Assembly: GCA_937989665.1 (NCBI GenBank)
Contig: CALKRN010000004.1
Location: 62,001-126,000, forward strand
Source: an uncultured Desulfomicrobiaceae bacterium
GTDB taxonomy: Bacteria; Desulfobacterota; Desulfovibrionia; Desulfovibrionales; Desulfomicrobiaceae
DNA length: 64,000 nt
Reading direction: 5' to 3'
Shown here in pieces: positions 1 to 64,000 of this stretch. Each line of letters begins with the position of its first letter. Within the stretch, counting starts at the first letter, position 1. The notes under the pieces were generated by a model that had not been told where the DNA came from, made no database searches, and saw nothing but the letters and a program-made list of their open reading frames with translations. Position numbers and translations under genes: made by a program.

Positions 1-2189
1 GCCTGCAGGTTGAGCTCCTGGCGCCTGGGGCAGACTTGAGTGTGGATCTGGTGGCCCTGGAGCAGGCAGTGGCTGCGGGGCCGGCGGTGGTCTTCCTCGG
101 GCATCCGGGCAATCCCGTGGGCCAGCCCCTGCCGGTGGCCGCGGTCCTTGCATTGGTGGATCGCTTCCCCGAGATTTTGTGGGTCATCGACGAGGCTTTT
201 GCTGATTTCGTCGTCGGCATGGAGCGTCTGGTGGCGGTGGAGCGCCCGAATCTGGCAGTGCTCCTTTCTCTTACTAAAATGTACGCTCTTCCGGCCTTGC
301 GGGTGGGGCTTCTTGTGGCTGACCCTCAGCTGGTGGCCCGCATCGAAGAAGTCCTGCCGCCGTGGAATGTCTGTGGCCCGGCCCAAGCCGTGGCCGAGGC
401 GGCCCTTGCGGATCCGGCCTTTGCCGAGACCTCGGCCCGGCAGGTGGTCCTCTGGCGCGAGGAGCTTGGCCGTGGGTTAGAGCGGCTACCGGGCTGGCAG
501 GTATACCCGAGCCAGGCCAATTATCTTCTTTGTCAGCTGCCAGCAGATGCCCGTCCGCTCCTGGAGCGACTCACGGCCCAGGGCATCCTGGTGCGCGGGT
601 GCGGCAACGTCCCGGGCCTGGACAACCGTTTTCTGCGGGTGGCGGTACGCACTCCGGAGGAAAACGCCCGTCTTGTGGAGGCCCTTGCTTCGGCCCAGGC
701 CGGGCCCCGGCCTTCCTCTCCACCACGGCGCCCCCCGGCCCTGATGGTGGTGGGATGCACCTCGGACGCAGGCAAGAGCGTGCTTGTGGCTGGACTCTGC
801 CGGCTCCTGTGGCAGGAGGGGGTGCGGGTGGTCCCCTTCAAGGCCCAGAATATGAGCCTCAATGCCGCGGTGACTGCCGACGGCGGGGAGATGGGGCGAG
901 CCCAATATCTCCAGGCCATGGCCTGTGGGCTCACTCCGGATGTGCGTATGAATCCGGTCCTCCTCAAGCCGCGCACCGACACGGGGTCGCAGGTCATTGT
1001 CCTGGGGCGGCCATGGGACAACCTGGATGCCATTGCCTACCACCGAGCCAAGGAGCGGCTGTGGCCCATCATCACCGAGGCCTATGCCAGCCTGGCGGCC
1101 GAGGCAGACGTTGTCCTTCTTGAAGGGGCGGGTAGCCCGGCAGAGGTCAATCTTAAGGCCGGGGATATTGTCAACCTGCGCATGGCCCGCCATGCCGGGG
1201 CCCGGGCCTTGCTGGTGGGCGATATTGACCGCGGGGGTGTATTGGCCGCTTTTGTGGGGACATTGGACCTCCTGGCCCCCTGGGAGCGCCAGCTCGTGGC
1301 CGGGTTGGTGGTCAACAAGTTTCGTGGCCGTCTTGACCTCTTGACCCCAGCCCTGGAGTTCGTTTCCCAGGCCACTGGTCGGCCTGTGCTGGGGGTGGTG
1401 CCGTATCTCGAGCGCTTGGGGCTCCCGGACGAGGACTCGGTGGCCTTTAAGGCCGCGCCAGCAGTGGAAGGCGAGGGGAAACTCACGGTGGCCGTGGTGG
1501 ACCTGCCGCGCATCGCCAATGCCACGGACCTGGACCCCCTGCGCGGCGAGCCGGACATCCGCCTGGTGCGGGCGCGACGGCCGGAAGACCTTGCCGGGGC
1601 CTGTGTCATCATCCTGCCAGGATCGCGCAGCGTGGCCCAGGACCTAGAGTTCCTCCATGCTTCAGGGCTTGGTCAGGCCATTGTCCAGGCAGCGGACCAT
1701 GGAGTGGAGGTCATCGGTATCTGCGGGGGGCTGCAGATGCTTGGGGCGGCCCTTGAGGACCCCCAGGGGGTGGAGAGCCGCATCCCGGCACGTCCCCTGG
1801 GCCTCTTGCCGCTCGTCACGGTCTTTGCCCCGGGCAAGGAGCTTTCTGCTACCTCGGCCCACCATCTGCCCACTGGGTTTGAGGTGGTGGGGTATGAAAT
1901 CCACCATGGCGTCACCCGTGCGGTGGGCGAGGTGGGGCCGGTCATCCGGCGGGCCGATGGCCAGGTCATCGGCTGGGGCCGCGGCCAGGTGTGGGGGACG
2001 TACCTCCACGGCCTGTTCGACGCGGATCCCTTCCGTTGGCACCTTCTCGACTCTTGGCGGCTTCGGCAGGGCTTGTCACCTCGCGGCGCTGGCGCGGTCT
2101 ATGACCTGCGCGCTGCCCTCGACCGGCTCGCCCAGACCTTGCGCCAGAGCCTTGACCTTGTGGCCATCTTCCAGCTTCTTGGGCTTTAG
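1..2189 (+). CDS. cobQ: CobD-like decarboxylase fused to cobyric acid synthase (CobQ/CbiP), 5' partial
   Basis: The reading frame is open to the left edge (first full codon at 3), so the true start lies outside the window. The N-terminal ~220 visible residues are the C-terminal part of a PLP-dependent class I/II aminotransferase fold resembling L-threonine-O-3-phosphate decarboxylase (CobD). It has the PLP lysine in a SLTKMYALPALRVG segment (encoded at 276-278). A Pro/Arg-rich linker follows, then a complete cobyric acid synthase: P-loop GCTSDAGKS (nt 753-779), the PFKAQNMSLN signature, and a C-terminal glutamine amidotransferase domain with nucleophile Cys in GICGGLQMLG (codon 1722) and His in YLHGLF (codon 2007). 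CobQ/CbiP amidates four side chains of adenosylcobyrinate diamide; CobD makes the aminopropanol phosphate added next. Both act in cytoplasmic late B12 synthesis, so the fusion is functionally coherent. CobQ assignment is firm; the CobD half is recognised by motif only. Confidence 0.92.
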   Translation, partial: LQVELLAPGADLSVDLVALEQAVAAGPAVVFLGHPGNPVGQPLPVAAVLALVDRFPEILWVIDEAFADFVVGMERLVAVERPNLAVLLSLTKMYALPALRVGLLVADPQLVARIEEVLPPWNVCGPAQAVAEAALADPAFAETSARQVVLWREELGRGLERLPGWQVYPSQANYLLCQLPADARPLLERLTAQGILVRGCGNVPGLDNRFLRVAVRTPEENARLVEALASAQAGPRPSSPPRRPPALMVVGCTSDAGKSVLVAGLCRLLWQEGVRVVPFKAQNMSLNAAVTADGGEMGRAQYLQAMACGLTPDVRMNPVLLKPRTDTGSQVIVLGRPWDNLDAIAYHRAKERLWPIITEAYASLAAEADVVLLEGAGSPAEVNLKAGDIVNLRMARHAGARALLVGDIDRGGVLAAFVGTLDLLAPWERQLVAGLVVNKFRGRLDLLTPALEFVSQATGRPVLGVVPYLERLGLPDEDSVAFKAAPAVEGEGKLTVAVVDLPRIANATDLDPLRGEPDIRLVRARRPEDLAGACVIILPGSRSVAQDLEFLHASGLGQAIVQAADHGVEVIGICGGLQMLGAALEDPQGVESRIPARPLGLLPLVTVFAPGKELSATSAHHLPTGFEVVGYEIHHGVTRAVGEVGPVIRRADGQVIGWGRGQVWGTYLHGLFDADPFRWHLLDSWRLRQGLSPRGAGAVYDLRAALDRLAQTLRQSLDLVAIFQLLGL

Positions 2190-2689
2190 GCTCCTTGTAC
2201 GCCTTGGCGCAGCCACGGTCCAGCCGTGGTGCCTTGTGTTCCTTGGCCCGCCTTGTGCCTTTGCTGGTACGGTAGGGTCCAGGGAGGCCGTAGTCGGCGG
2301 CGGCTTGTCCCGTGTCCGCGAGCCGGATCGCCATCTTTCAGATTCGAGGGAGCCGTGGTCGGCGGCGACTTGTCCCGTGTCTCGGCACGCTCTTGGAAGC
2401 GGCATCGCCCCGGCTGATTCCCACTGCAACCGCCACTGCGCCCCGAGCCGCACGCCCTCTTGGATCTTTTTCGTGCACCCGCGGCAGCTATCACCTGCAA
2501 CCAGCATTACGTCCTGGGCCGTACGCTCTGCCCAACGTGGGACGGATGCTGTCCCCCAGCTTCCCCTGTGGAGGTTGACTCTCGGGTTAGCCTCGCGGCC
2601 ACCCACCGGCCCCGCATCTGGCGCATTGGGACGCCGGTATTTGGTTCAACTTGTCTGGTTGGCCTCGTCGTCCACCCTTGCTTGCCGAA
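2190..2689. other. Gene-free stretch between cobQ and hisF
   Basis: These 500 bases lie between the convergent cobQ and hisF genes. I find no convincing coding frame; the short open frames in it have no recognisable motif or start context. It holds a small perfect inverted repeat (CCACGG, 2213-2218, pairing with 2224-2229) 23 bases after the cobQ stop. It lacks a T-run, so it is at best a weak terminator. It also holds a 30-bp imperfect direct repeat, listed separately. The rest is unexplained G+C-rich sequence. Confidence 0.5.
2287..2381. repeat. 30-bp direct repeat pair
   Basis: Copy 1 at 2287-2316 and copy 2 at 2352-2381 match at 28 of 30 positions (both contain GTCGGCGGCG and end in CTTGTCCCGTGTC) and start 65 bases apart. 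They sit in gene-free DNA. No flanking inverted repeats or transposase are seen. Confidence 0.7.
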
Positions 2690-3469
2690 CTACCACAGCA
2701 TTCGGACTTTGATGCCGCGCCGGGCCATGACCTCCTTGCATTGGCGAATGGTGTACTCGCCAAAGTGGACAATGGAGGCGATGAGGGCCGCCGACGCCCG
2801 GCCAATTGTGACGGCATCGGCCATGTGCTCCGGAGAGCCGGCCCCGCCCGAGGCAATGACCGGGATGCGCACCGCCTCGGCAATCTGCCGGGTGAGGGTG
2901 AGTTCATAGCCGTTTTTCGTCCCGTCAGCATCAATGGAGTTGACGCAGAGCTCGCCGGCGCCCAGACGCTCGGCCTCTCGCGCCCACCAGATGGCGTCAA
3001 TGCCCGTCGGTTTGCGGCCACCATGGATGACGATTTCATAGCCTGAGGGGATCTGGGGGCTCACCGGCACGCGCAGGACATCCATCCCCACCACGATGCA
3101 TTGCGAGCCAAAGGCCGCGGCCCCCTCGGCAATGATCTGCGGATTTTTCACGGCCGCCGAGTTCACGGACACCTTTTCGGCGCCAGCGAGGAGGACGTCA
3201 CGCATCTGAGCGACCGAGCTGATGCCGCCGCCTACGGAAAAGGGGATAAAGACCTGGGAGGCCACCTCTTCCACCACCCGAAGCATGATACCCCGGCCCT
3301 CGTGGGAGGCGGTGATGTCGTAGAAGACGATCTCGTCCGCCCCTTCTTCGGAGTAGCGTCGGGCCGTTTCCACTGGATCGCCAATATCCACGTTGCCTTG
3401 AAAGCGCACACCCTTGGTGAGTTTGCCATCACGCACATCAAGACAGGGGATAACGCGTTTACTGAGCAT
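2690..3469 (-). CDS. hisF: Imidazole glycerol phosphate synthase cyclase subunit HisF
   Basis: 259 residues, the usual HisF length. It is the (beta/alpha)8 cyclase subunit that uses ammonia from HisH to convert PRFAR to imidazole glycerol phosphate and AICAR in histidine synthesis. The two catalytic aspartates are in place: Asp11 in [10 protein letters not shown] and Asp130 in VVGMD. The phosphate-binding loops SVGGGI (about 78-83) and ASGGAG are present. The ATG at 3469 is preceded by a strong AGGAGGT site on the minus strand. The same frame stays open upstream, but that part only shadows hisH. The start overlaps the hisH stop by 11 bases, so the two subunits are translationally coupled. No other his genes are in the window. 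Confidence 0.97.
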
Positions 3470-4100
3470 GGCCCACCTCCTGGCAATAGGCAAAGAAGTT
3501 CCTGAGCAGGCGCAGCCCGGGCCGGCCGCTTTTTTCCGGATGGAACTGCACCGACCACAGGCCGTCACGGCCATGGACCGAGCAAAACTCCAGGCCATAG
3601 AACGTCGTCCCGAGGACGAACTCAGGGGCGGGCACAGGGTAGTAGGAATGCACGAAATAGAATTCGCTCGCCGGGTCGATACCGGCAAAGAGGCGGCAGG
3701 GGCGCTGGAGCTGCACCGTATTCCAGCCCATGTGCGGGATGGCGATGGGGTGGCCGTCTTCGTCGCGAAGCTGCGGGTCAAAGCGCTGGCAGTGGCCCGG
3801 TAGTAGGCCGAGGGTGGTGGCCTCGTTTTCCTGGCTGGCCTCAAGCACGATCTGACAGCCAAGGCAGATGCCAAGCAGAGGCTTTGCGCTTTGGACGAGT
3901 TCATGAAGGAGGGCAGCTAGGCCAGTAGACGTAAGGTGGGCCATGGCCGCGCCTGCGGCCCCCACGCCGGGGAAAATGACGCCGTGCGCCTGCCGCAGCA
4001 GGGTGGGGTCTGCGGTGATCTGCGCCGGGATGCCGAGGTGATCCAAGGCGCGGCGCACGCTCGTGAGATTGCCGGCGTGGTAGTCGAGGATGGCGAGCAT
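3459..4100 (-). CDS. hisH: Imidazole glycerol phosphate synthase glutaminase subunit HisH
   Basis: 213 residues, a class I glutamine amidotransferase that supplies ammonia to HisF. The catalytic triad is visible: Cys79 in LLGICLGCQ, then His187 and Glu189 in VQFHPEKSG. The oxyanion-loop PGVGA motif is near residue 44. I chose the ATG at 4100 ([12 protein letters not shown]), which fits family N-termini and has AAGGAG six bases upstream; an in-frame extension of 22 residues has no homology to the family. It is the first gene of a two-gene hisHF unit on the minus strand. Confidence 0.96.
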
Positions 4101-4400
4101 AGGTTCTCCTTGGGGAAGATGCGCTGCGAAGATAGAATTTCTACTGCAAAGCGAGCTACCCGCCAACCCCTTGGCTGGGGGGCGAAAGATGCTCTTGAGT
4201 TCAACCCATCACTCTTTTTTTGATTTTCTCTTGCGAAGGATAGACCTACTTGGGCACAGTTGCGTATCCCCACGGCGGCAAACAATCCGGCGCCACCGTT
4301 TCGCGGCCAGGTGTGGCACCGGAATTATGATGTTGGGCATCGTGGGAGGGCATCTCCTAAAGATGCCCTAAGGCAGCCATCCAGGTGGTGCATCGCCCAG
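4101..4400. other. Intergenic region between corA and hisH
   Basis: About 300 bases between two minus-strand genes. It presumably contains the end of the corA transcript and the hisHF promoter. It is A+T-richer near 4195-4230. A perfect 8-bp inverted repeat lies at 4348-4368. No further gene or convincing promoter hexamer pair is seen. Confidence 0.5.
4348..4368 (-). terminator. Hairpin downstream of corA, possible terminator
   Basis: GGGCATCT (4348-4355) and AGATGCCC (4361-4368) form a perfect 8-bp stem with a 5-base loop, 33 bases after the corA stop on the minus strand. No U-tract follows, so intrinsic termination is uncertain. Confidence 0.35.
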
Positions 4401-5333
4401 TTATAACCACCGTTTGCGCGCAAACCACCACCACGCCAATCCACAGCTGACAATGGCCAGGACGGTTAAGATAGCAAAGGCCTCTGGCCACTCTTGCATA
4501 GGGAGGGTAACATTCATCCCATAGACACCAGAGATGATGTTGGGAATCATCAGGATGATGGTGAATCCAGCCAAAAACTTCATCACCATGTTCATGTTAT
4601 TGGAAATGATGGAAGCAAAGGCATCCATCGTACCAGAAAGGATATCACTATAAATATTGGCCATTCCAATAGCTTGGCGATTTTCAGTAATAGCATCTTC
4701 AAGTAAATCAACTTCATCTTCTGAAAGCTGAATGCCCCGTAGACGAAGAAATTTGTCCATGATGATGTCGTTGGCCTTGAGAGAAGTTGTAAAATAGACA
4801 AGGCTTTTCTCGATTCCCAACAACTCAATGAGCTCCTGATTGCGCATCGAGGCCTGAAGGGCCTGTTCCACTGTATCGGCACGACGGTTGATGTCTTTCA
4901 AGCAGTGCAAATAGCTCAACGCCGATCGTTGCATGAGGGTGATGGCAAAGCGCAAACGTCGGGAGGTATCCACCTGGCGGGTACGGCCATTGAGAATCTT
5001 CGAGACAATGTCCTGCTGTGCCCGACACACGGTGATGACTACTGAGGGGGTAATGACGACACCAATGGGTATAGTCATATATGGTACCCGGGGGTCTGCT
5101 GTATTTTCAACGGGAACGCGAAGTACTAAAAGGATGACGCCATCTTCCACCTCGAGGCGGGCGCGTTCATCCATGTCGAGGGGGTCGACCAAAAAATCGA
5201 GCGGTACGCCCTGAAGCAAAGCAATGCGTTGTACTTCCTCTTCTGATGGATTGACAAGATTGATCCAGCTCTCGGGCTCTAAATGATCTAGAACCACTAA
5301 TGTATCGTACATCGTCTTGCGGATGATAATCAT
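4401..5333 (-). CDS. corA: CorA-family magnesium/divalent metal transporter
   Basis: 310 residues, typical CorA length. The large N-terminal part is the cytoplasmic alpha/beta funnel plus the long stalk helix. The C-terminus has two membrane segments (about 250-270 and 283-305) separated by the family-defining GMN selectivity motif in YGMN, followed by a short basic tail. It probably forms a homopentameric inner-membrane channel for Mg2+ (or Co2+/Ni2+); the substrate is inferred from family only. The start at 5333 has GGGAGGG about 8 bases upstream. A second in-frame Met is at residue 8. The gene looks clearly A+T-richer than its neighbours, which could reflect a different origin. It diverges from hldD. 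Confidence 0.93.
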   Translation of the reverse strand: MIIIRKTMYDTLVVLDHLEPESWINLVNPSEEEVQRIALLQGVPLDFLVDPLDMDERARLEVEDGVILLVLRVPVENTADPRVPYMTIPIGVVITPSVVITVCRAQQDIVSKILNGRTRQVDTSRRLRFAITLMQRSALSYLHCLKDINRRADTVEQALQASMRNQELIELLGIEKSLVYFTTSLKANDIIMDKFLRLRGIQLSEDEVDLLEDAITENRQAIGMANIYSDILSGTMDAFASIISNNMNMVMKFLAGFTIILMIPNIISGVYGMNVTLPMQEWPEAFAILTVLAIVSCGLAWWWFARKRWL

Positions 5334-5867
5334 TGTACTTCCCTCCCTGCAGTTATCTCAACGTTATTGACCACAACCAACGCGAGTACTGCATGGGTAG
5401 GGATCCGCTGCAGACCCCATGTGCGCAACAAAATAGCGCACCCATGGTTTGATGAAGAGAATGTCCATGACGGCTGCCCTCCAGAGCTCCTGGCTCCATC
5501 AGGCAGCCCGCCGATCAGACGGGAAAGATGGAGCCGAGAAGCTTGTCCGTGATGTCCCGGTGGGACTGGCATCGATGGCCAGCCCTATCGCCAGAATCCA
5601 CACTCCACTCCTCGGTTACACGGTAAACCACCTCGGGACACTCTGGCCCCGATACCAAGACAGCCCTCCCTACGCCGAAGAGCGTCCTAAGGCAAGCCTC
5701 AGAAACCTTGTTTGTGCCGGACAAGGCGAATGCTTCCCCACGGGACAATAGTGTTGACCGGGAGCACCCAGGGATGACCGCGATGGGGTTTCCGTTGCTG
5801 GCGTCTTGCCGTAGTGGTAGGCCTACGGCCGCAAGGCCGCCGAGGCAGCGCGAAGGAGGAAGAAGGT
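5334..5867. other. Divergent intergenic region, corA/hldD
   Basis: 534 bases with no convincing gene on either strand. Several short open frames exist but lack family motifs. It must carry the corA leader (minus) and the hldD leader (plus). Structured elements seen: the GTGCGC hairpin at 5417-5447, and near hldD a CCGTAG/CTACGG stem (5809-5828) overlapping a CGGCC-gcaa-GGCCG stem with a GNRA loop (5826-5839). I see no match to the known Mg2+ riboswitch (M-box) core. Confidence 0.5.
5417..5447. promoter_or_regulatory. Inverted repeat in the corA leader
   Basis: CCAT-GTGCGC (5417-5426) pairs with GCGCAC-cc-ATGG (5436-5447) around a 9-base loop: a 6-bp core plus 4 more pairs across a 2-base bulge. 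It is about 85-115 bases upstream of the corA start on the minus strand. It could be an operator or a leader hairpin; function unknown. Confidence 0.35.
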
Positions 5868-6848
5868 ATGATCATCGTCACCGGCGGGGCCGGTTTTCTA
5901 GGCAGCGCCATCATCTGGGGGCTCAACCACCGCGGCATAGGGGATATCCTGGTGGTGGATAACCTTGGCTGTACGGAGAAGTGGAAGAATCTCGTCGGCT
6001 TACGCTATAGCGCCTATCTCCACAAAGACGCCTTTGCCGCGCATCTCCGCGAAGGCCGCTGGCAAGGGGCCGTGGAGGCGGTCATCCACATGGGCGCCTG
6101 CTCGTCCACCACCGAGCGCGATGCCGACTACCTCATGGCCAATAACTTCGAGTACTCCAAACTCGTGTGCCGCTTTGCCCTGGAGCGGGGGGCGCGTTTT
6201 GTCTATGCCAGCTCTGCGGCCACCTATGGCGATGGGGAACTGGGGTTTGATGACGCCGACAGTCTCCTCGATCGCCTCACTCCCCTCAATATGTACGGCT
6301 ACTCCAAGCATCTCTTCGACCTCTGGGTGCGCGACCAGGGCCTGCTTGGCGAGGTGGTGGGACTCAAGTTCTTCAACGTCTTTGGCCCCAACGAGTACCA
6401 CAAGGGCGATATGCGCTCGGTGGTGTGCAAGGCCGTGGCCGAGATCGCCGCCACTGGCACCTTACGTCTCTTCCAATCCCACCGCCCAGACTATGCCCAT
6501 GGCGAGCAGCGGCGGGACTTTGTGTTTGTGGAGGACTGTGTCGCCGTGGTCCTGTGGCTTTTGGACCATCCTCAGGTGGGGGGTATCTTCAACGTGGGCA
6601 GCGGCGTGGCGCGCACCTGGAATGACCTGGCGCAGGCGGTGTTTGCGGCCATGGGACAGCCGGTGGGCATTGAGTACGTGCCCATGCCCGAGGCCATCCG
6701 CGACAAGTACCAGTACTACACCTGCGCCTGCATGACGAAGCTGCGTGCCGCTGGCTTGCCGTTGGAATTTACCCCCCTCGAGGTGGCGGTGGAACGCTAT
6801 GTGCGGGAGTATCTGTTGCGTGGCCCCGCCTATTTGCGTTCGCGCTAA
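5868..6848 (+). CDS. hldD: ADP-L-glycero-D-manno-heptose-6-epimerase
   Basis: 326 residues, an extended short-chain dehydrogenase. It has the N-terminal NADP-binding TGGAGFLGS (5-13), the catalytic SSAATYG segment near 115, and YGYSK with Tyr143/Lys147. Heptose-epimerase hallmarks follow (FFNVFGPNEYHKGDM, HRPDYAHGEQRRDFVFVEDC). It epimerises ADP-D-glycero- to ADP-L-glycero-manno-heptose for the LPS inner core, which supports a Gram-negative outer membrane. The start at 5868 has an AAGGAGG site; an 18-residue upstream extension in frame has no family support. It stands alone, with no other heptose genes nearby. Confidence 0.95.
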   Translation: MIIVTGGAGFLGSAIIWGLNHRGIGDILVVDNLGCTEKWKNLVGLRYSAYLHKDAFAAHLREGRWQGAVEAVIHMGACSSTTERDADYLMANNFEYSKLVCRFALERGARFVYASSAATYGDGELGFDDADSLLDRLTPLNMYGYSKHLFDLWVRDQGLLGEVVGLKFFNVFGPNEYHKGDMRSVVCKAVAEIAATGTLRLFQSHRPDYAHGEQRRDFVFVEDCVAVVLWLLDHPQVGGIFNVGSGVARTWNDLAQAVFAAMGQPVGIEYVPMPEAIRDKYQYYTCACMTKLRAAGLPLEFTPLEVAVERYVREYLLRGPAYLRSR

Positions 6849-6868
6849 GGGGCATGGTTGGTGCTCTT

Positions 6869-6993
6869 AAGGATGAAACCGGGGGCATTGAGCCCTGCCA
6901 GAGGATGAAACCGGTTGGCCCGGCTGGCGGTGTCCGCGGCCAGCAAGAATATCCTTCGTCCGTGATCCCTGCCTAAGGATGCAACTGGTTGGC
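6869..6993. repeat. Three related short direct repeats downstream of hldD
   Basis: In the 191-base gap between hldD and uvrA, two 27-bp units (6893-6919 and 6967-6993) agree at 23 positions and share the core AGGATG-AAC-GGTTGGC. A third partial copy, AAGGATGAAACCGG, is at 6869-6882. A GCTGGC/GCCAGC hairpin with an inner GCGG/CCGC stem lies between them (6923-6944). No coding potential is seen; it may be a REP-like or mRNA-end element. Confidence 0.6.
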
Positions 6994-7039
6994 GGTGGGG
7001 CGTATGGTTGAGGGGGGCATGCCGTGGGCTCGCGGGCCC

Positions 7040-9859
7040 CTATCCTCTGCGGGCCTCCAGGCGCAAGAACCGGCCGGTGATGGATGCGGGATTGGTAGCG
7101 AGTTCCTCCGGGGTCCCTTGGGCAATGATCTGCCCGCCTTTTTCGCCGCCCCCTGGGCCCAGGTCAATGACCGTATCGGCCGCGGCCACGACGTCGAGAT
7201 TGTGTTCGATAACGATAACCGAGGCCCCGCGCTCCACCAGGGTGTGGAGGACCGTGATGAGCTTGCCCACCTCGTGGATGTGGAGGCCGGTGGTGGGCTC
7301 GTCGAGGATATAGAGGGTGCCGGGGAGGCTGCGTTTGCCCAGCTCCCGGGAGAGCTTGATGCGCTGGGCCTCACCACCTGAGAGGGTGGTGGCAGGCTGG
7401 CCAAGGCGCAGGTACTCGAGACCAACTTCCTCGAGGATGCCAAGTTTGCGCTCCAAGGCGCTGTGGCCGGCAAAAAAGGCCTTGGCCTCGGCAACACTCA
7501 TCTCCAGGACCTCGGCGATGGATTTGTCGCGGTACAGGACATCGAGGGTCTCGCGGTTGTAGCGCTTGCCGCCGCAGACCTCGCAGGTGACAAAGACATC
7601 GGGCAGAAAATGCATCTCCACGCGAATCTGGCCATCGCCCTGGCAGGCCTCGCAGCGCCCCCCCGAAACGTTAAAGCTGAAGCGTCCCGGTCGGTAGCCG
7701 CGCTTTTTGGCTTCTTTGGTGCCGGCAAAAAGCAGGCGGATTTCGTCAAAGATTTTGGTATAGGTGGCGGGGTTGGAGCGCGGGGTGCGGCCAATGGGCG
7801 TTTGATCGATGGCCACGAGCCGCTCCACGGCCTCGGCCCCCTCGATGCCGCCGATGTGGCCCGGGTTGTCCACCTTAAGTCCCTGGCGCAGGGCCAGGTG
7901 CTTCATGAGGGAGTCCACCACAAGCGAGCTCTTCCCAGAGCCCGAGACCCCGGTGACGCATACGAGGCAGCCAAGGGGAAAGGCGCAATCGATGCCTTTG
8001 AGGTTGTTGGTGGTCACTTGGCGCAAGATGAGGTGGCCGCGGGGATGGCGGCGCTGGCTGGGACGGGGGATGGCACGCTCGCCGCGCAGGTACTGACCGG
8101 TGAGGGTCGAGGCGTGGGCCACGAGTTGTTCCGGTGGGCCAGCAAAGACGACCTCCCCGCCAAGGAGTCCAGAACCTGGCCCAAGCTCCACGACATAGTC
8201 TGCCGCACGGATGGTGGCCTCGTCATGCTCCACGACAAGGACGGTGTTGCCGCGACCTTGGAGCTGGCGCAGGGTATGGATGAGCCGTTCGTTGTCCCGG
8301 GGGTGCAGGCCAATGCTGGGTTCATCGAGGACGTAGGTAACCCCCACCAGGCCGGAGCCCAGTTGTCCGGCCAGGCGGATGCGCTGGGCCTCGCCGCCGG
8401 AGACCGTGCTCATGGCCCGTGCCAGGGTGAGGTAGTCAAGGCCTACACCCATGAGGAAACCGAGACGGTGGAGGAGCTCTTTTTGGAGTGGCGCGGCGAT
8501 GGGTTGGCGCTCTGGGCGTGGCGAGTAGGCCGCAAGCCAGGCCAGGGCGCGCTCGATGGACAGGGAACAGAAGTCGAAGATGGAGTATCCCTCCACCTGA
8601 ACGGCCAAGGCCTCAGGACGCAGGCGAGCGCCGTGGCACGCTGGACAGCGGGTGCTTTGACGGAAGCGGGCGAGTTCATCGCGCCAGATACCGCCTAGGG
8701 TGTGGCCGCGCTCAAGGAGCCCCACAAGGCCCGGCCAGCCAGTGGTTGGGTGGCCGTGAAACAGGGCCTCTTTTGCAGATTCCGGGAGTTCGGACAACGG
8801 GGTGTCCAGGAGGTCGAGGTCAAGGTCTTGCCCAAGACGTTCGATATCAGGCCGCAGTCGGGCGAGGGCCTTGGGGTGGCGCCAGGGGAGGAGCGCCCCG
8901 GCAGCAATGGACAGGCCGGTGTTGGGGGCTATGAGCCGGGGGTCGTAGAACTCCACACTGCCGATGCCGTCGCAGCGGGGGCAGGCCCCTTGGGGGCTGT
9001 TAAAGGAGAAAAGTTGGGGGGTGAGGGGGGGCAGGCTGATGGCGCAGCGTGGGCACACGGCCTGGGTAGAAAAAAAGAGGTCCTCTTTTGGTTGGCCGTC
9101 GGCGCCAAGAGGCTGGACGAGGAGGCGGCCTTGGCCCAGGCGCAGGGCAAGCTCCACAGAATCGGCCAAACGACGTTGGATATCGCCGCGCTGCACAAGG
9201 CGGTCAACGACGACCTCGATGGTGTGCTTGTGGGTCTTGGCGAGCTCGGGGAGGGGTTCAAGGGGGAAGACCTGGCCGTTGATGCGCACCCGGGCAAAGC
9301 CTTGGGCCTTGAGCTTGCGCAGGAGGTCGGCGTGGGAGCCTTTTTTGTGCTCCACCATCGGGGCGAGGAGGAGAAAGCGCGTCCCGTCGGGGAGGTCAAG
9401 GATGCGATCTACCATCTGGTCGCCGGTTTGGGCGACGATGGGGGCACCACAGCTTGGGCAATGGGGGGTGCCAAGTCTTGCCCAGAAGACGCGCAAAAAG
9501 TCATAGATTTCGGTCACCGTGCCCACGGTGGAGCGAGGGTTGCGGGAGACGGTGGCCTGCTCGAGGGAGATGGCTGGGGTGAGGCCTTCGATGCGGTCCA
9601 CATCAGGTTTGTCCATTTGGGGTAAGAATTGGCGGGCATAGGTGGAGAGGGATTCCACGTAGCGGCGTTGGCCTTCGGCATAGACGATGTCAAAGGCCAA
9701 CGTGCTTTTGCCGGAGCCGGAGGGGCCGCAGATGACGGTGAGGCGCTCGCGCGGGATGTCGAGGCTGATGTTTTTGAGGTTGTGCTGGCGAGCACCACGA
9801 ATTTGGATGCAGGGTTGGGACATGGGCGTTGGGGTTGGGGTTTGAGGACCATGGGCCAT
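7040..9859 (-). CDS. uvrA: Excinuclease ABC subunit A
   Basis: 939 residues, normal for UvrA, the DNA-damage sensor of nucleotide excision repair. Two ABC ATPase modules are visible: Walker A GPSGSGKST (45-53) and GVSGSGKSS in the C-terminal half, each with its SGGEAQRI signature. Zinc-finger cysteine pairs are present: CPRC...CPRC in the first half and CEAC...CEVC in the second, plus CPSC and CPAC pairs. The start at 9859 has a GAGG site about 8 bases upstream. An alternative Met at residue 13 (9823) lacks one but would fit many family N-termini, since residues 1-12 are a Pro/Thr-rich extra. It is downstream of the CgeB-like gene on the same strand with a 27-base gap. Confidence 0.97.
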   Translation of the reverse strand: MAHGPQTPTPTPMSQPCIQIRGARQHNLKNISLDIPRERLTVICGPSGSGKSTLAFDIVYAEGQRRYVESLSTYARQFLPQMDKPDVDRIEGLTPAISLEQATVSRNPRSTVGTVTEIYDFLRVFWARLGTPHCPSCGAPIVAQTGDQMVDRILDLPDGTRFLLLAPMVEHKKGSHADLLRKLKAQGFARVRINGQVFPLEPLPELAKTHKHTIEVVVDRLVQRGDIQRRLADSVELALRLGQGRLLVQPLGADGQPKEDLFFSTQAVCPRCAISLPPLTPQLFSFNSPQGACPRCDGIGSVEFYDPRLIAPNTGLSIAAGALLPWRHPKALARLRPDIERLGQDLDLDLLDTPLSELPESAKEALFHGHPTTGWPGLVGLLERGHTLGGIWRDELARFRQSTRCPACHGARLRPEALAVQVEGYSIFDFCSLSIERALAWLAAYSPRPERQPIAAPLQKELLHRLGFLMGVGLDYLTLARAMSTVSGGEAQRIRLAGQLGSGLVGVTYVLDEPSIGLHPRDNERLIHTLRQLQGRGNTVLVVEHDEATIRAADYVVELGPGSGLLGGEVVFAGPPEQLVAHASTLTGQYLRGERAIPRPSQRRHPRGHLILRQVTTNNLKGIDCAFPLGCLVCVTGVSGSGKSSLVVDSLMKHLALRQGLKVDNPGHIGGIEGAEAVERLVAIDQTPIGRTPRSNPATYTKIFDEIRLLFAGTKEAKKRGYRPGRFSFNVSGGRCEACQGDGQIRVEMHFLPDVFVTCEVCGGKRYNRETLDVLYRDKSIAEVLEMSVAEAKAFFAGHSALERKLGILEEVGLEYLRLGQPATTLSGGEAQRIKLSRELGKRSLPGTLYILDEPTTGLHIHEVGKLITVLHTLVERGASVIVIEHNLDVVAAADTVIDLGPGGGEKGGQIIAQGTPEELATNPASITGRFLRLEARRG

Positions 9860-9886
9860 TAGGCATCCTCGGGCTGGAGGGCAAGG

Positions 9887-11368
9887 TCAGATGCTGGGGA
9901 GGACTTCGAGAATGGTGGCAAGCCGCTGGCGGTAGGTGTGGTGGGTGAGGATGTACGCCTGCCAGGTCGCGGCGAGCTGTCGGCGATCTAGCTCGTGGCG
10001 CAGGAAGTAGCGGATGCGGTCGAGGGCCTCGTTTGGGGTGGCAAAGATGATGGGGTCGGTGAGCTCGCGGGGAAAAAGCCTGAGCCCTGGAGTGGCGTCG
10101 CTGAGGAGAAATCCGCCGCAGGCCCAGACATCGAAATGGCGCTGGGTGAGGCCATGGGGCAAAAGGAGGCTGGTGAGGTTGAGGGTGATGGCGGCCTGGG
10201 CGTAGAGGTCTGCCAAGGGGCCGTAGTAGTCCACCGGAGGGAGGAGGCGGGCCTGGGGCAGGAGGGTGCTCCAGCCAAGGTCACCGACAACAGTAAGCGG
10301 GAGATGGTGGGCAATGGCCTGAAGGATACGTGCTCGCCATGTTTGGGAGGCCGTTTCCGCTCCGCATCCTACGGTGCGAATATCTGTCCCGGGCCAGAGT
10401 CGGGGAGCGCCGAGGCGGGCCCACCACCAGGCAAAATGGGGGGTCCGGCAGTAGCGAGCCAGGGTTTGGGCGCGCTGAAGGAGCGGTGCTGGGGGATGGG
10501 CGGCGGCAAAAAAACGGTCATGATCTGGAAAGCGGGTGCGGCCCACGAAGAGGACCGTGGGTTCCTGGGGGGCCTTACGCGGGGCAAAGAGGGACGGGGA
10601 GGTCGCCAGCGGGAGGAACAAGGGTCGTCCACCCAGCGTGCGCAGGGGGCGCAGCGACCAGGGGTCGGTGACGGCCAGCGGCAGGCGCCGCCAGGCGCGG
10701 GTCTTGATGCCAGCGAGGAGGTGGAAGGGGTTGTCGATAGCCCATACGAGCACCGGCACGCCGGCGGCCTCGAGGATGGCTTGGGTTTCACCCCAGGGGT
10801 CGAGGCCGTGGAAGTTGAGGGAGAGGACGAGCCGAGGCCGTTCCTCGGCAAGGAACTGGCGCAGGACCGGGGCCGGGATGTGCTGGGGAAGCAGCCGGGG
10901 GGTCAGGCCAAGGCCGTGGGCTGCTTCAGCGAGTTCCTGACGGACAAGGCCATGGGCTGGACCAGGCAGCCAGATGGTGGGCCGTGGTTGGGCTGGGGGC
11001 AGGTTCTGGAGCCTGGCGAGGATGGGCTGCCAGAAGCTCGGAAAGAGGTGGGGCCCGGGGAGATAGGAAAGCTGGCGGCACAAGGGGAGGGAGGCGAGTT
11101 GGCGGGGGGAGATGCGTTGCCAGCTGGCCGGGATGGCAGCGTGCCAAGAGGGGGGCATCTGGCGCGCCATGGGAGGGGCCTCGAGAAAAAAGATGATCTC
11201 TGCTCCGTGCACCATGCTGGAGAGGAGCTGGGGATGAGGGCCAAGGCCAAGGATAAGCAGGATTGGCGACGGTGCTTCGCGCAGGGCAAAGGACGCTGGG
11301 TCGTCTGGTAAACTCTGGAGGCGACCGAGCTCATCTCGAATCTTTACACGCTTTGGTCGGGCTGGCAT
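9887..11368 (-). CDS. CgeB/DUF3880-like glycosyltransferase
   Basis: 493 residues from the ATG at 11368. The C-terminal domain resembles the Glyco_trans_1_2/CgeB family: VLFVGR at the start of the second Rossmann domain, then HFDVWACGG (411-419) followed by a conserved Asp/Pro region and a helical C-terminus. The N-terminal part resembles DUF3880, with ILGLGPHPQLL near the start. A role in protein or surface-glycan glycosylation is plausible, but donor and acceptor are unknown. The frame stays open upstream over rlmE on the opposite strand; that 158-residue extension is a shadow. It is divergent from rlmE with only 33 bases between starts, so the promoters must overlap or lie within genes. 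The ribosome site is weak. Confidence 0.75.
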   Translation of the reverse strand: MPARPKRVKIRDELGRLQSLPDDPASFALREAPSPILLILGLGPHPQLLSSMVHGAEIIFFLEAPPMARQMPPSWHAAIPASWQRISPRQLASLPLCRQLSYLPGPHLFPSFWQPILARLQNLPPAQPRPTIWLPGPAHGLVRQELAEAAHGLGLTPRLLPQHIPAPVLRQFLAEERPRLVLSLNFHGLDPWGETQAILEAAGVPVLVWAIDNPFHLLAGIKTRAWRRLPLAVTDPWSLRPLRTLGGRPLFLPLATSPSLFAPRKAPQEPTVLFVGRTRFPDHDRFFAAAHPPAPLLQRAQTLARYCRTPHFAWWWARLGAPRLWPGTDIRTVGCGAETASQTWRARILQAIAHHLPLTVVGDLGWSTLLPQARLLPPVDYYGPLADLYAQAAITLNLTSLLLPHGLTQRHFDVWACGGFLLSDATPGLRLFPRELTDPIIFATPNEALDRIRYFLRHELDRRQLAATWQAYILTHHTYRQRLATILEVLPSI

Positions 11369-11401
11369 GAATTCCGCTTTCGAAGAAGGCAGGGCAAGGG
11401 G

Positions 11402-12043
11402 ATGAAGAACTACCGCGACTACTATTTCCGCAAAGCCAAGGCTGAGCACTATCCAGCCCGCTCCGTATACAAGCTCATGGAGATGGACAAGGCGTTGCGC
11501 TTGCTGACCCCAGGAGGGCGAGTGCTGGACTTGGGGGCGACTCCTGGTTCGTGGAGCCTCTATGCGGCCCAGCAGGTTGGACCACAGGGACGGGTGGTTG
11601 CCCTGGACTGCGTACCCACGGAGACGGTCTTTCCGCCCCAGGTGCAGTTTTTGGTGGCCGATATGCTCCATCCTTCGGCGGAGGCTATCGCTGTTCTCGA
11701 GGCCCATGCCCCGTTTTCCGTCGTTCTCAGTGACATGGCCCCCAAGACCACCGGCAGTCGCATTACCGATCAAGCGCGCTCTCTGGCCCTGGTGGAGGCC
11801 GCCTACGGGGTGGCGATGCGCTGGCTTGCCGCCGGTGGCCATTTTGTGGCCAAGATTTTTGAAGGCCCCGATGCCCCGGCCTTTGTGCGGGGCATTAAAC
11901 CCTTTTTTGAGCGGGTGACCCTCATGAAGCCCAAGAGCTCACGCTCCGAAAGCAAGGAGATTTTCATCGTGGGCCTGAGCTTGCGGACACGGGACCCGCG
12001 CTACCGAATTCCTGAAGACGAGGAGAATTATGGCCGGACATAG
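11402..12043 (+). CDS. rlmE: 23S rRNA (uridine-2'-O-) methyltransferase RlmE
   Basis: 213 residues, FtsJ/RrmJ type. The SAM-binding motif is [12 protein letters not shown] (41-52). The catalytic K-D-K-E tetrad is complete: Lys24 in RSVYKL, Asp111 in SDMAPKTTG, Lys151 in VAKIFEG and Glu186 in SESKEIF. It methylates U2552 in the ribosomal A-loop during large-subunit maturation. It is the first gene of a tightly packed plus-strand operon and overlaps yebC by 14 bases. Confidence 0.95.
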
Positions 12044-12770
12044 TAAGTGGAAAAATATCCAGCATCGCAAGGGCCGTCAGGACGCCAAACGCGGCAAGAT
12101 GTTCACCAAGGTGACCAAGGAGATCATCCTGGCTGCGAAAACCGGCGGTGACCCTGAAGCCAACCCACGCCTGCGTGCGGCCATCGAGGCCGCCAAGGCC
12201 GTGAACCTGCCCAAGGACAAGATTGAGACCGCCATCAAGAAGGGTACCGGCGAGCTCGCTGCCGATGCTCTGGAGGAGATTGTGTACGAGGGCTATGGCC
12301 CGGGGGGCGTGGCCCTGCTCATCGAAGCGGTTACGGACAACAAAAATCGCACTGTGGCCGACGTGCGCCATATCTTGAGCAAAAATGGCGGCAGCCTGGG
12401 GGCGAGTGGCTGCGTGGCCTGGATGTTCGACAAAAAGGGCGTGTTTGAATTCCCCAAGGCCATTGCGGAAGAGACCATCCTTGAGGCTGGACTCGAGGCC
12501 GGGCTCGAGGACGTGGTGGATGACGGTGACACCTGGCAGGCCCGCTGTGCTCCTGAGGACTTCCTGGCGGTCAAGGCCGCTTTCGAGGCCGCAGGTTTGG
12601 CCTTCGAAAGCGCGGAGATCACGATGCTTCCCCAGACCACCGTGGCCCTTGATGCAGAAACCGGGCGCAAGATGCTCAAGCTTTACGACGCCCTGGAAGA
12701 CCATGACGATGTCCAGAACGTGTACGCCAACTTTGACCTATCTGATGAACTGATGGCTGAGATGGCGTAA
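12030..12770 (+). CDS. yebC: YebC/TACO1-family protein
   Basis: 246 residues with the invariant N-terminus [15 protein letters not shown] and the family segments GYGPGGVAL and [20 protein letters not shown]. YebC-family proteins were long annotated as transcription regulators; family studies link them to translation of difficult stretches such as polyproline. GAGGAG lies just upstream of the ATG. It sits directly ahead of ruvCAB, the common bacterial yebC-ruv arrangement. Confidence 0.96.
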
Positions 12771-12775
12771 CGGCG

Positions 12776-13282
12776 ATGGTGGTCATGGGCGTTGATCCTG
12801 GCTCGCGGTGTACGGGTTTTGGGGTGGTGGCCGAAACTTCGGGGCAGCTCCAGTTGGTGGCGGCGGGCTGTGTACGCCTTGAGGCAGAGGAGGCAGTGAG
12901 CCTGCGTTTGGCCCGCTTATTTGCCGAGACCCAACGCTGGATACAGCGCTGCCAGCCAGGGGTAGTGGCCGTGGAGAGTGTGTTTACAGCGAAAAATGCG
13001 GCCTCGGCCCTCAAGCTTGGCCAGGCCCGAGGGGCTATCCTCGCGGCTTGTGGGCAATGCGGGGTGCCGGTGGTGGGCTACGAACCGACGGTGGTGAAAA
13101 AGGCCGTGACCGGTGTTGGCGGCGCAGCCAAGGAGCAGGTACGGTTTATGGTCGGCCAGCTGCTTCGCTCTGCGACATGCTGGCCCCTGGATGCTGCCGA
13201 TGCCCTGGCCGTGGCCATTTGCCATCTGAACACAAGCCGCCTGGCCCGCCTTGCTGGCCAACGCGTCGGCGTTGAGCTATGA
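12776..13282 (+). CDS. ruvC: Holliday junction resolvase RuvC
   Basis: 168 residues. The RNase H-fold active site acidic residues are present: Asp7 in GVDPGS, Glu67 in AVESVF, and Asp139 and Asp142 in LDAADALAVAICH. RuvC nicks Holliday junctions presented by RuvAB. The start at 12776 is 5 bases after the yebC stop; an in-frame Met4 is an alternative. Length and motif spacing are normal. Confidence 0.95.
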   Translation: MVVMGVDPGSRCTGFGVVAETSGQLQLVAAGCVRLEAEEAVSLRLARLFAETQRWIQRCQPGVVAVESVFTAKNAASALKLGQARGAILAACGQCGVPVVGYEPTVVKKAVTGVGGAAKEQVRFMVGQLLRSATCWPLDAADALAVAICHLNTSRLARLAGQRVGVEL

Positions 13283-13289
13283 GATAACC

Positions 13290-13883
13290 ATGATTGCCTA
13301 TCTGGAAGGTGAAGTCCTGTGGCAGGAGAACGAGGTGTGTGTCGTGCGGACCGCCTCAGGGGTGGGATATGTGGTAACGCCTACCGCCCGGGCCTGGCGC
13401 CTGCTCCAGGCCTCGCCTGTGGCCCTGCCGGTGGCCACGGTGGTGCGCGAGGACGCGATCCTGCTTTTTGGCTGTGCTTCTTGGGAGGAGCGCCAGGCCT
13501 TCTTTCAGCTCGTAGGCACCCCGGGGCTCGGGCCTAAGACTGCCTTGGCCATCCTTGGGGTCTTTGAGCCGGCAGAATTGGCCGCGGCCATCGCCCGGGA
13601 GGATGCCGTTGCCCTGACCCGTGTCCCTGGCATCGGCCCAAAGAGTGCTCGGCGCCTCCTTGTGGACCTCAAAGGCCGTATCTCCGTTCTGGACACCCGG
13701 CCAAGCGGGGGGAGCCTTCCGGCAGGGACTCTGGTGAGCGATGCTGTCGCGGCCTTGATCTCCCTTGGCTACCGTGCCGAGGAGGCGAGCGAGGCCGTGC
13801 AGGCGGTCCTGAAGGTCGAACCAGAGGCGGATGTGGCCCAAACCGTGCGCTTGGCCTTGCGGCGCTTTGCCCAACGTCTATGA
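13290..13883 (+). CDS. ruvA: Holliday junction DNA helicase subunit RuvA
   Basis: 197 residues. It has an N-terminal OB-fold beginning [10 protein letters not shown], two helix-hairpin-helix motifs ([11 protein letters not shown] and [13 protein letters not shown]), and a C-terminal three-helix domain that contacts RuvB. It binds four-way junctions as a tetramer. An upstream in-frame start at 13251 would overlap ruvC and does not match the family, so I use 13290. It overlaps ruvB by 4 bases (ATGA). Confidence 0.95.
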
Positions 13884-14860
13884 CCTATCCCGAAGATCTG
13901 TCCCTGCGTCCGCGCACCTTGGACGAGTTTATTGGCCAAGATGAGCTGCGCGCCAGCCTCAAAGTCTATCTCCAAGCGGCGCGCGAGCGCGGTGGCGCCC
14001 TCGATCACACGTTGTTTTATGGCAATCCAGGGTTGGGCAAGACGACACTAGCCCAGATTATGGCGAGCGAATTGGGGGTCAATCTTGTGTCCACCTCGGG
14101 GCCGGTCCTGGAGCGTAGCGGCGACTTGGCAGCCATCCTCACCAGTCTTTCCCGCCATGACCTGCTTTTCATCGACGAGATCCACCGTCTGCCGCCAGCA
14201 GTGGAGGAGATCCTCTACCAGGCCATGGAGGACTTCAAACTCGATCTCATCGTCGGGCAAGGTCCGGCAGCGCGTACGGTCAAGATTGATTTGGAGCCTT
14301 TTACCCTCGTGGGGGCCACGACCCGGCTTGGGCTCTTAAGCTCGCCACTGCGGGATCGCTTTGGCGTCATTTTGCGTCTCTCCTTTTACAGCCCCGAAGA
14401 ATTGGCGCGCATTGTCCTGCGCGCGGCTTCCATTCTCGCCGTGACAGTGGCTCCGGAAGGGGCAATGGAGATTGCCCGGCGGGCGCGGGGTACCCCGCGG
14501 GTTGCCGGTCGGCTGCTGCGCCGCGTGGCGGACTACGCCCAAGTGGCAGGAGCTCCTGTTGTGGACGCCGCCGTGGCCGCCCAGGGTATGGACCTCATGG
14601 ACGTGGACCCCCTGGGCCTAGATCCGCTGGATCGCCGCATTCTTACGTGCATCGTGGAGCAGTTTGACAGCGGTCCGGTGGGGGTGAAGACGATTGCCGC
14701 AGCCTGCGCCGAAGAGCCACGGACCATCGAGGATATCTGTGAGCCCTACCTTATCCAATGCGGCCTTATCCAACGTACACCACGGGGGCGGGTGGCCACG
14801 GCTAAGGCCCGAGCCCACGTGGCGCGTTGGCGGCAGGCCAGTAAGGATCGCCAACCATGA
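13880..14860 (+). CDS. ruvB: Holliday junction branch-migration ATPase RuvB
   Basis: 326 residues, AAA+ helicase motor. Walker A is GNPGLGKTT, Walker B is [10 protein letters not shown], sensor 1 is in [18 protein letters not shown], and a C-terminal winged helix contains [12 protein letters not shown] and the [10 protein letters not shown] end. It drives branch migration with RuvA. Coupled to ruvA and thyX by 4-base ATGA overlaps. Confidence 0.97.
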
Positions 14861-15522
14861 AAATCATCGATCCCTCCTTTACGATATTGGCCTGCCCCGA
14901 ACCCGAGGCGATTCTCGGCCTGCTCGAGGCTGCCGCACGCACTTGCTACAAGTCCGAAGACCGCATGGGGCCGGGCACAGCAGCACCGTTACTGCGCCGG
15001 ATTATCCGCCTTGGGCATGAAAGTGTTGTGGAGCACATCGTGGTAACGGTGCGGATTATCTGTGACCGTGGGGTGAGCCACGAGCTTGTGCGCCACCGCC
15101 TGGCATCGTTTTCCCAAGAGAGCACGCGTTACGCCAACTACGCCGGCGAGCGTTTTGGCCGGGAGATCACCGTCATCCGGCCCTTGTTTTGGGCCGAGGA
15201 CAGCGAGAGCTATCACTTGTGGCACGCGGCCATGGCCGCATGTGAACAGGCCTATCTTGCCCTCATCGATGCCGGGGCCTCGCCTCAGGAGGCGCGTAGC
15301 GTACTCCCCAATAGCCTCAAGACCGAGGTGGTGATGACGGCAAACCTGCGCCAATGGCGGCATATCCTGCGCCTGCGCTGCGCCCCGGCTGCCCATCCGC
15401 AAATGCGGCAGATCATGCTCCCGCTCTTGGCGGAAATGGCCCGCCGTGTGCCGGTCCTTTTTGAAGACCTGATGGCTGAATACGGCGAAGAAACCGGGAG
15501 CAGGCCGCCTGTGGGGGGGTGA
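14857..15522 (+). CDS. thyX: Flavin-dependent thymidylate synthase ThyX
   Basis: 221 residues. The ThyX motif RHR-x7-S is present as [11 protein letters not shown], with the following TRYANY segment and a C-terminal [11 protein letters not shown] region carrying the substrate-binding arginines. It makes dTMP from dUMP using FAD, NADPH and methylenetetrahydrofolate, and is structurally unrelated to ThyA. It is the last gene of the rlmE-ruv operon; a 4-base overlap with ruvB implies coupling. About 220 bases of hairpin-rich DNA separate its stop from a strong terminator. Confidence 0.96.
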
Positions 15523-15534
15523 GCGGGCAATCGT

Positions 15535-15781
15535 CTCCCCCAAGCAAGGCCTCAGGGGAGTGCGGAACTTGCTTGGGAGAACAGCGCAGGGCGGCAGGAA
15601 GAGGCCGTGGGCACCAAGGCGGTGGAGGGGTGCTGACGGCAACAAGGTCTTGTTTCCCCAGAGGGCGAGTGGGGCCATGGGGGAGCGGCGATGGAGAGGA
15701 AGATGCCCAATCTGTGGGGCATCGGTTTTCGGGTAAAAGCGGGCGTGCCGAGGCGGGAAACCGTCTCGGCATTTGTTTTTT
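15535..15781 (+). ncRNA. Candidate structured RNA between thyX and terminator (unidentified)
   Basis: The interval after thyX has three strong hairpins in order: CCCAAGCAAG (15539-15548) pairing perfectly with 15568-15577; GATGCCC (15702-15708) with 15717-15723; and the terminator stem at 15746-15771. It has no good reading frame. It could be a separate small RNA or just the thyX 3' UTR. I compared it by eye with 6S, SRP, tmRNA and RNase P conserved cores and found no match. Confidence 0.3.
15746..15781 (+). terminator. Rho-independent terminator
   Basis: TGCCGAGGCGG (15746-15756) pairs with CCGTCTCGGCA (15761-15771) around a GAAA loop (one G-U pair), followed by TTTGTTTTTT. A textbook intrinsic terminator ending the rlmE-thyX transcript or a small RNA. 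Confidence 0.9.
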
Positions 15782-16228
15782 CAAAAATTCGTCACTTTGA
15801 GCTTCGATTTCGCCGAGACAGCTGATAATAGGATGCATGAGGCCGAAGATGCGTTGGCAAATGGTAGTGGCAATTTTTTTAACATTGCGGAATAAAAACA
15901 CTTTTTTATGAGGCCCCTGTATTGCTGGGCACCACATTGCCCTGTGCTTCGGCACTGCGAGAGATGAAAAAGGCTAAAAATAGTTAAAAAATGAAGAAAA
16001 ATTTGATGGGCATGTGGAAATTTTTTTGCTCCCTTGGGAAGAGGAAGGGGAAAGCCCAGCATGTTGCGGGGTTGTGGGGAGAAAGCGGAGGAGAGAAAAG
16101 AGAAGGGAGTCTGGATAAATTTTACTATTTCAAAGGGTTGTCTTGTAGAAAAGGCCTGGGGGCAGGGTGCAGAGATTCCCGATGGGGTGGTTTGCTGCCT
16201 CCCGACAAGGGCAGTAGGGCACCGGACC
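15782..16228. other. A+T-rich region upstream of dnaA, candidate replication-origin or promoter DNA
   Basis: 447 bases without a convincing gene. About 15860-16030 is strikingly A/T-rich for this genome, with runs of T and A. A GTGC-TTCG-GCAC tetraloop hairpin is near 15950. One DnaA-box-like site is at 16013-16021 (minus strand ATTTCCACA, one mismatch to TTWTNCACA). No cluster of consensus boxes was found. The dnaA frame is open upstream of 16229, but that part looks non-coding. Confidence 0.4.
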
Positions 16229-17545
16229 ATGATGGACGCATGGGAACGTATCGTAGCGCATATGGCCGAGCGCCTGCCGCCTGGAGTCCTCCAGCTGTGG
16301 GTGCGTCCCTTGGTGGGGAGTGTAGTGGAAGATGCCGTTATCCTGCGCGCTCCCAATCAGTTTGTGCGGGATTGGGTGGAGCGTCGGCTCTTGGCGGTGA
16401 TTGGCGATGCTGCCGACGAGGTGCTCGGCTTTCGGCCACGCATTGACCTTGGGGTGGAAGAGGATACCAGGCGGGCGCTGCCCGCTGTACAGCAACTGGG
16501 ACTGCCGGTCGTCCCCTCGCCTTCCCCACATCCGCTGACATGGCGTTATACCTTTGATGACTTTGTCGTGGGGCCATGCAACCAGCTCGCCTATGCAGCG
16601 GCTCAGGGGCTGTGTCGGGGCGAGAGCGGCGTGGATCAGCTCGTGCTGTGTGCGGCCCCGGGTTTAGGCAAAACCCATCTCGCCCAGGCCATCGGTGCCG
16701 AACTTGCCCGCCGAACCGGTCGGCGCCAGGTGCGGGTGTGCTATGTCAGTGCCGAAGAGTTTGTGAGCCAATTGGTCTTTGCCATCCGCTCGCGCACCAC
16801 CGATCAATTCAAGAATCGTTTCCGTCAGGGCGTGGACCTCTTGCTTCTGGAGGATGTCCATTTCTTCCAGGGCAAAGAAAAGATGCAGGATGAGCTCGTG
16901 AGCACCTTGGATGCCTTGCGGGGTTCAGGACGGCAGGTCGTCTTGACCAGTTCGTTTTTGCCGCGAGAGCTGAAAGACATGGACGCCCATCTCACCTCGC
17001 GCCTCACCCATGGTTTGCTCGCCACCATCGATCGCCCCGATTACACCACCCGCCTTGCCATCGTCCAATACAAGGCCCGCCGCGAGGGGATAGCGATACC
17101 CGCTGGCGTGGCGGAGCTCTTGGCCCAGCGTCTGCGCTCTGATGTGCGCCAGCTGGAGAGCTGCGTGCGCAATCTCGTGCTGCGCGCTCGGCTTCTTGGT
17201 GCCGACATCACCCCGAGCCTCGCCTGGGACATCCTGCGCAACTACGACGTTGATGCCCCCTCCTTGTCGCTTGAGTCCATTGTCTCCTTTGTGTGCCAAG
17301 CCTACCAGCTTTCCTTCGAAGAGCTTTGTTCCCGGAGCCGCAAGCGTGAACGGGTGCTGGCCCGCAATACGGTCTTCTACTTGGCGCGCAAGCATACCGA
17401 GCTCTCATTGGCCGAGATTGGTCGCTTCTTGGGGCGGAAGCACTCCTCAGTCATCAAGGGGATTACCGCCGTGGAGCGGGAGATGGCCCGCCAAAGCCCG
17501 CTGGGCAAACAGATCGCCCATACCATACGTCGTCTTCAGGTCTAA
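16229..17545 (+). CDS. dnaA: Chromosomal replication initiator protein DnaA
   Basis: 438 residues from the ATG at 16229 (a second ATG follows immediately at 16232). Domain I spans about 1-65 (DAWERIVAHM..., NQFVRDWVERR). Domain II is short. Domain III is AAA+ with Walker A APGLGKTH (143-150), Walker B LLLLEDVHF, and sensor II region SDVRQLESCVRNL. Domain IV ends with the DNA-binding signature ARKHTELSLAEIGRFLGRKHSSV. It opens oriC and loads the replicative helicase. An upstream in-frame start at 16034 would add 65 residues unlike any DnaA domain I, so it is rejected. The next gene nadK starts 45 bases downstream. Confidence 0.96.
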   Translation: MMDAWERIVAHMAERLPPGVLQLWVRPLVGSVVEDAVILRAPNQFVRDWVERRLLAVIGDAADEVLGFRPRIDLGVEEDTRRALPAVQQLGLPVVPSPSPHPLTWRYTFDDFVVGPCNQLAYAAAQGLCRGESGVDQLVLCAAPGLGKTHLAQAIGAELARRTGRRQVRVCYVSAEEFVSQLVFAIRSRTTDQFKNRFRQGVDLLLLEDVHFFQGKEKMQDELVSTLDALRGSGRQVVLTSSFLPRELKDMDAHLTSRLTHGLLATIDRPDYTTRLAIVQYKARREGIAIPAGVAELLAQRLRSDVRQLESCVRNLVLRARLLGADITPSLAWDILRNYDVDAPSLSLESIVSFVCQAYQLSFEELCSRSRKRERVLARNTVFYLARKHTELSLAEIGRFLGRKHSSVIKGITAVEREMARQSPLGKQIAHTIRRLQV

Positions 17546-17590
17546 ACCTGCCCCTTGATGCCGCCAGGGTCTTTCCGTAGGAGCGCCGCC

Positions 17591-18439
17591 ATGGAGCGCG
17601 TGCTAACTACTGTGGCCGTGGGGTTTCACACCGGCAACCGGCGCGCCGAGCTCATGGTCGGCGCGGTGGCGGCGTGGCTCACTGATCATGGCCGCCGGGT
17701 GGTGGTGGTGGAGACGCGCAAGGAAGAGGGCTGCTGCCCAGCCCCATGGGAGGAAGTGGACGTGCTCCTCACCTTGGGAGGGGATGGGACCATGCTGGGC
17801 TTTGCCCGTCGGGTCGTGGAGCGCGGGGTCCCCATATTAGGCCTGAATGTCGGCGAAGTAGGGTTTTTGACGGAGCTTACCCCCCGCGATTGGCAGGAGG
17901 GCCTCCTCGCCATCTTGGCAGGGGAGTACGAGATCTCTTCACGCCTCGTGCTTGCCTGCGAGGTGCTACGCCGTGGGGAAAAGGCCTACCGGGGATATGC
18001 CGTCAATGACCTCGTTATCGGGTGTGGGAGCCTGGCCCGCATGATCCGCCTCGACGTCTGGTACGGCAGCGATCACTTGGGCCAGGTGCGCGCCGATGGG
18101 GTCATCGTCGCCACGCCCACCGGATCCTCGGGCTACTCCATCTCTGCTGGCGGGCCCCTCGTCTATCCGGAACTCGATGTCTTCGTGCTCACGCCCATTT
18201 GCCCTTTTCTTCATGCCTTTCGTCCCATGGTCTTGCCGTTGGAAGAAGATATCCGTGTCCATGTGGTTGAAGCCCGTTCCTCGGTCGTCCTCACCCAAGA
18301 TGGCCAGGTGGGGGTGACCCTCCAGACCGGAGACAATGTCTTTGTCTCTGGAGCGGCCCACCGCTTACGCCTTGTGCGGCCTCTCCATTCGCATTACGCA
18401 AGTAAACTCAAATCCAAGGGCTTTCTGCGAGGCAACTGA
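17591..18439 (+). CDS. nadK: NAD kinase
   Basis: 282 residues, ATP-NAD kinase family. It has the catalytic GGDGT motif in LLTLGGDGTMLGF, GLNVGEVGFL, and the NAD-binding TPTGSSGYSISAGGPLVYP. It phosphorylates NAD to NADP in the cytoplasm. The start at 17591 is preceded by GTAGGAG with good spacing; a 12-residue extension from 17555 has no family support. The stop overlaps the next start (TGATG), coupling it to the DUF89 gene. Confidence 0.95.
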   Translation: MERVLTTVAVGFHTGNRRAELMVGAVAAWLTDHGRRVVVVETRKEEGCCPAPWEEVDVLLTLGGDGTMLGFARRVVERGVPILGLNVGEVGFLTELTPRDWQEGLLAILAGEYEISSRLVLACEVLRRGEKAYRGYAVNDLVIGCGSLARMIRLDVWYGSDHLGQVRADGVIVATPTGSSGYSISAGGPLVYPELDVFVLTPICPFLHAFRPMVLPLEEDIRVHVVEARSSVVLTQDGQVGVTLQTGDNVFVSGAAHRLRLVRPLHSHYASKLKSKGFLRGN

Positions 18440-20202
18440 TGCCCTCATGGCCGCCGTTTACCTCAGTGCGCCAGCTACGCTATGGACAAGACCCGTATTT
18501 CGATGGCTGGTTGCTCCATTTCATGACCGAGAACAACATCGAGCCCAACGTCAACCCGCAAGAAAACGCGGGTATTGAGCAGCTTCGCTTCATGGTGGAT
18601 ATCGATGACGATCAAGTCTTTGCCCCCTGTTCGGATAGGATGCTGCGCAATCTCCTCAACACCGAACTCACTGAGGAATTGCGTCTAGAATATCGAGAAA
18701 AATGGCGGACCCTGGTGCACTTGGTCCATGGCCATGTGGCAGACCGCACGACAAGAAAGAAGATCTACGCCATCTCGCGGCACAAAATCCAACAGATTTT
18801 GAATTTTCCCTTTCTCATCCCCTCGCGGTTTCTCAAACAACTGCTCACCATCTTTATGGCCACCAGCGGCCTCCATGACCCCTTGGCGGAGGTCAAACGG
18901 CAGCGCAATGCTCGGGCCCTTGCCTTCAGTAAGAGTCCAGCCATGGGCTGGGCCCTGTACACCTGCCCGGACCAGAGCATGACTTGCACCACCCTCGAGG
19001 ACATGCGCTGGCAGCTGGATGCCATTGAACTGGCGCGGCTTGCTCGGCTGTCGTTATGTCCTGAAATCTGGCTGGGAGAGGGTGCGCACTGGCCCGAGGG
19101 TGTCGTGCACCTGGCCACAGCCCCATGGCCAGAGCTGGAGGGGATTTTCGAGCGTGTCCTGCGTCGAGCCGGCCGGATCAAAATCCTCTATTTGCCAGAA
19201 GAAAGTGGGGAGATCGTCTTTGATATTCTCTTTATTCGGGCCTTGTTGCGCCTGGGGCATCGGGTGACGCTCTCGGTGAAGGACGGGTTCTGCCTGACGA
19301 CTCCTACCTTTTGGGACCTGGAGCGCGACCCCGCCCTTCAGGAGATCCTCGATGAGGCCATCCTGGTAGATAATCCCCGATTGTCCAAAAACGAGCTCTT
19401 GCGCCTCCACCGAGAAAATCCCTTCCTTGTGATTGCCGATGGCACCCGCGAGCGCCTCAACTTGTGGCGCACCAGCGTCACCTTTGCCCGGTCGTGGAAA
19501 GAGGCGGATCTCATCATTGCCAAGGGTATCCCACATTACCGCCGGCTTATTGCCAATTCCCACCAATTTACCCGGGACATCATCTGTATCTACCAAGATG
19601 AAATGGGGCGACCTCAGGTAGTGTTCAAGGAAAAATCGCCACGGGTGCGCAAGATTACTGAATCCCAAATCCGTGCTCAGGCCGACGCCATCATTGCCGC
19701 TATGCGTGCCGCCCGTGGCCAGGGCAAGCAAGTGATGTTCTACAGTGCCATCATTGGTAGTATCCCGGGACAAACGAAGACCGCCATCCAGGTGGTGACG
19801 ACGTTTGTGGGGTATCTGCGGGCCAAGTATACTAATCTTTTTATCATCAATCCTGCCGAGCATTTTGTCGAAGGCATGGATGGCGACGACCTGATGTATA
19901 TGTGGGAGCGGGTGCAGCGCAGTGGCCAGATCGATATCTGGCGGTTTCAGAGTGTGGAGGACATCGAGAAGAGCTTTGAGCTCATGAACCGGCCTGTGCC
20001 TGCAGAGTGGCACGGCAAAGACGCTACGTTTTCCACCGGATGTACCAAAGAGATGCATATTGCCCTGGATGTGCAGCGCCAGCATCCAGAGATGCAGATT
20101 ATCGGCCCTGATCCCAAACGCTTTTTCCGGCGCATGGAGTATGGGGTCGGGAAGTATTTTGACGCCCGGTTGGTCGGCCGGGATCGGGAAGAGTCCCATT
20201 GA
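18439..20202 (+). CDS. DUF89/ARMT1-like protein with altered metal-site motif
   Basis: 587 residues, unusually long. The central region resembles DUF89 damage-control phosphatases: a strand followed by SGEIVFD (256-262), then a second strand with TLSVKDG, and later ADLIIAKGIPHY with Lys362. Known members dephosphorylate damaged or surplus sugar phosphates using a metal held by the D-N pair of a DNxGEIVFD motif. Here that pair reads Glu254-Glu255, so activity may differ. The N-terminal ~230 residues are mostly helical and a C-terminal ~170-residue block is unassigned. It overlaps nadK by one base and sits 52 bases before a DUF4254 gene. Family call is moderate and function unknown. Confidence 0.6.
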   Translation: MPSWPPFTSVRQLRYGQDPYFDGWLLHFMTENNIEPNVNPQENAGIEQLRFMVDIDDDQVFAPCSDRMLRNLLNTELTEELRLEYREKWRTLVHLVHGHVADRTTRKKIYAISRHKIQQILNFPFLIPSRFLKQLLTIFMATSGLHDPLAEVKRQRNARALAFSKSPAMGWALYTCPDQSMTCTTLEDMRWQLDAIELARLARLSLCPEIWLGEGAHWPEGVVHLATAPWPELEGIFERVLRRAGRIKILYLPEESGEIVFDILFIRALLRLGHRVTLSVKDGFCLTTPTFWDLERDPALQEILDEAILVDNPRLSKNELLRLHRENPFLVIADGTRERLNLWRTSVTFARSWKEADLIIAKGIPHYRRLIANSHQFTRDIICIYQDEMGRPQVVFKEKSPRVRKITESQIRAQADAIIAAMRAARGQGKQVMFYSAIIGSIPGQTKTAIQVVTTFVGYLRAKYTNLFIINPAEHFVEGMDGDDLMYMWERVQRSGQIDIWRFQSVEDIEKSFELMNRPVPAEWHGKDATFSTGCTKEMHIALDVQRQHPEMQIIGPDPKRFFRRMEYGVGKYFDARLVGRDREESH

Positions 20203-20254
20203 CGGCCGCCTGTTGCAGGGCTACCCAGCCCGCCCTTTGGAAGGAGCCGCGCCC

Positions 20255-20923
20255 GTGAATCCATCCCCGTCCCTTTCTCCGGAAGCCCTCCTCCATGCCT
20301 TGGAGGCACTCTGGATGGCCCAACACGAGGCCGTGGCCCAATGGCATCAGCACCAGATGTGCCTCCCTCCTGGGGAGGACCTCATGGCCTTGGGGCTGCG
20401 CCAGCACCGCTGCAACTTTGATTTGTGGCATGTGGAGGACGAAGCCCGACGTCAGGACGTGTCTGAGGCGGTCATCGCGGCCTGCAAACGAAAGATCGAT
20501 GTCCTCAACCAAGAGCGCAACGACCTCATGGAGGTCCTGGACCAGTGGTTTGTTGCTGTGATTGCCAGCTTCCCCGCCCAGCGTGGACTTGCCTCCGAAG
20601 TCCCCGGGCATACCGAGACCCTGGGGGCGGTGGTGGACCGGATGTCAGTGCTTAGTCTCAAAATTTACCATATGGCAGAAGAGGCCCGGCGCCTGGATGC
20701 CGGCGAGGCCCATGTAGCGCGCTGCCAGCAGCGGCTGGAGCTTTTGTGGCGGCAGCAACGGGAGTTGCGTCAAGCCGTGGCCGCGGCAGTGGAGGATTAT
20801 GCTGCCGGGCGGCGCCGGCCGCGGGTTTATTTCCAGTGTAAGATGTACAACGATCCCAGCCTCAACCCGGCACTCTACCGGGTTCGGCAAAAGGAGCAAG
20901 GAGGCGTGCATGCCGGAGTTTGA
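20255..20923 (+). CDS. DUF4254-family protein
   Basis: 222 residues from a GTG at 20255 with AAGGAG nine bases upstream. The hallmark [12 protein letters not shown] (about 55-66) and a second similar block, [12 protein letters not shown], match DUF4254. The protein is almost entirely helical, probably coiled-coil, and rich in Gln/Arg. DUF4254 genes often lie near LPS or heptose genes, but the function is unknown to me. An in-frame extension to 20060 is a shadow of the upstream gene. It overlaps gatB by 14 bases. Confidence 0.7.
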
Positions 20924-22349
20924 GACTGTCATCGGGTTGGAGGTCCATGCCCAGCTGAAGACCGAGAGTAAAATTTTTTGCTCGTGCTCTACCCGTTTTG
21001 GCGAGGCGCCTAACACCAATGTCTGCCCAGTCTGTACCGGGATGCCCGGTTCCCTGCCGGTGCTCAACGCCCGAGCCGTAGAATATGCCGTTAAAATGGC
21101 CCTTGCGGTCCATTGCCAGGTAAATCGTCGCTCGCTATTTGCTCGGAAAAACTATTTTTATCCCGATCTGCCCATGGGCTACCAGATTTCCCAATACGAT
21201 CAGCCTTTGGCCGAGCACGGATGGGTAGAAATCCCCGTGGAAGAGGGAACCAAACGCATTGGGATTACCCGTATCCATATGGAAAACGACGCCGGCAAAC
21301 TCCTCCACTCCGATGGCACGTGGTCGCAGGTGGACCTGAACCGTGCAGGGACTCCGCTCATTGAGATTGTCAGCGAACCAGACCTGCGCTCCGCCGCCGA
21401 GGCGGTGGCCTATCTCAAGTCCTTGCGCGCCATCCTCATGTATCTCGGTATTTGCGACGGCAATATGGAGGAAGGGAGTTTTCGTTGCGATGCCAATGTC
21501 TCCATCCGTCCTCGGGGGACAACGGGCTTTGGCACACGAACCGAACTGAAGAACATGAACTCCTTTCGCAACGTGGAACGGGCCATCCTCGCGGAGGTGC
21601 GGCGGCAGGTGGAACTCGTGGAAGATGGGGAGGCTGTGGTCCAGGAGACACGCCTTTTTGACGCTGCCAAGGGCGTTACCCGCTCCATGCGCGGCAAGGA
21701 AGAGGCCCACGATTACCGATATTTTCCTGATCCTGATCTGGTGCCGCTGGTCCTTGATGAGGCGCAAATCGCCGCTTGGAAGGCGGAGCTCCCGGAGCTT
21801 CCGGCGCAACGTCGGGAGCGTTTTGTGACGACGTTGGGCCTCGGTGCCGCCGATGCCGAGGTCCTGACCGCAGAGAAGGCCGTGGCCGATTATTTTGAGG
21901 CCGCCCTGGGCCACGGGGTGGAGGCCAAGAAGATTGCCAATTGGGTCATGGGCGACGTGCTGCGCGAGCTCAACGACCGTGGGGTGGGGATGGAGGCCTG
22001 CCGGCTCTCCCCTGTTGGTTTGGCTCATCTTGTGGCCATGGTGGAGGCTGGGACCATCAACGCAAGCCAAGCCCGGGCCGTGTTTCGGGAGGTCTTCGAC
22101 AGTGGCGAGGACCCACGCGCTGTGGTGGAGCGCCACGGCTTGGCCCAGGTCTCCGATGATGCCGCCCTGGAGGCGTGGGTGCGCGAGGTCCTTGAGGCCA
22201 ACCCCGACGAGGTGGCCCGGCTGCGTGCAGGAGAAAAGAAATTGGTGGGCTTTTTTGTGGGGCAGGTCATGCGTCGTTCCGGAGGAAAGGCCAATCCTGG
22301 CAAGGTAAGCGAGCTTGTGGCCCGTGTAGCGGGCGAGGGCCAACCATGA
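20910..22349 (+). CDS. gatB: Asp-tRNA(Asn)/Glu-tRNA(Gln) amidotransferase subunit B
   Basis: 479 residues, normal GatB length. The N-terminus is [13 protein letters not shown], with the zinc-site CSCS...CPVC cysteines and the signature [17 protein letters not shown]. The C-terminal helical YqeY-like tail ends [13 protein letters not shown]. GatB is the kinase/tRNA-binding subunit of GatCAB, which converts mischarged Glu-tRNA(Gln) or Asp-tRNA(Asn). gatA and gatC are not in the window, so they must be encoded elsewhere. AAGGAGG precedes the start at 20910; an upstream extension is a shadow. Confidence 0.96.
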
Positions 22350-22960
22350 AGCGCACACGGTGGACTGTGGCTGCCATGGCGTGGTGGTGGGCCTTGGGGG
22401 CATGGGCCGCTGCGGCTGGACCCCTGGAAGCTGTCGAGGCCGTCAACCGGGCCATCGAGACGCACAACGCCACATTGTTTGAGCGCGCCGTGGACGTACC
22501 AAACTTGACCACTCAGATCCTCGAAGGGGCCGCTCGGCAGCTGGCGGCTCATCCCCCGCAGGACGACGAACCATTGGTGGCTGTTGTGGCCAAACTCCTC
22601 GGCCAGCCAGGGGGCGAGATGGGCCGCATCCTCGCCGATGAAGGCCGGCGCTATCTCCTGTGGGGGATAAGGAGTGGGGCGTTCGCCGGTCGCGCCCGCG
22701 AGGAGGCCCCACGGGAAGGCCTGCTGGCGGCCCTCCTTGCGCAAGTCTCTCCGGGAAGAAAAGAGCTGCGGGCCGCTCAAGTCGTGGAGGAGGATGGAGT
22801 CGTCGCCATCGTTGAGGCCGATCTCGTGGACCACGGCACAGGCTCGGTCTATCCTTTGGCCCTGCGCCTTGGGCGAGGCAAAGAAGGATGGCGTATCCTC
22901 CATCTTCTGAACGTGGAATCCCTTACGGCGCGCATCCGCGCGGAAGCTCGAACTCCTTAG
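22346..22960 (+). CDS. Exported hypothetical protein
   Basis: 204 residues. A signal peptide is likely: basic start MKRTR, hydrophobic core to about residue 23, cleavage after AWAAAAG. No lipobox cysteine is present. The mature part begins with helix-forming sequence [18 protein letters not shown], suggestive of a small NTF2/DUF2939-like fold, and ends with a beta-rich segment with [12 protein letters not shown] do not recognise a function. It overlaps gatB by 4 bases (ATGA) and is followed by a terminator, so it is the last gene of the dnaA-nadK-gatB run. Confidence 0.7.
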
Positions 22961-22988
22961 GCCTTTCCACTTTTTCCCACGATGGCGC

Positions 22989-23025
22989 AGCGCCTGCCTT
23001 TGGGTAGGCGCTTTTTTATTTTTCC
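22989..23025 (+). terminator. Rho-independent terminator
   Basis: AGCGCCTGCC (22989-22998) pairs with GGTAGGCGCT (23003-23012, one G-U) around TTTG and runs into TTTTTTATTTTT. It separates the gatB run from the dcw cluster. Confidence 0.9.
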
Positions 23026-23088
23026 TAGAAATACAAGTAGTTTGATGCATCCCCGCCTGGGGTTTTCCTCCGCCATCCGCTTTGGGCC

Positions 23089-23115
23089 TTGACAGTATTT
23101 TGATCCTTCTACTAG
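23089..23115 (+). promoter_or_regulatory. Candidate sigma-70 promoter of the dcw cluster
   Basis: TTGACA at 23089-23094 is a perfect -35. TACTAG at 23110-23115 is a possible -10 with a short 15-base spacer. It lies just before the MraZ repeats and 39 bases before the mraZ GTG. Confidence 0.5.
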
Positions 23116-23116
23116 C

Positions 23117-23150
23117 TGGGTGGAAAGAAGTGGGAAGAAGTGGGAGGTTG
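23117..23150 (+). promoter_or_regulatory. Candidate MraZ operator (10-bp direct repeats)
   Basis: Three tandem 10-bp units start at 23121, 23131 and 23141 (TGGAAAGAAG, TGGGAAGAAG, TGGGAGGTTG), with another TGGG at 23117. MraZ boxes are TGGGN repeats at 10-bp period just upstream of mraZ, so this fits autorepression of the dcw operon. Confidence 0.75.
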
Positions 23151-23153
23151 GGG

Positions 23154-23609
23154 GTGTTTCGTGGCCATGCCCTGCGTACGCAAGACGACAAAGGCCGTCT
23201 CATGCTGCCGCCCGAGTTTCGGGACGAGGTGTTCCGCTGCTCGCCCGAGGGTGTGGTCGTGCTCACCAACTTCGACGATTGCGTCGCTGGCTATCCCTTG
23301 CCGGAGTGGGAAGTCATCGAGCGCAGTTTTGCTCAGCTCAACATGGCCAACCGCCGCTTTCGCGATTTCCATCGCTTTTTTCTGTCCGGTGCGGTGCAGG
23401 TCACGTTGGACCGGCAAGGTCGGCTCCTCATTCCGCCCCATCTGCGGGCCTATGCAGGCTTACGGCGGGATATCGTCCTGGCGGGAGTGGGGCGGAAATT
23501 TGAGATTTGGGATCAGGAGCGCTTCGAGGCCCAGCGCCAAGCCATGCAGCAGGATTTCGATGCCGTCATGGACGAACTGGCGCAAAATGGATTCCAACTC
23601 GTCCTGTAG
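23154..23609 (+). CDS. mraZ: Transcriptional regulator MraZ
   Basis: 151 residues from a GTG start (VFRGHALRTQDDKGRL), with GGAGG about 6 bases upstream. It has two SpoVT/AbrB-like halves, each with a DxxGR turn: DDKGRLMLP near residue 11 and DRQGRLLIPP near residue 85. MraZ forms ring oligomers that bind TGGG repeats and repress its own dcw operon; the repeats are directly upstream. An in-frame start at 23082 would run through the promoter and operator and is rejected. Confidence 0.95.
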   Translation: MFRGHALRTQDDKGRLMLPPEFRDEVFRCSPEGVVVLTNFDDCVAGYPLPEWEVIERSFAQLNMANRRFRDFHRFFLSGAVQVTLDRQGRLLIPPHLRAYAGLRRDIVLAGVGRKFEIWDQERFEAQRQAMQQDFDAVMDELAQNGFQLVL

Positions 23610-23622
23610 GGAGCAAGCAGCG

Positions 23623-24603
23623 ATGTCTCAGGAGCTCTCCCCACCACGCCATGTCCCGGTGCTCGTGCGCGAGGTCGTGGACTGGCTCGCTCCTCGGTCA
23701 GGGGGGCGGTATCTCGATGCCACTGTGGGCTTGGGGGGGCATAGCGCGGCCCTCTTGGAAGCCACTGGTGGTGCGGTGGAGATCCTGGGCATGGATCGCG
23801 ATGACCAAGCCTTGGCTGTAGCCCGTCAGCGTCTTGCACCGTGGGCAGGGCAGGTGCATCTGGTGCAGGCCAATTTCGCGGAAGCGGCAAAGGTGGTGCA
23901 GGAACAAGGCTGGGATGGAGTGGACGGCATTTTGGCGGATCTTGGCGTGTCGTCGTTGCAATTGGAAACCCCGGAGCGGGGTTTTTCTTTTGCTGTAGAT
24001 GGCCCGCTTGATATGCGCATGGATCGCCGTCTGCCAGAGACCGCGGCCAAATTGGTCAATGAGGCGAGTTACGTGCGCCTGAAGGGGATTATCCGCGATT
24101 TTGGCGAGGAACCCCTGGCGGGGCGCATTGCCCGGGTCCTCGTGGATGCCCGTACCCGCCAACCCATCACCTCGACCCTGGAGCTCGCTCGGCTCGTGGC
24201 CTTGGCCTATCCGCCAACACGGCGTCATCAGGCGCGCAACCATCCGGCAACGCGAACGTTTCAGGCCTTGCGCATGGCCGTGAACGAAGAGCTTCCGGCG
24301 GTGGAGGCCTTGTTGCGCGCCGCGGTGGCCTTGCTGCGCCCCGGGGCACGGCTGGTGGTCATCGCCTTCCACTCCCTGGAGGATCGGCTGGTGAAGCGGT
24401 TTTTTCGGGCCGAGGCCGCGGCATGTGTCTGTCCCCCACGGCAGGCGGTGTGCACCTGTGGTCACAGCCCACGGCTGCGCATCCTCACCCGCAAACCCGT
24501 GACTCCTTCGGACGCGGAGGTGGCCGCCAACCCCCGCAGCCGTAGCGCCAAGCTCCGCGCCGCAGAGCGGCTGCCTGCCCCGCCCCAAGAGGTCCAGACA
24601 TGA
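23623..24603 (+). CDS. rsmH: 16S rRNA m4C1402 methyltransferase RsmH
   Basis: 326 residues (MraW). SAM-binding DATVGLGGHSAALLE is near 33-47, and the characteristic ILADLGVSSLQL, RGFSF...LDMRMD and IAFHSLEDRLVKRFF motifs follow. A cysteine-rich segment (CVCPPRQAVCTCGH) precedes the C-terminal RSRSAKLR. It N4-methylates C1402 in the ribosomal P-site. I place the start at 23623; a longer frame over mraZ is a shadow. It overlaps ftsL by 4 bases. Confidence 0.96.
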   Translation: MSQELSPPRHVPVLVREVVDWLAPRSGGRYLDATVGLGGHSAALLEATGGAVEILGMDRDDQALAVARQRLAPWAGQVHLVQANFAEAAKVVQEQGWDGVDGILADLGVSSLQLETPERGFSFAVDGPLDMRMDRRLPETAAKLVNEASYVRLKGIIRDFGEEPLAGRIARVLVDARTRQPITSTLELARLVALAYPPTRRHQARNHPATRTFQALRMAVNEELPAVEALLRAAVALLRPGARLVVIAFHSLEDRLVKRFFRAEAAACVCPPRQAVCTCGHSPRLRILTRKPVTPSDAEVAANPRSRSAKLRAAERLPAPPQEVQT

Positions 24604-24869
24604 TGCGGGGCAGCTCCATGACCCTGACTTTTGTCCTGGGGCTGGTCACGGCCGTCTTGGGGATGGTGCTGGTGTGGGTGAACATCGAGCGTCTCGATTT
24701 GGCCTACGAGGTCAAACAGCTAGAGCGGGAGTACGCTCGCCAAAAAGACCTCAACGAAAAGTTGCTCGTGGAGCGGCATTACCTTCTCTCGCCTGCGGTC
24801 CTTGGGGCCAAGGCCGAGGCCGCTGGACTCAAACCTCCGCTTCGGGAGCAGATTCGGGTGGTTCCCTGA
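24600..24869 (+). CDS. ftsL: FtsL-like cell-division membrane protein
   Basis: 89 residues. One membrane segment (about 8-27) is followed by a charged coiled-coil (about 30-60, LEREYARQKDLNEKL) and a short tail, the bitopic FtsL/DivIC layout. Identification rests on topology, size and position between rsmH and ftsI, because the family has little sequence conservation. FtsL forms the FtsQLB complex that activates FtsWI. Starts ATGATG, so residue 1 or 2 may initiate. Confidence 0.8.
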   Translation: MMRGSSMTLTFVLGLVTAVLGMVLVWVNIERLDLAYEVKQLEREYARQKDLNEKLLVERHYLLSPAVLGAKAEAAGLKPPLREQIRVVP

Positions 24870-26860
24870 TGGCCAAAGCGACCAATGGACCGAAACGCGA
24901 CTGGTTCCGCCTCAAGGCGATGGTAGTGGCTACCGGCTTTGCGTGCATGCTTTTGGGGGCCTGGGGACGGGCGTATTGGCTGCAGGTGGTGCAAGGACCG
25001 GAGCTTGCCCGCAAGGCCATGGCCCAGCAATGGACCTCGGAGCGGGTGTCGGGAAAGCGCGGGGCCATCGTGGATCGCAATGGGGCCTTGCTTGCCACCT
25101 CGGTGAGCGTGGCCTCGGTGTCGGCGCGACCAAATGAGGTGGAAGACCCGGCGCGGGCTGCAGCCCAGCTGGCCAAGGTCCTTGGCGTGCCGGCGGAAGT
25201 GCTTCGCCGCCAGTTGACCTCGGATCGGAAGTTCGTGTGGCTGGCGCGCGCCATCAGTGATGCCCAGGCTCAGGCCGTTCGAGAACTCGGCTTATCGGGG
25301 GTCTTTTTGGAAAACGAGAGTGCCCGCCAGTATCCGCAGGGGGTTGTTGCCGGGCAGCTTCTTGGTTTCGTTGATGTGGATGGCAAGGGTATTGAGGGGA
25401 TAGAGCGCTCGTTCGATGCCGTCCTGCGGCCATCGGAAGCCAAATTTACGGTCCAGCGCGATGCCCAAGGCAAACGCCTTGGCCCCACCCCTGCCGACCT
25501 GAAGGCCCTTGATGGGCAGCCGGTGCAGCTCACCATCGATGTTCAGGTGCAAGTGGCGGCGGAAGAGGCCTTGGAGCGAGCTGTACGCACCAGCCAGGCG
25601 AAAAGTGGCATGTGCATGGTGGTCGAGGTGAACACTGGGGAGATCCTCGCCTGGGCCAATTATCCGTTTTTCAATCCCAATGGGCGGGGCAAAAATCGGA
25701 GTGATTGGAAGAACCGCTTGGCGGTGGATATCTTCGAGCCGGGGTCGACGATGAAGCCATTTGTCGTGGCGGCGGCCCTGGAGGAGCGAGTCTGTGCCCC
25801 GTCGACGACCTATTTTTGCGAAAATGGGCAGTGGAGTGTCGCCGGCAAGCGCATCAAGGACACCCATGCCTATGGGACGCTGCCGGTGAACAAGATTCTG
25901 CGCTACTCAAGCAACATCGGTGCGGCCAAGATTGGTCTTGACTTGGGGGGAGCGCGGCTCCGTAAGTATTTGGATGCCCTCGGGATAGGGAAGCCGACGG
26001 GTCTTCCTTTGCCCGGTGAGGCCGCCGGGTTGGTGAAGCCGCTTTCCAGTTGGCGCAAGGTGGAACAGGCCAATATCTCCTTTGGTCAGGGCATTGGCGT
26101 GACCATGCCGCAGATGATGCAGGCCTACCTTACCTTGGCCCGTGAGGGGGAGCGCATCCCCCTGCGTTTGGTCCGTGATGGGGGTAATGCCTCCGCTGCG
26201 CCGGTGCGCGTCTTCTCCCATGAGACGGCCCGTACGGTTCTTAAGATGCTTGCTGAAGTGGTGGAGGAAGATGGCACCGGCTCCTTAGCCCGCATCCAAG
26301 GGGTACGGGTGGGAGGCAAGACGGGGACAGCCCAGAAGGCCTCGGCCCGTGGTGGCTATGGGACGGAGTATCTGGCCTCGTTTTTTGCCATTTTGCCGAT
26401 GGATCGCCCTCAGTATGTCATCGGCATGGTCGTGGATGCGCCACGCACGAGCCACTATGGGGGCGTGGTGGTTGCGCCTGCTGTGCGCAATGTGGGGGTG
26501 CGCCTGCTCACGCTCGCAGGGATGCTGCAGCCTGCTGAAGATAGTAAGCTCCTCGCGGAGGCCGCAGCACTCCAGCGTTCGGTGGCCACTGCTGAGGTGG
26601 TCAAGGTTTCGGGGAAGGTGGAAGCCCCTGCCAAGCCCAAGGGGGAGGAGCCTGCCAGAGGCACCCCGGCAACGGTAGTTCCGGATGTGCGCGGGCTCAC
26701 GGTGCGGGAGGCCTTGGAGGTCCTCGTACCCTATGGGGTGAGCTTGTCGGTGGCGGGCAGTGGTGCGGTGGTGGAACGGCAGATGCCCTCTGCAGGAGGG
26801 CCGTGGCCTGAGGGCAAGGAAGTCCGGCTTTGGCTCGCGAGGGGACCTGGAGATGGATAA
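24869..26860 (+). CDS. ftsI: Peptidoglycan D,D-transpeptidase FtsI (PBP3-type) with PASTA domain
   Basis: 663 residues. One N-terminal membrane helix (about 17-37), a PBP dimerisation domain, then the transpeptidase: S293-T-M-K296 in EPGSTMKPF, S347-S-N349, and K484-T-G486. A C-terminal PASTA repeat (about 605-660, PDVRGLTVREALEVL) follows a Lys/Pro-rich linker. FtsI crosslinks septal peptidoglycan with FtsW. PASTA tails are usual in Gram-positive class B PBPs and StkP kinases but also occur in deltaproteobacterial FtsI. The start overlaps the ftsL stop (TGATG); an upstream frame at 24674 is a shadow. Confidence 0.95.
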   Translation: MAKATNGPKRDWFRLKAMVVATGFACMLLGAWGRAYWLQVVQGPELARKAMAQQWTSERVSGKRGAIVDRNGALLATSVSVASVSARPNEVEDPARAAAQLAKVLGVPAEVLRRQLTSDRKFVWLARAISDAQAQAVRELGLSGVFLENESARQYPQGVVAGQLLGFVDVDGKGIEGIERSFDAVLRPSEAKFTVQRDAQGKRLGPTPADLKALDGQPVQLTIDVQVQVAAEEALERAVRTSQAKSGMCMVVEVNTGEILAWANYPFFNPNGRGKNRSDWKNRLAVDIFEPGSTMKPFVVAAALEERVCAPSTTYFCENGQWSVAGKRIKDTHAYGTLPVNKILRYSSNIGAAKIGLDLGGARLRKYLDALGIGKPTGLPLPGEAAGLVKPLSSWRKVEQANISFGQGIGVTMPQMMQAYLTLAREGERIPLRLVRDGGNASAAPVRVFSHETARTVLKMLAEVVEEDGTGSLARIQGVRVGGKTGTAQKASARGGYGTEYLASFFAILPMDRPQYVIGMVVDAPRTSHYGGVVVAPAVRNVGVRLLTLAGMLQPAEDSKLLAEAAALQRSVATAEVVKVSGKVEAPAKPKGEEPARGTPATVVPDVRGLTVREALEVLVPYGVSLSVAGSGAVVERQMPSAGGPWPEGKEVRLWLARGPGDG

Positions 26861-28283
26861 GTTGGCCCAGGTTGTCGCCTTAGTGCGCGCGGGGGCTGCG
26901 GTGTGCAGCCATTCGGGGCAGGTCACTCCAGGGGGGGTGTTTGTCGCCGTGCCGGGAACCGCCGTGGATGGGACTCGTTTTGTGCCCGAGGCCGTAGCCC
27001 GAGGGGCAGTGGCCGTGGTTGTGGCCCGAGATCGGCTTGTGGCGGTCCCGGCAGGGGTGGTGCTTGCTGCCGTGGATGACCCTCGCGAGGCATTGGGTGT
27101 GCTTGCCGCTGCGGCCTACGGTGGGGAGGGGTATCCTCGGCTGGTGGGGATCACCGGGACGAACGGTAAAACTACCACGAGCTATCTCGTGGAGGCGATC
27201 TTGAGGGCCGCAGGGAAACGGGTAGGCGTGCTGGGCACGGTGGCCTGCCGCTGGCCGGGCCAAAGCCTGCCAGCAGCCATGACCACGCCAGATACCCTCA
27301 CCCTCCATCACCTCCTTGGACAGATGCAGCAGGCCGGGGTGGACACCGCGGTCCTTGAAGTCTCTTCTCATGCCTTGCACCAGCATCGGCTGGCAGGGCT
27401 CATGGTGGAGGTCGGGGTGTTCACCAATCTCAGCCAGGACCACCTTGATTACCACCAGACGATGGAGGAGTATTTTGCTGCCAAGGCCCGTCTTTTCCTC
27501 CATCCCCAGCACCGCTGCCAGCAGGCGGCCATCAATGCCGATGACCCCTGGGGCCAGCGTCTGCTGGCCTCTCGTCCTGAGGCGCTTTCTTTTGGACTGC
27601 GTAGCGAGGCGGCCATGCGTGGCCGAGTGGTGCACATGGATCTCAGTGGGATGCGTCTGGAGATGCAGTGGGGCGGAACACGGTGGGAGGTTACCTCGCC
27701 CCTTGTAGGGGCCTACAATGCAGAAAATCTCCTGGCGGCTCAGGCCGCAGGCCTTCTTCTTGGCCTATCGCCAGAGGACTTTCCCGCAGCCCTGGCGAAA
27801 GCCCAGGGGGCTCCGGGTCGGTTGGAGCGCGTTCCTCATCCGCGGGGGGTGCATGTCTTCGTGGACTATGCCCATACCCCGGATGCCCTAGATAAGGTTT
27901 GCGCCACCTTGCGTACGGTGAGTGGAGAAGGCCGGCTCATTGTGGTCTTTGGCTGCGGCGGGGATCGAGACGCGAGCAAACGGCCGCGGATGGGCGAGGC
28001 CGTGGCCCGGCATGCCGATGTGGCTGTAGTGACTTCCGATAATCCGCGCTCTGAAGACCCGCAGGCCATCATCAATGCCATCATGCCTGGCCTGGCCGCG
28101 GCGCCGCGGGTACTGCGCGAGGCGGATCGCCGCGTGGCCATTGGCCTTGCCCTGGCCGAGGCCCGGCCTGGCGATGCCGTGCTTATCGCCGGCAAAGGCC
28201 ATGAAACGGTGCAAATCGTCGGCCAGGAGCGCCTCCCCTTTTCTGACGTCGTCGTGGCCACGGAGCTTGCCCAATGCAGTTGA
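26853..28283 (+). CDS. murE: UDP-MurNAc-L-Ala-D-Glu:meso-diaminopimelate ligase
   Basis: 476 residues. The Mur ligase ATP loop is GITGTNGKTTTSY. The middle-domain VLEVSSHAL and NLSQDHLDYH motifs are present, as is the C-terminal FVDYAHTPDAL. The DNPRSEDP motif is the meso-DAP-selecting signature, so the cell wall should be DAP-type. It adds the third residue of the stem peptide in the cytoplasm. It starts 8 bases inside the end of ftsI and overlaps murF by 10 bases. An upstream frame from 26760 shadows ftsI. Confidence 0.97.
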   Translation: MDKLAQVVALVRAGAAVCSHSGQVTPGGVFVAVPGTAVDGTRFVPEAVARGAVAVVVARDRLVAVPAGVVLAAVDDPREALGVLAAAAYGGEGYPRLVGITGTNGKTTTSYLVEAILRAAGKRVGVLGTVACRWPGQSLPAAMTTPDTLTLHHLLGQMQQAGVDTAVLEVSSHALHQHRLAGLMVEVGVFTNLSQDHLDYHQTMEEYFAAKARLFLHPQHRCQQAAINADDPWGQRLLASRPEALSFGLRSEAAMRGRVVHMDLSGMRLEMQWGGTRWEVTSPLVGAYNAENLLAAQAAGLLLGLSPEDFPAALAKAQGAPGRLERVPHPRGVHVFVDYAHTPDALDKVCATLRTVSGEGRLIVVFGCGGDRDASKRPRMGEAVARHADVAVVTSDNPRSEDPQAIINAIMPGLAAAPRVLREADRRVAIGLALAEARPGDAVLIAGKGHETVQIVGQERLPFSDVVVATELAQCS

Positions 28284-29632
28284 GCCTGCATACCCTTGCC
28301 AAGGCCGTAGGCCTGCATCCTCCAGCGGAGGATGTCCTCGTCACCGGGGTGGCGGCAGATAGCCGCCAGGTGCGTCCGGGGGACCTGTTTGTGGCCCTCC
28401 CTGGCAACCGGGTCGATGGCCATGACTTTGCTGCCCAAGCCGTGGCCGCAGGGGCAGTGGCGGTGTTAGCGAGCCGTCCGCTGAAGGTCCCCGCCCCTGT
28501 CCTCGTGGTGTCGGATGTGCTTTGCGCCCTGGGGGCCGTGGCCCGGCAGTGGCGGGAGGCCACCCGGGCCACGGTGGTGGCCATAACAGGTTCAGCAGGC
28601 AAGACCACGGTGAAAGAGGCCTTGGCCCTCACCTTGGCGGCTTGTGGTCGGGTGGCCAAGAACCCCGGCAATTATAACAACCAGCTTGGGCTGCCACTCT
28701 CCCTTTTGTCCTTTGACGGTGATGAGGATTTTTGGGTCGTGGAGCTTGGGATCAGCCAGCCCCATGATATGGACGAGCTCGGGGCGATTGTGGTTCCGGA
28801 CCTGGCCCTCATCACCAATGCTGGCCTGGCCCATGCTGAGGCCCTTGGTGGGGTGGAGGGTGTGGCCCGGCACAAGGCGCGGCTTTTTGCTTGGCTGCGC
28901 CCTGGAGGTATCGGCGTGTGGAACAGGCGCTGCCCGGAACTCCATGCTGCCTGCCAAGCGACTGGACGTCAGGGGGTGACCTTTGCTGCCAGCCTCGACG
29001 GAGGACCTCAAGCCGCGGCTACGGTGCAGGTACTCCAGCAGCGCGTGGAGCCCCATGGTTTTGCCTACCACCTGGTCACACCCGACGCTCCGATCTGGAT
29101 CCGGACCTCGGCGGCAGCCATCCATGGAGAGAGTGTTGCGGCCGTGGCGGCCGTGGTCTGGGCCTTGGGGCTCCCCTTGACGGCAGTGGAAAAAGGGTTT
29201 TTGGCCTTGCCCCCGCAGCCGGGCCGCTTTGTCCCTCGGACCAAAGGTCCATGGCTTATCATTGACGACACCTACAACGCCAATCCCCTCTCCATGGGTG
29301 CTGCGGTGGCTGCAACTCGGCGCGTGGCGGGCCAGCGTCCCCTCGTATTTCTCCTTGGTGAGATGCGGGAGTTGGGAGCGTATGCGGCAGCGGCCCACCG
29401 CCAGTTGGGGGAGCTTGTTCGTGGGGCAGCGCTCGTGGTTTTTCGCGGTGCCCATGCTGCGGAAGTAGCCGAGGGCTTTGGGTCTGGGCGTTTTGTGGCC
29501 ACGGATACCCCGCAGGAGGCCTGGGAGGCTTTCTTGCGCCTGGGCCTTGCAGAGGCAGTCCTCCTTTTTAAAGGTTCTAGAGGCAGCCGTATGGAAGAAT
29601 TTTTGGCGTATTTTGAGGAGCGCTTGTCGTGA
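28274..29632 (+). CDS. murF: UDP-MurNAc-tripeptide:D-Ala-D-Ala ligase
   Basis: 452 residues. The ATP loop is [13 protein letters not shown], with [24 protein letters not shown] and the C-terminal [13 protein letters not shown] motif diagnostic for MurF. It adds D-Ala-D-Ala to complete the UDP-MurNAc-pentapeptide. Length is normal. The N-terminus overlaps murE by 10 bases and the stop overlaps the mraY GTG. Confidence 0.96.
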
Positions 29633-30705
29633 TTTACCATTTGCTCTATCCGTTGAGCGACTATATTAGTGTCTTCAACGTCTTTCGCTATATTACTTTT
29701 CGCTCTGTCTATGCCATGGTGACGGCGCTCATCCTTGCTATTGTTGTTGGGCCTACGTGCATCGAATGGTTGCAGCGTCTCAAGGTGGGGCAATACATTA
29801 AAGAGGGCGGGCCAGACCACCAGCAAAAAAGCGGTACCCCCACCATGGGGGGGATTTTGTACGCCTTGTGTTTGCTCGTCAGCGTCTTGTTGTGGGCAGA
29901 CCTGAGCAACCCCTTTATTTGGCTCTCGATCTTTGTCTTTGTGGGCTTTGGCTTCGTCGGGCTCGTGGACGACTACCTCAAGGTGGTGCGCCGGCATAAC
30001 GATGGGCTCTCGGCCCGCGCTAAACTCTTGGGCCAAGTCCTGGTGGCCCTTGGCGCCGTGAGCCTCCTCGTGGCCTTGCCGCAGTACACTACGGACCTCA
30101 TGGTCCCGTTTTTTAAGAACATTCGTCCGGACCTCTCCTGGTTCTACATCCCGTTTGCCGTGTTTGTCCTCACGGGCGCTTCCAATGCTGTCAATCTCAC
30201 CGATGGTCTTGACGGTCTGGCCATCGGCCCGGCCGTGGTCTGTGCGGGCTGCTTTGCGGTGTTTGTGTACGTGGCCGGGCACGTCAATCTCGCCAGCTAT
30301 CTCCAAGTGGCCTATGTGCCAGGGGTGGGCGAGGTGGCTGTATTCTGCGGGGCGATGGTGGGTGCAGGCTTAGGCTTTTTGTGGTTCAACGCCTATCCGG
30401 CTCAGGTCTTCATGGGGGATGTGGGGAGTTTGAGCATCGGAGGGGCTTTGGGATTTGTGGCCGTACTCTGCAAGCAGGAGATCCTGCTCGCCGTCGTGGG
30501 CGGGCTTTTTGTTGTGGAGACCCTGTCGGTGATCCTTCAGGTGGGCTATTTCAAGATGACTGGGGGGCGCCGCATTTTGCGCATGGCCCCACTCCACCAC
30601 CACTTTGAAAAAGGTGGGATGCATGAGTCGAAGATCATTGTGCGCTTTTGGATCCTCTCCATCCTATTGGCTGTGCTTGCCCTGGGCACCCTCAAGCTGC
30701 GGTAG
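29629..30705 (+). CDS. mraY: Phospho-MurNAc-pentapeptide transferase MraY
   Basis: 358 residues, polytopic with about ten membrane helices. Family motifs: [18 protein letters not shown] with the Mg2+-binding Asp pair, [24 protein letters not shown] and the APLHHHFEK loop. It makes lipid I from UDP-MurNAc-pentapeptide and undecaprenyl phosphate at the inner membrane. The start is a GTG overlapping the murF stop by 4 bases. Confidence 0.97.
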
Positions 30706-30711
30706 GTGGTC

Positions 30712-32001
30712 ATGAAGACGCTTCTCCATCCCCAGCAGCTGCGTGGCCACCGGGCTGCGGTGGTTGGGGCGGGCCGCTCGGGCTTGGCGGCGGCACGGCT
30801 GTTGCGCGAGCTCGGGGCTACGGTGCGGGTGCATGACCTTAACCCCAAGGCATTGGACGCTGCTGCTGCCGCGGGCCTGGCTATTTGTCCTGGAGACCAT
30901 CGCCCTCAAGACTTTGCTGACGTCCAGCTGGTGGTCCTCAGCCCTGGGGTCCCTCGGGCGCGTCTTGTCTCTCTGCTGCCTTCTGGGGCGACCATCGTCG
31001 GTGAGCTGGAACTCGCCAGCTGGTTCGTGGGCGAGCCCATCGTGGCCGTGACTGGCTCGAACGGCAAGACCACCACCACCACGGTGATTGGACACGTCCT
31101 GGCCGCAGCAGGCAAGGACGTCTTTGTTGGTGGGAACATCGGCACGCCCCTTGCCGAGTATGTCCTTGGCGGTGGGCGAGCCGAGGTCCTCGTTCTTGAG
31201 GTCTCCAGTTTCCAGCTCCAAACCGTGGATTCCTTTCATCCGCGGGTGGGGGTGCTGCTCAATATTTCCGCCAACCACCTCGATTACCATGCCGACATGG
31301 CGGAATACCGGGCGGCCAAGATGCAGCTTTTCCGCCGCATGACCTCCGATGACCTCGCGGTTTTGCCGCTTGCCCTCAAGGAGGAGGTGGAGGGGGAGGG
31401 GATGATTCGTGCCCGGCGGGTGTATGTGGCTGCCCGCGGGCGGTTTGCTTGCCCTGGCCTGCCTGGGCCGCATAACCAAACCAATCTCGAGGCGGCCTAC
31501 CACGCCTGCCGTTTCTTTGGCGTGACCGAGGAGGAGTTTGCAGCGGCAGTGAAGGACGTTCGTTCGTTGCCCCATCGTCAGGAACTTGTCTTGGAGCACA
31601 ACGGGGTACGCTTTGTGAATGACTCCAAGGCCACAACCCTTGAGGCCTTGGCCGCGGCCCTTTTGGCCCAGGACCAACCGGTGCGTCTGCTAGCCGGCGG
31701 CGTATTCAAGGGAGGGGACCCCAAGACCCTCGCTTCGTTGCTGCAAGAGCGCTGTCGCAGCATCCACCTTTTTGGGGCGGGTCGTGAGGTCTTTGCCACG
31801 GCCTGGGAGGGGCTTGGGCTGCCCCTCTTTTGGCATCCTACTTTGGAGGAGGCCGTGGCCGAAGCCACCCGCCTGGCGCAGGCCGGCGAGACGGTGCTCC
31901 TCTCTCCAGCCACGGCCAGCTTTGACCTGTTTGCCAATTATAAAGAACGGGGCCAGGCCTTTGCTCGGGCGGCTCGCGTTGCCGTGGGGCTTAGCCAATG
32001 A
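30712..32001 (+). CDS. murD: UDP-MurNAc-L-alanine:D-glutamate ligase
   Basis: 429 residues from the ATG at 30712, which has AGGTGG upstream; a GTG at 30706 is a possible alternative. N-terminal Rossmann VVGAGRSGLAAARLL, ATP loop VTGSNGKTTTTT, LEVSSFQLQ, NISANHLDYH and NDSKATT motifs define MurD, which adds D-Glu. It overlaps ftsW by 4 bases. Confidence 0.96.
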   Translation: MKTLLHPQQLRGHRAAVVGAGRSGLAAARLLRELGATVRVHDLNPKALDAAAAAGLAICPGDHRPQDFADVQLVVLSPGVPRARLVSLLPSGATIVGELELASWFVGEPIVAVTGSNGKTTTTTVIGHVLAAAGKDVFVGGNIGTPLAEYVLGGGRAEVLVLEVSSFQLQTVDSFHPRVGVLLNISANHLDYHADMAEYRAAKMQLFRRMTSDDLAVLPLALKEEVEGEGMIRARRVYVAARGRFACPGLPGPHNQTNLEAAYHACRFFGVTEEEFAAAVKDVRSLPHRQELVLEHNGVRFVNDSKATTLEALAAALLAQDQPVRLLAGGVFKGGDPKTLASLLQERCRSIHLFGAGREVFATAWEGLGLPLFWHPTLEEAVAEATRLAQAGETVLLSPATASFDLFANYKERGQAFARAARVAVGLSQ

Positions 32002-33104
32002 GTACACCTCTGCGCCGAATCTCCTGGGATGCGCCGCTTTTGGCCGCGGTCCTTTGCCTTACGATCATTGGCCTTATTATGGTCTTTTCCGCCAGTGGCA
32101 TCGTCGCGGAGAAGACCATGGGCGGGAAGTATGTGCTCTTCCAGAAGCAGGTCGTCTTTGTCTTTCTGGGACTTGTGGTCATGGCCGCGGCCATGCGTAT
32201 CCCCGTGGAGTTCTTCCAACGCCATGTCTATCTTTGGGTCTTTCTTGCCTTGGTTTTGCTTATCCTGACCTTGGCCTCGCCCCTGGGGGTGCGCATCGGC
32301 GGGGCGCGGCGATGGCTCCATTTCGGGCCGCTTTCCCTCCAGCCCTTGGAGATGGCCAAAATTGCCCTCGTGTTTTACCTGGCGTACTTTTTTGCTCGCA
32401 AGCAGGAGAAGGTGAAGACCTTTAGCGTAGGGTTTTTGCCTCCTCTGCTCATGACGGCCCTTTTTTGCTTGCTTCTCATGCTACAGCCGGATTTTGGTGG
32501 GTCCGTCTTTCTCGCTGGGATGTTATTTTTGTTGTGCTTTGTGGGCGGGACGCGTCTTTTCTTTCTCGGGGCTTCGGTGCTGCTGGCCATCGTCGGCGGT
32601 ATGCTCCTTGTACTCAACTCCCCGTACCGCATGAAGCGCGCCTTTGCCTTTCTCGATCCCTTTCAAGATGCCCAAAATACAGGCTACCAGCTTGTGCAGT
32701 CCTTTTATGGGCTGGGATCGGGCGGCTGGTGGGGAGTTGGGCTTGGTGCAGGACGCCAGAAGCTCTTTTTTCTGCCCGAGGCGCACAATGACTTTATCTT
32801 GGCGGTGTTGGGGGAAGAGCTAGGCTTTGTGGGCCTTTCCCTTGTGTTTAGCTTGGTGGCCATCATCTTGTGGCGGGTGTTTGCCATTGCGGTACGGCAG
32901 GTCTCGTTGGAGCGCCGCATCCTTGCCTTGGGGATGGGGTCTATCATTTTGGTGGGCGCCCTGCTCAATAGCGCTGTGGTCCTCGGCATGCTCCCCCCGA
33001 AGGGGGTACCCATGCCCTTTGTGAGTTATGGGGGGAGCCATATCTTGTGCAGTTTTTTTTGTGTTGGCGTGCTCCTCAATCTTTCCCGGGAGAAGGCGGC
33101 ATGA
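31998..33104 (+). CDS. ftsW: Septal peptidoglycan polymerase FtsW
   Basis: 368 residues, SEDS family with about ten membrane helices. Motifs: LMVFSASG in helix 1, LQPDFGGSVFLAGML with the catalytic Asp, PEAHNDFILAVLGEELGF and the C-terminal PMPFVSYGGSH. It polymerises glycan strands from lipid II with FtsI. The position between murD and murG is standard. ATGA overlaps occur on both sides. Confidence 0.96.
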   Translation: MSTPLRRISWDAPLLAAVLCLTIIGLIMVFSASGIVAEKTMGGKYVLFQKQVVFVFLGLVVMAAAMRIPVEFFQRHVYLWVFLALVLLILTLASPLGVRIGGARRWLHFGPLSLQPLEMAKIALVFYLAYFFARKQEKVKTFSVGFLPPLLMTALFCLLLMLQPDFGGSVFLAGMLFLLCFVGGTRLFFLGASVLLAIVGGMLLVLNSPYRMKRAFAFLDPFQDAQNTGYQLVQSFYGLGSGGWWGVGLGAGRQKLFFLPEAHNDFILAVLGEELGFVGLSLVFSLVAIILWRVFAIAVRQVSLERRILALGMGSIILVGALLNSAVVLGMLPPKGVPMPFVSYGGSHILCSFFCVGVLLNLSREKAA

Positions 33105-34177
33105 ACATCGTGCTCACCACCGGCGGTACCGGTGGGCATATCTTTCCGGCCCTGGCCGTAGCCGAGACCTTGCGTGAGGTCGATGTCTCGGCGGCGGTGG
33201 TCTTTGTGGGCGGCACCTATGGGCCGGAAGGCCGCATGGTCCAGGGGGAGGGAATCCCCTTTGTGGGCTTGCCGGTGCGCGGTGTCGTGGGCCGAGGGAT
33301 GCGGGGGGTAGTGGCTGGGGCGCGCTTGGCCCTGAGTACCGCGTTGGCGGTGCCTCTGGTGCGCTCCCTGCGGCCTGCGGTGGTGGTGGGATTTGGCGGC
33401 TATGCCGGCTTCCCAGCGGTGGCGGCGGCGAGGCTGTTGGGCATCCCGTGCGGGATCCACGAGCAAAACAGCATCCCGGGGGCGGCCAATCAATGGTTGG
33501 CCCGGTATGTGGACCGCGTATGGACGAGTTTTCCGGACATGGCAGCCCCCCATTTTTCCGGCCCCAAGGCCCGGTGTACCGGGAACCCGGTGCGTCGGGC
33601 GGTGTGTGCCGTGGCGGGCCAGTCGCGCCCCGTGGCGCGCAACCTCCTCGTGGTGGGAGGCAGTCAGGGGGCGCGGGCCCTCAATGACCTGATGCTCGCC
33701 CACCTGCCACGGCTGCGCGCCGAGGGGATCTCTGTGTGGCACCAAACCGGGACCGAGGACTATCCTCGTGTTCAAGCCGCCTATGCTGCAGCCTATCCTG
33801 AGGCGCGGGTGGAGCCGTTTATCGAGGCCATGGGTGAGGCCTATGCCTTTGCGGACATCGTTCTTTGCCGCGCTGGGGCCACCACCATCGCCGAGCTCAC
33901 AGCTGCCGGTAAGCCGAGTATTCTCGTGCCCTTCCCGTATGCCACCCATGACCATCAAACAAAGAATGCCCAAGCCCTGGCGGCGCGAGGAGCGGCCCTT
34001 GTTGTCCCCCAAAGCGTTCTCCCCACCGTCGATGTGGTGCGGATGCTCACGGACCTTTTTGCCGCCCCCGAGCGCCTGACCGCCATGGCCCGGGCCGCAG
34101 CGGCCCTCGGTCGCCCTGGAGCGGCCCGCACCTTGGCCGAGGAGATTATTGCATTGGCGCAGGAGGAGGCGGCATGA
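33101..34177 (+). CDS. murG: UDP-GlcNAc:lipid I N-acetylglucosaminyltransferase MurG
   Basis: 358 residues, GT28 fold. It has the N-terminal [12 protein letters not shown] loop, [30 protein letters not shown], and the UDP-binding [11 protein letters not shown] with [10 protein letters not shown]. It converts lipid I to lipid II on the inner face of the membrane. The start at 33101 fits the family; an upstream frame shadows ftsW. Overlaps ftsW and murC by 4 bases each. Confidence 0.97.
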
Positions 34178-35535
34178 AATCAAAAGTCAACCGCATTCAC
34201 ATGGTGGGTATTGGCGGGGCGGGGATGAGCGGCATTGCGGAGGTGCTTGTGAGCCTCGGCTACCAGGTGCGCGGCTCGGACCTGGCGGACTCGGCCACGA
34301 CGCGGCGGTTGCAGGGGCTGGGCGTGACGGTCTTTCGCGGCCATGACCGTGGTCAGGTCGGTGATGCCCAGGTGGTGGTGCGCTCCTCTGCGGTGCGCGA
34401 CGATAACCCTGAAATCCTCGAAGCCCGTGAGCGGGGCATCCCCATCATCCCGCGTGCGGAGATGCTCGCCGAGCTCATGCGTCTTAAAATCGGAGTGGCC
34501 GTGGGAGGTACCCACGGCAAGACGACGACAACCTCCCTCATCGCCACGGTGTTCACTGAGGCTGGTCTTGATCCCACCGTCATCATCGGAGGACGGCTCA
34601 ATGCCCTGGGCTCCAATGCCCGTTTAGGTCAGGGCGACTATCTCGTGGCCGAGGCCGATGAGTCCGATGGCTCCTTTTTGTGCCTTTTTCCTCAGGTGGC
34701 GGTGATCACCAATGTGGATGCCGATCACCTCGATTTTTATCCGCACCTGGCGGCCATCGAGACGGCCTTTGCCGAATTTGCCAACCGCGTGCCCTTTTAT
34801 GGCTTGGTGGTGGCCTGCGGCGATGACCCTGGCGTGCGTCGGGTGCTGCCGCGCATCAAGCGGCCAGTGCAGACCTATGGCTTTGGGCAGGATAACCATT
34901 GGCGGGCAGAGATCGTGGCCAGCGACGGCGGGAGCCGTTTTTTAGTGTGGGAGCGGGGCGCGGCATGGGGTGAAGCAATGGTTACCCAGCCGGGGCGGCA
35001 TAATGTCCTCAATGCCTTGGCCGCCATCGCCGTGGCCCAAGAGGCCGGTATTGCCCCGGCGGCCGTTGCCCGGGGGCTTGCGACGTTTGCCGGTGTGGGG
35101 CGGCGTTTTGAGTGCAAGGGGGAGCGAGACGGCGTGCTTGTCGTGGATGATTACGGCCACCATCCCACGGAGATCGCCGCCACCTTGGCGACAGCCCGGC
35201 AGGTGTATCCGCATCGCCGCTTGGTCGTGGCCTTCCAGCCGCATCGCTTTACCCGCACGAAGGCGCTCTTTGGCGATTTTGCCCGGGTGTTTGCCGGGGT
35301 GGATACCCTGCTGCTGACGGAGATTTATCCTGCCAGCGAGGACCCGATCCCGGGGGTGAGCGGCCAGAGCCTGGCGCAGGCCATCCGCCAGATTACCGCC
35401 ACTCCGGTCCATTTTTTCGAGGATTTTGCCGGCCTCGAGGCGGCCTTGCCGCAGCACCTACGGCCAGGAGACCTTTTGCTGACGCTTGGGGCAGGCAGCA
35501 TTTGGAAGGTGGGGCAACGGTACCTTGAAGGCTAA
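34174..35535 (+). CDS. murC: UDP-MurNAc:L-alanine ligase MurC
   Basis: 453 residues. N-terminal [18 protein letters not shown] loop [30 protein letters not shown] and the C-terminal [11 protein letters not shown] motif are all typical. It adds the first stem-peptide residue. In many related genomes murB follows murC; here ftsQ follows directly and overlaps the end of murC. Confidence 0.96.
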
Positions 35536-36376
35536 GGAACGGCTCTCTCGGCGGGTTGTGCTCACGCGGGGACGCAGGCCGCGGCGCAATATCTCCCATG
35601 AGTCCCGCAATCCCAGGCGCTTGGGGAGTTCCGTTTGGGTGTCGGGGGTCGGGCGGGGACTGCGGTGGGTGGTGGGTATCCTCGTGGGGATGGCTGTTCT
35701 CGGGGGCGTCAGCTTTGCGATCCTCTGGGGCTACCGCTGGGTGACGGGCCATGAGCTCTTTCAGATCCAGCAGCTTGAGGTGCGGGGGACGCAGCGCCTA
35801 AGCCCCATGGAGGTGGCGGCGCTCGGTGGCGTGCAGGTGGGGGCGAGTGTCCTTGATCTGAATATTGCCGAGGTACGGGCACGGATTATCGCCAACCCCT
35901 GGGTGCGGGAGGCCTCGGTGACGCGTATCTTGCCAGACCGCCTGATCATCGAGATTGCCGAGCGCCGGCCTGTCTTCCTCGTGCCGCGGGAAGGGACATT
36001 TTTTTATGCCGACGCCGAGGGTCAACCCATTGCGCCGGTAACTCCCGAGCGGTTTGTGTCCTTGCCGGTGTTGGAAAAGGATGGGGCCGTGGGGGTGAGC
36101 CAGGGTCTTCGTCAGGTGCTTGCGGCAATGGAACGCAACGAGCTGCCCTTTGGGATGCACCAGGTGGCGTGGATCCGTCAGGACAGTGTGGAACAATATA
36201 GTTTTTTGCTAGGAAGACCGAGGGTTTTAGTGCAGTTGGACGGAAGGAACGTGACAACAATGGTGGAAAGTCTTGGTCGTTTATGGCAGGACTTAGAGCA
36301 GCGGCGGGAGCTTGAGAAGGTCGCCTCGGTGTTTGTTATGCCAGGCCGCGCCTGGATCACCTTCCGCAAGGACTAG
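35525..36376 (+). CDS. ftsQ: Cell-division protein FtsQ
   Basis: About 283 residues. A basic N-terminal cytoplasmic tail, one membrane helix (about 45-67), a POTRA domain starting [17 protein letters not shown], then the FtsQ beta domain with [20 protein letters not shown]. It scaffolds FtsL/FtsB at the septum. The start is uncertain: TTG at 35525 overlaps murC by 11 bases, while TTG at 35486 or a downstream GTG are alternatives. 18 bases separate it from ftsA. Confidence 0.88.
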
Positions 36377-36394
36377 CCGGCAAAGGAGAAGGCA

Positions 36395-37621
36395 ATGGCC
36401 AGATCAGAAATGATTGTGGGTTTGGATATCGGCACCACGAAAATCTGCGCCGTGGTGGGCGAAGTGGATAGCGGGGGGGTCAATATCGTGGGCATTGGCA
36501 CGAGTCCGTCCACGGGCCTGCGCAAAGGCGTGGTGGTCAACATCGAACAGACCGTCCAGTCCATCAAACGCGCCCTCGAAGAAGCCGAGCTCATGGCCGG
36601 CTGCGAGATCCGTTCTGTCTATGCCGGGATTGCCGGCAGTCATATCAAGGGCTTCAACAGTCACGGGGTCATCGCCGTCAAAGGCGGGGAGGTCACGGCC
36701 CGGGACATCGAGCGTGTTTTGGACGCGGCCAAGGCCGTGGCCATTCCCCTCGATCGGGAGGTCATCCACATCCTGCCCCAAGAGTATATCGTGGATGATC
36801 AGACCGGCATTGTGGATCCCCTAGGCATGGCCGGGGTGCGCCTTGAGGTGAAGGTCCATATTGTCACCGGCGCGGTCACCAGTGCCCAGAACATCGTCAA
36901 GTCCTGCCATAAATCGGGTCTTGATGTGGAGGACATCGTGCTCGAGGCCTTGGCCTCCAGTAAGGCGGTCCTCACCGATGAAGAGCGGGAAATTGGCGTA
37001 GCCCTGGTGGACATTGGTGGCGGCACCTCGGATATCATCATTTTCCACGCCAACTCCATCAAACACACCGGGGTCGTCCCGCTGGGTGGCGCCAACTTGA
37101 CGAACGATATCGCCTTCGGCCTGCGTACCCCGACCCAGGCCGCGGAGCGCATCAAGGTGCGCTATGGGTGCGCCCTGGCCGAGCTGGTGCGCGAGGACGA
37201 GATCATCGACGTCCCTGGGGTCGGAGGACGAGAGCCGCGGCAGCTCTCTCGGCTCGTGCTCGCCGAGATCTGCGAGCCACGCATGGAAGAGATGCTCATG
37301 CTCGTGGACCAAGAGTTGGTGCGTTCGGGTTACAAGCACCTCGTCGGCGCTGGGGTGGTCCTGACCGGTGGGGCTTCGCGCATTGAAGGTATCGAGGCCT
37401 TAGGAGAACGCATTTTCAACTTGCCGACACGTACCGCTTCACCCATGGGGGTTGGTGGGCTTAAGGATGTTGTCGATAATCCTATGTATGCCACGGCTGT
37501 AGGCCTACTGCTGTATGGAGCGGAAAAACATGGTCAGGAAAACCGCATCCGCATTCGGGATACAAATGTTTTTCATACCATCCTATCACGTATGAAAAAA
37601 TGGTTTGCTGATATTAGCTAA
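36395..37621 (+). CDS. ftsA: Cell-division protein FtsA
   Basis: 408 residues, actin-fold ATPase. Phosphate loops are GLDIGTTKICAVVGE and VDIGGGTSDIIIF. The 1C domain has SVYAGIAGSHI, and the adenosine motif is VLTGGASRIEG. A C-terminal amphipathic tail (ILSRMKKWFADIS) should anchor it to the membrane. It tethers FtsZ polymers. AAAGGAGAAGG lies before the ATG. The 3' end and the gap to ftsZ are A+T-richer. Confidence 0.97.
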   Translation: MARSEMIVGLDIGTTKICAVVGEVDSGGVNIVGIGTSPSTGLRKGVVVNIEQTVQSIKRALEEAELMAGCEIRSVYAGIAGSHIKGFNSHGVIAVKGGEVTARDIERVLDAAKAVAIPLDREVIHILPQEYIVDDQTGIVDPLGMAGVRLEVKVHIVTGAVTSAQNIVKSCHKSGLDVEDIVLEALASSKAVLTDEEREIGVALVDIGGGTSDIIIFHANSIKHTGVVPLGGANLTNDIAFGLRTPTQAAERIKVRYGCALAELVREDEIIDVPGVGGREPRQLSRLVLAEICEPRMEEMLMLVDQELVRSGYKHLVGAGVVLTGGASRIEGIEALGERIFNLPTRTASPMGVGGLKDVVDNPMYATAVGLLLYGAEKHGQENRIRIRDTNVFHTILSRMKKWFADIS

Positions 37622-37720
37622 TACAAAAGATATGTCTTCAATGGAAATGGATTGGGGTAGAGTCTCTTATGCTATGTGCGAAAATAAGGGGAATTCCTTT
37701 AGACTATGCGGGAGGGGACG

Positions 37721-38971
37721 ATGGAATTCGTGAAAATTGAGTCAGAAAATATGGAAAGTCCAGCCATCATTAAAGTGATTGGCGTAGGCGGTGGAGGAGG
37801 GAACGCTATTAATAATATGATCGCCGCTCAGCTCCAGGGGGTGACCTTCATCGCTGCCAACACCGATGTGCAGGCCCTCAAGACGTCGAAGGCGGAATTG
37901 AAGGTCCAGTTGGGCGAAAAGCTCACCAAAGGCCTTGGCGCGGGTGCCAATCCGGACGTGGGTCGGGATGCGGCCATGGAGAGCCAAGGGCTTATCCGCG
38001 ACGTCCTTGGGGATTGCGACATGGTGTTCGTGACTGCCGGGATGGGCGGTGGCACGGGTACGGGTGCGGCGCCGGTCGTAGCTCGGGTGGCCAAGGAGCT
38101 GGGGGCGCTCACGGTGGCGGTGGTTACCAAACCCTTCTTCTTTGAAGGCAAGCGCCGCATGCAGCAAGCCGAGCGCGGCATCAAAGAGCTGCGGGAGATC
38201 GTCGATAGTATCATCGTTGTACCCAATGATCGGCTCTTTGCCGTGGCGCCCAAGAAGACCCCGGTGGTGGAGATGCTCGCCAAGGCCGATGAGGTCCTCC
38301 ATCAAGCGGTGAAGGGGATCTCTGACCTCATTATGGTGCCGGGCCTCATCAACCTCGATTTTGCCGACGTCAAGGCAGTCATGGAGCAGATGGGCCTGGC
38401 CATGATGGGCACAGGCGTGGCGACCGGTGAGGGCCGGGCGCGGGAAGCGGCCATGCGGGCCATCACCAGTCCATTGCTCGACGAAATCAGCATCGAAGGC
38501 GCTCGTGGCGTTATCCTCAATGTCACGGGTGGTTACGATATCTCCATGGATGAGCTCAACGAGGCTGCCACCATCATCCATGAGGCAGTGCACCCCGATG
38601 CCCATGTCATCTTCGGGATGGCCTTTGACCCTGAGTGCACCGAAGAACTGCGGGTGACGGTCATTGCCACGGGCATTCAGGAGGCACAAAGCGCTCCCGA
38701 AAAGGCCAAGTCCCAGAGTGCAGTCCCAACGCCCAAGACAAAGGACCGGCCATATCTCGTGCCCCAGGGGATGGCAGGCGTTGGAGGAAGGGAGAAGAAC
38801 GATTTGTCTGTGCCCACGTACATGCGCCGGCAGCAGCAGGCTGTGGGGGGAGAGGAACGTCCGCATCCCAAGGTGCGGTCATTGCACCCTGCCCCTGCCG
38901 AGGAGCCGGAGTTTACTTTTGATGAAGAGGAATTCGAAATCCCGTCCTTTATTCGGATGCAGGCCGACTGA
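37721..38971 (+). CDS. ftsZ: Cell-division GTPase FtsZ
   Basis: 416 residues from the ATG at 37721 (GGGAGGGG upstream); a GTG/ATG-like start 5 codons earlier is less likely. The tubulin-like GTPase motifs are [10 protein letters not shown], the GTP signature [13 protein letters not shown], and [11 protein letters not shown] with the T7 catalytic Asp. The variable linker (about 325-400) is followed by the conserved C-terminal peptide EIPSFIRMQ that binds FtsA. A 99-base A+T-rich gap from ftsA may hold its own promoter, but I cannot point to clear hexamers. Confidence 0.97.
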
Positions 38972-38976
38972 CGTTT

Positions 38977-40617
38977 GTGCGGTCATTGTCCGATCCCCCT
39001 GTGGCGGCCCGGAGGAGTTGGGGCGGGCGGTTGCCGGTGGCGGTGGTCTTTCCTGAGACCCCAGACGCGGCGCTCTCGACTCTGGGTTGGCAGGTCGTTT
39101 ATCGTTTGCTCGCGGCTGAAGACCTCCTCTGTGTGGAGCCAGTCTTTGTCGACCCCGCATCCCCTCGGCCCAAATCGGCGCATACGCGCACGGATTTGGG
39201 CCGCTTTCCCTTGGTGCTCGTCAGCCTCAACTTTGAGGGCGACTACGTGGCCTTGCTCCAGCTCCTTGCCGGCGCTGGCATCTCGGTGCGCGCTGCCCAT
39301 CGCCCGGATTGGCCTTTGGTATTCGGAGGCGGTCCGGTAGCCTTTCTCAACCCGTTTCCCATCCTCCCGGCGATGGATGCGCTGTGGTGTGGGGAGGCAG
39401 AAGCCGGATTCGTGGACGTGGTGATGGCCATCGCGCGAACGTGGATTGCTGGCGAAAGCAAAACCAAGGCCCTGGAGGCCATTGCCGAACACCCTGGCTG
39501 CCTGGTGCCGGGGCGCAGCTCGCTCCCTGTAAAACGTCAGCTGGCATCCACCTTGGACCCGCCGGCCCACTCGGTTTTTATCAGCCCCCAGGCCCGCTTT
39601 GCCGATATGTTCCTCCTCGAGGTCAACCGAGGCTGTCCCTATGGCTGCCGTTTCTGCGCCGCAGGCTCCATTTACCGGCCGGCGCGGCAGGCATCCATGC
39701 CCGTGCTGCAGGAGCTGGTGGAGGCATCGTCCCCGCGTAAGGTCGGCCTCGTAGGGACGGCCCTCACCGACTGGTCGGATCTTTTTTCTTTTTTACGCTG
39801 GCTCCATGCCCGGCATACTGCCTTTTCTCTTTCGTCGGTGCGCGCCGACGGCCTAAGCGACGAGTTTCTTGCCTTCCTCCGCCATGCAGGTGTGCGTACC
39901 GTCACCTTGGCCGTGGAAGGGGCAAGCCCCCGATTGCGTGCGGCCATGAACAAAAATCTCGACGAAGAGGACGTGCTTCGGGTGGTGATGGCCATGAGCC
40001 GGTTGCGGTTTGCGACCTTGAAGCTCTATCTTATTGTGGGCTGGCCCAGCGAAGGAGACGAGGATTGGCGCGCTTTGGAGGAGTTTTGTGAGCGGCTCCA
40101 GGAGGCCCGACGCATGGGACAAGGGCAGCGAGCCAGAGGACTCGAGCTTATTCACATTTCGGCAAGCATTCTTGTCCCCAAGCCCTGGACTCCCCTGCAA
40201 TGGGCCCCCATGGCCTCCATGGCCGTGGCGGAGGCGGGCATGGCCCGGGTACGGGCCATCGTGGCCCGGCAGCGGGGGATGCGCTTTTCTGGGGAGCATC
40301 CTCGTGAGGCCGTGATCCAGGGCTATCTGGCGCGGGCAGATGAGACGGCCTTTACCCTCCTTCTAGAGGCGGCCCAGGAAGGGTGGGGGGCGGTATGGCG
40401 CCGGCATGGGGCAATGCTCCTGGCAGAAACGACCCGCACCCTGTCGAAGGATGCCGTTTTGCCCTGGGAGCGCCTCGCAGTGGGTGTGCGGCGGACCTAT
40501 TTGTGGGGACAGTGGGAGGCCTACCAACGGGCCAAACCCACGCCGCCGTGTCCGCCGCGCCCGTGTAGCCAGTGCCGGCGCTGTGGCATGGAGCGGGTGA
40601 GCAGAAAAGAAGGCTGA
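38977..40617 (+). CDS. Radical SAM protein, TIGR03960-like, with C-terminal Cys cluster
   Basis: 546 residues from a GTG 5 bases after the ftsZ stop. The N-terminal ~200 residues resemble a B12-binding-like Rossmann domain (GGGPVAFLNPFPI, CGEAEAGFVD). The radical SAM core has the [4Fe-4S] triad C220-x3-C224-x2-C227 in GCPYGCRFCAAG, with VEGASPRLRAAMNK and YLIVGWPSEGDED further on. A C-terminal cluster of C525, C530, C533, C536 may bind a second Fe-S or zinc. It matches the layout of TIGR03960-type uncharacterised radical SAM proteins. The substrate is unknown; RNA or ribosomal targets are only a guess. A strong ribosome site for the next gene lies at its end. Confidence 0.8.
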   Translation: MRSLSDPPVAARRSWGGRLPVAVVFPETPDAALSTLGWQVVYRLLAAEDLLCVEPVFVDPASPRPKSAHTRTDLGRFPLVLVSLNFEGDYVALLQLLAGAGISVRAAHRPDWPLVFGGGPVAFLNPFPILPAMDALWCGEAEAGFVDVVMAIARTWIAGESKTKALEAIAEHPGCLVPGRSSLPVKRQLASTLDPPAHSVFISPQARFADMFLLEVNRGCPYGCRFCAAGSIYRPARQASMPVLQELVEASSPRKVGLVGTALTDWSDLFSFLRWLHARHTAFSLSSVRADGLSDEFLAFLRHAGVRTVTLAVEGASPRLRAAMNKNLDEEDVLRVVMAMSRLRFATLKLYLIVGWPSEGDEDWRALEEFCERLQEARRMGQGQRARGLELIHISASILVPKPWTPLQWAPMASMAVAEAGMARVRAIVARQRGMRFSGEHPREAVIQGYLARADETAFTLLLEAAQEGWGAVWRRHGAMLLAETTRTLSKDAVLPWERLAVGVRRTYLWGQWEAYQRAKPTPPCPPRPCSQCRRCGMERVSRKEG

Positions 40618-40628
40618 AGGGAGGTGGC

Positions 40629-43600
40629 ATGGAGAACGTGTCCCGACTTGTCCGTCTGGGTGCAAGTGCCCTTGTGGTGCCGATGGCCGGGCTGGTGGCC
40701 CTTGCCATGGACCCGCCGCGGGTGATGGCCTTGCTGGGGCTTGCCCCCGATCTTGGCACAGTCATGGCCGTGGCGGCGGGAGGGGGCCTTTTGGTGGGGG
40801 GCCTCCTGGCCTGGCTCGTGGACGATCAAGTGGCCTCGGATCGCCTCTTGGCCAGCGCTGCCGTGTGGGCGGCGCTGGCGGCTGCCTGCCGTCCGGAGAT
40901 GCTGGTGTGGACTGCACCGCAGGGATGGCTTGATGTATTGCGCCTCTCGGGGGTGGCGGCCGGTGGCATTGCGCTTGTCCATGCCTGGACCTGCCTGGGT
41001 TATGCCCTCTGGCGCCAGGCCTTGCCCCCCTTGCGGGTCCCCGTGGCCATCCTCATGCTGGGTTTGGCCGGCAATCTCCTTTTTGTTCTTCAAAGTCCGG
41101 CCTTGCTTCAGCAAGTGGTCGCCCAGCTTGGGCTTCCCGCCTTGCCCTTCCGGCTTCCCGAATTGGCGAGCCGGGCACTTGTCCTTGTGGCCTTCAATCT
41201 TCTGGTAGCGGCGGCTCTGAACCTTTTGCGGGTGGGGCATATCCTGGGGCTTGGTCGCTTGTGGGGAGTGCTTGTGCTGGCTGCTGCCGCCGCAGGGTTC
41301 TCGCCGCTGTGGGCCGAACTGGGGGCGTCGGCCTGGGCTGCGGCCTTGCCCTTTCTTTTGCCGTCCATTGCTGCCGTGGTAGGCGTGGCCTTGGCCCAGG
41401 GCAGCCTCTGGGCAGAGGTCTTTCTCGTCACCGGGCTTATTATGGACGCCATGCGGGGGCGTCGGCCCACATGGTATTGGGGCTATCCTGCCTTTCGCGA
41501 TGGCCTGGGCCGCGGGGCGGCTTTTGGGACCCTCTTTTTGGGCTTGGTGTTCCTTGTTGATGCCGCGAGCCGTTCCGTCTGGCTTGCCATGGCCATGGAG
41601 ATGGTGCCCTCCCTCACCTGGGCAGCGCTGGCGGCCCTCACCATGCCCCTGGCGGCCACGGTGCTCGAGTCTTTTGACGGCAGCCGTCCGTTCCTCCACC
41701 GCCTAGCCGACAGCTACGCCCAGCCTACGCTTTTTTTCCGCGGGGCGGTACTCGGCTTGGCCCTGTCCGCCTTGCCACCAGTGGATATCATCCCCCTTCC
41801 TGCGGGGCAGCGTTTTCTTGTGGGTGCCTTGCTTGGGGTAGTGGCCTCTGCTGGGGCGTCGCTGGTGTGGGACCTTGGTGCCATCGCCTGCCGGCTGCGG
41901 TTGCACCTGCGCTCCTGGCGCCACTACGCCGTGGCTGGGGCCCTGGGGGCCTTTGTGGGCGGGGCCGTGGCCTGGTACGTAGACCCGAGCCAGGCTGGGG
42001 TGATCCTCGCCAAATTCCGCCAATACGCCACGGTGTTTGCCCAGGGAGGGGGCAACTACGTCATCTATCCCTTGTTTAGTAAATGGGGGTCCATGGACCT
42101 CGGGCCGCGGGGCGGGGGGGCGGTCCTCCTTTTCCAGGAGTCGGTGTCCGGGGTCATCAACTGGTCGCTGGCCGCGCCGCTTTTTAGCGTCAATCTCTTT
42201 CTCCTGAGTGCCTTGTTCGCCCGCTCCTGGGCCCCGCTACGCCTGCTGGCGAGCCGGGAGGGTCTTGTGCTTGTTGCCGAAGGCACGGTGCGGGTGCTGC
42301 GCTGGGGCCTGTGGATGGCACCGGTCATCTATTCCTTTTTGCGCATTGCCCCAGAGCCGACGTGGTACAACCAGGATGGCTTGGTGCGCACCCTCGTGGC
42401 CACGATCCAAACCTGGCGCCTGGACCCGGAGGCCTTCCGCCTTTGGAGTCGGGAGGTCTTTCTGGCCTTGCTGGCCTATGATTGGTTTCGCATTCTTATT
42501 TGGTTTGACCATATGGGGTTGCGGGTCGCTACCTTGGTTAACCTCTCGTTTGTGGGCGGCGACCGCCTGGATGAGGCCCTTGCCCGGTTTTTGGGGGCCC
42601 GCGTGCGCTCGCGCTGTATCCCCGAGGCGGTGCGGCGCTTTGCCACCTGGGCGCCGCTGCTCATCCCCTTTTATCTGCCCATGGGCGCAGACTGGGCTTA
42701 CGTGTGGGACGGCGCTGAGGCCATTGCCCGCACCGGTAGCGGCCAAGTACCGTTGCTCGTCCCCCTGCTGGGGGTCATGGTGCTGGGGGGGGTGCTCATG
42801 GCCCTCATGGCTCGGCCCCGGCCGGTGGCGGCCTGTGCCGCGGGCAGTACCCCTGAGGCCCGCTGCCTCGCCGAGGAGATTGTCGTGCATAATGGCGTCT
42901 ATGCCTCGGTGTTCGGCCTTGATGGTCGAGGCTTTGCGCGGGTCTTCCGCTCGGCCCGGCATGGGCATGAGATTGATCTTACCGCCCGCCCCTTGTCACG
43001 GGCTCATGACGTGGGCCGCATTGTCTACCTGCGGGAAGGGGACGAGCTGTGGAGCTTAGGGTGCCGCCCCACCCGCCATCCTGAGGCACGGCATTCGGTC
43101 CTGCGCCTTGATGACCTCTCGGTGCGTCAGACCTGTTCCTGCCGGGGGATCGAGGTGCGCATGGATGCCATCGTGGCCGAAGACGCCCCTGGGGAAGCCT
43201 GGATCGTCTATCTCACCAATGTCTCCAACCGTCGCGTAGCGCTCGAGATCACCTCGTATCGCGAGCTCACCCTCAATGACCCAAGCGCTCAAGCCCGGCA
43301 TCCGTTCTACAACCGCCAGCACATTACCACCTGGTGCACGGTGGAAGACGGGCCTTCCCCTCGCGCCGGGGCCGTCCTGGCCAAAAACCGCCAGCTCAAG
43401 GCCGGGGCTCCCCCTCGACCAACCTCCGAGACCTACGTCCATCTTGTGGCTGGCCTAGAGGACGAGTCCCGGCTCCTTGGCTATGACGATAGTCGGCTGC
43501 GGTTTCTGGGGTATGGGACCCTGCGTCGGCCCGACGGTCTGTGGCAGGAGCCACAACCTTTGGCAGATCGTGCCCTCCACGTCACGTTTGACCCCATCGC

Positions 43601-46142
43601 CAGTCTCCGCCTGGCCGTAGATTTAGCCCCTGGCGATACCACGGCCTTTGTCCTTGTGGAGGCCTATGGACCAACGCCAGAAGCAGCCATGGCTTTGGCG
43701 GCTCGCCTTGCAGGCATTGACCCTCTCCCGGCCCGGCCCCAGGGACAGGCCAAGGCGGTTCCTCTCGCAGAGCCTGATCTTGACTCCATGCTCTCCCTTA
43801 CCGCAGGCCCCTCTTTCACCTTTGCCGCCGATGGCCAAAGCCTGGAGGTCGCCGCTCGCACCCCGCGGCGTTTTGCCCATCTTCTTGTCAATCCCCTGGG
43901 CTATGGGGTGCTGGTGGGCAACGACGGGGCTCTGGCCTCCTTTTGGGACAACTCCCAGCAAAACGCCCTCACCCCCTATCCAGCTGACGCCACCAGCGTT
44001 CAAGAGCCTGGGCAAATGCTCTATCTCCGCGACCTCGATACCGGCGCTATGACCTCGCCAACCTTTGTCCCCTTCCGGGAAAAGGAGGCCCACTACGCGG
44101 TCCACTATGGCCTTGGTTGGTGTGCCTTCAGCAAAACACTGGCCGACCTCGAGATGGCTTGGCACATCATTGTCCCGCCCGAGCGGCCCATGGAGCTGCG
44201 CCTCGTGCGCATCGCCAACCACGGTTCGCAGGCTCGTCGTTTGGCCGTGACGTTCTATGCCCAAATCATCCTGGCGGAGATCCCGGAAGATAGCCGCGGT
44301 CAGGTGGAGGCCAGCGCTGATCCGCAAGCCGGGATACTTTTCTTTTCTCGTCCGGAGAACCGCTACTGCCAGGGGGTGGCCTACGTCGCCTGGAGCCTTG
44401 AAATGGCTGCCCATGCGACGGTCATGAGCCAGTTTTTGGGCGAGGGACGGGATTTGAGTGCACCGTATTTCGTGGAATTGGGCGCCCCGGACCTCCGCCA
44501 AGAGGACGATGGCTTGCGGGTGGCGGCCATGATGAGCCAGCTCGAGGTCCCTGCTGGTGGTGAGGTCGTTTTCTGGATCGCCCTAGGCCAAGAGCCCAGC
44601 GTGGCCGACTGCCGCCGGCGGGTGAAGGCCATCCTCGGGGTGACCGATGTGGAGGCGGAATTGTTCCGCACGCAGACCTGGTGGCAGCACCGCCTTTCGC
44701 GAGGGGTCCAGATCACCACCTCTGCCCCGGCCATTGACCGGCTGGTGAACATTTGGCTGCCGTACCAGATCCTCACGGCCCGGCTGTGGGGTCGGCTTGG
44801 GCCCCAACAGCGCAGCGGTGCCTACGGTTTCCGCGACCAGCTCCAGGACGTCCTGCCTTTGTGTTTCGGTATGCCGGGCTTGGCGCGGCGCCAGATTCTT
44901 CTTCATGCGGCCCAGCAATTCCATGCTGGGGATGTCCTCCAATGGTGGCACCCAGCGCCAGACAACAGCACTGGTTTTGGAATGCGCAACCGGGCCTCGG
45001 ACCCACATTTGTGGCTCCCTTACCTGACGGCGCAGTATGTCCAGGCCACGGGGGATGCGAGTATCTGGGACGAGCTTGTGCCCTTCCTCGAGGGGCGCAG
45101 CATCCCGCCCCGGGAGGAGGGGATTGCCTTTGCGCCACATCCCTCTCGCGACAAGGTCTCCCTCCTCGAGCATTGCCTGCGCGCTGTGGAGCGCACTTGG
45201 CAACGTCGGGGTCGCCATGGGCTCCCTCTCATCCTCGCCCATGATTGGAACGACGGGCTTTCCGCCGTGGGCGTACGCGGCAAAGGAGAGAGCGTCTGGC
45301 TCGGCTTCTTCCTTTACCTGGTGTTGCGCCAACTGGCCGAAGTCACGGCGACGCGCGGCATGGGGCGCTGCTCGCGTCGGCTTTTGCGCCGCGCCGAGGC
45401 CTTGGCGCGGGCCCTTCAATGGGCCTGGAGGGAAGACCATTTTCTGCGGGCCATTACCGATACTGGCGAGGTCCTCGACTACGCCGATGCCCTCACCGCG
45501 GCTTGGCCCATGCTCTCCGGGGCAGTCAGTTTTTCCCAAGCCCAGCAGGCCGTGCTGCGCGGCGTGGCGATGTTGGAGAAGCCTGCCCTTGTGCAGCTCC
45601 TTGATCCCCCGTTTACTGAGGCCTCGCAGCCCTATCCGGGGCGCATTGCCGACTATCCCCCTGGAGTGCGGGAAAATGGTGGTCAGTATTCTCATGGTTC
45701 GTCGTGGCTGGTGGATGCGACCTGTGAGCTGGCGCAAAAAGTCCTTGCCCAAGGGGATGTGCACGAGGCGGCCCGGCTGCGCGCCTTGGCCTTGCGGCTG
45801 TGGCTCAAGATCTCGCCCTTAGCCCATATCCTGCCGGAGAGCATGCCCGCCTACGGTCTTGCCCCGCACCAGCAGGCGGCGGACATCTCCTATGGACCTG
45901 GGTATGAGGGTCGTGGCGGGTGGAGCTGGTATACCGGAGCGGCCGCGCGTATGCTTTGGGCCATGTATGGCCTGTTGGGGTTGCGCCTTGAGCGGGGGCA
46001 GCCCAAGGTAGATGTCCGGTTTGGGCGTCTTAACCCTGAACTGCGCGTGGAGCGCCTGGAGGTAGGCGGGGTGACGGTATATGCCGCCCAAAAGGAAGAT
46101 GACGCCCCCGCCGGCGAAGCGAGCCCCCGGGGGCAGGAGTGA
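40629..46142 (+). CDS. Giant membrane protein with C-terminal GH94 phosphorylase-like domain
   Basis: 1837 residues; GGGAGGTGG precedes the ATG. Residues ~1-745 are very hydrophobic, with a dozen or more membrane segments broken by a few soluble loops; I recognise no known transporter or GT motif. Residues ~745-1837 resemble the beta-sandwich plus (alpha/alpha)6 barrel of GH94 (formerly GT36), as in cyclic beta-1,2-glucan synthase and cellobiose or oligoglucan phosphorylases. AYGFRDQLQDVL starts near 1398, the general-acid motif DWNDG is at 1539-1543, His1689 lies in GGQYSHG, and GRGGWSWYTG is at 1761-1770. The GT84 domain of cyclic glucan synthases is absent. Likely role: inner-membrane-anchored glucan phosphorolysis or chain-length control. 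Donor, linkage and direction of reaction are unknown. Confidence 0.8.
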   Translation: MENVSRLVRLGASALVVPMAGLVALAMDPPRVMALLGLAPDLGTVMAVAAGGGLLVGGLLAWLVDDQVASDRLLASAAVWAALAAACRPEMLVWTAPQGWLDVLRLSGVAAGGIALVHAWTCLGYALWRQALPPLRVPVAILMLGLAGNLLFVLQSPALLQQVVAQLGLPALPFRLPELASRALVLVAFNLLVAAALNLLRVGHILGLGRLWGVLVLAAAAAGFSPLWAELGASAWAAALPFLLPSIAAVVGVALAQGSLWAEVFLVTGLIMDAMRGRRPTWYWGYPAFRDGLGRGAAFGTLFLGLVFLVDAASRSVWLAMAMEMVPSLTWAALAALTMPLAATVLESFDGSRPFLHRLADSYAQPTLFFRGAVLGLALSALPPVDIIPLPAGQRFLVGALLGVVASAGASLVWDLGAIACRLRLHLRSWRHYAVAGALGAFVGGAVAWYVDPSQAGVILAKFRQYATVFAQGGGNYVIYPLFSKWGSMDLGPRGGGAVLLFQESVSGVINWSLAAPLFSVNLFLLSALFARSWAPLRLLASREGLVLVAEGTVRVLRWGLWMAPVIYSFLRIAPEPTWYNQDGLVRTLVATIQTWRLDPEAFRLWSREVFLALLAYDWFRILIWFDHMGLRVATLVNLSFVGGDRLDEALARFLGARVRSRCIPEAVRRFATWAPLLIPFYLPMGADWAYVWDGAEAIARTGSGQVPLLVPLLGVMVLGGVLMALMARPRPVAACAAGSTPEARCLAEEIVVHNGVYASVFGLDGRGFARVFRSARHGHEIDLTARPLSRAHDVGRIVYLREGDELWSLGCRPTRHPEARHSVLRLDDLSVRQTCSCRGIEVRMDAIVAEDAPGEAWIVYLTNVSNRRVALEITSYRELTLNDPSAQARHPFYNRQHITTWCTVEDGPSPRAGAVLAKNRQLKAGAPPRPTSETYVHLVAGLEDESRLLGYDDSRLRFLGYGTLRRPDGLWQEPQPLADRALHVTFDPIASLRLAVDLAPGDTTAFVLVEAYGPTPEAAMALAARLAGIDPLPARPQGQAKAVPLAEPDLDSMLSLTAGPSFTFAADGQSLEVAARTPRRFAHLLVNPLGYGVLVGNDGALASFWDNSQQNALTPYPADATSVQEPGQMLYLRDLDTGAMTSPTFVPFREKEAHYAVHYGLGWCAFSKTLADLEMAWHIIVPPERPMELRLVRIANHGSQARRLAVTFYAQIILAEIPEDSRGQVEASADPQAGILFFSRPENRYCQGVAYVAWSLEMAAHATVMSQFLGEGRDLSAPYFVELGAPDLRQEDDGLRVAAMMSQLEVPAGGEVVFWIALGQEPSVADCRRRVKAILGVTDVEAELFRTQTWWQHRLSRGVQITTSAPAIDRLVNIWLPYQILTARLWGRLGPQQRSGAYGFRDQLQDVLPLCFGMPGLARRQILLHAAQQFHAGDVLQWWHPAPDNSTGFGMRNRASDPHLWLPYLTAQYVQATGDASIWDELVPFLEGRSIPPREEGIAFAPHPSRDKVSLLEHCLRAVERTWQRRGRHGLPLILAHDWNDGLSAVGVRGKGESVWLGFFLYLVLRQLAEVTATRGMGRCSRRLLRRAEALARALQWAWREDHFLRAITDTGEVLDYADALTAAWPMLSGAVSFSQAQQAVLRGVAMLEKPALVQLLDPPFTEASQPYPGRIADYPPGVRENGGQYSHGSSWLVDATCELAQKVLAQGDVHEAARLRALALRLWLKISPLAHILPESMPAYGLAPHQQAADISYGPGYEGRGGWSWYTGAAARMLWAMYGLLGLRLERGQPKVDVRFGRLNPELRVERLEVGGVTVYAAQKEDDAPAGEASPRGQE

Positions 46143-46146
46143 GCGC

Positions 46147-47116
46147 ATGCGGGTGTGGGTGTTTGTGCCGCCATTGCCGCGGATAAGCGGGGGTCTACGG
46201 GTGCTTCTGCAGCTGGCAGAGCAGCTGCAGGGTCTTGACGCCTTGGCGGCGGTCCTAGTGTGGGAAACCCCTCCCCTTGCCATGGATCTGCCGTGGAGTC
46301 CCGTGCGCCGCGCCGACTTGGCCCAGGGCGATGTCCTGCTTTTACCCGAAGGTTGGCCCAATGCCCTTGCCTTTGGGCTGCGGGCTGGGTGCCGGGTCGT
46401 CGTCTATTGCCAGAATTGGGCCTATCTCTTTCATGGCCTTGCCCCTGGGGTGCGCTGGCGGGATCTCCCTGTCTCGTTTCTTGCCGTCTCCCATCCCGTG
46501 GCCTGGTATGCAGAGCAGGTGTTGGGTGTCGGGCCGTCCATCGTGCGGCCGGTGGTGGATCGGAGCCTGTTTGTGCCCTCTTGCCTCCCGGAAGAGGGCC
46601 GGTTGCGGGTTGCCTTTATGCCGCGCAAAAACAAGGCCCTAGCCGAGACCGCCCAGCGCATCCTCGCCGAGCGTGCCCTCTCCGTGCCGCTGGAGTGGGT
46701 GCCGATCCATGGCTTGCCGCCAGCAGGAGTGGCCGAGGTCTTGGCCTCGTGTGCCATCTTTGCTGCCACCGGGTTCCCCGAAGGCTGCCCTTTGCCCCCC
46801 CCTGGAGGCCATGGCTTGCGGCTGCCTGCCTGTGGGCTGCACGGGCTTTGGTGCTTGGGACTATGCCTGCCAGTTGGACTCCGATGGATATACGCCGTTT
46901 GGCTACCAGCCCCGGCCTCGGCCGTGGGGCGGCAATGGGCTGTGGGTACCCGATGGAGACCCCTTGGCGTTGGCAAGGGCCATAGAGCGTGCGGCAGCCT
47001 TGTGGGCAGATCCTGCGGCACGCCGTGCGGTTTGCGAAGCTGGCCAGGCGACGGTGGCGGCCTATGACGCTGCCCACCAACGGCAGGAGATTTGCGCATG
47101 GCTTGCCCGTCTCTAG
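46147..47116 (+). pseudogene. GT4-like glycosyltransferase, frameshifted in a poly-C tract
   Basis: The gene starts at 46147 (CAGGAG upstream) with MRVWVFVPPLPRISGGLRVL, an N-terminal GT-B domain. Reading is normal to PEGCPLPP, where an 8-C run (46795-46802) shifts the frame. With one C fewer the protein continues LEAMACGCLPVGC...DYACQLDSDGY to a stop at 47116, giving 322 residues of a complete GT4-like protein with the E-x7-E-like region. As written, frame 0 runs into unrelated sequence and stops at 47067. It could be a sequencing error, phase variation, or true inactivation. It overlaps the next gene by 19 bases, as its intact neighbours do, which argues that the full product is normally made. 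Confidence 0.8.
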
Positions 47117-47880
47117 CCTGGCCAGCGGATTTCCGTCACCACCTTCTTGTGGTCGTGCTCCATTATGGCGATCCAGAGCGTACGGCCCGGTTGGTGGCCC
47201 AGATGGCGGAAGGGACAGCGCCGGCAGTGGTGCGGGTTCTCGATAATGCTGCGCCTCGGCCATTTCCGCAGCCATGGGTTCGGCTCGCGCAGAACCTCTA
47301 TTGGGGTGGGGCCTTGGCCTGGGCCGTGGAACGGGCTCGGGAGGAGGGTTACTCGCACCTGTGGTTTCTCAACGACGACTTGACGTGGTTGACCCCGCGG
47401 CCGGTTGTGGCTGCGTGGCAGCGGCTGGGAGTCATCACCGCGAATCTTGGTCCGGTGGGGGTGTATAGCCCTGCAGTCATCGCCCACCCCTACCACCCGC
47501 AGATGGTGGTCCGTCGTGGCGGAAATTTTCGGGTCGTGCGCTTTTGCGATGGGGTAGCGCCGCTGTTGTCCCTTGAGTTTGTGGCGGCTACGGGTCTTAG
47601 CTGGGAGGAGAATCCCCTTGGGTATGGGGTGGATGTCGTCCTTTCGAGCCAGGCAGAGGAACTTGGTTGGAAGGTGGTGGTGGATCATCGGCTGGTGGTC
47701 CGGCATACGTTTCATGGCTCGGCCCGGAGGGAGCCTGGGTTTTTGGCCTGGGCAGCCCGTCTCGAAGAGGCCTTTCTCTCCCAGCATCTCGGCCCGGAAT
47801 ACCGCACGGTGATGCAGCGTTGGTCCCAAGAGGTGCAGGAGTACGGAGGAGAAGGGTCAGGCCCAACGGGATGCGAGTAA
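47098..47880 (+). CDS. GT2-family glycosyltransferase
   Basis: 260 residues from the ATG at 47098 (CAGGAG upstream). GT-A fold features: LLVVVLHYGDPERTARLV at the N-terminus, a variable nucleotide-binding region, WFLNDDLTW with the metal-binding Asp pair D93-D94, and a C-terminal GYGVDVVLSSQAEELGWKV segment like the acceptor/base region. It resembles rhamnosyl- or galactofuranosyl-type GT2 enzymes, but the sugar is not determined. It lies between the frameshifted GT4 and a longer GT2 in the glycan part of the run. Confidence 0.78.
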   Translation: MACPSLAWPADFRHHLLVVVLHYGDPERTARLVAQMAEGTAPAVVRVLDNAAPRPFPQPWVRLAQNLYWGGALAWAVERAREEGYSHLWFLNDDLTWLTPRPVVAAWQRLGVITANLGPVGVYSPAVIAHPYHPQMVVRRGGNFRVVRFCDGVAPLLSLEFVAATGLSWEENPLGYGVDVVLSSQAEELGWKVVVDHRLVVRHTFHGSARREPGFLAWAARLEEAFLSQHLGPEYRTVMQRWSQEVQEYGGEGSGPTGCE

Positions 47881-47898
47881 GGAGATAAGGGGGCGTCC

Positions 47899-49533
47899 AT
47901 GGCGGATCTGCGCAAGTTGTGGCCACAGATGCCGCGGTCGATCCAACGCGGCTTGCTTCAGGGCAGTGTGGGGCCGTTTCATCTGGCCGCATTGGCGGTG
48001 GAAGCCTTTGAGGCAGGCAAAGGGGCTGCGCCGCTTATCTCCCTGGGGGGAGAGTTTTTGCTCGCCGCCTGGGGGGGCGGGAGTTTTCTTGACGGCGCCC
48101 TCGCTGCGCAGGTGGCGGCATTGGCTGCGCAGGGGTTTGGCCTCGCGCCGCAGCTGGTGGACTTGGCCCGGGCTGCAGCAACGGCATGGCAGCCACCGGC
48201 CAAGGCCCCGCTTTTGCAGCGCCTGCTTGAGCGCCGGGAAATGGACCGCCTCGAGGAGCTGCTGCGCCGCCACCTCCAGGAAGAGCCAGGTAACCTTTTT
48301 TGGGTGCGCCAGGCCGTTTGCCTCGGCCTTGCGGAGGGCCGCTTTGGTTTGGTGGAGGCGGGGCAAGCGGCCCTCTCCCCGGAGTTGGCACCGGTGGCCC
48401 AAGCCGTGCAGCTGGAGTTGGCTACTGTCCAGGGCGATGGAGAGGCGATACTCCATCTGGCGCCAGAAGTGCCTGGTGTCACGGCGCGTTTCCTCGAGGC
48501 CATGGCCGCCACCCAGGTTCATGGCCTCGAGACGGCTCGAGAGGTGTGGAAAAAGCTTTTGACCCAAGCCCCGTGGCACACCCAAGCGGTGTTGGTGCTT
48601 CATGACCTCGTCGCTGGCCTTCAGGAGGCGCGCGCCATTCCACCAGAGCCAGGAGTGGTGGCCCTCTATACCCTTGATAAACCCGAAGATTTGGATCGGA
48701 CCCTGGCCAGCTTGGCTGCCTCTCGCCTCCATGGTGCCGGCATCTGGGTGCTCGATAACGGCTGCGCCCCTGCAGCGAAGGCGGTCATGGCCCGCTGGCA
48801 GGAGCAGCTTGGCGACACGATGCGCACGATGGTCCTGCCGGTGAACATCGGTGCCCCGGCAGCACGCAATTGGATTCGAGCGGAGTTTTTGCAGCACCAG
48901 CTCCCTTGGCTCGTGTACGTGGATGATGATGTTGAACTCCCACCGGATTGGTTGGAGCGTCTCGAGGTAGCCCGCCAATGCGCCCCTCAGGCTGGGGTGT
49001 GGGGATGCCGCGTGGTCGATGCCCGCACACCCTGGGTGCTGCAGAGCGTGGACCTCCATTTTATGCCCCCCCGGGAGAAGGGACGGCGCTTTACGGTGAG
49101 TGATCTCCACCATCAAGTCTTTGATGGGGGGGCGTTTACTTATCTGCGACCCTGTGCCTCAGTAACGGGCTGTCTCCATCTTTTGGATAATCGGGCTGTC
49201 GCTGCAGAAGGGGAATTTGATATCCGGTTTTCTCCTTCGCAGTATGACGATCTTGACCGGGATGTGCGCATGCTCCAGGGGGGGCGCCTTGCCATCTACC
49301 AGGGGCATCTCGCAGTACGGCATTTCAAGCGCACTGGAGGCGCTGCGGCCATGACTCCAGCAAGCTGGAGCAACGCCATGGCTAATCTTGAGAAACTCCA
49401 TAAAAAATACCCTCAAGAAGAGTGGGAACGTCTGATGGAATGGGAAACCCAGGCCCTGGAGGAGGACTTTTGGCGCAAATCGGCGCGGGTCCGGGCGTGG
49501 CTGGGAAAGGAGAAGGACGATGGAACACATTGA
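47899..49533 (+). CDS. GT2-type glycosyltransferase with long helical N-terminal extension
   Basis: 544 residues. Residues ~1-240 are Ala/Leu-rich and helical, TPR-like in feel (LLERREMDRLEELLRRHLQEEPGN), with no catalytic motif. The GT-A domain starts near 250 (VVALYTLDKPEDLDRTLASL), has PVNIGAPAARNW and metal-binding D342-D344 in YVDDDVELP, and ends with FDIRFSPSQYDDLDRD. A close paralogue is encoded at 52371-53987 on the other strand. The extension could mediate protein contacts in a glycan assembly complex. Sugar specificity is unknown. It overlaps the UGM gene by 14 bases. Confidence 0.78.
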   Translation: MADLRKLWPQMPRSIQRGLLQGSVGPFHLAALAVEAFEAGKGAAPLISLGGEFLLAAWGGGSFLDGALAAQVAALAAQGFGLAPQLVDLARAAATAWQPPAKAPLLQRLLERREMDRLEELLRRHLQEEPGNLFWVRQAVCLGLAEGRFGLVEAGQAALSPELAPVAQAVQLELATVQGDGEAILHLAPEVPGVTARFLEAMAATQVHGLETAREVWKKLLTQAPWHTQAVLVLHDLVAGLQEARAIPPEPGVVALYTLDKPEDLDRTLASLAASRLHGAGIWVLDNGCAPAAKAVMARWQEQLGDTMRTMVLPVNIGAPAARNWIRAEFLQHQLPWLVYVDDDVELPPDWLERLEVARQCAPQAGVWGCRVVDARTPWVLQSVDLHFMPPREKGRRFTVSDLHHQVFDGGAFTYLRPCASVTGCLHLLDNRAVAAEGEFDIRFSPSQYDDLDRDVRMLQGGRLAIYQGHLAVRHFKRTGGAAAMTPASWSNAMANLEKLHKKYPQEEWERLMEWETQALEEDFWRKSARVRAWLGKEKDDGTH

Positions 49534-50872
49534 GTACGTGATCATTGGCGCCGGGCCCACAGGCCTGGGGGCTGGCCTGCGGCTGCAGGAGCTGAACGTA
49601 AGGAGTTTTGTCCTTCTTGAGCAGCACGCCTATGCTGGGGGGCTCTCGGCGAGTTTTGAGGATCGCGCGGGCTTTACTTGGGATATTGGCGGCCATGTGG
49701 TCTTCTCCCGCCTCGAGTCTTTTCTTCGGCTTTTCGATGCGCTGGTGGGCGACGACGCCCTCACCCACCAGCGTTTGGCCCAGGTGCGTCTTGCCGATCG
49801 CTGGGTCCCGTATCCATTCCAAAACAACATTCGCCATCTCCCCAAAGAGCTGCTGTGGGAGTGTCTTGAGGGGCTGCTTGCACCGCGGCCAGAGCCAACG
49901 GCAGCAGCCCATTTTGGGCAGTGGATGGAGGCCGTCTTTGGGGCGGGGATCACGCGGCTCTTCATGCGGCCCTACAATTTCAAGGTGTGGGCGACACCCC
50001 CCGAGGCCATGGATTTTCGTTGGATTGGCGAGCGCGTGGCGGTGGTGGACCTTGTGGAGGTCCTGCGGCGCATCATCCTTGAAGAAGATGCCACAGACTG
50101 GGGACCCAATGCCGTCTTTCGTTTTCCCAAGCACGGCGGCACTGGAAGTGTCTTTCGCCGCATGGCCAGCCGTATTGAAGACCATATCCGCTACTGCTGC
50201 CCGGTGCTGCAGGTGGATTGGAAGCAGCGCATTATCACTTGTGATGCTGGCCAGCGCTTTTCCTATGGGCAATTGTTGTCCACCATGCCGCTAGATCGCC
50301 TTGTCTGCGAGGTGCTGACCCCGCCGGAAGCGGCGCTGGTGGAGGCAGCCACAAGGCTCGAGCACAACGGGGTGCACGTCTCTGGCGTTGGCGTGGCAGG
50401 CCTGCGTCCGGACCCCACCTGCTGGATGTATTTCCCTGAGGCGAGTTGTCCCTTTTATCGGGTCACAAACTTTCACAACTATTCCCCCTTCAATGTCGCC
50501 CAGCCTGGGGAGCAGATGGCCTTGATGAGCGAAATTTCGTTTTCGCGCCATAAGCCAGAACCTCAGGCCGATTTGGCGCGTCGCGTCGAAGAGGGCCTGC
50601 AGACCGTCGGTCTGCTGCAGGAGGGCGATGCCATCGTCACCCATTGGGAGCATAGGGTGGAGTATGGCTATCCTGTGCCTACCCGCGGGCGGGATGCGGC
50701 CTTGGCAGTTATCCAACCATGGCTTGAGGCTCGAGGGATTTTTTCCCGGGGACGGTTTGGGGGCTGGAAGTATGAGGTCGCCAATATGGACCACAGTGTT
50801 GTTCAGGGTATGGAGTGGGCGGAGCGGATGGTGCTCGGTGCGCCAGAGCGGGTGTACCAGGTGGGGGGCTAG
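49520..50872 (+). CDS. glf: UDP-galactopyranose mutase, eukaryotic type
   Basis: 450 residues. N-terminal FAD-binding IIGAGPTGLGAGLRLQE, an acidic residue at the second strand, then WDIGGHVVFS with His59. Further motifs: VPYPFQNNI, FMRPYNFKVWA with Arg150, WGPNAVFRFP-GGTG, CWMYFPEASCPFYR with Arg314, EYGYPVPT and GRFGGWKYEVANMDHS. From memory these line up block by block with fungal/trypanosomatid UGM (Arg182 and Arg327 of the Aspergillus enzyme), far better than with bacterial Glf. It would interconvert UDP-galactopyranose and UDP-galactofuranose using reduced FAD, feeding the neighbouring glycosyltransferases. A more generic amine-oxidase-like flavoprotein cannot be excluded. AAGGAGAAGG precedes the start. 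Confidence 0.78.
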   Translation: MEHIEYVIIGAGPTGLGAGLRLQELNVRSFVLLEQHAYAGGLSASFEDRAGFTWDIGGHVVFSRLESFLRLFDALVGDDALTHQRLAQVRLADRWVPYPFQNNIRHLPKELLWECLEGLLAPRPEPTAAAHFGQWMEAVFGAGITRLFMRPYNFKVWATPPEAMDFRWIGERVAVVDLVEVLRRIILEEDATDWGPNAVFRFPKHGGTGSVFRRMASRIEDHIRYCCPVLQVDWKQRIITCDAGQRFSYGQLLSTMPLDRLVCEVLTPPEAALVEAATRLEHNGVHVSGVGVAGLRPDPTCWMYFPEASCPFYRVTNFHNYSPFNVAQPGEQMALMSEISFSRHKPEPQADLARRVEEGLQTVGLLQEGDAIVTHWEHRVEYGYPVPTRGRDAALAVIQPWLEARGIFSRGRFGGWKYEVANMDHSVVQGMEWAERMVLGAPERVYQVGG

Positions 50873-51032
50873 GCGCGAGTTCGCGAGGCTGTGGGCGCTG
50901 ATTCCTCGGGGGATCTTGAAGCTGTGGTGGGTGAGGGGGCTGCGGGCTTGAGGGTGGGGGCCTCATTTTGGGTGCTTCTTGGGTGCTTCCTGCGGACGTT
51001 AAGGAGCGGATGCCGCGTTGGGCTTTGGCGAG

Positions 51033-52259
51033 TTATTGGGCGTTGGTCTGGGCCCAGAGGGCGTACAGCTGGGCGAGGGATAGATCTCCTTGGGCTGTGA
51101 GCTGGGCGCTGAGGTGCTGGGCATAGGCAATGAGTTCGGGGAGGCGGGAGGCCGCCAGGCGTTCTTGCTCCAGGAGTCGGCCGGCGTGCCGGGCGAGGGC
51201 CGTATCCCCGGCGCGGGTGGCGGCTTTGGCCAGGGCTAGAAAGTGCTGTTCTTTTGGGAAGAATTGGGCGGCTAAAAGCCGCAGGGCCGCGGCCTCGGTC
51301 CAGGCATTGCGTCCCTCTAGCCAAGAAGCCAGACGGTCATAACCTGGCTCCCAGAGGGGCTCTTGGATGATGGCGTCCAGCAGCAGCCTGGGGTCGCTGA
51401 TGTGCCTGGAGCGCTCTAGCAGTTTGTTCTGGCTGGAGGCAGGAAGGAGCATGATGGGATGCAGGCTTGCCGAAAGGCCCATGATGTAGCCTTCGGCCTC
51501 GAGGTGGCGGTGGAAATCGGGGCGGATGCGGCCCATCCAGCGGGCGGCAAAGCGTTGGGCATTGGCGGTTTCCGCAGCGAAGCGGCCTGGTGTTTGGCTC
51601 GTGAGGTGAATCAGCGTGCTGCGAGGTTCACAAACAATGCTGCGGCCGGCATCGCGAGCGCGCAGGCAGAGGTCCACGTCTTCGAGCCCATTGTGGAATC
51701 CTTCGTCAAAGCCGTGGAGGTCCTCGAATAGCCTCCGTGGCAGGGCCAAGGCCGCGCCTGTAACGGCCTGCACCTCTCGGCGGCGTTGGGCGGCGGGGTG
51801 GGTGGCGGGGAATTGTTCAAAGACGTGGCAAACCTTGGGGCCAGGGGTGAAGGCGACGCCCACGTGCTGCACGCGCTCGGCCCCAGGGTAGAGGAGCCGA
51901 CTGCCGACAATCCCGCCAGTGGTGTTGAGCTGCTCCAGGAGGGGTTGGGCCCAACCTGGCAGGGCGATGGTGTCGTTGTTGAGGAAAAAAAGAAAAGTTC
52001 CCTGGGCTTGGTGGGCTCCCTGGTTGCAGGCAGGGGCAAAGCCAAGGTTGGTTTCGTTGCGTATGACCCGAAAAGCAGAACCAAAGAGGGTTTGGCCGAG
52101 GGGGGCGAGTTCCTGGGGCGTAGCGTCGGGGGAACCGTTGTCCACGACAATGATTTCCGTGGGAACGGGGGCGCGGTGTTCAGCAAGGCTGGTGAGGCAT
52201 TGGCGGGTGAGCGGCCATTGGCCATACACCGGGATGATGATGCTCAGTAACGGCGGCAT
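51033..52259 (-). CDS. GT2-family glycosyltransferase (rhamnosyltransferase-like)
   Basis: 408 residues. The GT-A domain begins LLSIIIPVYGQWPLTRQCL, with EIIVVDNGSPD, NLGFAPACNQG, FFLNNDTIALP (metal region near 93-96) and LEDVDLCLRARDAG. The C-terminal ~150 residues are helical and TPR-like. It resembles O-antigen rhamnosyltransferases of the WcaA/GT2 group, though the sugar is not certain. GGAGGAG lies just upstream of the ATG at 52259. It is the promoter-distal end of the minus-strand glycan cluster and is convergent with glf, with a 160-base gap that holds nothing I recognise. Confidence 0.82.
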   Translation of the reverse strand: MPPLLSIIIPVYGQWPLTRQCLTSLAEHRAPVPTEIIVVDNGSPDATPQELAPLGQTLFGSAFRVIRNETNLGFAPACNQGAHQAQGTFLFFLNNDTIALPGWAQPLLEQLNTTGGIVGSRLLYPGAERVQHVGVAFTPGPKVCHVFEQFPATHPAAQRRREVQAVTGAALALPRRLFEDLHGFDEGFHNGLEDVDLCLRARDAGRSIVCEPRSTLIHLTSQTPGRFAAETANAQRFAARWMGRIRPDFHRHLEAEGYIMGLSASLHPIMLLPASSQNKLLERSRHISDPRLLLDAIIQEPLWEPGYDRLASWLEGRNAWTEAAALRLLAAQFFPKEQHFLALAKAATRAGDTALARHAGRLLEQERLAASRLPELIAYAQHLSAQLTAQGDLSLAQLYALWAQTNAQ

Positions 52260-52370
52260 GCGAACTCCTCCACTGCGGTCCAGGTACTCGGGGTGGCCGA
52301 TGGGGGGAGTGTTCTGTGCCAGAGGGCATGGAGCATTGCAGACAGTACCTCCTTCTTTAGGGGCGGTTGG

Positions 52371-53987
52371 TTAGGGAGATTGTTGGTGCGCCGTGGCGTG
52401 GAGGGGCAGCTGTTCCTGCCGCTGCCTCCTCCAAAAGGACTGGGCTGAGGGGGCAAGGAGGGGAAGGGCCCTCTCTAGGGCCTTGTCCCACCACGCGGCC
52501 TCTGCGGCGTGAACCGCGTGGTGGATGTCCCGCAGCTCCCTCTCGGTGAATTTGCCTTCCATCTTGTGGTGGTTGCCCATCACATGGGCCCAGGAGGCCT
52601 CACTTTTGGGGGCCGCGCTGCCGGCATCTTGGAGATGGGTAATGGCCACGCGGCCATCATAGAGTACAAAGCCACCGTGCTTCCAGATCTGGATGTCCCG
52701 TTCCAGGTCATCCACCTGCGACGGGGTAAAGCGCACGTCAAAATCCGGGACACCCAACCGTTCCAGCCGGCGCCGGTGGAAGAGGTGGCAGCAGCCCATG
52801 ACCGAGAGGCAGGGGCGCAGGACATCGTATTGCCCGAGGTCAAGGGCGAGGGGGGCATTGGGGGTAAAGCGGATGTGGTGGTGCGCTACCTCCTGGAAGT
52901 AGCGGTAGATGTATTGGATGGTATGGAAAGGATTGGGATTGACGACCTTGCCACCCACGGCACAGGTTTGGGGATAGATGAGGAGATCGGCGAGAAAGCG
53001 GCGCAACCAGTGGCGGGGAAGGAGGACATCGTCGTCGAGATAGGCGACGAATTCGGCCTCCTGGACCTCGGGCAGGTGCCAGAGCCAGTTGCGTGCCGCT
53101 GGGGCGCCGATGTTCACGGGGAGGTGAACCACCTGGATGGGGCGGCCGGCGGCAAGGCGGGCGACGCTGGCGTCGAGGTCTTTGGGGGCAAAGGCCGTGG
53201 ATCCGTTGTTGAGGAGGGTGATGGCGGCATCGCCAATGTCCGAGGCAAGGAGGCTCTCCAGCGTGCGCAGGGTGGTTTCGAGTTTGTTGAAGGTATAGAA
53301 AAGGATATGCACCCGATACTGATTGGGGTCAGGAAGGGGCAGTCTGTCTGCCATGAGGGCGAGGGCTTCGATGAGGTGCGGTTGGGCTGGCTCCAGGACC
53401 AGACTTTCCTGGAAGTGGCGGCAGGCGCGCGCATCATCTCCGGCCGCAAGGGCGAGATGGCCGAGCAGGTTCTCGCGCCAGATGGATGGTGGAACGCGGT
53501 GGAGGAGGGAGTCGCGGAGCGTGGTTTCTCCGAGGGCATGGGCCGCCCAGGCGAGCAAGGCTCGGGCAGGGGTGCTTTCTTCTTCGGTGCTCCAGCGTAA
53601 GGTTTCTTGGAGAAAGACCTGCTGGTGCTGCCCGCTGGCCCACAGGCCAAGGAGAAGACGGAGGCGGGCAGCGGCTGGCAGGGAGGCCGGCGGGAGGGCA
53701 AGGAGTTCTTGAGGGTCGCGGCCTTCGAGGAGGGCATCCACTGCTGCCCGGCGCAGAGCTTGGGGCATGGGCAGGGGAGGAAGGTGGAGGGTTTGTCCCA
53801 ATTGGTTGGCAAGGGCTACGAGCTCTGGGTCCCAGGGCTCCAGGGCGCAGGCGTGGCGGAGGCAGGCATGGGCCAGTTCTCGGGATGCAGGGGAGGGGGT
53901 AGCGCCTTGGAGGAGGGTTTGGGCCGCCCACATGGCAGGGGCGGTCTCGAGGTAGCCACGAAAACGGAGGAAGAACAGGATGTTCAT
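52371..53987 (-). CDS. GT2-type glycosyltransferase with helical N-terminal extension (paralogue)
   Basis: 538 residues. An N-terminal ~225-residue helical, Ala/Leu-rich region (RELAHACLRHACALEP...), then a GT-A domain from about 230 (VHILFYTFNKLETTLRTLESL). Motifs include PVNIGAPAARNW, D318-D320 in YLDDDVLLP, LSVMGCCHL and FDVRFTPSQVDDLERD. These are shared with the protein at 47899-49533, so the two are paralogues on opposite strands flanking glf and the rhamnosyltransferase-like gene. The start overlaps the upstream stop by 4 bases (ATGA). No signal peptide, so presumed cytoplasmic. Confidence 0.8.
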   Translation of the reverse strand: MNILFFLRFRGYLETAPAMWAAQTLLQGATPSPASRELAHACLRHACALEPWDPELVALANQLGQTLHLPPLPMPQALRRAAVDALLEGRDPQELLALPPASLPAAARLRLLLGLWASGQHQQVFLQETLRWSTEEESTPARALLAWAAHALGETTLRDSLLHRVPPSIWRENLLGHLALAAGDDARACRHFQESLVLEPAQPHLIEALALMADRLPLPDPNQYRVHILFYTFNKLETTLRTLESLLASDIGDAAITLLNNGSTAFAPKDLDASVARLAAGRPIQVVHLPVNIGAPAARNWLWHLPEVQEAEFVAYLDDDVLLPRHWLRRFLADLLIYPQTCAVGGKVVNPNPFHTIQYIYRYFQEVAHHHIRFTPNAPLALDLGQYDVLRPCLSVMGCCHLFHRRRLERLGVPDFDVRFTPSQVDDLERDIQIWKHGGFVLYDGRVAITHLQDAGSAAPKSEASWAHVMGNHHKMEGKFTERELRDIHHAVHAAEAAWWDKALERALPLLAPSAQSFWRRQRQEQLPLHATAHQQSP

Positions 53988-56266
53988 AGCTGGCTGAGAG
54001 AACGTACTTTTTGGCTAAAGTGAAGGTTTGCCCGAGAGATTTCCTCTGGGATCGCCATGGGCGATTGTGGTTTTCCTCTTTCGATTATCTCCACAAAAAG
54101 AGGGAGGACGTTTTCCCACGTAAAGCATTGCTGCCAGAGTTGTTTGCCGATGGCCCCCAGGGCCTGCCGCAGCGCTGGCTGGGAGAGTAGCGTTGCCACC
54201 ACCGAGGGGAACTGCGGCAAGGGGCAGATAATCCCGCCTGCGTCTTCATGGACGCTGTTGCATTGAGGGGTGGCTATCCAGGGGGTCCCGTGGTGCATCG
54301 CCTGGAGGATAACGAGGGGTCGGCACTCTGCCTTGGAGGGAAGGAGCAGCAGGTCTGCTTCGGCAATGGCGGCATCAGCTTCTTCTGGTGGAAGAGGACC
54401 AAGGAGGTGGATGCGGGGGTCTTGGGCTGCCGCGGCCACTACGGCGTCATAGTACTGTTTTTCTTGCGGCCAAGGAAGGGCAGCACCAATGAGGGCAAGT
54501 TGCCATTGTCCAGGGCTAGACTGCATCGTTGTCACTAACGCGAGTTGGTTTTTGACTGGCCAGAAGTTTCCCACATGGACAAGGAGGGGCAGGTCTGTCT
54601 TGAGTCCATGCCGTTTGCGAAAACCGGGCTGAGGGGGGAAGGGTGTTATGGCATGGGGGATAAAGAAGGGTTCGACCCCGACGGTGCGAAGATACGAGGC
54701 GTCCAGCCCTGATTGGGTAAGACTAATGCATCCGTGGGCGCGTTGGAGCACCGCCGCTACCAAACCATGGTGGTTGAGACTGTTCCAGTCATTCACGAGT
54801 TCTGGATTGATGATGGGGATGAGATGGATAGGGAATGGAGGGGTACTTGTTAACAGAGGGGCATGGAGCCAGCTGTCTGGCTGGCCGATGATGATTGCAG
54901 CTTTATATTGGGAATAGAGCAGGAAATTTTGGTATCTTTCGTATTCAGGTCCAAAAGCATTATCTCGAAATCTTCCTGTGCAATCAAATTGAATAATATG
55001 TATTCCTTCATAGAAAAATTGATCTCTTGATTCGAGCTTTCGAGTAACGACATGGACTTCATATCCATATAAGGAAAGTTGCTTTCCAAGATCTGCAAGA
55101 AAGTTTTCACATCCTCCGAAAGATGGCCAGAAAAAGTCACTTCCGAGAAGAATACGTTTGGACTCGGAGAGATGTACACTAGGAGGAGGAACCATTGGCG
55201 GCGGATAATGGACTTGGGAGTGGAGCTGTTTTTCGCGTTTGGCCAGTGCTGCCTGGTTGTTGGGGAGATGGGGGAGCAATCGAGTGAGGATGGTGCCAAT
55301 TTGGTCAAGTCGCTGGTCTTTGAGAAAAGATAACCAGTGGACATGGAGGAGGGCTTTGTTGGCATAGTAGTCAGCTATTTCATCTATTTCATTTGTTCTT
55401 TTTTGAGTTATCTTTTTAGCGAATTCACGGATAGATTGGCTACAAAGATCGATGAGCTCATTTGGTTTTTCTGTTTGCAGAGACATGAGCCGATGTACTG
55501 TGACGAGGCATCCTGCAGCATGTGCGATCCATGATCGATAGTCTTTTTGTATGAAATCATTTTGTTTTATTTGATCAAATATTCTAAGATGTAGTATAGA
55601 GTCATGACGCAGTTGATTTGCCTTTTTAGAAGACATGCTTTCTGCATGTCTTCTATAGACTACTTGAGTCATAGTATTAGTAGAAAAGCGCATTCCAGAA
55701 ATAAGGCATCGAAACCAAAAATCATAATCTTCGCATGCACGCAGCTGCGTATCGAATAGCATTTCGTGGAATGCTTGGTGGCGCCGGACGAGAAAGGCAT
55801 GGGAAGGGGCGATGTTGAAATGGCAGAAATGGGGGGCGATCGGCTTTCGAACGAGCGGCCAGGAACCAATCGGCACCAATGGCCCATCGGCGGTCATGGA
55901 GAGGGCTTCGATATTTTGGCAGACGACAATATCAACTTCAGGATGATTATCTAAAAACTGTACTTGGGAACTTATAGTATGAGGAAAGAGGAGATCATCT
56001 GCATCAAGAAATAAGATGTATTTACCACAGGAATTTTGAAGCCCTGTATTGCGTGCTGCAGATAGCCCAGCATTATCTTGGTAAATATATATTATGTTTT
56101 CAAATTTTGAGACAACCTCTTTTGTATTGTCAGTCGATCCATCATCAACGACAATAATCTCTTTTTCACCAGTAAAATCACTTGTAATTATACTGTTGAT
56201 GCAATGATAAAGGTAAGTTCCATAATTAAAGCATGGTATGATGATGGAGATTTGTGGATTTTTCAT
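53984..56266 (-). CDS. Bifunctional glycosyltransferase, GT2 + GT4
   Basis: 760 residues. The N-terminal GT2 domain has ISIIIPCFNYGTYL, VVDDGSTDNT, GLSAARNTG, FLDADDLLFP (88-91) and CEDYDFWFRC. A helical linker spans about 230-370. A GT4 GT-B domain starts ILLGSDFFWPSFGGCENFL near 373 and ends with LLLPSKAECRPLVILQAM, the E-x7-E-type donor site. One protein could therefore add two different sugars in sequence. The start at 56266 is coupled to the upstream stop (ATGA); an 18-residue extension is possible but overlaps. The 5' half is A+T-richer than most of the window. Confidence 0.85.
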   Translation of the reverse strand: MKNPQISIIIPCFNYGTYLYHCINSIITSDFTGEKEIIVVDDGSTDNTKEVVSKFENIIYIYQDNAGLSAARNTGLQNSCGKYILFLDADDLLFPHTISSQVQFLDNHPEVDIVVCQNIEALSMTADGPLVPIGSWPLVRKPIAPHFCHFNIAPSHAFLVRRHQAFHEMLFDTQLRACEDYDFWFRCLISGMRFSTNTMTQVVYRRHAESMSSKKANQLRHDSILHLRIFDQIKQNDFIQKDYRSWIAHAAGCLVTVHRLMSLQTEKPNELIDLCSQSIREFAKKITQKRTNEIDEIADYYANKALLHVHWLSFLKDQRLDQIGTILTRLLPHLPNNQAALAKREKQLHSQVHYPPPMVPPPSVHLSESKRILLGSDFFWPSFGGCENFLADLGKQLSLYGYEVHVVTRKLESRDQFFYEGIHIIQFDCTGRFRDNAFGPEYERYQNFLLYSQYKAAIIIGQPDSWLHAPLLTSTPPFPIHLIPIINPELVNDWNSLNHHGLVAAVLQRAHGCISLTQSGLDASYLRTVGVEPFFIPHAITPFPPQPGFRKRHGLKTDLPLLVHVGNFWPVKNQLALVTTMQSSPGQWQLALIGAALPWPQEKQYYDAVVAAAAQDPRIHLLGPLPPEEADAAIAEADLLLLPSKAECRPLVILQAMHHGTPWIATPQCNSVHEDAGGIICPLPQFPSVVATLLSQPALRQALGAIGKQLWQQCFTWENVLPLFVEIIERGKPQSPMAIPEEISRANLHFSQKVRSLSQL

Positions 56267-58128
56267 AATGGAGGAAGTTGCTCGAAGATCTCTCGAAGGA
56301 GTGGGTTGCGGTGAAGGCATTCTTCTTTTGTTTGTTTGGCCGCCTGCCGACGGTTGAGTTTTCTATTGAGCAGGAAAAGCCGAAGATGCGGTTGCCATTG
56401 GGCATAAGGCACGAGTCCTGCGGCCCGAGTATAATCTGCAATCGCTTCTGGGAGGCGGCCAGCCGCTTCATGGACGAGGCCTCGCCAGAAATACGGCATG
56501 CTGAGATGGGGGAGGCAGGTAATGATGCGTTCTATGCGTTCCACCGTGTCTGAGTGCATGGCCGCTATTGTGGCGTGGTCGGCAAGAAGGATGTGGAGGG
56601 GGTAGACGGTTGGGTGGAGGGTGTGGAGACAGGCCACGACTTCGGCCCAATGCGCCCTCATTCCTGTGGACGTAGAGCTGTGGCTGTGGATGCGATAATG
56701 AAAGAATGGTTTCTCGAAACGGTAAGACTTGATGCCAAACGGGGCGCAGCTAATCCAGAAGTTCCAATCTTCTGCCCCCCAAGGGAGGCTGGGGTCGTAT
56801 CCTCCTGCCATTTCCCACAGTTTTCGTGGATAAAGAGAGGCATAGGGAAATGTATTGTGAACGCAGAGCTCATTCCATGAATAGGGTGAGGGAATCCATG
56901 TGTTATTTCGAGCTCCAAACTCTTGAACATTGGAGAAAAGGAGATTGATCTCGGGATGGGCTGTGATGACCTGTACCGCATGGTGGAGAAACTCCGGAAC
57001 AAAGCAGTCATCACAATCAAGGGGGAGGATCCACTCTCCATTGGCCTGTTGGATGCCGATGTTGCGGGCATCAGCAGGGCCGACATTGTTTTTGTCAATG
57101 ACCCGAATGGGTACTGTATCATATTTGGCGGCAAGGGAGTGGGCCACTAATAAAGAATTATCCGTGCTTCCATCGTTGACGATGATGATCTCGAGAAAGG
57201 TATACTGTTGGGCAACGAGACTGCCCACGGCTTGAGGTAAGAAGGCTGCTCCGTTGTATACTGGAATAATGGCACTGATACGTGGTGGTTCTGGAGCTAG
57301 ACTAACTGAAATGGATTCTTGGCGCAGCAAGAGCGGCGCATCAAAGTGGACGGCATTGGGGGTCATGGTGTGGTATTGCTTCACATCGAGCCGTTGTCCT
57401 TGGTCAAACCAATCGGCCAATTGTTCAGCATCAACGGATTGTTCCGCAACGCGGTTGGCAAAGACGTGCTGGACGCGGTTGAGGGGATAGCAAAATCCAA
57501 CAGACTCTGGAAAGATAAGCCGCCACGGCAAATGGGAGATATGGGAAGTTTGTTGGCTTAGGGCCGCTTCCAAGCGGTTGGGGTGGTCGAAGGGAAGCTG
57601 GGAAATGAGTTCTAAGATTGTGGCAGTGCGGTACAGAGAGCCAGAAATCTCCAGTGGATAGCCAAAGTCATAGCTGGCGTCCTGCCAGCGAAATTTGACG
57701 AAGGGGGTGTTGGGGACGGGTTCAAGAGGCGGGATGGGTTGCGCCGCGTTCTGGGGATAGCAGTACGTCGTATTGGCCCCTAACAGGAAATTGACGGAGA
57801 GTGCATCGGGGTGCTCTGAGAGGGCCGCGATACAGGGGTGGATGGCAAATGGACGGTAAAAAAGGGCATCGTCTACGAGAAAAAAGATCCAGGGATATTG
57901 AGGAATAAGGGCAAGCAGTTGTTGGCGGAAGTGTGTCTCTGCAATTAGATGGATGTGAGGAAATTTTAGAGATACTTGTTTGTATTGTAAGACATGCTTC
58001 GGTGTTGTTGCCTTATAGAATACGTTAATATGAAGATCGTTGGCGTCATTTATCCAATGGTAAATGGACTCGATTAATGCATAAAGTTGAAGCGCTCTGT
58101 TTTTACTAAATATGATTGTCTGAATCAT
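56263..58128 (-). CDS. Two-domain glycosyltransferase: unknown N-terminal GT-like domain + GT2
   Basis: 621 residues from the ATG at 58128. The N-terminal ~270 residues start IQTIIFSKNRALQLYALIESI and contain FFLVDDALFYRP, like a divergent GT-A domain acting on one substrate. The second domain from about 282 is a standard GT2 (ISAIIPVYNGAAFLPQAV, IVNDGSTDNS, DCDDCF, WGAEDWNFW). The C-terminus has a TPR-like unit (RGLVHEAAGRLPEAIADYTRAA). An in-frame start at 58218 has AGGAGG only two bases away and would overlap the upstream gene by 65 bases; I prefer 58128 with a weak ribosome site. Sugar specificities are unknown. Confidence 0.78.
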   Translation of the reverse strand: MIQTIIFSKNRALQLYALIESIYHWINDANDLHINVFYKATTPKHVLQYKQVSLKFPHIHLIAETHFRQQLLALIPQYPWIFFLVDDALFYRPFAIHPCIAALSEHPDALSVNFLLGANTTYCYPQNAAQPIPPLEPVPNTPFVKFRWQDASYDFGYPLEISGSLYRTATILELISQLPFDHPNRLEAALSQQTSHISHLPWRLIFPESVGFCYPLNRVQHVFANRVAEQSVDAEQLADWFDQGQRLDVKQYHTMTPNAVHFDAPLLLRQESISVSLAPEPPRISAIIPVYNGAAFLPQAVGSLVAQQYTFLEIIIVNDGSTDNSLLVAHSLAAKYDTVPIRVIDKNNVGPADARNIGIQQANGEWILPLDCDDCFVPEFLHHAVQVITAHPEINLLFSNVQEFGARNNTWIPSPYSWNELCVHNTFPYASLYPRKLWEMAGGYDPSLPWGAEDWNFWISCAPFGIKSYRFEKPFFHYRIHSHSSTSTGMRAHWAEVVACLHTLHPTVYPLHILLADHATIAAMHSDTVERIERIITCLPHLSMPYFWRGLVHEAAGRLPEAIADYTRAAGLVPYAQWQPHLRLFLLNRKLNRRQAAKQTKEECLHRNPLLREIFEQLPPL

Positions 58129-58153
58129 GTTCGATCTCGATTCTGATGAAAAA

Positions 58154-60568
58154 TCAACTGGTTTTCTCGTTATCGGGAGTTGATGTTCTTGATGTCCCCT
58201 GCTTGTTTTTTTGTCCATATCCTCCTTCGAGAGTACTCTGAGGAGGTTGTTCCATCTTCACTCCCTCGACAAAGTAGCCCACAGTAAAGGCCTCGTAGGG
58301 ATAGCGGGCGTCCATGGCCTGGAGATAACGGGGCAGGTGTTCCGCAAAGAGTTTGTGGATTGCCTCGGCGCGCTCCCCATGAAAGTCCCGGTGCTCTTCA
58401 AAGATCCAGGCTACGCGAGCACATTCTTGGGCGAGGTGGAGAAAAAAACCTCCATTGGGCCGCAGTTCCACGATGTGGATGCCCAGGGCAGGAAGGAATC
58501 GTTCGTAAAAATGGCGGGTAAAGCCACCGTAGTAGTGGTAAGGCTCTTGGTGCAGGCCTGAGCCCAGCGGAGCGGTGATAAGGAGGCGGCCGCCAGGGCG
58601 CAAAAGCCGCACCATTTCTCGGAGCGCGGCCACGGGTTCAGGTACGTGTTCGAGGACTTCGGTGCACAGGACGACGTCGAAGGATGCCTCCGGCGCAGGG
58701 ATGGCGGTGATGTCCGAGACGAGGTCAATCTCACCATAGGCTGTGCCGCCGCCCAGTTTGACGCCCATGTAGGCTTTGAAGTCATGGGCCATGTAGCGGC
58801 AATGGGCAAATAAGGGGCGGTAGGGGCAGGTGCCGGCGCCGACATCGAGGATAGCGGCGCCAGCGGGCGTGGCCGCAGCCTTTGTCGCTACCCAGCGGTC
58901 TCGCTGCCGTTGGTTGAAGTCATGGATTTCTTCCAGGGGCGGGGAGTCCGGGGGAGGGGGCAAGACTTCGTGGATGCAGGGGGTGGGGCTGGGATGCACT
59001 GGCCGGTAGGCCAAAAAGTCTCGCAATTGGCGTTTCCATATCTCATAAGAGGGCAGCTCTGCCGGGGCGACGGTGCTCAGCCAGAGGAGTTCATCGGCCG
59101 CTTGGAGGAGTTTTGAGCTAGGTAGGTCCGCGGTCTTGACACCAATCGCCGTGACATTGGCGAGATAGGGTGGATGGTCCCAGGTGCTGGTGTGGATTTT
59201 CAGGTTGCCAAATCCCAAATGGCTGAGGGTAGCGGCGAAGCGGTCCGGGAACCATAGGTCTCGGTGGAAGCCCCAGCGTTCGGTTTGATCCCCCACAAGG
59301 TGGCGCACGGCCGCGCATTTTTGTTTAAAGGGCACGTCCTGGAGGATGGTGTGGGCGCTTCCACTCAAGTCCGGGGTCTCAAGGTGGAGGGTGCCGCCGA
59401 CACGCAGCCAGCGGTGCCAGCGGATCAGGAGGCCAAGGGCCTCGACACGGGTAAAGTGTTCAAAGACGTGGTGGAGCCGGATCTCATCAAGGCAGTTGTC
59501 CGGAAAGTGCAGTTGGGTGATGTCGGCAAAGGCATCCGTCCGCGGAGTCATGACGCTATGCTGGTCGGGCGGGTAGTCGATGTTGATGAAGCCCTCAAGG
59601 TACTTTTCTCCGCAGCCCAAATGCAAACGCAGGGGCTGGCCTGGGCGATAGAGACCAGTTTGATAGAGGGCAAAGAGGCTATCCCCGCCGGGGGCGAGAA
59701 GCGGGATGTTGCCAATCTGACGCTGCGGCAATGCTGGCTGGCCAGGAGGCAGAAGGATGTCTGCCACGGGGGCATGGGGCAAGAGGCGCTGCACGGTGGA
59801 TATGTCGTAGTAGGTGGAGGTCCACCGTTGGCGGTAGGTGGCAATATCGCGCTCTGCCACGGCCTGGGAGGAGGCCTTGACGTGGTCGAAGATGTTGTCG
59901 TGCAGCACCTGGGCTTCTAGGCAGGGAATGATGCGATGGCCTGTCTGGAGGATGCGCAAACAGAGATCACCGTCAGCACAGTAAAATTGGTAGGCGTCGC
60001 AAAAGCCGCCGACAGCTTTGGCAAGAGCGGTGTTAAGAAAGCCGTAGTTCACCAGGATTTGATCGCCCAGGGTGAGATCAATCCCGAATTGGGTCCAATT
60101 GGGGTCTGTGGCGTGGACGTTGCGGTAGGCCATGGCCACACCGCCAGCAAGGCCAGACCAACGCTCCACGGCGGCAAGGGCCAGGAAGATGGAGTTTGGC
60201 GCAAAGACGATGTCATCCGAGGCATACATGAACCACGGCGCTTGTGTTCGTTCGAGCAAAAACTGCATCATCGCCGGCCAGCTGGGGCGGCCAGAGGGGA
60301 AATGTTCCTTTTGGTCGTAGATTCGCACTTGCGGTATTTGCTTTGGTAACTCCCAGGCCTCTTCGCCGGGGTCAGCATACAGGATGAGGGCTTCCCAGCT
60401 CAGGCCTGGAGCTGCTGCTGCCACGGAAGAGAGCATGCGCATGAGCATGGCATGGCGGCCTTTCGTGGGGAGGAGAAGGGCAAAATGGGGGGAAGGGATG
60501 ATTGTGGAAGTGGAGCGGCCTGTTGGCTCTACAGCCTGTTGTTGGGACGAAAGAGCGATGGACGGCAT
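58154..60568 (-). CDS. Trifunctional protein: GT-A-like domain + two SAM methyltransferases
   Basis: 804 residues from 60568 (AAAGGAG upstream). Domain 1 (about 25-285): HFALLLPTKGRHAMLMRML, ASDDIVFAPNS and the segment CADGDLCLRILQTG, GT-A-like. Domain 2 (about 315-500): LHLGCGEKYLEGFINIDYPP and LHHVFEHFTRVEALGLL, a WsaE/Methyltransf_11-like SAM fold. Domain 3 (about 565-760): ILDVGAGTCPYRPLF and FDVVLCTEVLEHVPEPVAALREMVRLLRPGGRLLI split over a complete class I methyltransferase. This suggests sugar transfer followed by O-methylation. The C-terminal Ser/Thr/Lys-rich tail overlaps nothing downstream when the 58128 start is used. Which hydroxyls are methylated is unknown. Confidence 0.8.
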   Translation of the reverse strand: MPSIALSSQQQAVEPTGRSTSTIIPSPHFALLLPTKGRHAMLMRMLSSVAAAAPGLSWEALILYADPGEEAWELPKQIPQVRIYDQKEHFPSGRPSWPAMMQFLLERTQAPWFMYASDDIVFAPNSIFLALAAVERWSGLAGGVAMAYRNVHATDPNWTQFGIDLTLGDQILVNYGFLNTALAKAVGGFCDAYQFYCADGDLCLRILQTGHRIIPCLEAQVLHDNIFDHVKASSQAVAERDIATYRQRWTSTYYDISTVQRLLPHAPVADILLPPGQPALPQRQIGNIPLLAPGGDSLFALYQTGLYRPGQPLRLHLGCGEKYLEGFINIDYPPDQHSVMTPRTDAFADITQLHFPDNCLDEIRLHHVFEHFTRVEALGLLIRWHRWLRVGGTLHLETPDLSGSAHTILQDVPFKQKCAAVRHLVGDQTERWGFHRDLWFPDRFAATLSHLGFGNLKIHTSTWDHPPYLANVTAIGVKTADLPSSKLLQAADELLWLSTVAPAELPSYEIWKRQLRDFLAYRPVHPSPTPCIHEVLPPPPDSPPLEEIHDFNQRQRDRWVATKAAATPAGAAILDVGAGTCPYRPLFAHCRYMAHDFKAYMGVKLGGGTAYGEIDLVSDITAIPAPEASFDVVLCTEVLEHVPEPVAALREMVRLLRPGGRLLITAPLGSGLHQEPYHYYGGFTRHFYERFLPALGIHIVELRPNGGFFLHLAQECARVAWIFEEHRDFHGERAEAIHKLFAEHLPRYLQAMDARYPYEAFTVGYFVEGVKMEQPPQSTLEGGYGQKNKQGTSRTSTPDNEKTS

Positions 60569-60582
60569 ACCAAGGGACTCCT

Positions 60583-62499
60583 TTAGCGCATCCGCACCGC
60601 AAAGGCGACGCCATAACCTAGTTCGGTGAATAGAAAACCACTCATTTCCGGGCGCGAGAGGACCACGTCCTGCCATACGCCCAGGAGTTCGGGGTGAGTA
60701 GGATGGGCTATGTCGTCAAAGACAATGGCCCCACCCACCCGAAGTCGAGGGAGGACATCTTCGAGATCCTGCCGCGCACCCTCAGGGGTGTGGTCGCCAT
60801 CGACGGTGATGAGGTCAAAAGTTTGACGGGGATGGGCGGCGAAATAGCGCGGCAAGGTTTCGTGGGAATTGCCGTTGATGAAGGTAATGGTGCCTTTGTG
60901 GCCTAAGCGATTCATTTGGGCCTGCACGAAGTCTGGTCCCGGGTTATCCATGCCGGCATACTGTTCTTGCCACATATCAAAGGCGGTCACCTGGACATGA
61001 GGGCGACGCGAGACGACCATGGCCATACTTCGCCCCTGGCGCACACCGATCTCGAGATAATTTTCCACCTCCAGGGCGTGAGCGAGGGTATAGAGCACGG
61101 TACAGATGTCCGCGTAACGCCAATGTTCACCGAATTTTTGGAGGCTTCGGGACATGAAGGCCCGTAGAAAGAGAAGATAATCATCAGGAGCCAGTTGGTA
61201 GAGCACCCGTAGAGTACCCTGATAGGTCTCTAAAGTAAAAAGTGGTGCAGCGAGGGTGGAGGCCCCAGCTAATGGTCGGGCGTACCATTGGGTACCTTTA
61301 ACGTGCAATGTATTGGCTGCCACTTCGTCTGTGGTTGGAGAAAGAAAATGGCGTGCAGGAGATGGTGGAGTCTCTGGCCGCGAATGGGCCATGGCTCGCT
61401 GGACCATACGGCGGATTTCCTGTCCGAAGCGCACCCGGGCTTCGCTACCGTCCTGGATGGCTTGGGTTTCTTGAGGTGTACCAGCCGTGGGGGCCCATGA
61501 GTCCCAATGCGCGTCGATGACTCGAGCTAAGGCTTGTGGATCGCCAGCAGTGAAAGGAATCCCGTAAGGTGGCGCCTGCTCAAGATGTACAGGGATGTCC
61601 GAATATACAACAGTTTTGCCCAACATGCGGCAGTCTTCAATGACGGTACTCCAGCCTTCAAAAAGGGAGGGCTGCACTACAGCGTGACAAGCACGTAAAA
61701 GTTGGATTTGATCGCTGCGGTCAATAAGACCAAGAATACGGATTTGATCTGAAAGTTGGTGCTCTTCTATAAATCGACAGAGATCATCAAAATGCTGTGG
61801 ATTGCGATGGTCTTCTTTGGCACCTGTGCACACTAATTGGATTATCTTTCCTTTTTGGCGCAACAGATGGAGTGCTTTGAATAATGTGAGGTGATCTTTG
61901 TGTTTCCAGAACTGGTTACAGCACATGATAAAAGAAGACTCGATGCCTAAGCGATGAAGAGTTGCTTGCGGTTCAACCTCTACCCAGCCCGGTTCAGGAG
62001 AGGATATGAAACGAAGAACAACAGTAGGGCAGCGGACGTCAAAAAAGTGCTGAAAATCGTTAAGAGCTGTTTGACTGCTGAGGACCACTAAATCAGACCC
62101 TGCTGCCAATGAGGCAAAGCGGCGGTTGCGCCATTGGATATCCTCTGCAGAGAAGAGATGCGGTAGGTGGCAATGCTGGAAGTCTGGAATCCAATGGACC
62201 CGAGCAGGAGTGGAGGGGATCGCCTCGGGAAGGCTAAGCACCGGGTAGAGGACATCAATGTCTTCCAAGGGGACGCCTGAGGTAAAAAGGCGGATATCAT
62301 CGGCAAGGGATAGAATATGTTGGTATTGTTCCAGGGAGGCCACCTGGTTCGGTTGAACGAGGTACACCAAGCGGATCCGATGCTGTGGGGGGAGCGCTGC
62401 CGAGGCAAGAGCAATATTTTTGAGGTAATTGGGGCCAGCCGTCCATCCGTCACTGCCCCATTGAATGATAAGCCCTAAGGTTGGCGTGCGAGAAGGCAT
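60583..62499 (-). CDS. Bifunctional GT4 glycosyltransferase + SAM methyltransferase
   Basis: 638 residues. The N-terminal GT4 domain (about 1-350) starts LGLIIQWGSDGWTAGPNYL, has NQFWKHKDHLTLFKAL opening the second Rossmann fold, and SLFEGWSTVIED near 283 as the E-x7-E donor motif. A Pro-rich linker leads to a class I methyltransferase (about 430-638) with NYLEIGVRQGRSMAMV, the acidic LITVDGDHTPEGARQD and GGAIVFDDIAHP, similar to Methyltransf_24 or cephalosporin-hydroxylase-like enzymes of glycan loci. AAGGAG is six bases before the ATG. 14 bases separate it from the next gene. Confidence 0.83.
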   Translation of the reverse strand: MPSRTPTLGLIIQWGSDGWTAGPNYLKNIALASAALPPQHRIRLVYLVQPNQVASLEQYQHILSLADDIRLFTSGVPLEDIDVLYPVLSLPEAIPSTPARVHWIPDFQHCHLPHLFSAEDIQWRNRRFASLAAGSDLVVLSSQTALNDFQHFFDVRCPTVVLRFISSPEPGWVEVEPQATLHRLGIESSFIMCCNQFWKHKDHLTLFKALHLLRQKGKIIQLVCTGAKEDHRNPQHFDDLCRFIEEHQLSDQIRILGLIDRSDQIQLLRACHAVVQPSLFEGWSTVIEDCRMLGKTVVYSDIPVHLEQAPPYGIPFTAGDPQALARVIDAHWDSWAPTAGTPQETQAIQDGSEARVRFGQEIRRMVQRAMAHSRPETPPSPARHFLSPTTDEVAANTLHVKGTQWYARPLAGASTLAAPLFTLETYQGTLRVLYQLAPDDYLLFLRAFMSRSLQKFGEHWRYADICTVLYTLAHALEVENYLEIGVRQGRSMAMVVSRRPHVQVTAFDMWQEQYAGMDNPGPDFVQAQMNRLGHKGTITFINGNSHETLPRYFAAHPRQTFDLITVDGDHTPEGARQDLEDVLPRLRVGGAIVFDDIAHPTHPELLGVWQDVVLSRPEMSGFLFTELGYGVAFAVRMR

Positions 62500-62662
62500 G
62501 CAGACTCCTTATGAATACTATTCAGTGGTGGAGGGCATGGTATTTCGGGATATGCACAATCCGGGCCAGGGATATTGGCATGCTGCTTCCAGGAGGAGGG
62601 ATTTTTGTCTTAGAGATTATGGGCCCTGCGGGACCATTAATCATGGTCTATTTTCTTTGCTT

Positions 62663-63580
62663 TTACAGGGGGTTGCCGTAGTGCTCCAGATACCACAAGG
62701 CAAAACGACGCACCCCTTCTTGAAGAGAGATCCGAGGAGAAAAACCATGGGCCTGAAGTCGGGAGATATCAGCTTCCCAATGGAGGGGATCCCCTTTTCG
62801 CTCCTCTTCCTTGAAACGAAGGGGTACATCGGCGCCTAATTCTTGAAGGAGAAGGCGAGCAATCTCCCGCACTGAGGTTTGTTGTCCTCCTGCCAGATTG
62901 AGGGTCGAGATACTAATTTCCTTGGCGAGTAAAAACTCTATTGCTCGAGCTAGGTCTTCCACATGAATAAAGTCACGTGTCTCATGGCCGGTGCCGAATA
63001 ACTCCACTGTGCCAGTGTGTACCTGTTGAGCTATATCCCATAAGAGTTGTTTTGTAAGTCCTTCTCCATAGCATGAAAAAATGCGGAGAATAATATATTC
63101 TTGTTTATAGAGTTCATAATATTGGTGGATAATTTGTTCACTTAGAATTTTATGGTATCCGTATGGAGAGAGTGGTCTTAAAGGATGTGTCTCTGTAATT
63201 GGTAGTTTTTCTGGATTTCCATATACAGCAGCGCTTGATGGAAAGATAAATTGTGCCTTTACGCCAGTTCGGCGTAAGGCGTCCAAGACATGCAAAACAA
63301 GTCGAGGTCCAGCATCAAAATCAACGGTGGGGTTGTGTACGGATAAAGGGACAGATCCATATCCAGCGCAGTGAATAAGGACATTCGGATGCCACTTTTG
63401 GAGAAGTTCTTCAAAGGAGGGATGAGGGAGCTGGATTTGCTTGTAGTCATTCAGCGCGATGGCCGGTGTCGTGGCTGTACGTCCTGTTCCTACTATCCGG
63501 TATGATGTCCGAAGGGCTTGGGCGAGGTTCCTACCAATGAATCCATTGACTCCAGTTATGAGTATAGTTTTTTGCATCAT
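62663..63580 (-). CDS. NAD-dependent sugar-nucleotide epimerase/dehydratase
   Basis: 305 residues, extended SDR. It has N-terminal ILITGVNGFIGRNLAQAL, the FPSSAAVYG active-site strand, Y-x3-K in YGYHK, and ETRDFIHVEDLARAIEFLL. It resembles UDP-glucose/GDP-mannose-type epimerases or dehydratases; the exact substrate cannot be set from motifs. It probably makes an activated sugar for the adjacent glycosyltransferases. A 163-base gap before the next gene (62500-62662) contains no gene. The start may be either Met of MMQK. Codon use is A+T-richer than the housekeeping genes. Confidence 0.83.
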   Translation of the reverse strand: MMQKTILITGVNGFIGRNLAQALRTSYRIVGTGRTATTPAIALNDYKQIQLPHPSFEELLQKWHPNVLIHCAGYGSVPLSVHNPTVDFDAGPRLVLHVLDALRRTGVKAQFIFPSSAAVYGNPEKLPITETHPLRPLSPYGYHKILSEQIIHQYYELYKQEYIILRIFSCYGEGLTKQLLWDIAQQVHTGTVELFGTGHETRDFIHVEDLARAIEFLLAKEISISTLNLAGGQQTSVREIARLLLQELGADVPLRFKEEERKGDPLHWEADISRLQAHGFSPRISLQEGVRRFALWYLEHYGNPL

Positions 63581-63716
63581 TTTTATGTTTTTATAATTTG
63601 AAAATCTTTGAAATATCTACAAATATCATAATGTAACTTCTGTATTTTGAACTGTATACCTGAGATGATTGATTTTTTATATCTGCTTGGATGATTTATT
63701 TGTGATATCGATAAAT

Positions 63717-64000
63717 TTATATTGACATCCCACCGCCACCTACAATGGCAGGAATTATTTTAGTCCTTGAGTTTTTATGAAGTATTCTTCTGTATGCCTC
63801 GCGAGGAGGAGGTGGATTTTTCTCTCTTTCTGCTAAAATTTCTTTCAAATGTTCTTCTCCATCAATTTTAATCCATTGAGTCGATTTGAAATCGAATATT
63901 TTTCTAACACATGCCGGGGAGCCAAATGCCACAGAAAATGGAGGAATATCTCTTGTAACGACGCTATTTGCGCCGATGACGGATCCTCTTCCAACGGTTA
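63717..64000 (-). CDS. Hexapeptide-repeat O-acetyltransferase, 5' partial
   Basis: Only the C-terminal 93 residues are in the window; the frame continues past base 64000. The visible start, [20 protein letters not shown], followed by [15 protein letters not shown], is the end of a left-handed beta-helix acyltransferase (CysE/LacA/NodL class), with the typical GSPA-x-x turn. A charged helix ([16 protein letters not shown]) and a Gly-rich tail follow. It probably O-acetylates a sugar of the surface glycan. A short GTG inside this frame at 63932 is not the real start. It is 136 bases upstream of the epimerase gene; that gap is A+T-rich without a gene. Confidence 0.8.

Follow-up and report, generated by a model that had tools for sequence, protein, structure and literature searches.

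The window (the whole 64,000-nucleotide stretch of DNA analysed, part of a 2.13 Mb, 85.7% complete assembly of a bacterium from the sulfate-reducer group) contains on its forward strand, at 49520-50872, an uninterrupted open reading frame that starts with an ATG at 49520, has its stop at 50872, and encodes a 450-aa protein, which we assign with high confidence to the eukaryotic class of UDP-galactopyranose mutases (UGMs) on the basis of a phmmer search of the PDB, a table of aligned residues, an AlphaFold2 model, and Foldseek comparisons. A good ribosome-binding sequence, AAAGGAG, lies about 8 nt 5' of the start codon; a promoter and terminator scan at the locus returned nothing informative. 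The start of the gene is overlapped by 14 nt by a forward-strand gene for a family-2 glycosyltransferase with an N-terminal extension (47899-49533; Pfam Glycos_transf_2 at residues 259-406), a homologue of which lies directly upstream of the UGM gene in loci L001, L002, L107, L108, and L114, and whose product is a candidate user of UDP-galactofuranose (UDP-Galf). Upstream on the same strand, 47092-47880 encodes a protein that is without a Pfam match, has the appearance of a family-2 glycosyltransferase, and is conserved with the UGM gene, its homologues adjoining or lying near that gene in L001, L002, L108, and L116. Homology to relatives identifies 46081-47067 (+) as a likely group-1 glycosyltransferase gene that shifts frame near its C-terminal third; the reading frame continues in the open reading frame at 46673-47116, which carries a PLEAMACGCLPVG-type motif, the homologue in L002 matches residues 21-240 only, and that in L107 343 aa. 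The split gene at 46081-47116 reflects either an assembly error or decay. Just upstream of the glycan cluster, 40572-46142 (+) encodes a protein of 1856 aa with GH94 supersandwich and catalytic domains that resembles cyclic beta-1,2-glucan synthases.

The 13 kb that follow the UGM gene hold, on the other strand, four glycosyltransferase genes, two genes with methyltransferase domains, one of which is fused to a further glycosyltransferase, and one nucleotide-sugar epimerase gene, all recognised with Pfam. The convergent neighbour of the UGM gene is a family-2 glycosyltransferase gene (51033-52259) conserved in L001, L002, and L107, and it is followed by a second of that family whose sequence is related to that of the 47899-49533 product (52371-53987), a two-domain glycosyltransferase of family 2 and group 1 (53984-56320), another family-2 glycosyltransferase (56263-58218), a methyltransferase-domain protein of the glycan cluster (58154-60676), the group-1 glycosyltransferase and methyltransferase fusion (60583-62499), and a nucleotide-sugar-type short-chain epimerase or dehydratase (62663-63580; Pfam Epimerase). 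The best PDB match of this last protein is 3ehe, annotated as a UDP-glucose 4-epimerase (E = 5e-26), and its score falls under the galE cut-off. Two reverse-strand segments, 53984-58218 and 60583-63580, have a GC content of 46-54% and a GC3 of 40-53% where the window as a whole has 61% GC and neighbouring genes 59-67%, which are signs of recent exchange of the distal part of the cluster.

The glycosyltransferase surroundings that the first-pass annotation had described are thus real by Pfam and by conserved neighbourhood. The order transferase, UGM, convergent transferase is kept in a same-genus genome assembled as a single contig and in other members of the window's family, and outside that family a glycosyltransferase gene is the immediate neighbour of the UGM gene in at least 11 of 20 loci scanned, in Bacteroidota, Verrucomicrobiota, Acidobacteriota, Lentisphaerota, Desulfobulbus, and others. 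The exception is family f2 and its close kin (Desulfovibrionaceae), where the UGM gene adjoins an M24 peptidase gene instead of a glycan cluster. PDB searches with two of the neighbouring transferases gave no tie to known galactofuranose (Galf) transferases.

Searched against all PDB chains with phmmer, the window protein matched 14 eukaryotic UGM chains at E-values from 6e-106 (Aspergillus fumigatus) to 2.7e-103 (Trypanosoma cruzi), and the first match beyond the eukaryotic UGMs stood at E = 0.03; E. coli Glf was not among the matches up to E = 1. The alignment with A. fumigatus UGM shows 43.2% identity in 437 columns, and that with T. cruzi UGM 44.3% in 422. The sequence blocks quoted in the first-pass annotation are present in the open reading frame and, with E-values of this order, are no product of chance; its placement of the protein in the eukaryotic branch agrees with the sequence and the structure searches, both of which put eukaryotic UGMs ahead of generic amine oxidases. 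The distance from bacterial Glf that it had noted also held: the Glf domain PF03275 matches neither the protein nor anything else in the assembly (85.7% complete), while classical Glf (E. coli 1i8t, K. pneumoniae, M. tuberculosis) catalyses the same reaction and has the same general three-domain layout according to the literature. PMC3624792 puts the identity between the prokaryotic and eukaryotic UGM classes at 14-18%.

Residues were mapped on a 75-row alignment, with the A. fumigatus contacts taken mostly from Table 3 of PMC3624792 and the T. cruzi catalytic residues from PMC4192007. All 16 decisive residues of the UDP-galactopyranose (UDP-Galp) and FAD sites are identical between the window protein and the A. 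fumigatus and T. cruzi enzymes, namely (window numbering, with A. fumigatus equivalents in brackets) His59 (His63), Arg85, Tyr98, Phe100, Gln101 (Gln107), Phe148, Asn153, Trp157, Arg172 (Arg182), Asn197 (Asn207), Tyr304 (Tyr317), Arg314 (Arg327), Tyr384 (Tyr419), Arg412, Tyr418 (Tyr453), and Asn422 (Asn457). By site, identity to A. fumigatus extends over the uracil site (Tyr98, Phe100, Gln101, Phe148), the diphosphate site (Arg172, Tyr304, Arg314, Tyr384, Tyr418), the sugar site (Arg172, Asn197, Asn422), and the flavin site (His59, Arg412, Ser426), and the retention of FAD- and UDP-Galp-contacting residues that the first-pass annotation led one to expect is borne out by the residue table. Of the two catalytic arginines that the first-pass annotation had named, Arg314 does correspond to A. 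fumigatus Arg327, but Arg150 is not the counterpart of Arg182: it aligns with A. fumigatus Arg160 in FMRPYNF, a position unconserved among relatives (consensus FMxPYNF), and the true equivalent is the mobile-flap residue Arg172 in the motif W-I-G-E-R. Near the N-terminus lies the FAD Rossmann motif GAGPTG. A histidine loop with two glycines and a second ('200s') flap are described as unique to eukaryotic UGMs in PMC3624792, and the window protein has both, as Gly57-Gly58-His59 and as Asp193-Trp194-Gly-Pro-Asn197.

Departures from the A. fumigatus active site include Gly456, replaced by Ala421, and Gln458, replaced by Met423. Methionine at the Gln458 position is shared by the window protein and its kin and, according to PMC3624792, by bacterial Glf; the glutamine of the eukaryotes is common to 20 bacterial rows, including those near the eukaryotes in the tree and Bacteroidota. 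PMC7662398 names Ile65, Phe66, His68, Arg91, Ser93, Tyr104, and Tyr317 as NAD(P)H contacts, and also Asn57, which found no place on the alignment. At the seven aligned positions, Phe62, Arg85, Tyr98, and Tyr304 are kept, and Val61, Arg64 (His68), and Ala87 (Ser93) are changes. Arginine at the His68 position recurs in the close kin L001, L002, L003, and L107 and in one far row. Given the changes at His68 and Ser93, the sequence suggests that the means of keeping the window enzyme reduced may differ from that of A. fumigatus UGM.

An AlphaFold2 model built from 42 sequences (the window protein's own and relatives) had a pLDDT of 93.1 and a pTM of 0.91. Foldseek ranks 1-34 against the PDB were all A. 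fumigatus or T. cruzi UGMs, with TM-scores of 0.89-0.93 by query length; the top matches reached 0.92-0.93 at E ~1e-50, so that the overlay on Aspergillus UGM called for earlier yields a matching fold, and the next fold family was protoporphyrinogen oxidase (E = 6e-24). Among the closest known systems, T. cruzi UGM (PDB 4dsg, 4dsh) matches the window protein in fold (TM-score 0.93 by query length), in approximate length, in every decisive residue for substrate and FAD, and in the two-glycine histidine loop. It differs in that identity is 44%, in its Gln434 where the window protein has Met423, at the same two NADPH contacts (His68 and Ser93 in A. fumigatus numbering), and in that the window protein comes from a bacterium. 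A. fumigatus UGM (PDB 3uka, 3ukh, 3uth) likewise shares the fold and the active site, and its mobile flaps 179-187 and 203-209 align with the window protein, with conserved Arg172 and Asn197. The A. fumigatus enzyme, however, is a 510-aa tetramer and the T. cruzi enzyme a monomer, as stated in PMC3624792; at 450 aa, the window protein would seem to be without the extra length of the tetrameric enzyme, and it therefore probably does not form the same tetramer and is likely a monomer.

A single scan of genome contigs recovered 52 loci with homologues of the window UGM, spread over Thermodesulfobacteriota, Bacteroidota, Acidobacteriota, Myxococcota, Gemmatimonadota, Verrucomicrobiota, Kiritimatiellota, Lentisphaerota, Sumerlaeota, and Auribacterota. 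No relative turned up in one scan of viral contigs, and phage records gave three weak matches only (23-26% identity). Among 150 Desulfovibrionales genomes, 67 have a strong eukaryotic-type match (E < 1e-90) and 13 a strong classical Glf, with both types in six genomes of a single genus; the eukaryotic-type protein is therefore usually the sole UGM candidate in this order, and the six genomes with both imply that the two types may not be complete substitutes for each other. In the double-carrying genus (g223; L109 and L110) the eukaryotic-type gene stands beside an M24 peptidase gene and retains the full active site in both of the two copies checked.

The window's genome encodes GalE (441 bits, above the cut-off, in a 336-aa open frame) and GalU (337 bits), and together with the UGM these cover the route from UDP-Glc through UDP-Galp to UDP-Galf. 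Under the mechanism that we propose, UDP-Galp would be supplied by GalU and GalE, whose genes lie in other parts of the genome, and N5 of the reduced FAD would attack its anomeric carbon with departure of UDP; the resulting flavin-sugar iminium would allow the pyranose ring to open and to close as a furanose, and re-attachment of UDP would release UDP-Galf. Its users would be glycosyltransferases encoded in the adjoining cluster, with the product of the overlapping gene the likeliest. Conversion of UDP-Galp to UDP-Galf is the best reading of the predicted reaction. Homology, fold, active-site identity, neighbourhood, the presence of galU and galE, and the absence of Glf from the assembly are what the analysis shows, and from them we infer catalysis, the identity of the substrate, and use of UDP-Galf by the neighbouring transferase, which would place Galf in the surface polymer of this bacterium. 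Taken as a whole, the interpretation that the locus encodes a eukaryotic-class UGM making UDP-Galf for its adjoining glycosyltransferases, that many bacteria have enzymes of this class, and that the sampled eukaryotic UGMs most likely descend from a bacterial one, is in our judgement very probably correct. What weighs against it are the six genomes that have a classical Glf as well, the M24 peptidase neighbour in family f2 and its close kin, the changed NADPH-contacting positions, and the replacements of Gly456 and Gln458.

One rival reading takes the protein for a plain member of the amine-oxidase superfamily, a generic FAD-dependent oxidoreductase or desaturase, for which it can be said that the only Pfam domains above cut-off are Amino_oxidase and NAD_binding_8, that no NCBIfam model exceeds its cut-off, with PRK07208-type models far below theirs, and that plasmid relatives carry the NCBI product name 'FAD-dependent oxidoreductase'. 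That label is explained by the resolution of Pfam, which stops at the superfamily, and by the want of an NCBIfam model above cut-off. In the sequence search amine oxidases reach no better than 0.03, compared with 6e-106 for UGM, and in the structure search ~1e-20, compared with 1e-50; the UGM-specific mobile-flap arginine and the second flap are intact as well, and with sequence and structure searches both favouring UGM we rejected this very improbable reading. The superfamily neighbours themselves are instructive: PRK07208-type proteins and a bacterial clade at 30% identity (Pantoea, Methylomagnum, and others) belong to the same superfamily, and that clade shares site residues Arg85, Gln101, Arg314, and Tyr418, but most of its members are without equivalents of Arg182, where they mostly have Ser or Phe, and of Trp204, which is lost, so that these positions separate UGM-like proteins from their neighbours. 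Less remote, and still unlikely, is a mutase with the same mechanism acting mainly on another nucleotide sugar (UDP-GalNAc, UDP-arabinopyranose, or a 6-deoxy sugar) for a specialised glycan. Shifts in sugar specificity can occur among mutases of the bacterial class, some genomes keep both the eukaryotic-type gene and a classical Glf, and one gene of the window cluster encodes an epimerase whose specificity is uncertain; yet the sugar-site residues Arg172, Asn197, Asn422, and His59 are identical to those of A. fumigatus, in the double-carrying genus too, and the genome has galE and galU.

The 43-44% identity to eukaryotic enzymes, set against the 14-18% between classes in PMC3624792, could also be taken to mean that this bacterium recently acquired the gene from a fungus or protist, or that the assembly is contaminated with eukaryotic DNA. 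However, same-genus genomes carry the gene at 75% identity, one of them a single contig with the same gene order, and the GC and GC3 of the UGM gene match those of its neighbours. In a careful tree of 63 rows, in which the eukaryotes are represented by A. fumigatus (chain residues 352-360 entered as X) and T. cruzi only, these two group together (support 99/96) within a clade of 12 rows (100/97) that also contains Verrucomicrobiota/Kiritimatiellota, Acidobacteriota, Sumerlaeota, and Myxococcota rows, and the window protein falls in a separate 24-row clade (99/94), mostly of Thermodesulfobacteriota; with T. cruzi as sole eukaryote the placement is the same (11 rows, 100/98). Constraining the eukaryotes to group with the Desulfovibrionales clade cost 75.3 log units and was rejected (AU p = 4e-5), and on this test, the same-genus copies with their gene order, and the matching base composition we rejected recent eukaryote-to-bacterium transfer, which we regard as extremely improbable. 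Constraining all bacteria to form one group without the eukaryotes cost 16.9 log units, at a moderate AU p of 0.026. The distribution of Gln458 is consistent with the placement of the eukaryotic pair away from the window clade, and T. cruzi UGM has up to 53.6% identity to a bacterial protein (L027), compared with 50.0% to its A. fumigatus counterpart. The eukaryotic UGMs are most simply read as bacterial in origin, provisionally given two eukaryotic tips and a midrange p-value, and the bearing on eukaryotic UGM origin foreseen in the first-pass annotation thus lies in a eukaryotic pair that branches within a bacterial family, apart from the window sequence. We consider it somewhat more probable than the contrary that eukaryotes acquired UGM from bacteria near the Verrucomicrobiota, Acidobacteriota, Sumerlaeota, and Myxococcota homologues, and that the 'eukaryotic' class is in truth another large UGM class of bacteria, one that provides the sole UGM candidate in most Desulfovibrionales that have any and would mark unrecognised galactofuranose glycans there.

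The reviews searched divide UGMs into 'prokaryotic' and 'eukaryotic' classes, and the searched portions of this literature (PMC3624792, PMC7662398, PMC7278926) make no mention of bacterial members of the eukaryotic class, an earlier remark being possible. The window UGM bears more on the annotation and history of the eukaryotic enzyme than on its mechanism. If the family is active, bacterial Galf biosynthesis has been under-counted, because its members go under the name 'FAD-dependent oxidoreductase' and escape the Glf profile. The bacterial family also opens the origin of eukaryotic UGM, which is a drug target in both trypanosomatids and moulds, to a test by tree, and compounds directed against eukaryotic-class enzymes might likewise affect bacteria that possess one.

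Plasmids carry related genes as well. Streptomyces plasmids have a UGM homologue at 40-42% identity, and on that of Streptomyces cellulosae (L074) the eukaryotic-type homologue at 2765-4186 lies in a cluster with genes for a DUF6415 natural-product protein, a NUDIX protein, and a phosphotransferase, possibly reflecting a furanose in a natural product. On plasmids of Pantoea (L075:3691-7401) and Methylomagnum (L076:4906-7530), a group-1 glycosyltransferase domain is followed within one fused protein by a distant UGM-like domain (~31%), and in Methylomagnum galT and galK lie downstream of the fused gene.
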